From Deltaproteobacteria bacterium GWA2_54_12 (GTDB lineage: Bacteria > Desulfobacterota > GWC2-55-46), in contig MGPK01000030.1 in NCBI GenBank assembly GCA_001795535.1, forward strand, positions 1 to 43,107: DNA of 43,107 nucleotides. Reading direction: 5' to 3'. This document shows, in pieces, positions 1 through 43,107 of the stretch; positions within the stretch are counted from its first letter, which is position 1, and each line of letters opens with the position of its first letter. The notes beneath the pieces are model-generated. The model was not told the DNA's origin, made no database searches, and saw nothing but the letters and a program-made list of their open reading frames with translations. The translations under genes were made by a program, and so were the position numbers.

Positions 1-28
1 AGCTGCTCTACCGTTGAGCTACGCCAGC
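1..28 (-). tRNA. tRNA, 5' part only, probably tRNA-Thr
   Basis: The minus strand begins an acceptor arm GCTGGCG, then TA, a D stem GCTC, D loop AACGGTA and GAGC, and enters the anticodon arm with AGCT before the window ends. This spacing is diagnostic of a tRNA. The anticodon is outside the window. The 5' third resembles tRNA-Thr genes that precede tuf in related bacteria, but the identity is an inference. A near-consensus promoter lies 80-110 nt upstream. Confidence 0.8.
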
Positions 29-106
29 GAAATACCTGGGAAAACCCTCAAAATAGAAAAACGGCAGACCCCACCAACGAAAAGTCTGGCGGAAACTGAA
101 TTTAAA

Positions 107-135
107 TATATAAATCACTAGCCAACCAATGTCAA
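107..135 (-). promoter_or_regulatory. Sigma70 promoter for the tRNA
   Basis: On the minus strand, TTGACA (130-135) is followed by exactly 17 nt and TATATA (107-112). Transcription would start near 99-100, giving a leader of about 70 nt before the tRNA 5' end at 28. The -35 box is perfect and the -10 box has one mismatch. Strength and spacing fit a stable-RNA promoter. Confidence 0.8.
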
Positions 136-263
136 GGCTTTTTTAGCTGGAAGGCAAGAAAAAGTCTTTCATTATCCGGAGGTAAATCTCCTGCCCCAGC
201 CAGAGAGATGTCGCTTTTCGGTACGGAAAACCAGGCAGGCAACTGAAATAGTTCATCTCAATT

Positions 264-350
264 AAGGCCGCTTAAAAAAAGTGCCAGTATACTGCAAAAA
301 CAGATGGGCGCTTGAAGCTCCCAACGGCAAAAGGCCGCTCAAAAAGTGCC
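264..350. repeat. Direct repeat pair AAGGCCGCTyAAAAA
   Basis: The block at 264-286 and the block at 331-350 share AAGGCCGCT, a run of A, then GTGCC. They lie in the 389-nt gene-free stretch between the tRNA and prfB. The second copy is also one end of the inverted-repeat element at 336-408. No ORF or convincing riboswitch was recognised in this stretch; 136-263 shows only a small hairpin (GGAG/CTCC near 178-193). Confidence 0.5.
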
Positions 351-408
351 GCTGCTGGGCTGCGAAGAGAGCGAGGAATGAGGCGTACTCTTCATAGCTT
401 TTTCAGCG
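336..408. repeat. 73-bp element with 12-nt terminal inverted repeats
   Basis: The left end CGCTCAAAAAGT (336-347) is nearly the reverse complement of the right end GCTTTTTCAGCG (397-408), with two mismatches. About 49 nt lie between. It encodes nothing. Such miniature inverted-repeat elements with AAAAAGT ends are familiar as dispersed intergenic repeats in Deltaproteobacteria-like genomes; the assignment is by pattern only. It ends 10 nt downstream of the prfB stop codon. Confidence 0.45.
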
Positions 409-417
409 CGTGCCCGC

Positions 418-1537
418 TTAAGCTTCTTTGGCCTTGCCCCCACCCGAACGCATCTGCAGATAAGCCTCTATGAAGCCATCGAGCGCACCGTCGAGCACCG
501 GGTCTATGTTGCCGGTCTCAAAACCAGTCCGGTGGTCTTTTATGAGCCTGTACGGCTGCATGACATAAGACCTTATCTGGCTGCCCCAGGCTATGTCGCG
601 TTTGTCCTTGCTGAACTCCTGCATCTTGGCTTCCTGCTCTTCGAGCTTGAGCTCGTAGATCCTGGCCCGCAGGAGCTTCATTGCCGTGGCCTTGTTCTTG
701 TGCTGGCTCCTCTCGTTCTGGCAGGCGACCACAATGCCGGTGGGCATGTGCGTTAGCCTGACGGCGGAATCGGTCTTGTTCACATGCTGGCCGCCCGCGC
801 CGCTTGAACGGTAGGTATCGACCCTGAGGTCAGCCTCGTTTATCTCTACCTCTATGTCGTCCTCTATTTCAGGGTAGACGAAGACGGACGCGAATGAGGT
901 GTGCCTCCTCTTGTTGGAGTCGAAAGGAGATATCCTCACAAGCCTGTGGACTCCGACCTCAGCCTTCAGGTACCCGTAGGCGTACTCGCCAGTGACCGTG
1001 AAGGTAACGCTCTTGACCCCGGCCTCGTCTCCGGGCAGAAAGTCCACTACCTCGGCCTTGAAACCCTTCAGCTCGACCCAGCGAAGGTACATCCTCATGA
1101 GTATGTCAGCCCAGTCCTGGGCCTCGGTGCCGCCCGCGCCCGGGTGGATGGAGACTATGGCGTTCAAGCGGTCGTGCTCGCCGGAGAGCATCCTTCTTAC
1201 TTCGGCTTTCCTTATCGCTTCACTGGCCTCATTGAGCTTCTCCTCAGCCTCTTTTGCCACTGAGGCATCATGAGCCTCTTCGGCAAGCTCTATGAGCACC
1301 TCTGCGTCTTCAACGAGAGAGCCTATCCTGCCCAGGGCGTCGATTCCGAAAGTCAGCTCGGATTTTCTTTTCGTGAGCTTCTGGGCTTCTTCCGGGTTGT
1401 TCCAGAGCGTCGGCTCTGAAAGCCTCGCCTCTAATTCGTTCAGTTCGTCGACCTTTGTAGCCTGGTCAAAGATAGCTCCGTAAATCCTGGAATTTGGTCT
1501 TTACGGTCTGAAGGTTCTCTTTTGTTTCCTCGAACAT
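418..1537 (-). CDS. prfB: Peptide chain release factor 2 (RF2), with programmed +1 frameshift
   Basis: RF2 recognises UGA and UAA and triggers hydrolysis of peptidyl-tRNA on the ribosome. Translation starts at ATG 1537, preceded by GGAGG at a good distance, and reads 23 codons to an in-frame TGA at 1466-1468. It continues in the +1 frame through CTT-TGA-C to a stop at 418, giving 372 residues, the usual RF2 length. The SPF specificity tripeptide is at about 203-205 and the catalytic GGQ at about 248-250, within SSGAGGQHVNKTDSAVR. The gene is the last of the run phoH-HD-ybeY-Yip1-dgkA/PAP2-lnt, with a 102-nt gap after lnt. Regulation is autogenous: low RF2 favours frameshifting at its own UGA. 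Confidence 0.97.
1465..1480 (-). promoter_or_regulatory. prfB: RF2 programmed +1 frameshift site
   Basis: The minus strand reads CGGAGCTATCTTTGAC. TAT CTT TGA C is the canonical RF2 slippery context. The upstream CGGAG can act as the Shine-Dalgarno-like stimulator, although it is weaker than the usual AGGGGG. Skipping the T of TGA gives CTT GAC, and the protein continues LDQATKVDELNELEARL, which matches RF2 family sequence. Confidence 0.95.
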
Positions 1538-1601
1538 CGTAAAAATTCCTCCGTGCGCTTCTTATTTCTTTTTCAACTGATTGCGGCAGAATATTAAAAA
1601 A

Positions 1602-1630
1602 GCAGATTCTTCGCTCCGCTCAGAATGACA
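1602..1630. repeat. Short dispersed repeat GCAGATTCTTCGCTCCGCTC...
   Basis: A 29-bp block in the lnt-prfB gap ends AGAATGACA and contains ATTCT and AGAAT arms around TTCGCTCCGCTC. Near-identical blocks are commonly seen between genes in many unrelated bacterial genomes. Only this copy was noticed in the window, so the call rests on memory of the motif. Confidence 0.45.
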
Positions 1631-1639
1631 ATTTCTATT

Positions 1640-3172
1640 TCAGCCCACACGCCTTTTTCTCAAAGCCAAAAAGGCGGCGGATATGATTGAGCAGCCCCAG
1701 GCAAAGACATCGCCGTAAATAGTGTAAAAAGTAAGCGGCCCCTGCCTGAGCCCGACATCGTCTACTATTGCCGTGCGCTCGTAAAGGCCTGTCGCGTTCC
1801 TCACCCTGCCGACAGGGTCGATTATCCCGCTTACCCCGGTATTGGCTGAGCGTACGAGGAAAGACTTATTCTCAACGGCCCTGAATATGGCCATCTGAAA
1901 ATGCTGTGACGGGGCCGAAGTGCGGCCGAACCACGCGTCGTTCGTAATTGTGGCCAGCAGGGTTGCGCCGTTTTTAACATGTCCCCGGGCTATCTCCGGG
2001 AAGATGGATTCAAAGCACACCAGGGTCCCTATGCTGGCCTCCCCGAAAGTTATCGGCACCGGACCCTGCCCTTCGGTGAAGTCCCCTATCCCTGCGGTCA
2101 GCTTCTCAAACGGGAGTATGCCACGGAGCGGCAGATACTCTCCGAAGGGCACGAGGTGGTACTTGTCATACCTCCCGATGGTCTCGCCTTTCGGGTCAAT
2201 GAGAAAGGCGCTGTTGAAGTAGGTCACTTTATTAGACTGTGGATTATAATTATATGAGGGGCTTCCGGTCAATATGTAAGTGGAGGCCGACCGCGCGAGA
2301 GCGCCTATCTGCCCATCTTTTATCTCTTCAGCGTCGTAATAATAAGGTATGGCAGTCTCGGGCCATATTACGAGCCTTGCTTGCCTGTTCGAAGCATCTT
2401 CAGTGAGCTTCCTGTATATGTTGATGGTCTCCTGCTGGTACCTGCCGTCCCATTTGACCCCCTGGTCGATAGAGCCCTGGGCCAGGGCGACCCTCAGGGT
2501 GCGCCATTGGGGCAACTCACCGTCGACCATCTTCATCCTCACGGCCCCGTAGGCGGCCATCGACACGACAAGGGCTGAAGCTACAACGACTGGCAGCACA
2601 GGGGCCTTCTCGTCCCTGTCCTTGAACAGCATGCCTGCCGCAAGGAACGCAAGGCTTGCGTTAAAAGCCACAACCGCGAAAGACACTCCCCATACGCCCG
2701 TGGTGTCAGCGACCTGTATGAGCGCCGGATAAGGCGCTTGCGTGTAGCCGACGAGCACCCAGGGGAAACCGGTTAAAATGTGGGCCCTCGCGTATTCGAG
2801 CGCTACCCAGAAGGCGGGTATCAAAAGAAGCCGGACAACCCCCGGAAGCCCCCTAGTAAATGTGTACAGCACTCCGAACACGCCCCAGTACAGGGCCATA
2901 TACAGGACGAGGACGAGCATCACTACGATAGCGGCCGCGACCGGTACGCCGCCGTAGTTGTACATGGAGTGCACTACCCAGTAAACGGCCCCGAGGTTGA
3001 AGGCGAACCCCGCCAGAAAACCGGCGGAAAAGCCTCCCTTCCATGTCCGTGTCTCCAGCACAAGAAACAGGGGCACGAGCGCGGCCCACGCCAGGAATCC
3101 GAGCGAGAAGGGCGGGAAGGCAAAAACGAGCGCTATTCCCGACAATATGGAAAAAGCCAGTATCTTTATCAT
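1640..3172 (-). CDS. lnt: Apolipoprotein N-acyltransferase
   Basis: Lnt adds the third acyl chain to the N-terminal cysteine of lipoproteins at the periplasmic face of the inner membrane. The 510-residue protein has an N-terminal block of hydrophobic segments (about 1-200) and a nitrilase-type domain (about 225-480). The catalytic triad is visible: Glu272 in VIWPETAIP, Lys337 in GRYDKYHLVPFGEYLPL and Cys386 in LVCFESIFPE, positions almost identical to E. coli Lnt. The start ATG overlaps the stop of the upstream DgkA-PAP2 gene in an ATGA junction, indicating translational coupling. Its presence supports a didermic cell. Confidence 0.97.
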   Translation of the reverse strand: MIKILAFSILSGIALVFAFPPFSLGFLAWAALVPLFLVLETRTWKGGFSAGFLAGFAFNLGAVYWVVHSMYNYGGVPVAAAIVVMLVLVLYMALYWGVFGVLYTFTRGLPGVVRLLLIPAFWVALEYARAHILTGFPWVLVGYTQAPYPALIQVADTTGVWGVSFAVVAFNASLAFLAAGMLFKDRDEKAPVLPVVVASALVVSMAAYGAVRMKMVDGELPQWRTLRVALAQGSIDQGVKWDGRYQQETINIYRKLTEDASNRQARLVIWPETAIPYYYDAEEIKDGQIGALARSASTYILTGSPSYNYNPQSNKVTYFNSAFLIDPKGETIGRYDKYHLVPFGEYLPLRGILPFEKLTAGIGDFTEGQGPVPITFGEASIGTLVCFESIFPEIARGHVKNGATLLATITNDAWFGRTSAPSQHFQMAIFRAVENKSFLVRSANTGVSGIIDPVGRVRNATGLYERTAIVDDVGLRQGPLTFYTIYGDVFAWGCSIISAAFLALRKRRVG

Positions 3173-3897
3173 TTAAGTGTAAGGAAAAAGACGCGGAAAA
3201 GGAGGAGCGTAAGCCCAAGCCCCAGGAGCCCGCCGAGAAAGACCTCGACCCTGGTGTGTATCCCGCCAACGAGCCTCGAGTGGCTGACCATGACAGCCAT
3301 GACCGCCGACAGTATGACCACGAACGGGTCAAGGGAAATTAGACTTATGCTTGTGGCAAGCGAAAAGGCTACGGCAGAGTGTCCGCTGGGCATGCCCCCG
3401 TGCAGCGGCCTGCCCTTTCCCGCAAGGGCCTTCAATGTGACGACCGCGATAAGGACCAGCAGGAGCGAGATGACCGCTATATGGCCGGAGAAAGCCCTCG
3501 CGTCGCGCAGGATAAGCCCCATCGGCTCGTAGATGTACTTCGTGAATATCATGTAAGACATTATGGCCACCCCGATAGACGCTATGAGCACAGCGCCTGC
3601 CGAGACATCCTTCGCGTTCTTCGCTATCATGTGGTGCTTGTCCTCGACGAGGTTGACCGTCTCCTCGATGGCGGTGTTCATCATCTCGGCGAAAAGCAGG
3701 ATGATGACTGCCATCGCGAAAAGCACGAACTCTATTACGGGGAGTTCGAGAAACAGGCTAAGGAAGAGCGCCCCGGCGGCTATGATGTAATGGTATCTGA
3801 CATGCCTCTGCGTCTTGAAGGCGTAAATGACGCCCTCAATCGCGAAGTTCAGGCTCTCGAACCAGTTTTTAGGCTTTTTTATCTCTCCCGTGTCCAT
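3169..3897 (-). CDS. DgkA-type lipid kinase fused to PAP2 phosphatase
   Basis: Residues 1-125 are a diacylglycerol/undecaprenol kinase of the small membrane DgkA type: three hydrophobic helices with the motif AEMMNTAIEETVN (the catalytic Glu region) followed by KDVSAGAVL. Residues 130-242 are a PAP2 phosphatase with KGRPLHGGMPSGHSAV and SHSRLVGGIHTRVEV (C-terminal H-x3-D-like segment, here with Glu). One polypeptide thus has kinase and phosphatase activity on lipid substrates in the inner membrane, probably undecaprenol and its pyrophosphate; substrate choice is inferred. The gene lies 9 nt after the Yip1-like gene and overlaps lnt by 4 nt, so it is part of an envelope-related operon. Confidence 0.9.
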   Translation of the reverse strand: MDTGEIKKPKNWFESLNFAIEGVIYAFKTQRHVRYHYIIAAGALFLSLFLELPVIEFVLFAMAVIILLFAEMMNTAIEETVNLVEDKHHMIAKNAKDVSAGAVLIASIGVAIMSYMIFTKYIYEPMGLILRDARAFSGHIAVISLLLVLIAVVTLKALAGKGRPLHGGMPSGHSAVAFSLATSISLISLDPFVVILSAVMAVMVSHSRLVGGIHTRVEVFLGGLLGLGLTLLLFRVFFLTLK

Positions 3898-3906
3898 TCT
3901 TCCATT

Positions 3907-4428
3907 TTAGCCTATCATGCCCATTAAATAAAGTATTCCCATCGCGACGCTCATCATGAGGGCCATTACTGCCGCGGCTTCCAGCATTCTGAGTTTATGC
4001 ACCCTCTTCAATATGAGCACATTGACCGGGATGGACCACAGGCTCAATACCGCGCCGAGCGCGGGCACGGCCTGGGCCCATGAGATTATCCACCCGAGAG
4101 AAGTTGCCCTGTAATACTCCTGGAATGTCGCCTTTCCGCCCAGGAGCCTGGCGAAACCGTGGAACATGGCTATGAAAATAGAGAACATCAGGACATTGAG
4201 GGCCGGGGCGAAAAGCAACAGAAAGGCCGCCTCGGCGGGAGCCGAGACCTGGCCTTGAAAAACAGCCCCTATGGCCACGGCCAGCCCGCCTATGGCAAGT
4301 ATCAGTATGCCGGGCTTTAGGGCGCGCTCGTCAGAAGCGACCTCTTCGGCCGCCGCGCCCTTGAGTTGCAGTATCTCAAAACTCTTTTTAAGGTATTTTT
4401 TGAATTCAAAAGGCGCCTTTGTTTCCAT
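3907..4428 (-). CDS. Yip1-domain membrane protein
   Basis: A 173-residue integral membrane protein. A charged N-terminal 40 residues (FKKYLKKSFEILQL) is followed by about five hydrophobic segments (roughly 47-65, 68-90, 93-112, 120-140, 150-172). The arrangement and motifs such as HGFARLLGGKATFQEYYRA match Yip1/YIF1-type bacterial proteins, whose biochemical role is not known. It starts 4 nt after the ybeY stop and is in the same transcript. No catalytic residues are evident. Confidence 0.75.
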   Translation of the reverse strand: METKAPFEFKKYLKKSFEILQLKGAAAEEVASDERALKPGILILAIGGLAVAIGAVFQGQVSAPAEAAFLLLFAPALNVLMFSIFIAMFHGFARLLGGKATFQEYYRATSLGWIISWAQAVPALGAVLSLWSIPVNVLILKRVHKLRMLEAAAVMALMMSVAMGILYLMGMIG

Positions 4429-4432
4429 CAGG

Positions 4433-4843
4433 TCAGATAAGCCTCCCGGCGCGCAGCAATCCCATCAGTTCCTCTTCCTTGTCCTTCATCTTCCTCGCCT
4501 GGCGGCCGCCCTTCACATGGTCGTAGCCCGCAAGGTGCAGCAGGCCGTGTACAAGGAGCCTTGCCATCTCCTCGTCAAACGAAACGCCGAACTCGATTGC
4601 CTGCGAAGCGGCTTTTTCAGTCGATATCACTATATCACCCAGCAGATAAGCATCTCCCATCGGGAAGCTCAAAACATCGGTCGGTTTGTCCTTCCCCCTG
4701 TACTCCCGGTTCAGCTCCCTTACTTCGGCGTTGCCGGTCAAAAGCACGCTCAGCTCGCGGTCGTCAAACCCCAAGCCTTTTAATGCGGTCTCTGCCATTT
4801 TTTTTATCTTCGTCCGGCCTTTTCCCTGAACCAGTACCTTCAA
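4433..4843 (-). CDS. ybeY: Endoribonuclease YbeY (16S rRNA maturation)
   Basis: YbeY is a zinc-dependent RNase involved in 16S rRNA 3'-end maturation and ribosome quality control. The signature HGLLHLAGYDH supplies three metal-binding histidines (99, 103, 109), and YRGKDKPTDVLSFP is the conserved central motif. A TTG start at 4843 gives 136 residues with 47 before YRGKDKP, as in E. coli; AAGGAG lies 7 nt upstream. This start puts the first 80 nt inside the 3' end of the HD phosphodiesterase gene in another frame, a long overlap. A later ATG at 4798 would remove a conserved first strand. The phoH-(HD)-ybeY order is widely conserved. Confidence 0.95.
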   Translation of the reverse strand: MKVLVQGKGRTKIKKMAETALKGLGFDDRELSVLLTGNAEVRELNREYRGKDKPTDVLSFPMGDAYLLGDIVISTEKAASQAIEFGVSFDEEMARLLVHGLLHLAGYDHVKGGRQARKMKDKEEELMGLLRAGRLI

Positions 4844-6464
4844 GCTCCTTCTCCTTCAGTATATCGACGGGTTCGGGATAGTCCACCCGCTGGTGATACA
4901 TGCCCTCGAACACCTTGTTGAAGCTCCTTGTTATGGCGTGGAGGTCCTTCAAGGTCAGCTCGCAGTCGTCAAGCTGCCCGTCCGAGAATATCTTGTTAAC
5001 TATCTTCTGGGTAAGCCACTGTATCCTGTCCGGCGAAGGGTCGGACAGGGTTTTGCTGGCGGCCTCTATGGCGTCGGCAAGCATTACTATACCAGCCTCT
5101 TTTGTCTGCGGCTTGGGGCCCGGATAACGGAAGTCCCCTTCAGGCACTTCAGCCTCACGCTCCTCAGCCCTGGCCTTCTGATAGAAAAAAGCGATGAGGG
5201 CTGTGCCGTGGTGCTGGCTTATGATGTCGGTTATCTCCGCGCCGAGCCTGTGCTTTTTCGCCAGCTCGACTCCTTCTTTAACATGGCTCGCCAGCACAAG
5301 GGCGCTCATGGAAGCCGTGAGCTTGCCGTGCCTGTCCTCAGTGGAGTTCTCCACGAAGTACTGGGGCATCTTCATCTTGCCTATGTCATGGTAGTACGCG
5401 CCCACGCGCGCCAGAAGCGGGTTCGCGCTTATCGATTCGGCGGCGGCCTCGGCCAAAGTACCTATTATGAGCGAATGATGGTATGTGCCGGGGGCTTTGA
5501 TGGCAAGCTCCTTCAAGAGCTGGTGGTCCATCCTGGACAGCTCGAGGAGCTTTATGTCTGTCGTGTACTGGAAAATCGACTCAAGGACAGGGGCTATTCC
5601 TATGGCAAGGATAGCCGTGAAAATGCCGTTAAGAAACCCTGTCATGAGAAGCGGAAACGGCTCGGCGATGCCGCCCTTTATCGCGGATATGCAAATGAGG
5701 GCCGCGCCGTTGGCCAGGCCGAGGAATATGCCGGCCTTTATGACTATAGACCTGCGGGTGCAGTGCTTCACCCCGGCTGCCGCGACCATGCCCCCGATAA
5801 AGGAGTATGCGGCCATCTCAACGCCGCCGCCTATGAAGTATCCGGCGACTATCGAAGTGACTGCAGCGAATACCAGCGCGGTTTCAGTGTTGAGAAGAAG
5901 CCGGACGAGCATGGGCCCGACGGCGACCGGGACTATAAACCTGTACGCTGCCGTGGGTCCAGGCATCAGCTCCTTCAAAACCAGGGCGGCCGTATCTGAA
6001 AGCCTCAAAAGCAGCAGGACCCCGGCGAAAACAGAAGTCATGAGCAGGAGGTCCTTTGTCGAACACGCGAACTTCTTAATGTTCCTTGAGGCAAGTATGT
6101 AGGCTGCGGAAAGTAGAATTAGGACGAAGACGAAAAACCCGGTTGCCGGCACCGCGGCCCGCGCTTCCTGAATAGCCGATTCTATGAGGTGGAGTTTGGC
6201 GAGGTCATGCTCCGAGACGACCTGCCCTTCCCGGACGACTGTCTCGCCTTTCATTACGGAGATACCGGCGTCATGTGCCCTTACAGGTGATTTCACGTCA
6301 ACCGTGGCGACATCTCCGGGGCTGTAGGTGTAGCCGGTAAACGCAAGGTGTGGAAAAAAAAGCAGCGTTGCCAGAAGGCTGGCAAGCACCAGTATTCCAA
6401 GGTTCCTTACGGCCCCGCCCGCTTCCTTCCCTTTTTGAGAGGGCCTCCCATCCTGGCCTTGCAT
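4764..6464 (-). CDS. PgpH-like membrane HD-domain phosphodiesterase (7TM-HD)
   Basis: Family members hydrolyse cyclic di-AMP or related nucleotides through a cytoplasmic HD domain. The 566-residue protein has an N-terminal membrane helix (about 22-42), a short extracytoplasmic segment (about 43-105), seven hydrophobic helices (about 108-298) and a C-terminal HD domain (about 310-540). HD-domain residues are in GTYHHSLIIG, GAYYHDIGKMKMP (His359-Asp360) and the later SQHHGTALI. The sensor region is only some 60 residues, far shorter than the several-hundred-residue 7TMR-HDED domain of PgpH, so signal input may differ. It lies 4 nt after phoH and overlaps ybeY by 80 nt. Whether the substrate is c-di-AMP in this host cannot be told from sequence. 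Confidence 0.88.
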   Translation of the reverse strand: MQGQDGRPSQKGKEAGGAVRNLGILVLASLLATLLFFPHLAFTGYTYSPGDVATVDVKSPVRAHDAGISVMKGETVVREGQVVSEHDLAKLHLIESAIQEARAAVPATGFFVFVLILLSAAYILASRNIKKFACSTKDLLLMTSVFAGVLLLLRLSDTAALVLKELMPGPTAAYRFIVPVAVGPMLVRLLLNTETALVFAAVTSIVAGYFIGGGVEMAAYSFIGGMVAAAGVKHCTRRSIVIKAGIFLGLANGAALICISAIKGGIAEPFPLLMTGFLNGIFTAILAIGIAPVLESIFQYTTDIKLLELSRMDHQLLKELAIKAPGTYHHSLIIGTLAEAAAESISANPLLARVGAYYHDIGKMKMPQYFVENSTEDRHGKLTASMSALVLASHVKEGVELAKKHRLGAEITDIISQHHGTALIAFFYQKARAEEREAEVPEGDFRYPGPKPQTKEAGIVMLADAIEAASKTLSDPSPDRIQWLTQKIVNKIFSDGQLDDCELTLKDLHAITRSFNKVFEGMYHQRVDYPEPVDILKEKELEGTGSGKRPDEDKKNGRDRIKRLGV

Positions 6465-6468
6465 CTTC

Positions 6469-7476
6469 TCAGGGCTCCTCCGGCAGGGCGCTCTTCCTCT
6501 TTTGTTCCATCTTCTCGAAGGCCATTACGACCTTCTGGACGAGAGGGTGCCTGACAACATCTGTCTCGGAAAAAGTTACAAACTCTATGCCTTCGACATT
6601 CTCGAGTATCTTTTGAGCTTCCACAAGGCCCGAGGGCTTGGCAAGCGGCAGGTCTATCTGCGTTATGTCTCCGGTGATGACGGCCTTGGAGCCGAAACCC
6701 AGCCTCGTGAGAAACATCTTCATCTGCTCTATCGTCGTGTTCTGCGCTTCGTCGAGGATGATGAACGAGTCGTTCAGGGTCCTGCCCCTCATGAACGCCA
6801 GGGGCGCGACCTCGATGGTGCCTCGTTCCAGAAGTTTCTGGGCCTTTTCAAAATCTATCATGTCATGCAGCGCGTCATACAGGGGCCTCAGATACGGGTC
6901 GACCTTGGCCGCCAGGTCGCCGGGCAGATACCCGAGCTTCTCGCCTGCTTCTACCGCGGGCCTCGTAAGTATTATCCTGTCGACTTCCTTGCTGGTGAGG
7001 GCGGCAACGGCCATGGCCATGGCAAGGTAGGTCTTGCCGGTTCCGGCGGGACCTATGCCGAATACTATGTCGTTCCTCCGTATCGCGTCAACATACCTTT
7101 TCTGCGTCACGCTCTTTGGCGCGATGACTTTTTTCCTGTAAGAGACGAATACCGTGTCCATGAAGACATCTGAAAGCTTCATCTGCCTGCCAGCCAGGGC
7201 CATCCTCACGGCGTAGTCCAGATCATGGGGGGACATGGAGTAGCCTTTTGCGAGGAGATCATAGAGGTCGAGGACGAGCCTTTCGGCAAGCTCGGCTTTA
7301 TCAGGGGCGCCTGTTATGATCACAAGGGAGCCACGGGTATTGATCTCCACCCCGAGCTTTTTTTCGACCTTCTTGAGGTTATCTCCCCTGTCGCCGAAAA
7401 GACGCACGGCGAGGTCATTGTCAGCGAGAGAGACCTGCTTTTTTATTGTCCCGTTCTTTTCCGATGGGCTTGGCAA
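6469..7476 (-). CDS. phoH: PhoH-like ATPase
   Basis: A 335-residue P-loop ATPase of the PhoH family, which is associated with RNA metabolism and is usually next to ybeY. Residues 1-100 hold a KH-like N-terminal region. The Walker A GPAGTGKT is at 142-149 and Walker B SFIILDEAQNTT is at about 237-248. The conserved TRPAVEAGEKLGYLPGD follows Walker A. The start is a TTG at 7476 with AAGGA about 12 nt upstream; no ATG is available near it. It is the first gene of the run leading to prfB. Confidence 0.93.
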   Translation of the reverse strand: MPSPSEKNGTIKKQVSLADNDLAVRLFGDRGDNLKKVEKKLGVEINTRGSLVIITGAPDKAELAERLVLDLYDLLAKGYSMSPHDLDYAVRMALAGRQMKLSDVFMDTVFVSYRKKVIAPKSVTQKRYVDAIRRNDIVFGIGPAGTGKTYLAMAMAVAALTSKEVDRIILTRPAVEAGEKLGYLPGDLAAKVDPYLRPLYDALHDMIDFEKAQKLLERGTIEVAPLAFMRGRTLNDSFIILDEAQNTTIEQMKMFLTRLGFGSKAVITGDITQIDLPLAKPSGLVEAQKILENVEGIEFVTFSETDVVRHPLVQKVVMAFEKMEQKRKSALPEEP

Positions 7477-7520
7477 GGTATTGTATTTTCCTTTTTAACC
7501 TGACCTGTTTGCTTTAATAG

Positions 7521-7544
7521 GAAAACCCCTCTGACTGGAGGGGT
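7521..7544 (-). terminator. Hairpin with short T run in the phoH leader
   Basis: ACCCCTC (7525-7531) pairs with GAGGGGT (7538-7544) around a 6-nt loop, and on the minus strand the stem is followed by TTTTCC. It lies 45 nt before the phoH start. It may be a second weak terminator behind lpxC or an attenuator for phoH if a promoter lies in the AT-rich 7557-7615 stretch; no convincing promoter was found there. Confidence 0.45.
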
Positions 7545-7644
7545 CTCGTAAAAAGGGCTTATTTTAAATTAACGCACATAAAAAACATTAACATAAATCA
7601 GGCGTTTTTGCAATCAGCGGCACAGGCGTCCGCGTTTTCAGGCT

Positions 7645-7672
7645 AAAAAAAAAGCCCCTCTAAGGGGGCTTT
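7645..7672 (-). terminator. Intrinsic terminator of lpxC
   Basis: On the minus strand AAAGCCCC, a 6-nt loop and GGGGCTTT form a GC-rich hairpin followed by a run of nine T. It lies 22 nt after the lpxC stop codon and closes the DUF2905-lpxC transcript. Confidence 0.9.
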
Positions 7673-7693
7673 GTCGATAATGGATTGGCTGGC

Positions 7694-8614
7694 CTAAATC
7701 GTGGCGAGCTTCTCGAGGAGCGCGGGCATCGAAGACATGACATCCTTGTCCGACAGGGAATCCGTAAGCTCCCACCTGCCCGGCTTGTCGAGCACCTTTT
7801 GCGCAAGCTTATGGTTGAGCGAATGGCCCGACCTGTACGCGATGAGCTGGCCTATTACAGGCGCGCCCACGAGGGCAATATCGCCCATCATGTCAAGCAC
7901 CTTATGCCTTACGAACTCGTCAGGGTACCTGAGGCCGCCCTCGTTCAATATCTCCGTGTCGCTTATTACTATCGCGTTTTCAAGAGAGCCGCCCCTGGCA
8001 AGCCCGTTGGCCCTCAGGGTTTCGACATCTTTCAGAAAGCCGAATGTCCTGGCGCTTCCCAGCTCCTTTCTGAAGACATCCTGCGAAAAGAGCCTCGAGA
8101 AGGACTGCTTGTTGAGGAACGGATGCGCGAAATCTATGGAGTAGTCTATCGTGAACTCCATGTCGTCAGGGGGAAGAAGGAAGATGTATTTGTCGTCCTC
8201 TGAAACCCTTATCGGTTTCTTTATGACAAGATACTGCCTCAAGGCCGGAAGAGCCATGAGGCCTGAAGACTCTATCATGCCTATGAAGTCAACGGCGCTG
8301 CCGTCCATGATAGGCACTTCGGGGCCGTCGATCTCGACGATGGCGTTATCCACGCCCATGCCGTAGAAGGCGGCCATGAGATGCTCGATTGTGGAGACGG
8401 ACGCGCCCTTGACGCCTATGGTGGTCGCGTAGCTGGTGGAGATGACATTGGCTGAGACAGCCTTTATGCAGGGGCTCCCGGGCAGGTCTTTCCTGTAAAA
8501 CCTGATCCCGGTGTCGGGTCCCGACGGCGTTATCCTGACATTTACGGGGTGGCCGGTGTGAAGGCCTATCCCTGAGAACTCTATTTCGTCTTTCAAGGTG
8601 TGTTGCATCTTCAT
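7694..8614 (-). CDS. lpxC: UDP-3-O-acyl-N-acetylglucosamine deacetylase
   Basis: LpxC catalyses the committed deacetylation in lipid A synthesis in the cytosol. From the ATG at 8614 the protein has 306 residues (E. coli 305) and begins MKMQHTLKDEIEFSGIGLH, aligning with family N-termini. Zinc ligands are seen at His78 (STIEHLMAA), His237 and Asp241 (VRHKVLDMMGD), with catalytic His264 (SGHSLNHKL). An in-frame GTG at 8671 would add 19 unrelated residues and is less likely. A TATAAT lies just upstream of 8614 but without a good -35 box. Expression is more simply explained by readthrough from the consensus promoter before the DUF2905 gene. Confidence 0.95.
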   Translation of the reverse strand: MKMQHTLKDEIEFSGIGLHTGHPVNVRITPSGPDTGIRFYRKDLPGSPCIKAVSANVISTSYATTIGVKGASVSTIEHLMAAFYGMGVDNAIVEIDGPEVPIMDGSAVDFIGMIESSGLMALPALRQYLVIKKPIRVSEDDKYIFLLPPDDMEFTIDYSIDFAHPFLNKQSFSRLFSQDVFRKELGSARTFGFLKDVETLRANGLARGGSLENAIVISDTEILNEGGLRYPDEFVRHKVLDMMGDIALVGAPVIGQLIAYRSGHSLNHKLAQKVLDKPGRWELTDSLSDKDVMSSMPALLEKLATI

Positions 8615-8743
8615 GTCTGCATTATAAAGCAATAAATGTGCCATTAATAAATCCCCATTTAATTCAGACACTTGATTATCAAAGGCATCTTGAGAGTGTG
8701 TTATTATTGCAACTTCAGCCGCTGGATTCTCTTTTTTACAACA

Positions 8744-8959
8744 CTAGCGCCTTGTAAAAAAATAGAGTATCAGGCTCAAAATAACGCTGATTATTATGGA
8801 TGTGGCGAGCGGAAAATAGAAGACGAAGTTATCCCTTTTTATGTGGATATCTCCAGGGAGTTTGCCAAGATACGGTATTTTCGGGCCGTATGCGGCGAAA
8901 AGGCCGATTACAATTATGATTATGCCGATGATTACAAGAGACTTTCCAAGCCCCGGCAT
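8744..8959 (-). CDS. DUF2905 small membrane protein
   Basis: A 71-residue protein with two hydrophobic helices (about 4-20 and 48-66) separated by the conserved segment PKIPYLGKLPGDIHI. This pattern is the DUF2905 family, of unknown function. The start is taken at ATG 8959: GAGG lies 6 nt upstream and the predicted transcription start is near 8974, which excludes the ATG at 8980. It is the first gene after the head-tail cluster and is co-transcribed with lpxC. Confidence 0.88.
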   Translation of the reverse strand: MPGLGKSLVIIGIIIIVIGLFAAYGPKIPYLGKLPGDIHIKRDNFVFYFPLATSIIISVILSLILYFFTRR

Positions 8960-8980
8960 CACTACCTCGCTATCATACAT

Positions 8981-9009
8981 ATTATAGGCAGGCTGCCGGG
9001 GGGTGTCAA
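8981..9009 (-). promoter_or_regulatory. Perfect-consensus sigma70 promoter before DUF2905-lpxC
   Basis: On the minus strand TTGACA (9004-9009), a 17-nt spacer and TATAAT (8981-8986) match consensus at all 12 positions. Transcription should begin near 8974, 15 nt before the DUF2905 start codon. It starts 24 nt downstream of the holin stop codon, at the boundary between the head-tail cluster and the housekeeping genes. No terminator is seen between holin and promoter. Confidence 0.9.
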
Positions 9010-9033
9010 ACAGGAAAGTTGTTTTTTGAGGAG

Positions 9034-9474
9034 TTACGGCTTGCCAGCCCTTTTCCAGACCGTCTCAGCGGTTTTTTCAAGGGACCTGCCGCCGAAATAA
9101 AAGATTATGACTGTCTTCATGATCTCGCTATGTACTTCAGAGAGCGAGAACTCCCCGAAACCCAGATAAGGAGCCAGTACAGTCCAGACAAACAGGGAGA
9201 GCGCGGCGTAAGACCATATCGGCCTATGGGTGACGGTCAGGACCCTGGTCCAGGAAGGAGCCTGGGGCCAGGCCTCTTTTTCCGCGAGGGCGCGGGCGCT
9301 CTGTGAATCAACTGATGCTGCCTTGTACTCCTCGCTTGCGATACGCCGGGCCTCGAGCTTGAGCTCCTCCCTTTCCTTTTCACCAAGCGAAGTCGGAAGG
9401 AACCTGTCGGTAAGCCTGTCCACTACCTTGCCTACCGTGCTATCCAGTATGTCGGTTATTATCGGAGTTCCCAT
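9034..9474 (-). CDS. Holin, 3-TM GTA-type
   Basis: A 146-residue protein. The N-terminal half is amphipathic and charged (EKEREELKLEARRIASEEYK); the C-terminal half has hydrophobic segments at about 82-102 and 112-132 and an aromatic-rich segment at TVTHRPIWSYAALSLFVW. This layout matches the 3TM holin family often found in gene transfer agents and prophages. It would permeabilise the inner membrane for endolysin release. ATG 9474 with GAGG 5 nt upstream is preferred over the GTG at 9480. It is the last gene of the cluster. Confidence 0.75.
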   Translation of the reverse strand: MGTPIITDILDSTVGKVVDRLTDRFLPTSLGEKEREELKLEARRIASEEYKAASVDSQSARALAEKEAWPQAPSWTRVLTVTHRPIWSYAALSLFVWTVLAPYLGFGEFSLSEVHSEIMKTVIIFYFGGRSLEKTAETVWKRAGKP

Positions 9475-9481
9475 AGTCACC

Positions 9482-9661
9482 TCAAAGCCCCATATTCCTC
9501 AGTTCGTCTGAGATATCAAGAACGCGGTTTGAAGCGTCCTCAAGGGCTCCTTCCTCAATACAGGAGATAACGGACTGGAGCCCACCGCGGAGCTTATGCT
9601 GGAGATGTCGCCTCGCGTTTTCCGAGAGGTTTTTTATTTCCGTGACGGCGTTGTCCTCCAT
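9482..9661 (-). CDS. Small hypothetical protein of the lysis module (59 aa)
   Basis: An open frame from ATG 9661 to TGA 9482 encodes 59 residues beginning MEDNAVTEIKNLSENARRH and ending DELRNMGL. GGGAG lies 7 nt upstream. It fills the 190-nt space between endolysin and holin with almost no gap. It is mostly helical with no membrane segment or signal peptide. Position suggests a lysis-associated or regulatory role, but no family is recognised. Confidence 0.7.
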   Translation of the reverse strand: MEDNAVTEIKNLSENARRHLQHKLRGGLQSVISCIEEGALEDASNRVLDISDELRNMGL

Positions 9662-9664
9662 GTA

Positions 9665-10024
9665 TCACTCCCTGTATTCGAAATGGTTCGCGTCCCAGCC
9701 TGTTTTTGTCGCGTAATCCTGAGGCTCTACTCCAAACCTGCCGCCCCACCTGCCGCCAAGGGCTTCCCATTTTTCGCCAAGGGGCCTGTACAGGCTCCCG
9801 TCGGTCAGATATTTGCCGTCTTTAAACAGGTTGAAGTCCACCGCGAGCCTGTCCATGTGAGGAGAGTTCATGGTGCGGCTCTTGCCGGAGCGCACATAGA
9901 GCTTCTGCTGCTCTTCTGTCCTGAATGCTTCGCCGAAGCTCAGCTCATAGCCGCCGGCGTACGCCTGCCTTATACGCTCAGCCACCATCAAAGGGAACCT
10001 TCTCTGCATTTCCGAAAGCTTCAA
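9665..10024 (-). CDS. Endolysin, M15 family L,D/D,D-peptidase
   Basis: A 119-residue single-domain peptidase that would cut peptidoglycan cross-bridges or stem peptides. Zinc ligands fit the M15 pattern: His56 and Asp63 in SPHMDRLAVDFN and His114 in GWDANHFEYR. ELSFGEAFRTEEQQKLY is the typical M15 N-terminal strand. No signal peptide is present, so export would depend on the holin. The start is a TTG at 10024 with GGAGG 8 nt upstream; the nearby ATG is out of frame. Confidence 0.88.
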   Translation of the reverse strand: MKLSEMQRRFPLMVAERIRQAYAGGYELSFGEAFRTEEQQKLYVRSGKSRTMNSPHMDRLAVDFNLFKDGKYLTDGSLYRPLGEKWEALGGRWGGRFGVEPQDYATKTGWDANHFEYRE

Positions 10025-10036
10025 CGCACATCCCTC

Positions 10037-10264
10037 CTATTTGAGCGCCAGATGGCTGGCCAGATAAACATAAGCGTCCTTCAAGACCCAGAGCATCACC
10101 GCCCCGCATATCCACAGGAAAGTCCTCACGGCGTTTCTCTTGGTCCTCAGGAGGTCCTTTACCGCCTCCTGCTCAGCTGGAGAAAAGGCGCACGCGCCTA
10201 ACCTCGCTGCCAGCTTCTCGGCAATAAGCTCCGCGACCCGTTCCGTCTCTTTGACCTCCGGCAT
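10037..10264 (-). CDS. Small membrane protein of the lysis/tail region
   Basis: A 75-residue protein with a charged helical N-terminal region (KETERVAELIAEKLAARL) and one hydrophobic helix at about 50-68 (FLWICGAVMLWVLKDAYVYLA). It lies 12 nt upstream of the endolysin. A membrane-anchored accessory lysis or holin-regulating role is possible from position. No family is recognised. Confidence 0.65.
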   Translation of the reverse strand: MPEVKETERVAELIAEKLAARLGACAFSPAEQEAVKDLLRTKRNAVRTFLWICGAVMLWVLKDAYVYLASHLALK

Positions 10265-10267
10265 AGC

Positions 10268-10597
10268 CTACGCCTTTCTCCTTATGCCTTTAAAACTCAC
10301 GCCCCACTGGGCGACAACAGAGGCAAGGTCCACTTCGAAATTATCCATTACGAATCTGGTCCTGTCCGTCTCCTCGACTCTGAGCTGGCCGGTAACAGGG
10401 TCTATGACGGCCCTCGGACCGCTCCCGCTTTCAATCTCCACTGCCGTAAGCGTGTCAATATTGAGCCTCGCGTGCGTCAACCCCTGCGGTATGCCGGTGA
10501 ATGTGAGCATCGCCTCAGCCTGCCCGGCAGGGAGCGTATCCGCGCAGTAGCAGGCCATTATGTTTCCGGCATCATCGTGAAGGACTTCTATATACAT
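10268..10597 (-). CDS. Hypothetical phage-like protein (109 aa)
   Basis: Start ATG 10597 is chosen because GGAGG lies 7 nt upstream; an in-frame upstream start at 10639 would run into the preceding gene. The protein begins MYIEVLHDDAGNIMACYCAD, has a beta-rich composition and ends FKGIRRKA. MACYCADTLPAGQAEAML resembles small accessory proteins near tail fibres, but no function can be assigned. The stop is 3 nt from the next start. Confidence 0.65.
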   Translation of the reverse strand: MYIEVLHDDAGNIMACYCADTLPAGQAEAMLTFTGIPQGLTHARLNIDTLTAVEIESGSGPRAVIDPVTGQLRVEETDRTRFVMDNFEVDLASVVAQWGVSFKGIRRKA

Positions 10598-10608
10598 ATT
10601 TTCGCCTC

Positions 10609-11061
10609 CTAATTGGTGTGGTAATCCCAGTAAACGCAAAAGTATTCGCTGTTATCCAGCTGCGCCTGTACGCTCACTTCCCAGACCTCGCCCGTGGTGG
10701 ACAGGAGCTGGCGCGTCTGGAGGAGCAGCTGGACGGCATATATGGACCCTGTCTTGTTAAGGCTCGGCAGATGTGAGTATCTGGCCACCGGGATATAATA
10801 GCTGCCGCCTGTTGAAGCCCCGAAGCTTCCCCTCGCGAGTTTCAGCTTGGCGATCGAAACTACGGAATCGGCGAGCACAACGCTCTTGCTGTTTATGCCG
10901 TCATGGTCGTGGTCCACTGCCGGGGTGAAACTGTCCCCAAGCCACTCTTTGAGATGTACCAGGTTCTGCCTGACTCCCTCCATGAGGGTCGTATCGATCG
11001 GGCTTTCCGCATCAGTCTGCGCTGAAGTAATCGCGTTCCATGAAAATGTTGGCGCTGCCAT
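10609..11061 (-). CDS. Putative tail-fibre-associated structural protein (150 aa)
   Basis: The protein begins MAAPTFSWNAITSAQTD and contains VDHDHDGINSKSV (about 69-81), a motif recurrent in phage tail-fibre and virion-surface proteins. The C-terminal half is beta-rich (SIYAVQLLLQTRQLLS, EVWEVSVQAQLDNSEYF). AAGGAGA precedes ATG 11061. It follows the 572-residue tail protein by 9 nt. The role is inferred from motif and position. Confidence 0.6.
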   Translation of the reverse strand: MAAPTFSWNAITSAQTDAESPIDTTLMEGVRQNLVHLKEWLGDSFTPAVDHDHDGINSKSVVLADSVVSIAKLKLARGSFGASTGGSYYIPVARYSHLPSLNKTGSIYAVQLLLQTRQLLSTTGEVWEVSVQAQLDNSEYFCVYWDYHTN

Positions 11062-11070
11062 AAACTCTCC

Positions 11071-12789
11071 TTACCAGATATGATATCCGTCCACCCCGCC
11101 AGTGAGGTTGGAGGCGTTCCCCAGGTACCCGTATGCCCTCTGGGCCGATGAAGCGCCCTCGTAATCAGGCAGCCCGGCAGGGGCTATGAAGCCGTACCGC
11201 CTTGACATCTTTGTCTCGACGCCCTCCACCGAGACCCTGCCTGAAGCGAAATCCGGCCTGACGCTCGTCAGCATGACCCTGTTTCTAAACCAGCTTGCCG
11301 CGCCCTTGCCGCACGCCTCGTCGGTTGTGAGGTCTTTCAAGTCCGCGGGCTTCATGAAACTTGAAGCAGAGGCCATGCAGTTTATATCCACATCGAAGCT
11401 CATCGTCGCCACAGGGTCTCTGTACCGGTTGAGAAGCTTTCCCGCAAGCGTTGAGGCATGGTTGGCGCCCCCTATCGCGCTTATTTCCACTGTTGAAGCC
11501 GCATTTGCAGCCGGAAGAGTGGCGACGCTCACAAGCACCCTCACGAACCTGTTTTTATCGGCGTCAAAGACCTGATATTTACCGTCGCGCGTAAGCTTCA
11601 CGGACTCTCCAGCCGTCCCTCCAGGTGAAGTCCATGTCAATGATGAGGAGGCCTTGACGAACGATAACTGCCCTGTCCCCTCCCCGTTCGCCCTTGACGC
11701 GTGATAGACCTTGATCCCGCCCAGACCCGGCTCTTCCATGAATGTATGCGACCTTATCCACTTGCTCTTTATTGTCCTGGTCGAGGTCTCTTTCCACTGG
11801 GAAGCGCTCTGGGAGGCGGCGTCAGCAGCTATGACCGCTGACTCATAGTTCCCTTCCCTGTCTCCGCCTGACTCGTCGTAATCGTAGTAGACAACCACCC
11901 TGTTGCAGAAGCCGTCCCTGTAGCCTGACTTTACGGCGAAGGAGTCCTTCAAAAAGGTCCTGTCCGTCCATTCATCGACCGCCTGCCCTGGCACTGGCGG
12001 GGCAAAGACCTTGAACCCGATTTTTTCGCCATCATGTACGATGAAGGAATTAGATTCCACCTGGAGTTCGTTAAGGAACTGGTTTGCCTCCAGCGGTTCC
12101 GTAAGTATCCTGTCAAACTTCCACGCTCCGAGCCATCTGTCCCTTTCCAAGGCAAAGACCTCGAGGTCGACCAGAGAAGCGTCTACGCCGAGCCTGGAGA
12201 CGATGATGTCAGCCATGATGTCCGCAGGGTTCATCGCCCTGTATTCTATGAAAGCGGTCCTCGACTCGGTTTCAGCCGGGATCCTGGCGGACGCTTCTTT
12301 TAAATCATCGGCAATTACGACCGTGAGCTCATCGCCTCTTCTGGACCAGTCAAGGACCTTGCCGGTAAATGTCGGGGCGTAATCGACCCAGGTGAAACCA
12401 TGAGCTATGAAACCGTCCTTGCGCTTGACGCGCCTGTTCTTCAGGTACTCGTCGCTTACAAGCGCCGTGAAATTTTCCTTTCCGGTGATCACGACAGTAA
12501 ACTGCCCTCTCGTGGTATAACCTGAGCGCACATCTATCCTGTTCTGAAGCGAAGAGACTGTCTTGAGCGCCGGGATCACAAACGGGAGCTCGTCGCTCCC
12601 TGCCGGGCGCAAGTAGCCATCAGCGCAATAAGCCCCATCAGCCCTGAAGAGGGTCGGCGGCAGCGCGTTCCTTCCATGAAAGCCGAACCTTACGGGCCCG
12701 TTGTCCAGTTCGAACTCGACAACGACATTGGAAGTATTTGAGCATCTCCCGAGTTCTTCCAGGAATCTGCGGCTAAGAACCATCCCCAT
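11071..12789 (-). CDS. Putative tail hub/tip protein (572 aa)
   Basis: A large beta-rich protein beginning MGMVLSRRFLEELGRCSNT with AAGGAG 9 nt upstream. It has mixed beta strands throughout, a central FVIPALKTVSSLQNRIDVRSG segment, and ends GYLGNASNLTGGVDGYHIW. No enzymatic motif is seen. Size and position (after tape measure, Dit-like and spike genes, before lysis) suit a baseplate hub or tip protein. The exact family is not recognised, so the role is inferred from context. Confidence 0.6.
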   Translation of the reverse strand: MGMVLSRRFLEELGRCSNTSNVVVEFELDNGPVRFGFHGRNALPPTLFRADGAYCADGYLRPAGSDELPFVIPALKTVSSLQNRIDVRSGYTTRGQFTVVITGKENFTALVSDEYLKNRRVKRKDGFIAHGFTWVDYAPTFTGKVLDWSRRGDELTVVIADDLKEASARIPAETESRTAFIEYRAMNPADIMADIIVSRLGVDASLVDLEVFALERDRWLGAWKFDRILTEPLEANQFLNELQVESNSFIVHDGEKIGFKVFAPPVPGQAVDEWTDRTFLKDSFAVKSGYRDGFCNRVVVYYDYDESGGDREGNYESAVIAADAASQSASQWKETSTRTIKSKWIRSHTFMEEPGLGGIKVYHASRANGEGTGQLSFVKASSSLTWTSPGGTAGESVKLTRDGKYQVFDADKNRFVRVLVSVATLPAANAASTVEISAIGGANHASTLAGKLLNRYRDPVATMSFDVDINCMASASSFMKPADLKDLTTDEACGKGAASWFRNRVMLTSVRPDFASGRVSVEGVETKMSRRYGFIAPAGLPDYEGASSAQRAYGYLGNASNLTGGVDGYHIW

Positions 12790-12855
12790 CGAATCACGCT
12801 CCTTTTGATGACCAGCCTTGCGATCTTTTCGCGGGCGTCATGTCGCTGCGCTTTA

Positions 12856-14268
12856 TCATGGCGTATTATCGTGGACCTGGAAGTACCAGTCCGTCCCGTC
12901 AAAGACCCCGGTCATCACATCGCCGATTGCCCCCACAAAGTCCGCACCGCCATTACCATTGAGGTTCGTTCCGGTAAAATCGATGGTGGTGTTGCTGTCA
13001 ACGAAGAGTATGGTTATCTCCTGTCCGGCTACCCCATCATCAAACGCAGTAATGGTCGTTGGATTTACCGATTGAGTCTTGAAGGACTGCCTTTTTCCGC
13101 CAACCGCGACCGAAGGCGTGGCGTCGTCCAGGTCCAGGTTCGGCATTCTGGGGTCGATGGTGCTGGCCGCCACGATGGTATCGTAGGCCGTGTCCTCGAC
13201 ATTGTAAGTCCCAAGTTCCACGCGCTTTGTATTGACAATACAAAAGGCCGTATGCCCTCCAGCGTCGTCACCTGCGAACCTGAGCTTATCCATACTGAGG
13301 CCGTCCACCTGGTCTGTATAAACAGCAACGGTGTTCTCGTACATCGTAAGGTCTTCGAGTCTTATATTGTGGATATTGTATGGCGTTGCGGTAGTAACCC
13401 TCACGCCGTTAACTGATGTGTTTTCTATAAGGGTATTTTCAATTCTCACGCTCCTGTAGAAATCCTGTACCCTTATCCCATAATCATGGTTGCCAGCCGC
13501 ACACTGTCTTATTGTGAACTGGTCGCCCCTGTTGCCCATGGCCGCCAGCAGAAAACCCGTCCCACTGTACTGGGCAAGGCAGTTGTCATAGGTGATGTGC
13601 GTTGTATGGACAGGGTCTGCGGTCGTGGCCCCTAATTTGAAGCAGGCTTCGCCCTTCTTTCCGGCTCCGGCAGAGCCCATACGAATGTAGCAGTCCCTTA
13701 TGGCCATCTGATATGCGTGGTTGAGCCACAGGCCGACAGCCGCGGAGTTGTAAAAGCCATACATGGTAACCCGCTCAAAGAGCCACTGGGTTATGAACTC
13801 GGCGTAGATGCCGCCGAGGGCCGTCGTGGAGTTGTTGCCGTCTATTGAAAGATCAGTTATCGATGAGTACGGGAGCCAACCGCCGCTTGCCCCGTCCGAG
13901 CTGTTGATGAGCCAGTTTGTCGAGCTGACGGGTATCTTCAGAATGGTATTGGCCCGGCCCGCGCCCCTGATATTGCGATATCCCCGCACATTCAGGTTCT
14001 CACAGAGCCATATCCCGGCAGGAATGAATATCCTCTTGCCCGCGGTTATGCAGGCTTGTATCTCAGTTGAGTAATCAACCGAGCCGTTGGTTACAAAACC
14101 AACAGGTAAGAACTCGCGCAGGTCAAGCTCCTTGTAACCAGTCAGGTTATACTTGTGCGTCCCGTCGTTGTTGTGCTCGACAAGGGAAAGACGGTTGAGC
14201 GTATCAGCCTTTACAGGATGCCCGGTCCCTACCATCTCTTCGCTGAATTGTATACGCAGGTCTGCCAT
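12856..14268 (-). CDS. Beta-helix tailspike-like protein (470 aa)
   Basis: The N-terminal 35 residues end in VEHNNDGTHKYNLTGY, a head-domain motif of phage tail proteins. Residues about 50-380 look like a right-handed parallel beta-helix: RIFIPAGIWLCENLNVRGYR followed by repeated short strands with aligned Asn, Ile and Gly (SVRIENTLIENTSVNGVRV). Such folds bind or cleave surface polysaccharide in tailspikes and pectate-lyase-like enzymes. Catalytic residues cannot be assigned by eye. The C-terminal part (FKTQSVNPTTITAFDDG) is a separate beta module. GAGGAG precedes ATG 14268. Confidence 0.75.
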   Translation of the reverse strand: MADLRIQFSEEMVGTGHPVKADTLNRLSLVEHNNDGTHKYNLTGYKELDLREFLPVGFVTNGSVDYSTEIQACITAGKRIFIPAGIWLCENLNVRGYRNIRGAGRANTILKIPVSSTNWLINSSDGASGGWLPYSSITDLSIDGNNSTTALGGIYAEFITQWLFERVTMYGFYNSAAVGLWLNHAYQMAIRDCYIRMGSAGAGKKGEACFKLGATTADPVHTTHITYDNCLAQYSGTGFLLAAMGNRGDQFTIRQCAAGNHDYGIRVQDFYRSVRIENTLIENTSVNGVRVTTATPYNIHNIRLEDLTMYENTVAVYTDQVDGLSMDKLRFAGDDAGGHTAFCIVNTKRVELGTYNVEDTAYDTIVAASTIDPRMPNLDLDDATPSVAVGGKRQSFKTQSVNPTTITAFDDGVAGQEITILFVDSNTTIDFTGTNLNGNGGADFVGAIGDVMTGVFDGTDWYFQVHDNTP

Positions 14269-14280
14269 GTTGACTCCTCT

Positions 14281-15054
14281 TTATTCCTTCCGGCCTGTAA
14301 GCGCTATCACGATATCCCTGGCGGCCCCTCCAGATTTGAGCGGGTTTGAAAACCTCGGCTCTGGCCTCATCAGAAAGACATCCTCAGGGTGCCCTGAATT
14401 CTCCCACGCCACAAAAAAATTCCTTGTGCCGCTGCCTTCCCACCATTCCTTGACCTTCCCGTAAAGCGCAGCGTCCGCGTCGTCGAACCTTATTGTCATG
14501 GACCTTTCGATATACTTAGCGTGAGCGCCGGCGAGATATCCGCCATTGCTCAGATTGACCACGGCCTTGACCTCCTGCTCGTTCGGGTCGAATGACGCGC
14601 TAGCGTAATCGAGCTCTGTCCTTAATCCCCATGCCGCTATATAGATAAACGGGGCTATGACCGTGCCTTCAAGCGCAAGCCGCCAGTACCTGTAAGCCCC
14701 GGGGCTCGTGAACTCTTTTACGAAAGCCCTGTCAGAGGCAGGGATGAATGGCGTGAAGGCATCAAGGTACGATTCTCCATCGTTTGAATACTGGAGTTTG
14801 ACGAGCGCGTTGATGGAAGCAAAGTTATGTCCTGAAACCGCGAGATAGTCCGCCTCATGGGAGTTTCCTTCACCGGAGTCGTGCGTTATGTAATGCGGCC
14901 CCATTCCCAAGGCTGCCTGCCACAGGTTCGTCTCGAGCATGTTGCAGATATTCGCTACGCTCGTGCGCTCGAAAGTCGAGCTCGCTTCAAGCGCGGAGCC
15001 CTGGGAGCCTGAAAACGACTTCCAATAGAATTTTATTTTTGCCCAGTCTGCCAT
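14281..15054 (-). CDS. Putative distal tail or tail-tip protein with discoidin-like domain (257 aa)
   Basis: Residues about 50-140 resemble a galactose-binding/F5-8C fold: ADYLAVSGHNFASINALVKL, QYSNDGESYLD and PGAYRYWRLALEG are characteristic strands. The C-terminal part (KYIERSMTIRFDDADAALYG, RNFFVAWENSGHPEDVF) resembles tail-tip proteins. It lies directly after the tape measure gene, where siphophages encode the distal tail protein. The function is inferred from position plus this fold. Confidence 0.6.
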   Translation of the reverse strand: MADWAKIKFYWKSFSGSQGSALEASSTFERTSVANICNMLETNLWQAALGMGPHYITHDSGEGNSHEADYLAVSGHNFASINALVKLQYSNDGESYLDAFTPFIPASDRAFVKEFTSPGAYRYWRLALEGTVIAPFIYIAAWGLRTELDYASASFDPNEQEVKAVVNLSNGGYLAGAHAKYIERSMTIRFDDADAALYGKVKEWWEGSGTRNFFVAWENSGHPEDVFLMRPEPRFSNPLKSGGAARDIVIALTGRKE

Positions 15055-15065
15055 TACCTGCCTCG

Positions 15066-15911
15066 CTAAGCCATTTTTGTTATGTTCACGGCGATGTTCC
15101 TGTCACCGACTTCCCTCAAGGCCGGCACGATGTTGTCTTCCACGATCTTCTGCCAGTTCTGCTCAGAAAGAGGGTTGTATATCTGCACCGTTATGGACTG
15201 CGAAGGCCTTGCGTCCTCGACCCTTGTAGGCACCGGGTACGCGCCTGGCGAGCCACCCGAGTATTGCGGGTTCGCCCTTCCTCCTGAATCTATGGAGCTG
15301 GTCGCGCCCTCCGGCCTCGTATTCCTTATCTGCTCCACCCTCGCTAGTCCTGCCGCGATGGCGGCAGCTGCGGCTGCCGCGCCAAGGGCTGGGCCCACGA
15401 CCGGTATCGGGGCGAGAGATGCGAAAGCGCCCTGCGCTGCTCTGTAGGTCTGTATCACGGTCTCTGCCACGGCAAAGGCTTTCATGGATTCGAACATGGC
15501 CCTGTGCCTGCTTCCGGTCGCGATGAAAAGGTTCTGGAGCGTGTTTGACATAAGAGAGGCTCCTGCTTCCGCGTACCCGGCCCTCTTTGCCCAGCTGGCC
15601 TTCTCGAGTTCATCGAGTTCCGCGATGCGCGCCTCCTCAAACGCCCTCTCCTGAGCGGCGTGCCTTGACCGCTCATCCATATAAAGGGCTTGCCCATCCC
15701 TGAGCTTGGCGACCCTGTTACTGCCGCCTGTGTCGGTTGCGGCAAAGGCAAGCCTTTCAATGTCCTTCTTCATTTCATTGAAGGCCCGGCTCACGCTGGT
15801 CGTATATTTAGCAGTAGAAGCTATCGACAGAGAGCTCAGCCTCTGCAAACCCTCTTCCGCCGCCGCTGCCGCGCTTCTGGCCCTGCCTTCGTACATATCC
15901 CGTTCAGCCAT
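15066..15911 (-). CDS. Short tail tape measure protein (281 aa)
   Basis: Tape measure proteins set tail length and line the tail tube. Residues 1-130 are helical and charged. Residues about 160-200 contain AFASLAPIPVVGPALGAAAA, a hydrophobic Ala/Gly segment typical of tape measure C-termini, followed by LARVEQIRNTRPEGA. At 281 residues it is far shorter than most phage tape measures and close to those of gene transfer agents. The start ATG overlaps the stop of the frameshifted tail chaperone. GGGGAG precedes it. Confidence 0.75.
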   Translation of the reverse strand: MAERDMYEGRARSAAAAAEEGLQRLSSLSIASTAKYTTSVSRAFNEMKKDIERLAFAATDTGGSNRVAKLRDGQALYMDERSRHAAQERAFEEARIAELDELEKASWAKRAGYAEAGASLMSNTLQNLFIATGSRHRAMFESMKAFAVAETVIQTYRAAQGAFASLAPIPVVGPALGAAAAAAAIAAGLARVEQIRNTRPEGATSSIDSGGRANPQYSGGSPGAYPVPTRVEDARPSQSITVQIYNPLSEQNWQKIVEDNIVPALREVGDRNIAVNITKMA

Positions 15912-16310
15912 TTTTCTCCCCGGCTAATCTCGCCCTTTCTGACTGGTATATCTCAAAGGCCTCCACGGCCCAGCAGGGTTGGTCTGCCAGGCCTCCGTCA
16001 AAGTAGAGCCGCCCTGAGCTTTCCATCATGAATACCGTCCTCATCATCCTGAAGCTCTCCTCGCTTATATAGCTGAGGGGGCATTCGTAGAGCCTCAGGT
16101 CCCCGAGGCTTATGACCTTCTCTGAGCCGCTTTCTTTGATCTCTTCATTTATCTCAGGGTCATAGGACGCGACAGCCCTGGCTGCCTCGGAGAGCCCTTT
16201 GAAGTTGGAGCAGTTACGCTCCTTCTTATCTGATTCAGTGCAGTTCGAACAATTAAACGGGCTCCCGCTGCCCCTCAGCGCCCAGCGGAAGCCCGCTGTC
16301 AGTTTTTTCT
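15904..16310 (-). CDS. Tail assembly chaperone, -1 frameshift extension (T part of GT)
   Basis: This frame is open for 132 codons after the slippery site to a TGA at 15904 and has no ATG, GTG or TTG near its beginning, so it can only be reached by ribosomal frameshifting from the upstream gene. The fusion would have 256 residues. The extension has Cys clusters (FNCSNCTESDKKERNCSN, then YECPLSYIS) and ends RARLAGEKNG, overlapping the tape measure start by 8 nt. The layout equals lambda G-GT, whose T domain binds the tape measure and recruits tail tube subunits. Confidence 0.88.
16258..16308 (-). promoter_or_regulatory. Programmed -1 ribosomal frameshift signal
   Basis: On the minus strand the heptamer A AAA AAC (16308-16302) is in the zero frame as AGA AAA AAC, directly followed by the TGA stop (16301-16299). 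After a 6-nt spacer a 13-bp stem forms between 16295-16283 and 16270-16258 (CGGGCTTCCGCTG with CAGCGGGAGCCCG, one T-G pair) with a 12-nt loop. All three canonical elements are present. A competing shorter 6-bp hairpin (16283-16298) shares the 5' arm. Confidence 0.9.
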
Positions 16311-16673
16311 CTGTCCGTCCGTGAGGCGTGAGGCGGATTCCATCGCCCTTATGACCTCGAGCACCAGGTCGGTATCCGCGGTATCGAAGAACTCGCCAGG
16401 GCTCGTGACCTTCATGGAGCCTACAAAATAGCCGCTTATGTTCTCAACATTTTCGACAAACTGCTTTCGCTGGACGTGCTGGGTAAGCTCGGCCACCTTC
16501 ACGGAATCGGCAACCCCTCTTGTCCTCGCGGCCAGAAGCCTCGAATATTCCTGGACCCTCGAGTACGGCACGAACCTGAGGCTCACGACGCACGGGTCAG
16601 AACTTTCCCTGTTCCCGCCGTACTCAGGTATGTAGTCCACTATGCTTTCCTTATCGAAGCTGACTATAGACAT
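16299..16673 (-). CDS. Tail assembly chaperone, zero-frame product (G-like)
   Basis: A 124-residue protein starting at ATG 16673 behind AGGAGG and ending LTDGQRKN. It has a beta-rich beginning (MSIVSFDKESIVDYIP) and a helical middle (VQEYSRLLAARTRGVADSVKV). It lies between the tail tube and tape measure genes, the standard place for the tail chaperone. Most ribosomes should stop here; a fraction shift to make the longer GT form. Confidence 0.85.
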   Translation of the reverse strand: MSIVSFDKESIVDYIPEYGGNRESSDPCVVSLRFVPYSRVQEYSRLLAARTRGVADSVKVAELTQHVQRKQFVENVENISGYFVGSMKVTSPGEFFDTADTDLVLEVIRAMESASRLTDGQRKN

Positions 16674-16698
16674 CCGTCCTCCTGAATATCTTCTATTT

Positions 16699-17787
16699 TC
16701 AAACAGCAGGCACAGTATTAACGAGCATGACCCCTGCCATGTAGCCGGTCACCGCGTTGTAGAGCCCTTCATACTTGAGGGTTATCATCGGCTCCTTATC
16801 GAGCCTGTACTCAGGCTCGCCCCCGGTGCGCTGAAGCCTCGGGAGGTCGATAAAGAGCGCGTGGTTGGCCCCTGCGCCTGCCTGAGTGCCTGTGTCCCAG
16901 TGCAAAAACAGGTTCGACGATTCAGGTGAGGCAAGCCAGCTCCTGAACTCGGCTGCCGATGAAAAGCCACTCAAAGGGTCTTCCCAGTCGAGCGTCATCT
17001 CAGCCGTGACTTTATATTGGCCCATCCTCGTTTTGTCCGGGTAATCGACCCCGGAAAGCCGCATGGCGTCCTCAATGCCGTTCTCCATCTTGACGCTGAC
17101 CTTGTCAGGCTTTACCCTGGTAGCGCCTTCAAATGAAAAACCTGTGAAAGCAGGAGCAGTGCCAACCCTTGTTACAGGCCCGGTATATATATTCAAGGCC
17201 TTGTAATCGCACCGTAGCGGCTCGGCTGCGAACACAACGCCTCCGATCTCGTTTTCGGTGTCATCCCTCTTCTGGCCTGACAACTCAACTGAAAGCTTGA
17301 GCGCTGAGCCCGCGTCCTGCTCGAAGGCAATCGACTTGACCCTCCCGCCAGCGTAGGGCCAGTTTTTAACTGTCGTACCCTCGTTCAGGTTGAGGTTGAG
17401 GGTAAGCCCCTTGTTGCCGAGGTTCGCCTCTGAAAAAGGGTCTCCCACGGGCGACATCATGTGATAGTACTGGCCTGTGGCTCCATTCTGTCCTGAGTCA
17501 CACCTCCCGAAAAAGTGCTTCAGGACTGTGCCAACAAGCCCGGCTGACGAGCCTGCCTCAGTATAGAACGGGGTCTCGATGGAAGCGGTCCACCTCTGCC
17601 CCATGCGGACAACGGCCGTATCACCCTTTGCCGCCTCCTCACCCCTGAACTCTTTTCTCCTGCGGTCGTCAAATTCCATCTTCGGTATCGCAGGGTTTAA
17701 GAGCGGAACAAAACCGACGGTCCCTGATTCCTTTACTCCTCTGACCGCCTCTTCTCCAATCGCGAGATAGAGCCTGTTTGTCGACAT
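16699..17787 (-). CDS. Major tail tube protein
   Basis: A 362-residue protein, starting at ATG 17787 with GGGAGG 7 nt upstream (a TTG at 17790 is also in frame). Alternating short beta strands, GRVKSIAFEQDAGSALKLSV and GQYKVTAEMTLDWEDPL match the tail tube family, and the gene sits just before the tail chaperone. A long non-contractile tail is implied since no sheath gene is adjacent. The C-terminal segment (MITLKYEGLYNAVTGYMAG) is typical of tail tube subunits. Confidence 0.8.
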   Translation of the reverse strand: MSTNRLYLAIGEEAVRGVKESGTVGFVPLLNPAIPKMEFDDRRRKEFRGEEAAKGDTAVVRMGQRWTASIETPFYTEAGSSAGLVGTVLKHFFGRCDSGQNGATGQYYHMMSPVGDPFSEANLGNKGLTLNLNLNEGTTVKNWPYAGGRVKSIAFEQDAGSALKLSVELSGQKRDDTENEIGGVVFAAEPLRCDYKALNIYTGPVTRVGTAPAFTGFSFEGATRVKPDKVSVKMENGIEDAMRLSGVDYPDKTRMGQYKVTAEMTLDWEDPLSGFSSAAEFRSWLASPESSNLFLHWDTGTQAGAGANHALFIDLPRLQRTGGEPEYRLDKEPMITLKYEGLYNAVTGYMAGVMLVNTVPAV

Positions 17788-17805
17788 CAATCGTCCTCCC
17801 GGGAT

Positions 17806-18234
17806 TTACGATTCCCTGTATCTTACTTTTACATCCATCGATATCTTTGAAAACCCGCCATTGCCCTCGATGCTGAAGCCGGGTATCCTTACGCCGGTGA
17901 CAGGCTTTGCCGAGGCAAGCCCACCACTGTTGAGCGCTCCGTCAGTCATGGCCTCCCTTGCCTGGTGCGCCCACATCTGTTCATCAGTCAGGGCCGGGCA
18001 ATCAGGCTGCTCTGGCAAAATTATTTTTATTGTGAAGCTGGCCTCAGAGTAGCTGGGCCGCTCCCCGAAGGGGCTTTCAAAAGACTCTCCGTTGTAGGAG
18101 ACCTGGGCGAGAGGCATCAGCCCTGCCGGAAGCGAGCCACTTGAGTCGAGCGCTTTCCTGGTAACATTGAGCCCCTCATTTTTCAGGGCAGTTTCAATGT
18201 TCCCGGTTATGGCCGATATTGTTTCGTAGCCCAT
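17806..18234 (-). CDS. Putative tail terminator/neck protein (142 aa)
   Basis: A 142-residue alpha/beta protein beginning MGYETISAITGNIETALKNE, a helix typical of tail completion proteins, followed by beta strands (SYSEASFTIKIILPEQP) and ending FSKISMDVKVRYRES. It lies between a connector-like gene, with which it shares a TAATG stop-start, and the tail tube gene, where tail terminators are normally encoded. The assignment is from position and fold pattern. Confidence 0.6.
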   Translation of the reverse strand: MGYETISAITGNIETALKNEGLNVTRKALDSSGSLPAGLMPLAQVSYNGESFESPFGERPSYSEASFTIKIILPEQPDCPALTDEQMWAHQAREAMTDGALNSGGLASAKPVTGVRIPGFSIEGNGGFSKISMDVKVRYRES

Positions 18235-19118
18235 TATCGCCTGCCTGCTTTCAGGGAGCCAAAAGCCAGTTCACTTTCAGCACCGGTTATCGAGCCGTCC
18301 CCTGAATAATCGTATTTAAGCCTCAGGCCCGAATACGCCCGGACGGCCTTGCCTTCGTACTCTTTCCAAAGGTCCCACCATATCCCCTTGTTCTCGGAGG
18401 CAAGCCCCTTGCACGCCTCGGCGACCGACAGGAATATATGGGCCTCTCGCAAGTCCTGGGAATCGAGCACAAGGTGGGGCCTTTTACCAAGGCGCTTGAG
18501 TTCGTCTTCGAGCTTCTCGAAGGCCCTGTTAATCTCCCTTGAGAACGACCTGGTCAACACATACTTATCTCCTGCGGCGACCGCTGACGAAAAAGCCTCG
18601 ACTGTTAGCGTACCGGAAGACGCTTCAAAGTCCCTTATCTCCCTCGCCTCGCCCTTTGACGGGCAGGAGGCCACGCCCCCGGTAAAATATCCGTCTCCAT
18701 ACCTTTTCAGGCGGCTGTCGATGATTGTAGTCTCGCTGCCTCCCTCGGCTGTGCCGGAGACGCTCCAGCCCCTATCGCGGAGCTGCGGCAGCTCAGAGAA
18801 TATGTCGTCGTCGGTAATGACCTTGGCCAGACGCGAGCGCACGACATCATAGAACAGGACAGCGTAATGCGTCTTTGATGCAAGGCTGTACTCTACTTCA
18901 GCCTTGTAGTCGAGCCCGGGCACAGAGTTGTCTGGCGCGGAAAGCTCGAAAGAAAGAAGCCCATCAATGCCTATCGTCATCGCGGTCCTGGCTACCAGCA
19001 GCGCGCCGCCGGGCATGAATATTTTTATAAAAGCTGACTCAGGCACTACCTTCAGGTTGCTCTCGTATATGTATGTCCTGAAGGTATCAATCGTCTCGGC
19101 CAGGAATTGCTGTTTCAT
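18234..19118 (-). CDS. Head-tail region protein with C-terminal EF-hand-like loop (294 aa)
   Basis: The protein begins MKQQFLAETIDTFRTYIYES behind GGAGGAGA. Beta-rich N-terminal and helical C-terminal halves are seen, the latter with REINRAFEKLEDELKRLGK. Near the C-terminus DYSGDGSITGAE (about 270-281) fits a 12-residue EF-hand/dockerin loop, so calcium binding is possible. It has been placed among connector genes by position. No family is confidently recognised. Confidence 0.6.
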   Translation of the reverse strand: MKQQFLAETIDTFRTYIYESNLKVVPESAFIKIFMPGGALLVARTAMTIGIDGLLSFELSAPDNSVPGLDYKAEVEYSLASKTHYAVLFYDVVRSRLAKVITDDDIFSELPQLRDRGWSVSGTAEGGSETTIIDSRLKRYGDGYFTGGVASCPSKGEAREIRDFEASSGTLTVEAFSSAVAAGDKYVLTRSFSREINRAFEKLEDELKRLGKRPHLVLDSQDLREAHIFLSVAEACKGLASENKGIWWDLWKEYEGKAVRAYSGLRLKYDYSGDGSITGAESELAFGSLKAGRR

Positions 19119-19145
19119 CTTTCTCCTCCGGCTTTACAGGGCGGT

Positions 19146-19304
19146 CTACTTCCTGTTTTTCCTGTTGTCTGTCTCTTCAGCGGTCGCTCTAGCCTTTCGC
19201 TCGATCTCTCTCGCTTCGCCCTTATCCGGCAGCTTGCCGGTTCGCTTGAGCCGTTCGTCATGAATTCTTTTTATGAGCCGCTCTACGGCCTGTCTCTCTT
19301 TCAA
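19146..19304 (-). CDS. Small basic helical protein (52 aa), TTG start
   Basis: From TTG 19304 (GGGAG 6 nt upstream) to TAG 19146 the frame encodes 52 residues, MKERQAVERLIKRIHDERLK..., rich in Arg, Lys and Glu and almost all helical. It fills the 200-nt space between two cluster genes. The same frame is open for a further 93 nt upstream, inside the 3' end of the previous gene, with plausible protein sequence (NGDTVRVYYAGAAKVHVIRE) but no standard start codon. The true N-terminus is therefore uncertain. Confidence 0.5.
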   Translation of the reverse strand: MKERQAVERLIKRIHDERLKRTGKLPDKGEAREIERKARATAEETDNRKNRK

Positions 19305-19318
19305 TTCCCGCTCCCTGA

Positions 19319-19696
19319 TTACATGAACTTTTGCAGCTCCGGCGTAATATACTCGGACGGTATCGCCATTGGCTCCGGCAGGAAGGGCGCGTCAGGAAAG
19401 ACCACGCCCTGCTTCTGCAACCCCCTGTGCGATCTCAAACAGGCCTCCATGCGCCGAAGCAGGACGCTGTCCCATTTAAGCGGCACCCATTTATCTCGCC
19501 AGCACCTTATAGCCGCTTCCTTGAGGTCGGTTACCTTTACCGTCTGTATGGATGTTTTTTCATGACAACGCGTGAGCTGCCCGTTCCACATCCAGAACTC
19601 GCCTAAGTGTTCGCCCTGCCATGACACCGCCGCGAACCTGTTTGCGGCAAGAGGGGTAAATCCTTTTTTTAATAATGAGCCGATATCTATCGCCAT
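19319..19696 (-). CDS. Hypothetical head/connector protein (125 aa)
   Basis: A 125-residue protein starting MAIDIGSLLKKGFTPLAANR at ATG 19696. It contains FAAVSWQGEHLGEFWMW and WVPLKWDSVLLRRMEACLR. No family is recognised. It lies between the major capsid gene and the small basic ORF. There is no Shine-Dalgarno sequence: the start is preceded by CTAAAAAA and a 12-bp hairpin, which sets it apart from the other cluster genes. Confidence 0.65.
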   Translation of the reverse strand: MAIDIGSLLKKGFTPLAANRFAAVSWQGEHLGEFWMWNGQLTRCHEKTSIQTVKVTDLKEAAIRCWRDKWVPLKWDSVLLRRMEACLRSHRGLQKQGVVFPDAPFLPEPMAIPSEYITPELQKFM

Positions 19697-19706
19697 TTTT
19701 TTAGTT

Positions 19707-19740
19707 GCCGGGGAGGGGCCGCAAACAACCCCTCCCCGGC
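19707..19740 (-). other. Perfect 12-bp hairpin between capsid and connector genes
   Basis: GCCGGGGAGGGG (19707-19718) pairs exactly with CCCCTCCCCGGC (19729-19740) around a 10-nt loop. On the transcribed (minus) strand the stem is followed by AACTAAAAAAATGG, so it lacks the T run of a terminator; a T run (CCCTTTTTTA) lies on the plus-strand side. In the sense direction it could stabilise the capsid mRNA or limit translation of the following SD-less gene. Confidence 0.7.
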
Positions 19741-19748
19741 TCCCTTTT

Positions 19749-20612
19749 TTATTCGTGATTGGTTATTATCTTGACTCCGCCGCTCGCGGCAGCGTTCACG
19801 CAGCCATGTCCGTACACGGCAGTGACCACGATCTCGGTGGCACGCAGCGACGCGTCTCTCTGGAACTCGGTCTTTGCCCCGGTCTTTAGGACATAGGCAA
19901 GGCCGGACTGGTTGCCAAGAGGCATCATCACGCCCATTCTATCGGCGTCCACATTCACGGAGGCGCAGTTTGTGGACTGCACAATGTCTACCCCGTAAAG
20001 CGTGCCGAGAGAACCCAGGTCAGCTGCCGGGGTTGAGGGGCCGCCCCAGACAGCGCCGGTAGAAGCGGCTATCGCGCGCCTCAGGTTGCTCACCTGGTAA
20101 GGGTGAAGCACCGCCACGAACGGGCCCTTTCCGTTGCCGAGCTCGAGCGTATAGATGGCCGCGAGAAAATCGTCCTCGGTCATATCAACGCCCGAAGTCC
20201 CGACGGAATTAGTAAAGCTCGACGCGCTCGCCAGGAGGTCCGCGTCTATCTTGTTGGCCAGGGCCTTGCCAAGCTCGGCCGCGAAAGGCTCGAGCCCGCC
20301 CAGGCCAGCGCCGTTCAGGAGCATGTCCGTGACGGTGATCATTATTCCGGCCTCGTCGGCGGTCAGCAGAGTCGAGGCGGTGTTCACCGAAGTGTTGCTC
20401 ATGTCGGTGGCTTCTGTAAGGTCAGAGGCCGTAAGGAGCGGCCACTTCGGGAACTCGACGCTCAGCGTGGAATCCGAGCTTATGTCCGCCACCCTCACGA
20501 GCGGCGGGAGCACGGCCTCCGCGTACGCGGCGTCTATTACAAGTCTTGAGACTATTTCAGCGGCTATAAGCTCGCCTGCGGAACCTGCCGCGGTAGTAAC
20601 TTCATTTGCCAT
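19749..20612 (-). CDS. Major capsid protein, HK97 fold
   Basis: A 287-residue protein behind an AGGAGG site. It shows the HK97-type segments: an N-terminal helix (GELIAAEIVSRLVIDAAYAE), the E-loop/P-domain region (STLSVEFPKWPL), and the C-terminal domain with VLHPYQVSNLRRAIA, GTLYGVDIVQSTNC and MMPLGNQSGLAYVLKTGA. There is no long N-terminal delta domain, consistent with the separate scaffold gene upstream. Confidence 0.88.
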   Translation of the reverse strand: MANEVTTAAGSAGELIAAEIVSRLVIDAAYAEAVLPPLVRVADISSDSTLSVEFPKWPLLTASDLTEATDMSNTSVNTASTLLTADEAGIMITVTDMLLNGAGLGGLEPFAAELGKALANKIDADLLASASSFTNSVGTSGVDMTEDDFLAAIYTLELGNGKGPFVAVLHPYQVSNLRRAIAASTGAVWGGPSTPAADLGSLGTLYGVDIVQSTNCASVNVDADRMGVMMPLGNQSGLAYVLKTGAKTEFQRDASLRATEIVVTAVYGHGCVNAAASGGVKIITNHE

Positions 20613-20647
20613 ATTTCTTTATTCCTCCTGTCAATTGAGCCCGCTTC

Positions 20648-21292
20648 TCAAGCGGACTGGAACTTTCTTTTGCGGGCCTCCAGGAAGGGGTTCTTTACAT
20701 CCCTGAACCTGTAGTTCTGGCCCGCGGCACCCTGCACATCAACGCCTTCCCTCATGAGCCTGTCAAGCTCCTCTCTCGGCATGCTGCGCCAGGAGGCAGG
20801 GTCTGAAAGGTCGTACCTGGCCGGGGTAGAAGAGAACCTCGCGCCAAGCGACCCTGCGCCGGATGAGGCCGCCCCCCTCAGGTGATGGGGCCGTTCGCTC
20901 AGCCACGAGTCAACGAACTCTTCTATGCTCATGGGCTGTCCCGAATTGTTCACTCTCGCGGCCCCGGACTGGCCGATTACCTTCAAAGTACCGTCCTCGT
21001 CTGCCCTCACCCTGTGCTTCAGCAGTTCGGTCACTTCCTCCGCGTCAACTACGCTGTGGCGGGAAATCGCTCTCAGAAGGCTCGCGCTCTTTCTGTCTTC
21101 CCTGAGCCTTTCGACTTCGGCCTTGAGCTTATCAACATCCGCACCAGAACCAGACGCCCTCTGGGCCTTTGTGTACGCTTTCCTGTACGCTTCGTCTATA
21201 AGCTCCTGCACTCTGGCCTGCTGCTCCGGAAGAAAGCTCACCTTTCCCTCTTCCCTGAATGCGTCATTTCCCGTTTTAAGTTCGTCAACCAT
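20648..21292 (-). CDS. Capsid scaffolding-like protein (214 aa)
   Basis: A charged helical protein directly upstream of the major capsid gene. Residues about 45-70 form a likely coiled coil (DVDKLKAEVERLREDRKSAS). The C-terminal part is polar and Arg-rich (PREELDRLMREGVD, ENPFLEARKRKFQSA-type ending), where scaffolds bind capsid. AAGGAGG precedes ATG 21292. No protease motif is visible. Size, charge and position support a scaffold. Confidence 0.75.
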   Translation of the reverse strand: MVDELKTGNDAFREEGKVSFLPEQQARVQELIDEAYRKAYTKAQRASGSGADVDKLKAEVERLREDRKSASLLRAISRHSVVDAEEVTELLKHRVRADEDGTLKVIGQSGAARVNNSGQPMSIEEFVDSWLSERPHHLRGAASSGAGSLGARFSSTPARYDLSDPASWRSMPREELDRLMREGVDVQGAAGQNYRFRDVKNPFLEARKRKFQSA

Positions 21293-21371
21293 TTTAAAAA
21301 GTCCTCCTTTTAATTCCCCCTCATTCCCTTCGCGCCGCCGCCGGGGTAGCAGGCGGCAGGTTTAAGCCCTT

Positions 21372-22736
21372 TTAAAGCCGCCCCGCCGCGCTGCCTGCCT
21401 CTATCTCCTCGCCTATTCTCGCGAGGGTGGCGTCGTCAGTCTTGGGCAGCACCGCCCTCACTATGCGCCTTTGAAGCTCTTTATCGAAGGTAGCCGACGC
21501 TACGGCCGCGCCTCTTGCGCTGATGACGCTCTGCAAGTCCCTTTCAATGTCCCGTATCGAAAAATCGTCCGGGTAGTCTATCCTGCCGTCAAAGACCTTT
21601 CCTTCCCACTTGGCCCACAGTTCCAGGACCCTCTGCTCGGCCTGCTCGACATTGTCAGCCTTCTCGCTCAAGGTGGAGTAGAGTTGCTGGTACTCTAGCT
21701 CGAGGGCTACCCCTGATTTAGCCGACGAAGCCTCAGAAGCCTTAACCCCTCCGAGCTTGGCTATTCTGTATATCTCTTCTATGTCATGGCGCACCCACTC
21801 GCGTATCTCGGAGAGCGACGAATGCGGCGCTTCCAGCCAGAACGGCCTCGCGTTGGGTTCCGCCGGGTCGAATTGAAGGATGTTCCTCGGGCCTACCTCC
21901 CGCTCCTCTGAGCCGCCCCTTGAATATGGCACCGCCAGCATGGGGAAGGCCGTGTTCTCGATTATCTCCCTGGCGTCTGAACAGAGGTAATAGATGTTCC
22001 TGTTGATATCCGCTATGTCCTGGATGTCGGAGATGCCGACCATCCTGGTGCCTGAACGCTTGTTGTACAGGTTCACCATCGGGACTTCTCCGAGCCCGTG
22101 CCACCCGGCGTCGGCAAGCCTCACCTCTCCCGTGGAATTCACTATCTGCCAGAGCTCCCATCCGTCCCTGTTCCATACCCTGTAAGTATCCGGCGCTTCC
22201 CTTACCTTCACCGAATCGAGCACGACACGACCCGAATAGGGGAGCCTCGCGAAAGACCAGTCCAGGAGGTTTTCAGGGGTCACGAGAGAGACATACGGCC
22301 TTATGCCGTACTCTTCGGCCTCGGCCCTTGTAACCGGCAGCACCTGTGGCTTGTCCACGATGATGGATACCCTGCCGTAGACTGACGCGAACCTCTGCGC
22401 GTCCCGCATGAAATGCCTGAAGGTGTTCCCCTCGAGGTCGGCGTCCGTCAGGAAGTGGCCGAAGAGGTTGTCGCCCGCAAGTGAGCCGTGCTCCCTTACG
22501 GCATCCTTCCTGAAAAGGTGCGACACGAATATGTCGACCACAGGCCCGCAGTAGTTGTAGTAATAGCTCGTGGCCTTTCTGCGGGCGTAATTGGCCGTGC
22601 TCTCGAAGGGATGCTGCAGGAGGTAGTTGCCCTCCTTGTACGACTTCCCTCCGAAGTACGAGCGGATGTGGAACAGCCATTCGTCTCTTAAGCTGTCGTA
22701 TAGCGGGTGCGTGCTCTCGAGTTCCTCTCGGGTCAT
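21372..22736 (-). CDS. Portal protein
   Basis: A 454-residue protein at the usual portal position between large terminase and scaffold. Conserved portal features are YPLVTPENLLDW-like text here as SLVTPENLLDWSFARL, IQDIADINRNIYYLCSDARE (stem helix) and a C-terminal helical crown with AKSGVALELEYQQLYSTL and QRVLELWAKWEG. The DUF4055-type portal family is the best match recalled. GGAGG precedes ATG 22736. It follows terL by 16 nt. Confidence 0.82.
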   Translation of the reverse strand: MTREELESTHPLYDSLRDEWLFHIRSYFGGKSYKEGNYLLQHPFESTANYARRKATSYYYNYCGPVVDIFVSHLFRKDAVREHGSLAGDNLFGHFLTDADLEGNTFRHFMRDAQRFASVYGRVSIIVDKPQVLPVTRAEAEEYGIRPYVSLVTPENLLDWSFARLPYSGRVVLDSVKVREAPDTYRVWNRDGWELWQIVNSTGEVRLADAGWHGLGEVPMVNLYNKRSGTRMVGISDIQDIADINRNIYYLCSDAREIIENTAFPMLAVPYSRGGSEEREVGPRNILQFDPAEPNARPFWLEAPHSSLSEIREWVRHDIEEIYRIAKLGGVKASEASSAKSGVALELEYQQLYSTLSEKADNVEQAEQRVLELWAKWEGKVFDGRIDYPDDFSIRDIERDLQSVISARGAAVASATFDKELQRRIVRAVLPKTDDATLARIGEEIEAGSAAGRL

Positions 22737-22752
22737 CTGTCCTCCAGCTGTG

Positions 22753-24021
22753 TTATTTGTAGAAACGCCTTGCCGGGTCCGGCTTATCTATCCTCAACGG
22801 GAACTCTTGTTCCACGAAGTACCCCAGCGCGTCCGTCGCGTGAGTCCGCTCAATGTTTGACTTGTCGAGGCCAGTCCCGCCCGTGCACCATTCGATTGTC
22901 TCGAAATCCTTTTTCAAGTGGGCGCACCTGGGGTGGTGGAAAAGCCTCGCCTGGCCGTCAACATTTTCAAGCATGGCATTGACCGAGTTCACCCTGTCGC
23001 GCACAGCCGGGTTGGCCCTGCCGATCCTCTGATCGCGCAAGCCCAGCTCAAAGAGGATGGCGTAATCGCTCTTTCCGGCCGTTGACCTGTTCATCCCGGC
23101 GGCGTCTCCATAAACCGCTATCCCCTGTTTGTGAGATCCGTACTTCGAAAGCACCGTCTTGCCCATCTCCATCGTATTCGTGTCCTTCAAGGCTATCTCG
23201 TCCACGACCCGCACCTGGCCTCCGTCCGTCTGGACTATCTCCCAGACGCTGAGGCCCACATTGAAATCGCAGCAGACAAAGAGCTTGAGCCTGTCGTTCA
23301 CCTTGATGGAGCCGTCCTCGTGCCTTTTGGAATCGTAAGCGTAATACGCGCGCCCTGTAGACCCCTCGAAACTCGCCTCGAATTCCTGCCTGAAAGTCCT
23401 CGGGTCAAGCACCCTCTTCGCGGCTTCTATCTCACGCGCCGGAAGCACCGCCGAAGAGTTCCACTTGTACAGGCCCCAGTCCTCATCCATGCCAGCCCCG
23501 GCATAGTCAGCGAGGTCTTTATAGTGATTCAACCCCTCCGGCACGCCGACGAACCAGCACCAACCCGCCCTGTCCGCGAGCGCTGGCCTAATATTTTCGG
23601 TCCAGGCACTGGGCTTCATGTTCGCGTACTCGTCGAGCACGCCCCCGTCCCACGGCGTCCCCTCGATGCGCTCCGGCCTGTCCATGCCGAGCACCCATAA
23701 CTCGCTTCCGTACCGGGTCATTATGCAAAGGTCTGTCTCGTAGACTTTTTTTACCCACTTTTTGGGGACAAGGGCCTTAAGGTCGTTCCAGTAGACCCTT
23801 TTGGCCTGCTCCCTTGTGGGCGCGGCGGCGAAGTAGCGCGGATCGCTCCACTTCTTTTTTTCCGGAAGGCCTATTACAAGCCGCCTTTTGGAAATCTCCG
23901 TCTTGCCGCTCCTTCTTCCAGCAGGCACCACCGCGAACCTTTTTCCCTCAGTCCAGAGCCTCGTCTGCTCCGGATGGGGCAGTAACGCGACCCATCTCGG
24001 CGGCAATAAGGTCTGCTTCAT
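22753..24021 (-). CDS. Terminase large subunit (packaging motor)
   Basis: A 422-residue motor that packages DNA into proheads. Walker A is AGRRSGKT (34-41) and Walker B is GGVLDEYANM (Asp130-Glu131). The RNase H-fold nuclease has Asp252 in FVCCDFNVGLSVW, Asp306 in AVYGDAAGM and Asp398 in RTHATDALGYF. All catalytic acidic residues appear intact, so the packaging enzyme may be functional. The start lies 74 nt inside terS. AAGGGGGAGG is immediately upstream. Confidence 0.93.
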   Translation of the reverse strand: MKQTLLPPRWVALLPHPEQTRLWTEGKRFAVVPAGRRSGKTEISKRRLVIGLPEKKKWSDPRYFAAAPTREQAKRVYWNDLKALVPKKWVKKVYETDLCIMTRYGSELWVLGMDRPERIEGTPWDGGVLDEYANMKPSAWTENIRPALADRAGWCWFVGVPEGLNHYKDLADYAGAGMDEDWGLYKWNSSAVLPAREIEAAKRVLDPRTFRQEFEASFEGSTGRAYYAYDSKRHEDGSIKVNDRLKLFVCCDFNVGLSVWEIVQTDGGQVRVVDEIALKDTNTMEMGKTVLSKYGSHKQGIAVYGDAAGMNRSTAGKSDYAILFELGLRDQRIGRANPAVRDRVNSVNAMLENVDGQARLFHHPRCAHLKKDFETIEWCTGGTGLDKSNIERTHATDALGYFVEQEFPLRIDKPDPARRFYK

Positions 24022-24394
24022 CCTCCCCCTTTTCCGCCGCGGCCTCCTCGAGGCCCAGCTCGAGCCTCTTGCTCCTTATCATGCTCGAGATGACCTCTCC
24101 GGCCATCTTCGCGACCTTTAATTCTTCCAAGCCCTGCTTGATATCTTTTGTCTTGAGCCCCCTGGCAAGCCTTCTTTCGACGCCCTTCCAGTAGCTCCTG
24201 TGCCGATCCGGAAGAAGGTCCATGCGCTTTTCAGGAATTATTTTGCGCTTCTCGCCGGATTTGCGTTTCCAGCCTTCCTCCCTGGCCTTTCTGCGTATGC
24301 TGTCCTTGTGACATCCGTATTTTTCACCAAGCGCCTTCAGCGCATCCTGGCCTGACTCGAATTCATGTCTTAATCCATCCCAATCGATCCCCAC
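23948..24394 (-). CDS. Terminase small subunit
   Basis: A 148-residue DNA-recognition subunit. The N-terminal helix-turn-helix is ALKALGEKYGCHKDSIRRKA (about 18-37), followed by REEGWKRKSG and a long charged helical region that would form the oligomer (RRLARGLKTKDIKQGLEEL). The start is a GTG at 24394. It overlaps terL by 74 nt, suggesting coupling. Alternative reading as a general HTH regulator is unlikely because of the terL neighbour. Confidence 0.82.
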   Translation of the reverse strand: MGIDWDGLRHEFESGQDALKALGEKYGCHKDSIRRKAREEGWKRKSGEKRKIIPEKRMDLLPDRHRSYWKGVERRLARGLKTKDIKQGLEELKVAKMAGEVISSMIRSKRLELGLEEAAAEKGEDEADLIAAEMGRVTAPSGADEALD

Positions 24395-24409
24395 ACTTCT
24401 TCTGCCCCC

Positions 24410-24592
24410 CTATATCTGTTCGAGCCCCTGATGGTCCGCGCACGACCTTATCGCGTACAGGCTCACAAAGACTTTATTGCACTCCGCGCAGATCTCCGGC
24501 TCCCTCAAAAGGACCCTGGGGCCTGCCGCCTTTTTAAAATAGCGTCCCGGCCGCTCGATATTATTAACGGTATTCACTGATGCGCTCTCCAT
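24410..24592 (-). CDS. Small zinc-finger-like protein (60 aa)
   Basis: ATG 24592 with GGGGGTG 6 nt upstream gives 60 residues (a GTG at 24601 adds three). The C-terminal half has CAECNKVFVSLYAIRSCADH: Cys35, Cys38, Cys51 and His54, a C-x2-C-x12-C-x2-H zinc finger. No family name is assigned. It is the first gene after the internal terminator and directly precedes the terminase genes, so a role in DNA recognition or packaging initiation is possible, but that is inference. Confidence 0.65.
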   Translation of the reverse strand: MESASVNTVNNIERPGRYFKKAAGPRVLLREPEICAECNKVFVSLYAIRSCADHQGLEQI

Positions 24593-24634
24593 GACCGCCA
24601 CCCCCGCAAGCTATTTGCCCTTTGGTGTTTTATT

Positions 24635-24767
24635 TCTACCTCATATTGAAAAAACTCTTCATTACTGCGGGAGTGAGGGCTTTTTTATTCTACCTGAGTT
24701 AAATAATGTAAAGATTTCAAAATAAAAAAAGCCAGGCGAAAAAACGCCTGGCTTTTTAAATCTACCT
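24635..24767 (-). promoter_or_regulatory. Three AGGTAGA motifs before the structural genes
   Basis: TCTACCT on the plus strand (AGGTAGA on the transcribed strand) occurs at 24635-24641, 24689-24695 and 24761-24767, each followed by an A/T run such as AATAAAA. The spacing is 54 and 72 nt. A TTTACA lies at 24707-24712. They may be activator sites for the sigma-like regulator encoded just upstream, or parts of a late promoter. Evidence is only the repetition and position. Confidence 0.4.
24724..24757 (-). terminator. Intrinsic terminator between regulator genes and structural genes
   Basis: AAAAAGCCAGGCG and CGCCTGGCTTTTT form a perfect hairpin around a 6-nt A-run loop, with A and T tracts on both sides, so it can act in both directions. 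It lies 25-58 nt after the stop of the 92-residue ORF and 130 nt before the zinc-finger gene. Confidence 0.9.
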
Positions 24768-24781
24768 TTGCCGCCACTCGG

Positions 24782-25060
24782 CTACATACCTTTTCTGGAC
24801 AACTCCTCTATCGTAAAATCCTGAAGGCTGTCGTCCTCAGGGTTCCAGTTTCTTTCGACAATGCTCTCAATCCCTCCCCTGTAGCCGTACTGGCGCATCT
24901 GGTCTAGCATGTCGCCCATCGAAGGGTACTGCCTCATGGTCTTGTATTCCATCCAGTTAACGGCGGAAGCCGGGGCGGCTTCAAAAGCCTTGAGCTTCCT
25001 CCTCCTCTTTCTGTGACCTTGCAGACGCGACCTTTTCCTCTGCCCTGTAGAGAATTGCAT
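24782..25060 (-). CDS. Hypothetical protein overlapping the sigma-like gene (92 aa)
   Basis: ATG 25060 has GGGAGG 4 nt upstream and gives 92 residues, but the first 80 nt lie within the end of the sigma-like gene in another frame. The first 25 residues are very basic (GQRKRSRLQGHRKRRRKLK) and may be a shadow. The later part, YPSMGDMLDQMRQYGYRGG, looks like real protein and recalls small tail-associated phage proteins with YPxxGDxLD. A shorter form from an internal ATG (Met37) lacks a ribosome site. No function is assigned. Confidence 0.5.
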   Translation of the reverse strand: MQFSTGQRKRSRLQGHRKRRRKLKAFEAAPASAVNWMEYKTMRQYPSMGDMLDQMRQYGYRGGIESIVERNWNPEDDSLQDFTIEELSRKGM

Positions 25061-25244
25061 ATGTCCTCCCGAGTGAGATTCTATGACTCTCCGCGATGAC
25101 TTTCATGTGCGTATTCCAATAATGGTACTCAGTGAAGACCGCCCTTTCCCTCGGGTTTAATCCGGCAAGAGGCCAGAGTATGTCCCTTATCTCCATACCT
25201 GAATGCTTGAGACGCTCGTAAAAAAACTCCGGGTCTATTGTCAA
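24981..25244 (-). CDS. Sigma-70 region-4-like regulator of the cluster
   Basis: TTG 25244 with GGAGGG 8 nt upstream gives 87 residues. LNPRERAVFTEYHYWNTHMK followed by IAESHRISLGRTYAILYRAE is the two-helix region 4 DNA-binding pattern seen in ECF sigma factors and phage late regulators of the RinA/ArpU type; no region 2 is present. It is the first gene behind the strong promoter at 25385-25413. A regulator of the downstream structural genes is likely; that it acts at the AGGTAGA motifs is inference. A longer in-frame start at 25382 is upstream of the predicted transcript start and is not used. Confidence 0.65.
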   Translation of the reverse strand: MTIDPEFFYERLKHSGMEIRDILWPLAGLNPRERAVFTEYHYWNTHMKVIAESHRISLGRTYAILYRAEEKVASARSQKEEEEAQGF

Positions 25245-25269
25245 ACCAATCCCTCCTTCTGCAAAAATT

Positions 25270-25284
25270 GTGCACCATATGCAC
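25270..25284. promoter_or_regulatory. Dyad operator copy 1, GTGCA-N5-TGCAC
   Basis: GTGCACCATATGCAC is a perfect inverted repeat with 5-nt arms and 5-nt centre. It lies in the 5' leader, 26 nt upstream of the sigma-like start codon and just before its ribosome site. The same arms and spacing recur at 25451-25465, on the other side of the promoter. Confidence 0.65.
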
Positions 25285-25384
25285 ACAAGTGAGCATAAAA
25301 AAGCCTTCCTGCCGGACGCCCGTACCGTCCGCCGGCCCTGAAAGCCAGATAAAGGTGGAAACACGATTGTATTGGGGTACAAAT

Positions 25385-25413
25385 AGTATACTTTCGGCGC
25401 GCAAAACTGTCAA
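25385..25413 (-). promoter_or_regulatory. Strong sigma70 promoter of the head-tail cluster
   Basis: On the minus strand TTGACA (25408-25413), a 17-nt spacer and TATACT (25385-25390) match consensus in 11 of 12 positions. Transcription would start near 25378, giving a leader of about 134 nt before the sigma-like gene. The leader contains a GC hairpin near 25312-25330 and then a T run, whose role as an attenuator is uncertain. Confidence 0.85.
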
Positions 25414-25450
25414 GGCAGGCAGCCCTGACAAGGGTGTCTACTGTACTTTA

Positions 25451-25465
25451 GTGCAGGACATGCAC
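25451..25465. promoter_or_regulatory. Dyad operator copy 2, GTGCA-N5-TGCAC
   Basis: GTGCAGGACATGCAC repeats the same arms and spacing as 25270-25284. It lies about 75-85 nt upstream of the predicted transcript start. The centres of the two dyads are 181 bp apart. A partly overlapping CTG-N10-CAG (25441-25456) resembles a LexA box with one mismatch, but that reading is weak. Confidence 0.65.
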
Positions 25466-25489
25466 AGTTCTTGTATCTTGAGGAGCCAC

Positions 25490-25530
25490 AAAAAAACCCT
25501 GCGCTGCCGATGAGTCCGGCAAGCGCAGGG
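25490..25530 (-). terminator. Intrinsic terminator of ychF
   Basis: On the minus strand CCCTGCGCTTGCCG pairs with CGGCAGCGCAGGG, with one bulge, and is followed by a run of seven T. It lies 44 nt beyond the ychF stop and isolates the head-tail cluster from upstream readthrough. Confidence 0.92.
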
Positions 25531-25573
25531 CTGTATTTCCTCATCAGGGAGTTTTTACAATCGGCTTAACATA

Positions 25574-26662
25574 CTAAACATTGAACCTGAAGTGCATTAT
25601 GTCGCCGTCCTGCACGACATAGTCCTTGCCTTCGACCCTCAAGACGCCCTTGTCCTTGCAGGCGGCCTCTGAGCCGTATTTTATGAAGTCCTCATAGGCC
25701 ATCACCTCGGCGCGGATAAAGCCGCGCTCGAAGTCGCTGTGTATGACACCGGCGGCCTGGGGCGCCTTTGATTCCGCCGCCACGGTCCAGGCGTGCACTT
25801 CCTTTTTTCCGGCTGTAAAAAATGTGATGAGCCCAAGAAGCCTGTACGCCGCCGCTGCCAGCCTGTCGAGGCCGGATTCCTTAAGACCGAGGCCGGAGAG
25901 GAACTCGGCACGCTCCTCTTCAGAAAGCTCGGCTATCTCGGACTCTATCTTGCCGCAGATTGTTACGAAGCCCGCGCCCTCGGCTTCGGCCAGCTTCCTT
26001 ACTGAAGAAGCGGCCTCGGAAGCGCCGGAAAGGTCGTTCTCATCCACATTGGCGACATATATTACGGGCTTTGCCGTGAGGAAGTTCAAGTCCTTCACGA
26101 GCAGGGCCGTTTCCTTGTTCAGGACGCTCCTTGCCGGGCGGCCCTCCTCAAAGGCCTTTTTCAATTCCATGTAGACCGGCATCACTTCCGCGATCGACTT
26201 ATCGGTCTTGGCGAGTTTCGCCGACCTCTCGAGCCTGCGCTCAAGGGTGTCAAGGTCCGTGAGGATGAGCTCGGTGTTTATGACTTCGATATCCCCACCG
26301 GGGTCCATCTTACCGGCCACATGCACCACCTGCTCGTCCTCGAAGCACCTCACGACATGGGCTATCATGTCAACGCTCCTGATGTTGCCGAGGAACTGGT
26401 TGCCGAGACCCTCGCCCTTGCTCGCGCCCTTCACTATTCCGGCTATGTCCACGAACTCGACGGCTGTCGGAAGGATTCTTTCAGGCTTTACGAACACGGC
26501 GAGCTTCGAGAGCCTGTCGTCCCTCAAAGGAACCATGCCTATGTTGGGGTTTATGGTGCAGAAAGGATAATTCGACGCCTCCGCGCCAGCGGCGGTCATG
26601 GCATTGAATATGGTTGATTTACCGACATTAGGAAGTCCTACTATTCCGCAGTTGAATCCCAT
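25574..26662 (-). CDS. ychF: Redox/ribosome-associated ATPase YchF (OLA1-like)
   Basis: A 362-residue P-loop protein of the Obg/YchF family that prefers ATP and binds ribosomes. The G1 motif is GLPNVGKST (9-17), followed by NYPFCTINPN. The G4 position is NVDE instead of NKxD, as expected for YchF. A coiled-coil-like insert and a C-terminal TGS domain (about 275-362) are present. AGGAG precedes ATG 26662 by 9 nt. The gene follows hppA and ends in a strong terminator. Confidence 0.97.
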   Translation of the reverse strand: MGFNCGIVGLPNVGKSTIFNAMTAAGAEASNYPFCTINPNIGMVPLRDDRLSKLAVFVKPERILPTAVEFVDIAGIVKGASKGEGLGNQFLGNIRSVDMIAHVVRCFEDEQVVHVAGKMDPGGDIEVINTELILTDLDTLERRLERSAKLAKTDKSIAEVMPVYMELKKAFEEGRPARSVLNKETALLVKDLNFLTAKPVIYVANVDENDLSGASEAASSVRKLAEAEGAGFVTICGKIESEIAELSEEERAEFLSGLGLKESGLDRLAAAAYRLLGLITFFTAGKKEVHAWTVAAESKAPQAAGVIHSDFERGFIRAEVMAYEDFIKYGSEAACKDKGVLRVEGKDYVVQDGDIMHFRFNV

Positions 26663-26689
26663 CTTGAAGTGTTCTCCTGTTTTTTAAAA

Positions 26690-26714
26690 TAAAGGCTTGG
26701 CATGAAGCCATGCC
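26690..26714 (-). terminator. Weak hairpin after hppA
   Basis: GGCATG (26699-26704) and CATGCC (26709-26714) form a 6-bp stem with a 4-nt loop in the hppA-ychF gap, followed on the minus strand by AAGCC and TTTATTTT. The T tract is detached by 5 nt, so termination would be partial. Confidence 0.4.
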
Positions 26715-26725
26715 CGGTTTTTAAT

Positions 26726-28744
26726 TCAGACTAAAAGTGGCGCGATTATAAGCGCGACGATGCTCATGAGCTTGATGAGTATGTTCATGGCAGGCCCTGA
26801 AGTATCTTTGAAAGGGTCTCCGACCGTATCTCCGACGACCGCGGCCTTATGCGCCGGCGAGCCCTTTCCGCCGAGGTTTCCCTGCTCTATGTACTTTTTC
26901 GCGTTGTCCCACGCGCCTCCGGCGTTCGCCATGAATATGGCCATGAGAACGCCTGTTACCGTGGCGCCCGCCAGCATGCCGCCCAGGGCCTCAGCCCCAA
27001 GGAGAAAGCCGACCGCGACAGGGCTTGTCGCCGCCAGCACGCCGGGGAGTATCATCTCTTTCAACGCGGCCCTGGTGCTTATGTCGATGCACTTTTCAAC
27101 ATCGGGCTTCACGCCCTCCCGGCCTTCGAGAAGGCCGGGTATTTCCTTGAACTGACGCCTTATCTCCTCGACCATCTTCATGGCCGCTCTTCCAACGCTC
27201 GTCATCGTAAGCGCGCCAATGAAAAAGGGTATTATCCCGCCAATGAGCAGGCCGATGACAACGATGGGGTCAGAAAGTGATATCAACAGCGGATGTCCGA
27301 GCGCGCTGCCAGCCGCCTGCCCGAAAGCCGCGAAAAGGGCTATCGCGGTAAGCGCGGCCGAGCCTATGGCAAAACCCTTGCCTATTGCCGCCGTCGTGTT
27401 CCCGAGAGAATCGAGGGTGTCGGTTATCTTTCTTACGTCTTCTCCCAGGCCGCTCATCTCTGAGATGCCGCCTGCGTTGTCGGCGATCGGCCCGTAAGCG
27501 TCCACGCTCATTATTATGCCGGTAGTCGCGAGCATACCGACCGCGGCAAGGCCAATGCCGTAGATGCCTGCCGCGTAATTCGCTATGAAAATGGTTATTA
27601 CTATCGCTAAGACCGGAAGGGCGCAGCTTTCAAGTCCCACAGCTATGCCCTTTATTATGTTGGTGGCGGCGCCCGTTGTCGCAGCTTCGGCTATCCTTCT
27701 CACGGGCTTGCCGCCGGTGTAATATTCGCTCAGCAGCCCTATGAGGCTTCCTCCAAGACAGCCCGCCGTAACGGCAAGGTAGCACCAGATGCCGCACTCG
27801 AGGACGATTGTCACGGCAAAAGCCAGAGCGAGGAATACTACCGCCGCCAGGAGCGTTGAGTACCTCAACGCCGCCGCAGGGCCGAACCTCTCCAGGAGCT
27901 TGAGCACGGATATGCCCGCAAGCGAGGATAAAAGCCCCGCCATGACAAGCACAACAGGATACGACATCAGCGCCTCTCGCGACGCCAGAAGGGCGACGTC
28001 ACCTGCTGAAATCGTGGCCCCGAGCGCGATCGTCGCCACTACCGCGCCTGAGTATGATTCAAATATATCCGCCCCGAGCCCGGCGACATCCCCTACATTG
28101 TCACCGACATTATCCGCGATGACGCCCGGGTTTCTCGGGTCGTCTTCCGGTATTCCGGCTTCGACCTTGCCGACGAGGTCCGCGCCCACATCAGCGCTTT
28201 TTGTGTATATGCCGCCGCCGACCCTGGCGAAAAGCGCTATGGAGGAAGCGCCCATCGCGAAACCGTTTATGACGGCAGCCTCTTCCGGCCTGCCGTAGAA
28301 AATGAAGAAAAGGCCTATGCCGATAAGACCAAGGCTCGCGACCGAAAGGCCCATGACAGAGCCACCGAGAAACGCGGTAGTAAGGGCCCTTGAAAAATCA
28401 GGTTTGCACTCGCGCGCGGCCTCCGCCGTTCTCACATTGGCCTTGGTAGCGCCCTTCATGCCGAAAAACCCCGCCAGCATCGAGAACAACCCGCCGCATA
28501 TGTAAGCAGCCGCAGTAGGAACGCCGATGAACACAGCCAGGGCCACGGCAACAGCCGCGAGGAAAGCGAGAAGGATTATGTACTGGCGCTTGAGGTAAAC
28601 CATTGCCCCACGGTGAATGAGGCCCGCTATCTCGCGCATGCGCTCGTTTCCCGGAGGAAGGCTCTTTATGTGCAGGTACACGAAAAAAGTAATGACGAGT
28701 CCCGCTGCTCCAAACAGAGGCGCGAAAAAGGCAAGGTTCGGCAT
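26726..28744 (-). CDS. hppA: Membrane-bound ion-pumping pyrophosphatase, K+-dependent type
   Basis: Couples hydrolysis of pyrophosphate to ion pumping across the inner membrane. The 672-residue protein has the long multi-helix topology and the PPi-site signature [20 protein letters not shown] (about 182-201), [20 protein letters not shown] next to it, and the C-terminal [20 protein letters not shown]. At [10 protein letters not shown] (448-457) the residue equivalent to position 460 is Ala (452), which in this family marks the K+-dependent subclass; K+-independent pumps have Lys. Whether H+ or Na+ is pumped cannot be decided here. GGGGG lies just upstream of ATG 28744. Confidence 0.95.
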
Positions 28745-28815
28745 GGCTACCCCCTTACGGGTTCATTAAAGGGTTTGTTTCCTGCTGGAGGTCTATGGCT
28801 GGACTCTGGAGCGGT

Positions 28816-29370
28816 TCAGGAATTGAACGCGTTCATCGCCTGGTCTATGCCGCCGGTTATGAGGACTTCAACCGACTCTTTTCCACGGCAGAGCATCTCT
28901 TCTAAGGCGGGCTGCTCGTCTTTCGTAAATGGGCTCAGCACATAATTGGCTGTATCGCCGTGGGGCGGCCTGCCTACGCCGAGCCTTATCCTTGGGAAAT
29001 CCCTGCTGCCGAGGATAGTGATAATCGAGTTCACGCCCCTGTGGCCGCCGCTTCCGCCGTCCTTTCGAATCCTGAGCTTTCCCACTGGCAGGTCGCAATC
29101 GTCATAGACGACTATCATGGACCCTGCCAGGATCTTGTAGAAGGCTCGGACCTCTGAGACAGCCTCACCGCTCAGGTTCATAAAAGTCTGGGGCTTGAGG
29201 AGCACAACCTCAACGCCAGCTATCCTCCCCTTTCCCCAGACCCCTTTTCCTTTTTTATCAAGCTTTATTCCGGCTTCCCGGGCCAGGAGGTCAACAAGCA
29301 TGAACCCGGCATTATGCCGGGTCTTCTCATATTCCCTGCCGGGGTTCCCGAGTCCGACGATTAGCAGCAC
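28816..29370 (-). CDS. pth: Peptidyl-tRNA hydrolase
   Basis: Releases peptides from peptidyl-tRNA that drops off ribosomes. The 184-residue protein shows LIVGLGNPGREYEKTRHNAG (catalytic His20 and Asn10), KPQTFMNLSG (Asn68 region) and VYDDCDLPVGKLRIRKDGGS with Asp93. GGHRGVNSI follows. It lies 31 nt after rplY, a widely conserved neighbour pair. Confidence 0.97.
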   Translation of the reverse strand: MLLIVGLGNPGREYEKTRHNAGFMLVDLLAREAGIKLDKKGKGVWGKGRIAGVEVVLLKPQTFMNLSGEAVSEVRAFYKILAGSMIVVYDDCDLPVGKLRIRKDGGSGGHRGVNSIITILGSRDFPRIRLGVGRPPHGDTANYVLSPFTKDEQPALEEMLCRGKESVEVLITGGIDQAMNAFNS

Positions 29371-29401
29371 AGGCGGTTATGCTCGAAGAAGAAAAGGAGG
29401 C

Positions 29402-30049
29402 TTAGTCCTCCTTCTTTCCCTCTTCCTTCTCAGCGAAGCTCTTGGCGAGCTCAGCCTGTACTTCCTCGGCCGTCTTGGGAGCGACCTCGGCTGTCGGAGA
29501 GACTATCGATACTACGGTAAGGTCAGGCTCGTTCACTGCCGTGAGTCCCTTGGCAAGCGGAATGTCCTTAACATGGAGGGACTGGCCTACATTGAGGGCG
29601 GTTATGTCCACATCAATGCTGTCAGGTATCAGCGCGGGCAGGCACTCGATGGTTATCGTCCTGGTCTCGTGCTGCACTATGCCGCCGAAAGCAAGACCTG
29701 CGGCCTTGCCGGTAAGGTGGACAGGCACTTCGATCTCGACCATCTCGTTCATATTGACCTCAAGGAGGTCGACATGCACCACAGTGCCCCTGAGCGGGTG
29801 TCGGATGACCTCTTTGAACATGACGGTGCGGCTCTTGTCGCCAGCAATGTCAAGGGTTACAAGCACATTTCCGCCAGCGTGGGTATGGAGCGTCTTGTCG
29901 AGCTCCTTCATGTCGAGGGCCAGGGCTATCGCGCCTTCGACGCCGGGGCCGTACAGTATGCCAGGGACGCGTCCAGCGACGCGGAGCCTTCCAGCGGGGC
30001 CCTTGCCCCTTTCAGCCCTGGGCTGGGCCGAGAGATTTATCTGTTCCAT
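29402..30049 (-). CDS. rplY: Ribosomal protein L25 (Ctc-type)
   Basis: A 215-residue long-form L25 that binds 5S rRNA. Residues 1-95 are the L25 domain (RAERGKGPAGRLRVAGRVPG, then GVEGAIALALDMKELDK), residues 100-185 the TL5/Ctc beta domain, and the last 25 are acidic and polar (KSFAEKEEGKKED). GGAGG precedes ATG 30049. It follows prs by 51 nt. Confidence 0.96.
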   Translation of the reverse strand: MEQINLSAQPRAERGKGPAGRLRVAGRVPGILYGPGVEGAIALALDMKELDKTLHTHAGGNVLVTLDIAGDKSRTVMFKEVIRHPLRGTVVHVDLLEVNMNEMVEIEVPVHLTGKAAGLAFGGIVQHETRTITIECLPALIPDSIDVDITALNVGQSLHVKDIPLAKGLTAVNEPDLTVVSIVSPTAEVAPKTAEEVQAELAKSFAEKEEGKKED

Positions 30050-30100
30050 GTTGTTCCTCCAGTGTTTTTCAATATTGGGGCGATTGCCACGGATCCGTCC

Positions 30101-31042
30101 CTACACGAAAAGGGAACTTACCGACTCGCCGCAGTGTATCCTTTTAATGGCCTCTCCGAGGAGCGGGCCAACAGAAAGCCTCTTGATCTTCGCTGACTGA
30201 GTAACGCCTTTGAGTGGCGGGATGGTGTTGGTGACCACCAGCTCCTTTATGGGCGACTTTTCAATCCTGTCCATGGCGGGGCCGGAAAGGACCGCGTGGG
30301 TCGCGCAGGCGTAGACCTGCTTCGCGCCGTTCTTATGCAATGCCTCCGCCGCCTGCGTTATGGTGCCTGCCGTGTCTATCATGTCGTCGAGGATGACCGC
30401 TGTCTTGCCCTCGATGTCGCCGATTATGTTCATCACTTCCGAAACATTGGGCCTGGGGCGCCTCTTGTCTATGATGGCAAGGTTCGTCCCGAGCCTCTTT
30501 GCGAAAGCTCTTGCCCTTTCCACGCCGCCGGCATCCGGAGAGACAACGACGATATCGTCGATGAAGTTCTCCTTTATATAGTCAAGGAGCACCGGAGTAG
30601 CGTAAAGGTGGTCAACGGGTATATTGAAAAATCCCTGTATCTGTCCGGCGTGCAGGTCAACGCACACGACCCTCGTTGCCCCGGCAGCGGTAATGAGGTC
30701 AGCGACCAGCTTCGCGGATATAGGGGTCCTGGGGGCTACCTTCCTGTCCTGCCTCGCGTATCCGTAATACGGTATTACTGCCGTAACCGAGACCGCCGAA
30801 GCCCTTTTGAAGGCATCCAGCATTATAAGGAGCTCCATCAGGTTGTCGTTCGTAGGCGTGCAGGTCGACTGCAGCACATACACTTCCACTCCCCTGACGC
30901 TCTCCTGAATGTCTACATATACTTCGCCGTCGCTGAAGCTCCTTACATCAGACTTTCCAAGCTCCATCCCGAGGTGGCTGCATATCTCCAAGGCGAGAGG
31001 CTTGTTGGAATTGCCAGCGAAAATCTTAATTCTGTCGATCAT
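30101..31042 (-). CDS. prs: Ribose-phosphate pyrophosphokinase (PRPP synthase)
   Basis: Makes PRPP from ribose 5-phosphate and ATP for nucleotide, His and Trp synthesis. The 313-residue protein has the metal-binding [20 protein letters not shown], the flexible-loop region [12 protein letters not shown] and the PRPP loop [20 protein letters not shown] precedes ATG 31042. It lies 39 nt downstream of tRNA-Gln. Confidence 0.97.
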
Positions 31043-31081
31043 TTGACCTGCCCGGCTTTCTTCTTGGATTTTGTTCGTTGG

Positions 31082-31153
31082 ATGGGGCGGGAGGATTCGA
31101 ACCTCCGAATGCGGGGATCAAAACCCCGTGCCTTACCGCTTGGCGACGCCCCA
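31082..31153 (-). tRNA. tRNA-Gln (UUG anticodon)
   Basis: The 72-nt cloverleaf reads TGGGGCG TC GCCAAGCGGTAAGGC..., an anticodon arm GGGGTTTTGATCCCC with UUG anticodon, a T arm GGAGGTTCGAATCCTCC and acceptor CGCCCCA plus discriminator T. The CCA end is not encoded (TCC follows). It lies between ispE and prs in the same direction, an arrangement conserved in several deltaproteobacterial genomes. Confidence 0.97.
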
Positions 31154-31181
31154 GCAGAAGCACCCACAGCCCCGGGGCTTT

Positions 31182-32039
31182 TCAAAGCCCCTTTGCGAGA
31201 AAGATCCTTGCGGCGCCTTTGTTAACCGGAGCGAGAAACTGGTAAGCCCGCTCCGCCTCATCCCTGGAATGAAAAACGCCAAAAACGGTCGGACCGCTTC
31301 CGGACATGAGCGTGCCCAGGGCGCCTGCGCCTTTGAGCATCTCCTTCAGCCCTGATATTTCAGGATATTGCTTGGAAGTAACAGCCTCCAGGTCGTTGGC
31401 AAGGGCTTCTACAACCCCCTCCGGGCTGGCTGGAACCTCATAAGAATACAGTAGATTATTATTTTCCCCTATGTTTGTCAAGCCCAAACTCGAATAAACC
31501 CAGACCGTTGAAACATGGAAACCAGGATTGATCAGGATATAATGCAGCTCAGGCAAATAAGCCCTTTTGAGCTTCTCACCCCTGCCCCCGGCCAGGGCCG
31601 GGCCCTTCAATATGAAAAAGGGCACATCGGAACCAAGGCGGGCAGCCATCTCCATGAGAGCGCCGTCAGGAAGCCAGATTCCGGCCATCTCATTCAAGGC
31701 CATAAGGACGGTAGCGGCGTCAGAACTGCCACCTCCGAGGCCGGCGCCGACGGGTATGACCTTTTTCACGGATATCTCGACGCGCCTTCTGATAGCCGTG
31801 CTCTGGAGAAAAACACGGGCAGCCTTGTAGGCAAGGTTGTCCTCGCCTCCGGGAGCCTCAACGGAATCAGAAACGACGGCAATACCCTCGCCCTCCGAGA
31901 CGCTTATGACAAGCTCGTCAAACAGGGATACGGGCTGCATGAGAGTCGAGATCTCATGATAGCCGTCAGCGCGCTTTCCAAGCACCCTCAGGAACAGATT
32001 CACCTTTGCGGGAGATTGGAAGGCCCGTTTCATTTCCAT
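31182..32039 (-). CDS. ispE: 4-diphosphocytidyl-2-C-methyl-D-erythritol kinase
   Basis: A GHMP kinase of the MEP isoprenoid pathway. The 285-residue protein begins with the conserved SPAKVNLFLRVLGKRADGYHE and has the ATP loop PVGAGLGGGSSDAA (about 98-111). MSGSGPTVFG is the C-terminal GHMP motif. The start ATG at 32039 is 19 nt after the DUF1858 gene; a second ATG (Met3) has a similar context. Confidence 0.96.
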   Translation of the reverse strand: MEMKRAFQSPAKVNLFLRVLGKRADGYHEISTLMQPVSLFDELVISVSEGEGIAVVSDSVEAPGGEDNLAYKAARVFLQSTAIRRRVEISVKKVIPVGAGLGGGSSDAATVLMALNEMAGIWLPDGALMEMAARLGSDVPFFILKGPALAGGRGEKLKRAYLPELHYILINPGFHVSTVWVYSSLGLTNIGENNNLLYSYEVPASPEGVVEALANDLEAVTSKQYPEISGLKEMLKGAGALGTLMSGSGPTVFGVFHSRDEAERAYQFLAPVNKGAARIFLAKGL

Positions 32040-32058
32040 CTGCTTTGGGATAATCGGT

Positions 32059-32325
32059 TTAGAAGTGTCCGGTCTTCTTCGGCTTCTGCTTACAGACCTG
32101 GTTGAGTTCCTCGAGGAGCTGCTCTTCGTGGTAGTCGCTCATGGCCGCAAGCACCTCTATGGCTTCCGTCTTCACGCCCGGCATGGAAAGAGCATAGGGG
32201 CCGAGGTGCTTCGTAAAGACCGCAAGCGATTGGGGGCAGGCGTTAAGGACATCCTGGACTATCATTTTGTTGGTTATGACCCAGTCCGAGTGGTCGCTGT
32301 GGTGGTGTTTTCCGTGTCCGGCCAT
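32059..32325 (-). CDS. DUF1858-like protein with His-rich N-terminus
   Basis: An 88-residue protein. Residues 1-14 are His-rich (MAGHGKHHHSDHSDW), which could bind metal. Residues 16-75 follow the DUF1858 pattern (VQDVLNACPQSLAVFTKHL) but lack the CxxC pair normally found further on. It sits between nuoN (16 nt) and ispE (19 nt) and so is probably in the nuo transcript. Role unknown; a metal or redox link to complex I is speculative. Confidence 0.65.
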   Translation of the reverse strand: MAGHGKHHHSDHSDWVITNKMIVQDVLNACPQSLAVFTKHLGPYALSMPGVKTEAIEVLAAMSDYHEEQLLEELNQVCKQKPKKTGHF

Positions 32326-32341
32326 TTTAGTTTTCCGTAGG

Positions 32342-33763
32342 TTAGAATACGCCCTGGGCTATGTTCATCACCAGGTCGGTTACCGGGCCCGGGTAGACTC
32401 CCAGCAATATAGTCGCGGCGTTCACAAAATACAACAGCCCCGTCGTAGTCATATCGACGGGTATCGGGGCCGGGTTGGTCGGCTGTCTCAGGTACATGCT
32501 CTTTATGACGAGCAGGAAGTAGTACATGGCTACGATGGCCATCAGAGCGCCTATTACGGCCAGCACCCAGAGCCCCTCTTTTATGGCCGCCATGAAGATG
32601 TAAAACTTGGCTATGAAACCGCCGAGCGGCGGGAAACCGGCTATCGAAAGAAGGCCTATAAAAAGCGAGAACGCCAGAAGGGGAGACCTTTTGTAAAGGC
32701 CCGCGTAAGACTCGACAAGGTCAGAACCCTCTGAGTTATGGAATACGACTATGGCCGTGAAAGTGCCGATTATGCCAAATACATATGTGAGAAGATAGAA
32801 CATGATAGCGCCGGCGCCGAGCTCGGAAGCGGCAGCGACCGCCATGAGCAGATACCCGGCAGAGCCTATTCCGGCATATCCTATAAGCCTTTTCAAGTCC
32901 TTCTGCGGCATGGCCGCTAGGTTTCCGAAAAGGAGCGTGATGCCGGATATTACGGCCACGAAGGCCATCCACTCGCCCTTCATCGGCCCGAGGGCGCCGA
33001 ACAGAATCCTGAGTATTACCACGAAACCGGCTGCCTTTGAGGCGGCTGCCAGAAGCGCCGTCACCGGGGTCGGCGCACCCTGGTAGACATCAGGGGACCA
33101 GACATGGAACGGTATCGAGGAAATCTTAAAGGTCAGACCTATGACCACGAGCACGATGCCAATAAGGACGAAACCCGTGGGCTCGACGCCCTGAAGAGCT
33201 TTAGCCACTTCAGCGAAGCCGGTAACGCCGGTCGCGCCGTAGATGAAGCTTATGCCGTAAATGAGAAAGCCGGAAGCCAGAGCGCCTGTGATGAGATACT
33301 TGAGTCCGGCTTCAGAGGTCACGCGGCTGTCGCTCAGGAAGGCCGCGAGGACATAAAGGCAGATCGCGACGAATTCGAGCGAGACATAGAAGCTCACGAA
33401 GTCGTTCGTGGAGGCGAGCATCATCATGCCCGAGATCGCGAAAACGATGATGGAATAGAACTCACCGCGCCAGTTATTGATCTTGTCCTCGTAGAGCATG
33501 ACGATATAGAGGACGAAGACGCTGGAGATGACGAAGAGCCACTTGAAGTAGATGGACATCTGGTCCTGGACGAAAAGCCCGGCCAGCGCCAATCCATAAT
33601 CCTGATACGGGAGGCTTATCGCTGCCGAGACAGTGCCGAGGATGCCTATCACCCCAAAAGCCTTCCTCGACCCCTTGGGCAGGAACAGCTCGAGGATAAG
33701 CAGCAAAAACGCCGTCCCGAGCATAATGAATTCGGGTATAAGCCTGAAAAGGTTCATTTCCAT
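32342..33763 (-). CDS. nuoN: NADH-quinone oxidoreductase subunit N
   Basis: A 473-residue antiporter-like membrane subunit of complex I with about 14 hydrophobic segments. FHVWSPDVYQGAPTPVTALLA, KAAGFVVILR and NLAAMPQKDLKRLIGYAGIG are diagnostic. The lysine/glutamate residues of the proton half-channels lie in the usual helices. It lies 21 nt after nuoM. It is the last nuo gene here. Confidence 0.96.
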   Translation of the reverse strand: MEMNLFRLIPEFIMLGTAFLLLILELFLPKGSRKAFGVIGILGTVSAAISLPYQDYGLALAGLFVQDQMSIYFKWLFVISSVFVLYIVMLYEDKINNWRGEFYSIIVFAISGMMMLASTNDFVSFYVSLEFVAICLYVLAAFLSDSRVTSEAGLKYLITGALASGFLIYGISFIYGATGVTGFAEVAKALQGVEPTGFVLIGIVLVVIGLTFKISSIPFHVWSPDVYQGAPTPVTALLAAASKAAGFVVILRILFGALGPMKGEWMAFVAVISGITLLFGNLAAMPQKDLKRLIGYAGIGSAGYLLMAVAAASELGAGAIMFYLLTYVFGIIGTFTAIVVFHNSEGSDLVESYAGLYKRSPLLAFSLFIGLLSIAGFPPLGGFIAKFYIFMAAIKEGLWVLAVIGALMAIVAMYYFLLVIKSMYLRQPTNPAPIPVDMTTTGLLYFVNAATILLGVYPGPVTDLVMNIAQGVF

Positions 33764-33784
33764 TCTAAATCACCATCTCCATCT

Positions 33785-35278
33785 TCAGCCTACCTGGGCT
33801 GCGTTGAGCTTATTCACAAGCGGGACAACGCCCGAGTTTATGACATCGACAAGGACCGAGGGATAAAAGCCCACTATGAGGAGCACTGCTATAAGGAACA
33901 CGAAAGGAAGCCTTTCAACAAAGGTCGAAGCGTCCCGGAGATCGTCCCACTTTTCCATGGGCTCCCTGAAAAAGACATCTCTCATGCACCTGAGCATGTA
34001 GGTCGCCGTCACGATGATTCCGAAGACCGCTATAATTGCGTGTACCGGATATTCTTTAAAAGCCCCGATAAAGACCATGAGCTCGGCCACAAAGTTGGCG
34101 AGCCCCGGCAAGCCGCTCGAGGCAAAGCCCATTATGGCGAAGGCCACGGCCACGAACGGGACCTTTTTGGCAAGGCCCGAGAAGTCGTATATCATCCTCG
34201 TATGGGCCTGGTCATAAACGAAGCCTATGAGAGAGAAGGCCAGGGCCGTCATGACGCCGTGAGCGAACATGAGGAGCACCGCGCCGTTCACGCCTATGAT
34301 GTTGACGGTGGCGATGCCCAGGAGTACATAGCCCATGTGGCTGGAAGACGAGTAGCCGATCATGAACTTCATGTCACGCCTGCTCATTGCGACCATGCCG
34401 CCGTAGAATATGTTTATGAGGCTTAATCCGGCGACCCAGGGCATCCAGAACTGCGCGCCTTCGGGAAGGATCCACATGGCGCGAAGTATTCCGTACGCGC
34501 CGAGCTTCATGAGGACTCCGGCGTGCAGCATGCTGACGGCCGAAGGAGCGGCGGCGTGTCCGGTCGGCGACCATGAATGGAAGGGCGCGAGCGGCACGAG
34601 GACGCCGAAGCCGAAGAGCAGCGGCAGAAAGACCTTTATCTGGTAGCCGGACTCATAGGAGAGGCTGGCTATCTGGAGCATATCAAATGTATATACGCCT
34701 GTTTTCGCCCCGGCGGTGAAGTACAACGAAAGGAGCCCGAGAAGGGCTATCATCGCGCCAAGGCTCAGGTAAAGGGTCAGGTTCATCGTGGCGTATTCCC
34801 TGTTCGCGCTGCCCCATATGCCTATGAGCGGATACATGGGGATGACCGCGAGTTCGTAGAACAGGAAGAAGAACACGAGGTCCAGGGACATGAAAACGCC
34901 GTAGACTCCGGCAACAAGAAGGAGGAGAAACATGTAATGTTCTCTTATCCTGTGCTTTATGCCGACCCAAGAGACGAAAACGCCGGTGAAGATGACGATG
35001 GAGGTAAGCAGCACCATCGCGACGCTTATGCCGTCGACGCCGAGGTGGTACGAGATGCCGAGAGACTGCACCCACTCTATCTTTTCGATGAACTGGAAGC
35101 CGCCCTTCACCTTGTCATAAATGAACAGGAGGTAGAGGGAGAGCGCGAGGCTTGTGGCCGTGGACGCGATCGCAATGCCCCTTACGAGAGCGACTCTCGC
35201 GTCGTCAACGAAAAGGAGGAGTATGACCGCCGCGAGCGGCGAAAGCATTATAAGTGATAAAATCGGAAACCCTTCCAC
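33785..35278 (-). CDS. nuoM: NADH-quinone oxidoreductase subunit M
   Basis: A 497-residue Mrp/antiporter-like subunit with about 14 helices. It contains YELAVIPMYPLIGIWGSANR (the conserved Glu helix), PFHSWSPTGHAAAPSAVSM and KFMIGYSSSSHMGYV. It pumps protons in the membrane arm. It lies 12 nt after nuoL and 21 nt before nuoN. Confidence 0.96.
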   Translation of the reverse strand: MEGFPILSLIMLSPLAAVILLLFVDDARVALVRGIAIASTATSLALSLYLLFIYDKVKGGFQFIEKIEWVQSLGISYHLGVDGISVAMVLLTSIVIFTGVFVSWVGIKHRIREHYMFLLLLVAGVYGVFMSLDLVFFFLFYELAVIPMYPLIGIWGSANREYATMNLTLYLSLGAMIALLGLLSLYFTAGAKTGVYTFDMLQIASLSYESGYQIKVFLPLLFGFGVLVPLAPFHSWSPTGHAAAPSAVSMLHAGVLMKLGAYGILRAMWILPEGAQFWMPWVAGLSLINIFYGGMVAMSRRDMKFMIGYSSSSHMGYVLLGIATVNIIGVNGAVLLMFAHGVMTALAFSLIGFVYDQAHTRMIYDFSGLAKKVPFVAVAFAIMGFASSGLPGLANFVAELMVFIGAFKEYPVHAIIAVFGIIVTATYMLRCMRDVFFREPMEKWDDLRDASTFVERLPFVFLIAVLLIVGFYPSVLVDVINSGVVPLVNKLNAAQVG

Positions 35279-35290
35279 CTTTTACCTCGT

Positions 35291-37177
35291 CTACAGGAGT
35301 ACGTAAATTACCATCAGGACGAGCACGCCGCCGACCATGGCGAAAGCATAGTGCTGCAGCTGTCCGGAAATCGTGAGCCTCAGGCCCTTGCCGATCTGCC
35401 TGGTTGTATACGCGATGCCGTTGATTGCGAAGTGAATGATTATGTTCACTTCTATGAAGTTGAAGACCCTGGCTATGTTGTTGTAGATGCCCGCCACCAG
35501 GACCCTGTCATAGAAGTGGTCTATGTAGAGCCTGTTCTGGAGGGCCTTGTGAAAGCCGCTGAACCTGGCAGCTATGGCGTTGTTATCTATCGACTTCTTC
35601 GAGTATATGGTCCAGCCTATCGCTATGCCGATGAAGACCGCGATGGTAGAGGTTATCGCGACGAAGTAGCTGAAGTGGTGCTCGGCGTGAGCGCCATGTT
35701 CCCCGGCGTGCGCCGCTGTAGACCCGGCGACGGCAGCTACAAAGGTGCCGAAGTTGGGATCAAGCCCCGGAAACCCGGCCAGGCCGACGAAAACAGCGAA
35801 TACGGCAAGCACCATTAGCGGAATTGTCATCCCGAAGGGCGACTCGTGCGGGTGCCCGTGGTAGCGTTTTTCGCCGAAGAAGGTGACAGTTACGAGCTTG
35901 GTCATGAATATTGCCGTTATCATAGCCGTCAATATGCCGATGGCGAACAACGGATAGTTGCCCGAGAAAAAGGTCGAAGCGAGTATTTCGTCCTTAGACC
36001 AGAAGCCGCTGAAGGGGAATATGCCCATCATGGCCAGCGAGCCCAGTATGAAGGTCACGCCGGTTATCTTCATCTTCGGGTACAGCTTGCCCATCTCCCA
36101 TATGTTATTCGTGTGGCAGGCGTGTATGACGGAGCCGGCGCCGAGGAACAGGAGCGCCTTGAAGAACGCGTGGGTCATGAGGTAGAACATGCCCGCGCCG
36201 GTGCCGCCCACGCCAACGCTCATTACCATGTAGCCCAGAGAGCTCAGGGTAGAGTAGGCGATTATCTTCTTTATGTCGTTCTGGCCCAGGGCCAGGAGAG
36301 CGGCCATGAAAGCGGTAAAGCCGCCTATGTAGGCTATGACCATCATGGCCTCATGAGGCGCGGCCGCGTACAGGAAGCCGGTCCTGGCGAGCATGTATAC
36401 GCCTGCGGCGACCATCGTGGCGGCATGTATGAGAGCCGAAACGGGCGTCGGGCCCTCCATCGCGTCAGGCAGCCAGACATGAAGGGGGAACTGGGCTGAT
36501 TTGCCAACCGCGCCGCAGAATATGAGGAGCGCCGCGAGCCCCAGAGTGCCGGAGTCGACCTGCCCTGCCTGTATTATGTGGGCCATCTTGACGAAGTTGA
36601 AAGTACCCGTGGCGTAATAAAGGACGAATATTCCGAGTATGAACCCGAAGTCGCCTATCCTGTTCACGAGGAAAGCCTTCTTGGCCGCGTCAGCAGCCGA
36701 GGGCTTCTCGAAGTAGAAGCCGATAAGGAGGTAAGACGCCAGTCCCACCAGCTCCCAGAAGACGAATATCATTATGAAGTTGTTCGCGAGCACGATGCCG
36801 AGCATCGAGAAGATGAACAGGGAAAGCGAAGCGAAGAACCTCGCGTAGCCCTTATCTCCGTGCATGTAGCCCCTTGAGTATATATGGATAAGGGAACCGA
36901 CGAAAGTGACTATGAAGAGCATTATGAGGGAGAGCGGGTCGATTATCGTGCCCATCTCGACCATTAGGCCAGGTATGTCTATCCAGAGGAAAGACTGCTC
37001 GATGTGCTCCATGTGCGGATTTCCGAGCATCGTCAAAAAGTACGGGAGCACGATGAGGAAGCACAGGATTACGGCGCCCACGGACACATATGAGCTCAGT
37101 TCCGCGTGCTTGCGGGTTATAAAAGTGATTATGAGAGCAGCCGCAAGGGGGATTATGAGAAGCGCCCAGATATCCAT
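35291..37177 (-). CDS. nuoL: NADH-quinone oxidoreductase subunit L
   Basis: A 628-residue distal membrane-arm subunit with about 16 hydrophobic segments, including the C-terminal lateral helix. FWELVGLASYLLIGFYFEKP, PLHVWLPDAMEGPTPVSALI and DIKKIIAYSTLSSLGYMVMS are signature stretches. The start overlaps the nuoK stop in TGATG. A His-rich patch (HAGEHGAHAEHH) lies before the lateral helix. Confidence 0.96.
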   Translation of the reverse strand: MDIWALLIIPLAAALIITFITRKHAELSSYVSVGAVILCFLIVLPYFLTMLGNPHMEHIEQSFLWIDIPGLMVEMGTIIDPLSLIMLFIVTFVGSLIHIYSRGYMHGDKGYARFFASLSLFIFSMLGIVLANNFIMIFVFWELVGLASYLLIGFYFEKPSAADAAKKAFLVNRIGDFGFILGIFVLYYATGTFNFVKMAHIIQAGQVDSGTLGLAALLIFCGAVGKSAQFPLHVWLPDAMEGPTPVSALIHAATMVAAGVYMLARTGFLYAAAPHEAMMVIAYIGGFTAFMAALLALGQNDIKKIIAYSTLSSLGYMVMSVGVGGTGAGMFYLMTHAFFKALLFLGAGSVIHACHTNNIWEMGKLYPKMKITGVTFILGSLAMMGIFPFSGFWSKDEILASTFFSGNYPLFAIGILTAMITAIFMTKLVTVTFFGEKRYHGHPHESPFGMTIPLMVLAVFAVFVGLAGFPGLDPNFGTFVAAVAGSTAAHAGEHGAHAEHHFSYFVAITSTIAVFIGIAIGWTIYSKKSIDNNAIAARFSGFHKALQNRLYIDHFYDRVLVAGIYNNIARVFNFIEVNIIIHFAINGIAYTTRQIGKGLRLTISGQLQHYAFAMVGGVLVLMVIYVLL

Positions 37178-37482
37178 CAGTACCTCATATCCTTTAATTC
37201 TTCGACATAGACTGTTTTCCTGGTCCTGTAAACGGCCACGAGTATCGCGAGCCCGATGGCGACCTCAGCCGCGGCAACGGTTATGTTGAAGACCACGAAG
37301 ACCGTGCCGGTTATGGATTGCAGGTAATAGGCAAAAGCCGCAAGGCTTATGTTCACGGAGTTAAAAATGAGTTCCAGCGACATGAGCACGATGATTATGT
37401 TCCTCCTGAGGAGCACGCCGGCCACCCCGATGGAGAAGAGAATGAAACTCAGAATGAGAAAATGGTTCAGTGTAAGCATCAT
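37177..37482 (-). CDS. nuoK: NADH-quinone oxidoreductase subunit K
   Basis: A 101-residue three-helix subunit homologous to MnhC. MSLELIFNSVNISLAAFAYY carries the conserved Glu of helix II, and VAAAEVAIGLAILVAVYRTR is helix III with its second Glu. It starts 5 nt after nuoJ and overlaps nuoL. Confidence 0.95.
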   Translation of the reverse strand: MMLTLNHFLILSFILFSIGVAGVLLRRNIIIVLMSLELIFNSVNISLAAFAYYLQSITGTVFVVFNITVAAAEVAIGLAILVAVYRTRKTVYVEELKDMRY

Positions 37483-37487
37483 TTACC

Positions 37488-38015
37488 TCAGGGCCTCGTA
37501 GATCCCGCGCCTTTGCCCTTTTCCTTCATGACAAGCACTATCGCGCCGACAAGCGCGATGAGAAGGAGGAGCGAGACGACCTCAAAGGGGAATATGAACT
37601 GCGTATAGAGCGACTTGCCCACGACCTCGGTGTTCTTTGTCAGGACCTCTTCGGTGTATTTCCCGAGCGGGACGGTTATCTTTCCCTTGCTTATAAGCCA
37701 GCCCACTACCGCGAGGAGCCCTAATACCGTTATCCCTGCAGGGATCGCCTGGCTGTGCATGTGCTCGCCGAAACTTTCCTTGCCGATATCGAGGACCATG
37801 ACCGCGAACAGGAACAGGACCATTACCGCGCCGACATAGATAAAGACCTGCACGGCCGCGAGGAACGGGGAGCGGAGCAGGATGAATATGGCGGCGACCT
37901 GCAGGAAGCAGACGATAAGGTACATGGCGCTGTGCACCGGGTTTCTTACCGATATTACCGCTATGGCTGAGGCCACCGCGACAATGGCGAATATGTAGAA
38001 GAATATCTGTTCCAT
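37488..38015 (-). CDS. nuoJ: NADH-quinone oxidoreductase subunit J
   Basis: A 175-residue membrane subunit with five hydrophobic segments. NPVHSAMYLIVCFLQVAAIF and VQVFIYVGAVMVLFLFAVM match NuoJ, the latter being the pi-bulge helix near the E-channel. The nuoI-nuoJ gap of 66 nt holds no recognised signal. Confidence 0.93.
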   Translation of the reverse strand: MEQIFFYIFAIVAVASAIAVISVRNPVHSAMYLIVCFLQVAAIFILLRSPFLAAVQVFIYVGAVMVLFLFAVMVLDIGKESFGEHMHSQAIPAGITVLGLLAVVGWLISKGKITVPLGKYTEEVLTKNTEVVGKSLYTQFIFPFEVVSLLLLIALVGAIVLVMKEKGKGAGSTRP

Positions 38016-38081
38016 CTCTTCGGCGGGTTATACTTCCCCGCTGGCTCCTTGTGAATTGTGCTACTGCCTTCTCAAGGCTCG

Positions 38082-38654
38082 TCAGATGCTTCTTTTCTTG
38101 TATTTCGAAAGTTCAGGGACAACTTTGATGCCCTGAGGCGTCCTCTCGAATTTCGATTTCACGACATATCCGCCAGGTATGCTCTCGGGTATGGGCTGGG
38201 GCACGAGCAGCTCTTCCCTGCTTTTCAGGGTGCATGAAAAATCAGTGCAGGCAAGCTCGAATTCCCTTCCCAGGCGCAGCGCCCTCGTGGGACAGGCGTC
38301 CTCGCAGTATCCGCAGAAAAGGCAGCGAACCACATTCACGGTCCAGACCTGCGCGACCCTGTCGGAGATGCCCCTGCCTGTGTTGTCTTCCATCGGAATG
38401 ACCGTTATGCAGCCCGTGGGGCAGGCCTTGGCGCAAAGTTCGCACGCAACGCACAGCTCTCTGCCGTTCTCGTCCCTGTTCAAGGTGTGCATGCCCCTGA
38501 ACCTTCTGTAGGGGACCCACTTCTCCTCGTCCGGGTACCTCATGGTTATGCTCTTTGAGATATTGTACCCGAGCGTTACCGTGAGGCCCTTCACGAAGTC
38601 CGTGAACAGGACTTTCTTTACAAGATCGAATAGGTCGAAACCTTTTTTACTCAT
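38082..38654 (-). CDS. nuoI: NADH-quinone oxidoreductase subunit I
   Basis: A 190-residue ferredoxin-like subunit carrying two [4Fe-4S] clusters: CVACELCAKACPTGC and CLFCGYCEDACPTRAL. The start is the ATG at 38654, which overlaps the nuoH stop in ATGA; an in-frame earlier start inside nuoH is not used. MSKKGFDLFDLVKKVLF is the N-terminus. It passes electrons towards the quinone site. Confidence 0.96.
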   Translation of the reverse strand: MSKKGFDLFDLVKKVLFTDFVKGLTVTLGYNISKSITMRYPDEEKWVPYRRFRGMHTLNRDENGRELCVACELCAKACPTGCITVIPMEDNTGRGISDRVAQVWTVNVVRCLFCGYCEDACPTRALRLGREFELACTDFSCTLKSREELLVPQPIPESIPGGYVVKSKFERTPQGIKVVPELSKYKKRSI

Positions 38655-39679
38655 ATCCTCATGAACCCGGTTACAAGGAGATTTACCAGCGCTACAGGTA
38701 TCAGTATCTTCCAGCCGATAGTCATGAGCTGGTCGTACCTGTACCTCGGAAGCGTGAACCTTATCCACATGAAGAAGTAGATCAAGGCCCCGGCCTTTGC
38801 CACAAACCAGAATATCGGCGGGATGGGCACGGGCACCTGTAAGGGCGCGTTCCAGCCGCCGAAGAACATAACCACGGACAAGACCGAGATCGTGACCATC
38901 GCCACATACTCGGCAAGCATGAAGAAGGCGAATTTCATGCCGCTGTATTCAGTATGGAAGCCCGCGGCCAGAGTGCCCTCGTCTTCCGTAAGGTCAAACG
39001 GTATCCTGTTGATCTCAGCCAGGCCCGCGATGAGGAATATGGCGAACCAGACCGGACCCACCGGCAGATAGAAGATGTTCCAGTTGAGGAAGCTGCCTGA
39101 CTGGCTCTTGACCATCTCAAGGAGGCTGAGGCTGTTGCTCATCATCACTACTCCGACGGCCGCGAAACTCATCGCCACTTCGTAGCTGATCATCTGCGCT
39201 GCAGAGCGCAGGCCGCCAAGGAGCGCGTACTTGCTGTTCGAGGCCCAGCCGCCCAGTATGATGCCGTATATGCTTAAGCCCCCTATCGCGAGGATATAGA
39301 GTATCCCCACATTCATGTCGGAGATATAGAGGGTAACTTCCTTGTTGATGAAAGGGACCATGACGCTGTCCCCGAACGGGATGGCGACGAATACAGCGAA
39401 GGCCGGAACCATCGACAGGAGCGGGGCCAGGTTGAAAAGGAGCTTGTCCGCCTTGTACGGGACGATATCCTCCTTGAACAGGAGCTTTATCATGTCCGCG
39501 AACGGCTGCAGCAGTCCGTGGGGGCCTACCCTCCAGGGGCCAAGCCTGACCTGGATGTGGCCGGCGACCTTCCTCTCAAGCCATGTGAGGGGAAGAGGAA
39601 GTCCGAACAGGATCATGGTTACGACCCCGACCTTCACCACTATAAGGAGCACTGCTAAAAGGGTTGCTATGTCCGGCAT
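38651..39679 (-). CDS. nuoH: NADH-quinone oxidoreductase subunit H
   Basis: A 342-residue membrane subunit at the quinone chamber. WLERKVAGHIQVRLGPWRVG is the conserved first cytoplasmic segment, and EINRIPFDLTEDEGTLAAGF holds acidic residues of the E-channel. ERKVA-type and RALRYRYDQ-like C-terminal (TLPRYRYDQLM) motifs agree. It lies after the cNMP-binding gene, separated by a 123-nt gap with a palindrome. Confidence 0.96.
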   Translation of the reverse strand: MPDIATLLAVLLIVVKVGVVTMILFGLPLPLTWLERKVAGHIQVRLGPWRVGPHGLLQPFADMIKLLFKEDIVPYKADKLLFNLAPLLSMVPAFAVFVAIPFGDSVMVPFINKEVTLYISDMNVGILYILAIGGLSIYGIILGGWASNSKYALLGGLRSAAQMISYEVAMSFAAVGVVMMSNSLSLLEMVKSQSGSFLNWNIFYLPVGPVWFAIFLIAGLAEINRIPFDLTEDEGTLAAGFHTEYSGMKFAFFMLAEYVAMVTISVLSVVMFFGGWNAPLQVPVPIPPIFWFVAKAGALIYFFMWIRFTLPRYRYDQLMTIGWKILIPVALVNLLVTGFMRI

Positions 39680-39707
39680 AATTCCTTTGCCCTTGGTTAA
39701 TCAGGAT

Positions 39708-39737
39708 GTTGAAAAGTCCGTCCTGAACTTTTTCAAC
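39708..39737. repeat. Intergenic palindrome GTTGAAAAGT...ACTTTTTCAAC
   Basis: GTTGAAAAGT (39708-39717) and ACTTTTTCAAC (39727-39737) form a stem with one extra base in the gap between nuoH and the cNMP-binding gene. It resembles dispersed GTTGAAAAAGT repeats common in Deltaproteobacteria and is similar in type to the ends of the element at 336-408. It may act as a weak transcription terminator or an mRNA-processing structure. Confidence 0.55.
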
Positions 39738-39802
39738 TGCGGCCCGCGAACTGAATCCGCCCAGGTCTCAAAAATTCTCAAATCTGCAAGTCTCGCTGAG
39801 GA

Positions 39803-40273
39803 CTATCTTCTTCTGCCCCACATGTAATTTATCATCTCGATGTACCTGGAGTTCATGCCGCGCACTATCGAGTGTATGGTGAACACGATGTTACGGAGGA
39901 GCTTGTAGATGATCCTCGGGTTCGCGTCAACGAGCGTCTCGAAGTCGTTCTTATCGACTACATAGGTCTCAAGGTCGGAGACCGCAACTACGGTAGCCGA
40001 CCTGGGCCTGCCGTCAAGGAAGCTCATCTCTCCGAATATCTCGCCGTCCTTCATTATCGTAAGCGTAAAGAGCTCTCCGTCCGGGGCCGTCTTGCAGGCC
40101 TTTACCTCGCCCTTTTTTATGATGTAAAGGGCGGCGCCGTCTTCCGATTCCTTGAATATGGTGTCGCCTGTCTTGAAATTCTTTCTGTTGACGACACCAG
40201 ACATGACCGCGACTTCATTATCAGTAAGGTCGTGGAAAAAGGGAACTTCTCTCAGCAATTTCGGGTCTACCAT
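39803..40273 (-). CDS. Stand-alone cyclic-nucleotide-binding protein in the nuo operon
   Basis: A 156-residue protein with a CRP-type cNMP-binding fold. The phosphate-binding cassette FGEMSFLDGRPRSATV (80-95) keeps the Glu (82) and Arg-Ser (91-92) that contact the cyclic nucleotide. No HTH domain follows; the C-terminus is a helix (RNIVFTIHSIVRGMNSRYIE). It lies between nuoG and nuoH in the same direction, so it may sense or modulate respiration, but no partner is shown by sequence. Confidence 0.85.
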   Translation of the reverse strand: MVDPKLLREVPFFHDLTDNEVAVMSGVVNRKNFKTGDTIFKESEDGAALYIIKKGEVKACKTAPDGELFTLTIMKDGEIFGEMSFLDGRPRSATVVAVSDLETYVVDKNDFETLVDANPRIIYKLLRNIVFTIHSIVRGMNSRYIEMINYMWGRRR

Positions 40274-40327
40274 CTTCTACCTCCCCTGGTTAAGCCAGGC
40301 TCCTCGTTCGGAAAAAACGCGCTATTC

Positions 40328-42826
40328 TCAGATGGTCTTTATTATATCTACGCGGGGGATTCCTTTTCCGCGCCTGAAGTACCTGTTTACCGGAGCCTCG
40401 TCGAAGTTCTCGGCCAGGAAAGCGACGCCTCTCATGGTGCCCTTCTTCGTAATGAGCGTCATCTGGGCTTCGAAGTTCGTGCCCTTTACGCGGACCTTGT
40501 CCCCGTTCTTCAATCCGAGCTCGCTCGCGTCCGTGTCGCTTATCTCAACCACGGCACCCTTGAGAAGCCCAAGGAGTGTCTCGGACTTTCTGGAGGACCT
40601 GCCGGAATGGAACAGGTGGTTGCCGGTCGCGAGGACGAACCTCGCGCCGCTTTCTTCGGCCCTGGCCGCGGCGAACTGCCCAGAGCTTATGGACGGGGCT
40701 TCGGCGGCCTTTATAAGGGCGGTCCTGTTGTCGAGCTTATTTTCGGTGTTCCTCTTGTTATTGAACGCGAGGCTTACTTCCGAATACATCGGGACTTCTT
40801 TTCTTATCTCATCGAGGACCAGCGCGAAGTGCTTGGGACCGAAAGAGCGGTCGAAGCTCTCGCCTATGGCGCGGATGATGTTTATGTCCTGCTTGGCCTT
40901 GCCTGGAGCGGTGAGGAGCTTCTTTATTATCTGAGCCCTGCCCTCCTGGTTCGTGAAGGTTCCGTCTTTTTCAGCGTGGCTCGCCCCGGGCAGGACGACA
41001 TTCGCCTGCCTGGCGCACTCTGACATGAACATGTCCTGGACTATAAGGAACTTTACCTTTGAAAGGGCTGACTTCGCAAAGTCTTCATCCGGGTACATGG
41101 ATGCGACATCAGAGCCAGCAATGTAGAGCGCTTCGAGCTCGCCCTTCATGGCCGCCTCAAGCATGCCCTCAGTGCCAAGCCCCTTGCGGACCTGCGTGTA
41201 GCCGGGGCCGAAACCCGGGTGCACGCCCATCTCCCACGCGCCCCTCTGGTTAGCCCTGTCGAGGACCGGCATTACCTTGACCTTCTTACCCCGTGACTTC
41301 AGGAGGTCTTTCAGGATGCCGAGCCCGGTTATGCCCTCAGGGTAACGGAGGAAATCAGTGCCCGCGAATATGGCGACGGACTCCGACGCGGCAATTCTCT
41401 TTACGGCGTCTTTCACGGAGTCAGCTGAAAGTCCGGAGGCCTTGAGGTTGGCATCCAGCTGGGCGTCGTGCATGCCCTTGAGCGCCTCTCCGAGCTTGCC
41501 TTCGTTCAGGCCTATTATTATCGTCGTAAGCACAGCGTTCTCTGAAGCCAGGTTGTGCCTCAGGACGGTATTTGCGGAACTGTCGAGCTTCATTGCGCGC
41601 GGGGAGGCGATTATTACATTCATCCTCCTTGCCGCGGATATCCTTCTTACTATGTAATCTATGACCGGGTTCTCGTCAGACAGGTGGGTGCCTATTATAA
41701 AGACCGTGTCCGCGTCCATGCAGTCGTAGACCGAAACGCCGCCCTCGGCCATGCCGGTTGCCGCGACAAAACCTTCCACGGCTTCGGGGGAGAACCTGAC
41801 GCTGGAATCGATGTTGGGGCTATCCAGTACGCCTCTCATCAGTTTCTGGAAGAGGTAAAGTTCTTCGTTGGTGAGCCTGGGGCTCGCGATGCCGCCTATC
41901 TGCTCACCGCTCAGGCCGGAAAGGTTCACATTAATATGGCTTATTGCCTCTTCCCAGGTCACGGGTTCGAGCTTGCCGTAACGCTTGATGAGGGGCTGAG
42001 TTATTCTCTCAGGGTTGTTGACAAAGTCCTGGCCGAACCTGCCGCGAGCGCACAGGGTCTCGCTGTTGAGCCCGACTCCAAGCTGGGCCTTGGCCCGAAG
42101 CAACGCTCCGTCCCTCTCCTCTATGACCATCCTGCAGCCTGTTGCGCAGAAGGGGCAGATAGTGTCTGAACCCTTCAGGTCCCAGGGCCTTGATTTATAC
42201 CTGTAGGGAAGCCTCATGAAACAGCCGACAGGGCAGACCTCGATGCAGTTGCCGTCCATCTCGCAGTTCATGAAGTGCTTGAAAAAGCTCGTAGGCTCCT
42301 GGTGGTCGCCCCTGCCGAGCGCGCCGAGCACATTCTGGCCGACTACTTCGCGGCAGACCCTCACGCACTTCATGCACTGGACGCACCTGTTGGAGTTCTT
42401 TATTATAACGGGGCTTAAGGTATAGTCTTTTTCGTGGAATTTGAACTTGGGCTCGGCGTGGCGGCCCTTGTGAGGGCCGTGCTTGTGAACCATATCCTGC
42501 AATTCGCACTCGCCGCCCTTGTCGCACACGGGGCAGTCCATCGCGTGGTTCGCCAGCAGAAACTCAAGGACGCCTGCCCTCGCGGTCTGGACCGTGCTTG
42601 AATCGGTATTTATGGACATGCCGTGCAGAACCGGCGTCACACAGGAAGGCTGGAGCTTTTTCTGGCCTTCGATCTCCACCAGACACATCCTGCATGAGCC
42701 TATGCCCATGAGGTCAGCCTGGTAGCAGAAGGTCGGTATCTCGTAGCCCGCGCCTCTTGCCGCGTCCAGTATGAGGGTATTGTCCTCTACCGTTATCTCT
42801 TTGCCGTTAATCTTTACGGTTACCAT
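40328..42826 (-). CDS. nuoG: NADH-quinone oxidoreductase subunit G
   Basis: A molybdopterin-oxidoreductase-like 832-residue subunit of the peripheral arm. The [2Fe-2S] motif is CYQADLMGIGSCRMC with C at about PSC, then HAMDCPVCDKGGECELQD, CVQCMKCVRVC, CIEVCPVGC and CPFCATGCRM, four to five clusters in all. The start is the ATG at 42826 (MVTVKINGKEITVED); an earlier ATG at 42850 has no ribosome site. The C-terminus is the FdhF-like domain. Confidence 0.96.
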   Translation of the reverse strand: MVTVKINGKEITVEDNTLILDAARGAGYEIPTFCYQADLMGIGSCRMCLVEIEGQKKLQPSCVTPVLHGMSINTDSSTVQTARAGVLEFLLANHAMDCPVCDKGGECELQDMVHKHGPHKGRHAEPKFKFHEKDYTLSPVIIKNSNRCVQCMKCVRVCREVVGQNVLGALGRGDHQEPTSFFKHFMNCEMDGNCIEVCPVGCFMRLPYRYKSRPWDLKGSDTICPFCATGCRMVIEERDGALLRAKAQLGVGLNSETLCARGRFGQDFVNNPERITQPLIKRYGKLEPVTWEEAISHINVNLSGLSGEQIGGIASPRLTNEELYLFQKLMRGVLDSPNIDSSVRFSPEAVEGFVAATGMAEGGVSVYDCMDADTVFIIGTHLSDENPVIDYIVRRISAARRMNVIIASPRAMKLDSSANTVLRHNLASENAVLTTIIIGLNEGKLGEALKGMHDAQLDANLKASGLSADSVKDAVKRIAASESVAIFAGTDFLRYPEGITGLGILKDLLKSRGKKVKVMPVLDRANQRGAWEMGVHPGFGPGYTQVRKGLGTEGMLEAAMKGELEALYIAGSDVASMYPDEDFAKSALSKVKFLIVQDMFMSECARQANVVLPGASHAEKDGTFTNQEGRAQIIKKLLTAPGKAKQDINIIRAIGESFDRSFGPKHFALVLDEIRKEVPMYSEVSLAFNNKRNTENKLDNRTALIKAAEAPSISSGQFAAARAEESGARFVLATGNHLFHSGRSSRKSETLLGLLKGAVVEISDTDASELGLKNGDKVRVKGTNFEAQMTLITKKGTMRGVAFLAENFDEAPVNRYFRRGKGIPRVDIIKTI

Positions 42827-42856
42827 CTCGGCGTATCCGGTCCCTCGCATGGTCTC

Positions 42857-43107
42857 TTAGGAGGCCATGCACCTCTTGTGGTCTATATGGTACTGAAACT
42901 CTTCCCTGAAATTCTTCAGAGCGCCCCTTAAGGCCATAACCGCTCCGTCGCCCAGCGGGCAGAATGTGCGTCCGAATATGTTGTCGCAGATGCCGTCAAG
43001 AAGGTCCAAGTCGCCCGGCCTGCCCTCGCCGTACTCTATCCTTTTGAGGACCTTGGTGAGCCAGGGCGTGCCGTCGCGGCAGGGGGTGCACTTGCCGCAT
43101 GACTCGT
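42857..43107 (-). CDS. nuoF: NADH-quinone oxidoreductase subunit F, C-terminal part
   Basis: The frame is open to the window edge and ends in TAA at 42857. ESCGKCTPCRDGT is the conserved [4Fe-4S]-binding motif of NuoF, followed by LLDGICDNIFGRTFCPLGDG with the fourth ligand Cys. The ending is HIDHKRCMAS. It lies immediately before nuoG and is missing its NADH/FMN-binding N-terminal part only because the window cuts it. Confidence 0.95.
   Translation of the reverse strand, partial: ESCGKCTPCRDGTPWLTKVLKRIEYGEGRPGDLDLLDGICDNIFGRTFCPLGDGAVMALRGALKNFREEFQYHIDHKRCMAS

Follow-up and report, generated by a model that had tools for sequence, protein, structure and literature searches.

A conserved signal for programmed −1 frameshifting in the predicted tail assembly chaperone gene of a putative deltaproteobacterial gene transfer agent

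Known recoding systems and the gene in the window

The closest known pair of tail assembly chaperones, G and GT, is that of phage lambda, in which the slip site is GGGAAAG, the G:GT ratio is important and the tube protein is bound by T. In bacterial −1 signals more generally, an upstream Shine–Dalgarno (SD)-like stimulator is optional. Frameshifting of the G/GT type is common among long-tailed phages (PMC5009743), and the heptamer A_AAA_AAC, which shifts in Escherichia coli even without stimulators, is used in one proven insertion sequence case (PMC4066793). Phage-type head and tail genes are also found in gene transfer agents, for which PMC9662315 provides both criteria and a classification. 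The gene described here lies on the minus strand of the window (the whole stretch of DNA that was analysed, 43,107 nt) and, judging from its sequence, almost certainly encodes a phage-type tail assembly chaperone made as two products by programmed −1 ribosomal frameshifting. Its features are the following.

16299–16673, minus strand: G (predicted tail assembly chaperone), a zero-frame open reading frame of 124 aa that ends AGA AAA AAC TGA
16314–16322, minus strand: position of the SD-like stimulator, placed by anti-SD pairing in homologues, most of which have GAGGG or GAAGG; degenerate in the window (ACGGACGGA)
16302–16308, minus strand: slippery heptamer A AAA AAC, with P-site Lys and A-site Asn, recognised by its conservation in homologues
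16299–16301, minus strand: zero-frame stop TGA, read from the sequence
16296–16301, minus strand: 6-nt spacer TGACAG, read from the sequence
16258–16295, minus strand: stem-loop with arms 16295–16283 and 16270–16258 and a 12-nt loop (16282–16271), from folding and covariation
15904–16302, minus strand: −1 frame extension T, 132 residues, first codon CTG at 16302, from the reading frame and its conservation
15904–16673, minus strand: predicted GT fusion product, 256 aa, from the sequence

A sequence-only reading of the window had already proposed a programmed frameshift at this point, and its description of the signal, for which it named no strand, is borne out: A AAA AAC (16308–16302) is in frame and directly followed by TGA, a 13-bp stem begins 6 nt after the heptamer, and the −1 frame, which is open from 16443, continues for 132 codons past the heptamer to a TGA at 15906–15904, so that T is overlapped at its end by the tape-measure ATG at 15911 and a fusion would have the 256 residues given for it (124 of G and 132 added). 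The same reading held that the −1 frame has no usual start codon. This is true of roughly the first 85 codons of the extension, where there is no ATG, GTG or TTG, but not further on, since four ATG codons (16047, 16044, 16029 and 16026) lie past its most conserved part. The string AAAAAAC occurs 12 times on the two strands of the window, against 4.5 occurrences expected.

The comparison with lambda, to which the pair had also been likened, holds only for gene order (tail tube, G/GT, tape measure, as in lambda-type chaperone loci) and for the logic of the arrangement; no similarity of sequence or fold to lambda G or T (Xu, Hendrix and Duda 2004, cited by PMC5009743) could be detected. The locus further differs from lambda in its slip site, in the invariant four-Cys set of T and in belonging to a cluster that looks domesticated. 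In form the signal also resembles those of dnaX, IS911 and other members of the IS3 family, with which it shares an A-rich heptamer, a hairpin a few nucleotides downstream and, in most homologues, an SD-like element 6–17 nt upstream (spacing rule of PMC4066793). Unlike in these systems, it would serve the ratio of two tail proteins, and its SD-like part is weak in the window.

In the proposed mechanism, most ribosomes would stop at the TGA and release G. The downstream stem would make a minority of them pause while the Lys codon occupies the P site and the Asn codon the A site, and in most relatives the SD-like sequence ahead of the heptamer would assist. The two tRNAs would then slip jointly, from AAA-AAC to AAA-AAA, and continued translation would give GT. 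By analogy with lambda, G may coat the tape measure protein and the T domain of GT may bring in subunits of the tail tube; this domain is probably stabilised by metal bound to four invariant Cys. Comparison of sequences establishes the overlapping frames, the invariant slip site, the covarying stem and the selection on both halves; ribosome slippage, the G:GT ratio, the chaperone role and metal binding are inferred.

Conservation of the recoding signal

A homologue search covered 147 related genomes, 33 of which have a homologue, nearly always as two overlapping frames. A AAA AAC is found in the same phase, with T following in the −1 frame, in all 35 non-redundant loci of the host order that have the extension; these are related sequences, and the locus counts are therefore not counts of independent events. 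The heptamer conservation that the sequence-only reading had named as a check is thus seen throughout these loci. The codon preceding AAA varies (AGA, CGA, ATA or GTA, encoding Arg, Ile or Val) and its final base is always A, and within G the excess of synonymous conservation is greatest at codons 123 and 124 (AAA and AAC); elsewhere in these genes Lys is encoded 295 times by AAG versus 123 times by AAA. In the host-order loci, the length of the G frame up to the heptamer is constant in all but one, and the stop after it is TGA, TAA or, one codon further, TAG. Conservation of phase in 35 of 35 loci excludes a chance origin of the signal, and since divergence is broad, down to 33% identity in G, inheritance alone is an insufficient reason for an invariant heptamer.

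The signal is also present in distant viral contigs with G proteins of ~29–46% identity, in which the matching position again has a heptamer in register. It is mostly A AAA AAC, while three loci use another slippery sequence: A AAU UUC in L078, A AAU UUU overlapping U UUU UUG in L079, and G GGA AAC in L091. Runs of A can slip in transcription, and RNA polymerase slippage on the A6 run present in most loci could add or remove a base, a mixed mRNA population then yielding the fusion. This is, however, very improbable because some loci carry a heptamer of the 3+3 type: at the sites of L078 (AAATTTC) and L091 (GGGAAAC) no run exceeds three bases, yet the X XXY YYZ pattern and T are both kept. Moreover, the run is never longer than A6 in the host-order loci read, and polymerase slippage has no need of a conserved stem at a spacing typical of ribosomal frameshifting.

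A different possibility is that T is a separate gene, with a start of its own or one coupled to G, so that no frameshift is needed. The close overlap of the zero-frame stop and the −1 frame does resemble that of coupled genes, but no ATG, GTG or TTG stands ahead of the conserved start of T, and the CTG right after the slip site is replaced by CTA or CTC in several homologues. The zero-frame stop, in addition, follows the heptamer at distances from nil to more than 130 nt while the heptamer stays put, and the invariance of the heptamer would be left unexplained. A separate T gene is accordingly an exceedingly remote prospect, and no homologue was seen in which the two frames are separate genes.

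Programmed frameshifting is also consistent with the joint absence of signal and extension. Three G homologues (L037, L039/L068 and L077) have neither the heptamer nor T, and a search for T in these loci with a T profile and tblastn gave no credible match. T is thus absent, by sequence, wherever the heptamer is absent, and no case of a lost heptamer with a retained extension, which the sequence-only reading had listed as refuting it, was seen. In L068 (10001–10387) and L077 (9511–9891), the G homologue lies 3′ of a 619-aa open reading frame with tape-measure similarity and, as noted by eye, near a tyrosine-recombinase-like open reading frame; these are probably mobile relatives with another arrangement.

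The downstream stem has 13 bp in the window, including one G-U (15 bp in RNAfold), with a folding z of −2.7 versus dinucleotide shuffles, 2 of 200 shuffles being equally stable. In an alignment of 35 loci (34 from the host order and one viral contig), 89.7% of stem cells are paired, as against 38–56% when the stem is slid, both sides have changed in six of the 13 pairs, and the covariation score was reached by none of 500 shuffles; RNAalifold independently yields an 11-bp consensus stem. The compensatory changes in homologues, which had been named as a check, thus exist, for example C-G to G-C in L025 and L035 and, at a different pair, in L019, or C-G to U-A in L013 and L031. Folding z averages −3.0 over the host-order loci and −2.0 over the distant loci, with ~0 in control windows. 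The distant loci L086, L087 and L091 also carry a stem at this place, though one whose sequence is very different, and folding found no strong stem in L078, L079 and L084.

A third element, common to most homologues, had been missed in the sequence-only reading. Pairing with the anti-SD sequence is strongest 10–14 nt before the heptamer (mean −6.6 kcal/mol) and reaches −4 kcal/mol or below in 91% of loci of the order and 94% of distant loci, with a background of 15–18%. Under a stricter test, which combined the published motif list with the spacing of PMC4066793, an SD motif is present in 26 of 35 order loci and 15 of 16 distant loci, for backgrounds of 32% and 21%. The window and its nearest relative, with the sequence GGACGGAC at this place, fail this test, and the SD-like element was therefore rejected as a universal feature. 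Part of the signal could reflect protein conservation because most loci share Glu-Gly at this position; L083, L084 and L091 keep the SD-like sequence despite other encoded residues.

The G and T proteins

Both frames are under purifying selection, with dN/dS of 0.03–0.06 for G and 0.12–0.18 for T. The invariant residues of T include four Cys (18, 21, 31 and 74 of T), through which it probably binds metal, and Trp111; its fold is predicted with confidence (AF2 pLDDT 93), that of G less well (pLDDT 81). The window is a contig of a metagenome bin (79.6% complete, 77 contigs), in which an assembly error, a sequencing indel or a decaying pseudogene might mimic two overlapping frames, but the same junction recurs in dozens of independent assemblies and selection acts on both halves. 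The homologues refute such an artefact, which has a practically negligible probability.

Neither Pfam nor PHROGs contains the protein family of G and T, whose members gave only sub-threshold hits there and matched no chaperone family. Two of these hits for T/G, Fer4_12 and a C2HC zinc finger, were rejected as family assignments, only the Cys pattern being noted. Foldseek found no significant match for either model in the PDB nor for T in BFVD, where there were only weak hits to unnamed viral proteins, and the GT fusion has no match in 50,697 phage records. The name ‘tail chaperone’ consequently follows from gene order (tube, G/T, tape measure) together with the frameshift, as in lambda (PMC5009743). 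T would be missed by annotation pipelines without frameshift models. The mechanism itself is textbook and the unusual part is that a probably domesticated element keeps it, in a case that comparison resolves unusually well: slip sites are interchangeable, the stem covaries, most homologues have an SD-like helper, and signal and extension are absent together.

Chromosomal setting of the cluster

The G/GT gene is part of a 16-kb cluster of head, tail and lysis genes.

9034–25382, minus strand: whole head–tail–lysis cluster, in the same order and site in relatives
7694–8671: lpxC, flanking the cluster
9034–10024, minus strand: lysis module of an M15-type endolysin and a GTA_holin_3TM-like holin (PHROG endolysin 7.2e-12, holin 1e-7)
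15066–15911, minus strand: short tape measure protein, 281 aa (PHROG tape-measure matches, best 7.6e-14)
16699–17790, minus strand: tail tube protein (Pfam Phage_tube_2, 8.4e-9)
19749–20612, minus strand: major capsid protein (PHROG 544, 2.9e-16)
20648–21292, minus strand: scaffolding protein (PHROG 206, 1.3e-11)
21372–22736, minus strand: portal protein (PHROG 145, 6.2e-76)
22753–24021, minus strand: large terminase (PHROG 2, 7.3e-29)
23948–24394, minus strand: small terminase (PHROG 1206, 2.3e-6)
24981–25382, minus strand: sigma-70 region-4-like gene, situated between terS and ychF and retained alongside the cluster in relatives
25574–26662: ychF, flanking the cluster

Tail tip and fibre genes are also present, the match of the holin to Pfam GTA_holin_3TM (1.9e-4) is just below the cut-off of that family, and the sigma-70 region-4-like gene is a candidate regulator of the cluster. 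The cluster occupies the same site in the window and in all eight long-contig relatives examined, although some contigs end before the outermost genes, in the order nuo-ispE-prs-rplY-pth-hppA-ychF, cluster, lpxC-phoH-ybeY-lnt-prfB. Further contigs match on one flank, and the loci with the cluster at the ychF–lpxC site include L041, L042 and L098–L113. Among 48 genomes from the order, 32 yielded capsid genes, with 73–94% identity of the major capsid protein among carriers. The site is truly empty in L174 (genome G029) and holds a remnant (holin, terL fragment, terS and sigma) in L175 (G035), which represent loss or decay. Genome G007 was rejected as another cluster-less case, since sigma, terS, terL and portal genes are present on the ychF side, near where a contig ends.

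The traits by which gene transfer agents are recognised in PMC9662315 are, as far as sequence can reveal them, present or nearly so: the cluster has Caudoviricete-type head and tail genes and sits at a fixed host locus, with no integrase or replication match in the window cluster. Like the agents treated there (RcGTA-type and others), it is a fixed head–tail cluster with apparently largely vertical inheritance, a short tape measure and a GTA_holin_3TM-like holin, whereas it belongs to another bacterial lineage, has a Phage_capsid_4-like capsid and forms one complete cluster that includes the lysis genes. We therefore regard a vertically inherited gene transfer agent as the fairly probable setting. 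Alternatively, the cluster might be a prophage, ordinary or defective, that favours this site for integration. This would be in line with the empty site in G029 and with the related G/GT genes known from viral contigs of IMG/VR and from second positions within the same genomes. However, among the Pfam and PHROG matches in the 16-kb cluster of the window there is none to an integrase, a repressor or a replication gene, and every long-contig carrier examined, throughout the order, has identical gene order and flanks. Phylogenetic comparisons bear on both views. Distances for capsid, G and T correlate with those for RpoB (Mantel r 0.80, with none of 5000 permutations as high), and the element tree shares 8 of 18 splits with the RpoB tree (chance 0.14, at most 3 in 2000), but the two trees conflict at some supported nodes, as a prophage might lead one to expect. 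Taken with the purifying selection on all cluster genes tested, these findings make a prophage rather unlikely.

The intact recoding signal and low dN/dS indicate that this phage-type cluster still serves to make tails, and thereby support a new lineage of gene transfer agents. It is somewhat probable that the uncultured deltaproteobacterial order carries, between ychF and lpxC, an undescribed and independently domesticated gene transfer agent, inherited largely vertically, with a recoding signal under selection and a new Cys4-type T; no description of the cluster as a gene transfer agent was found in the open-access literature. If so, selection would have kept a recoding signal across the order in a gene for a cellular, non-selfish particle. 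Outside the chaperone region, L106 (G019) and L110–L111 (G014) have a variable insert between o19319 and o18234, lacking in the window, which encodes spike-like proteins with Mtd_N, GDSL lipase and LamG domains.
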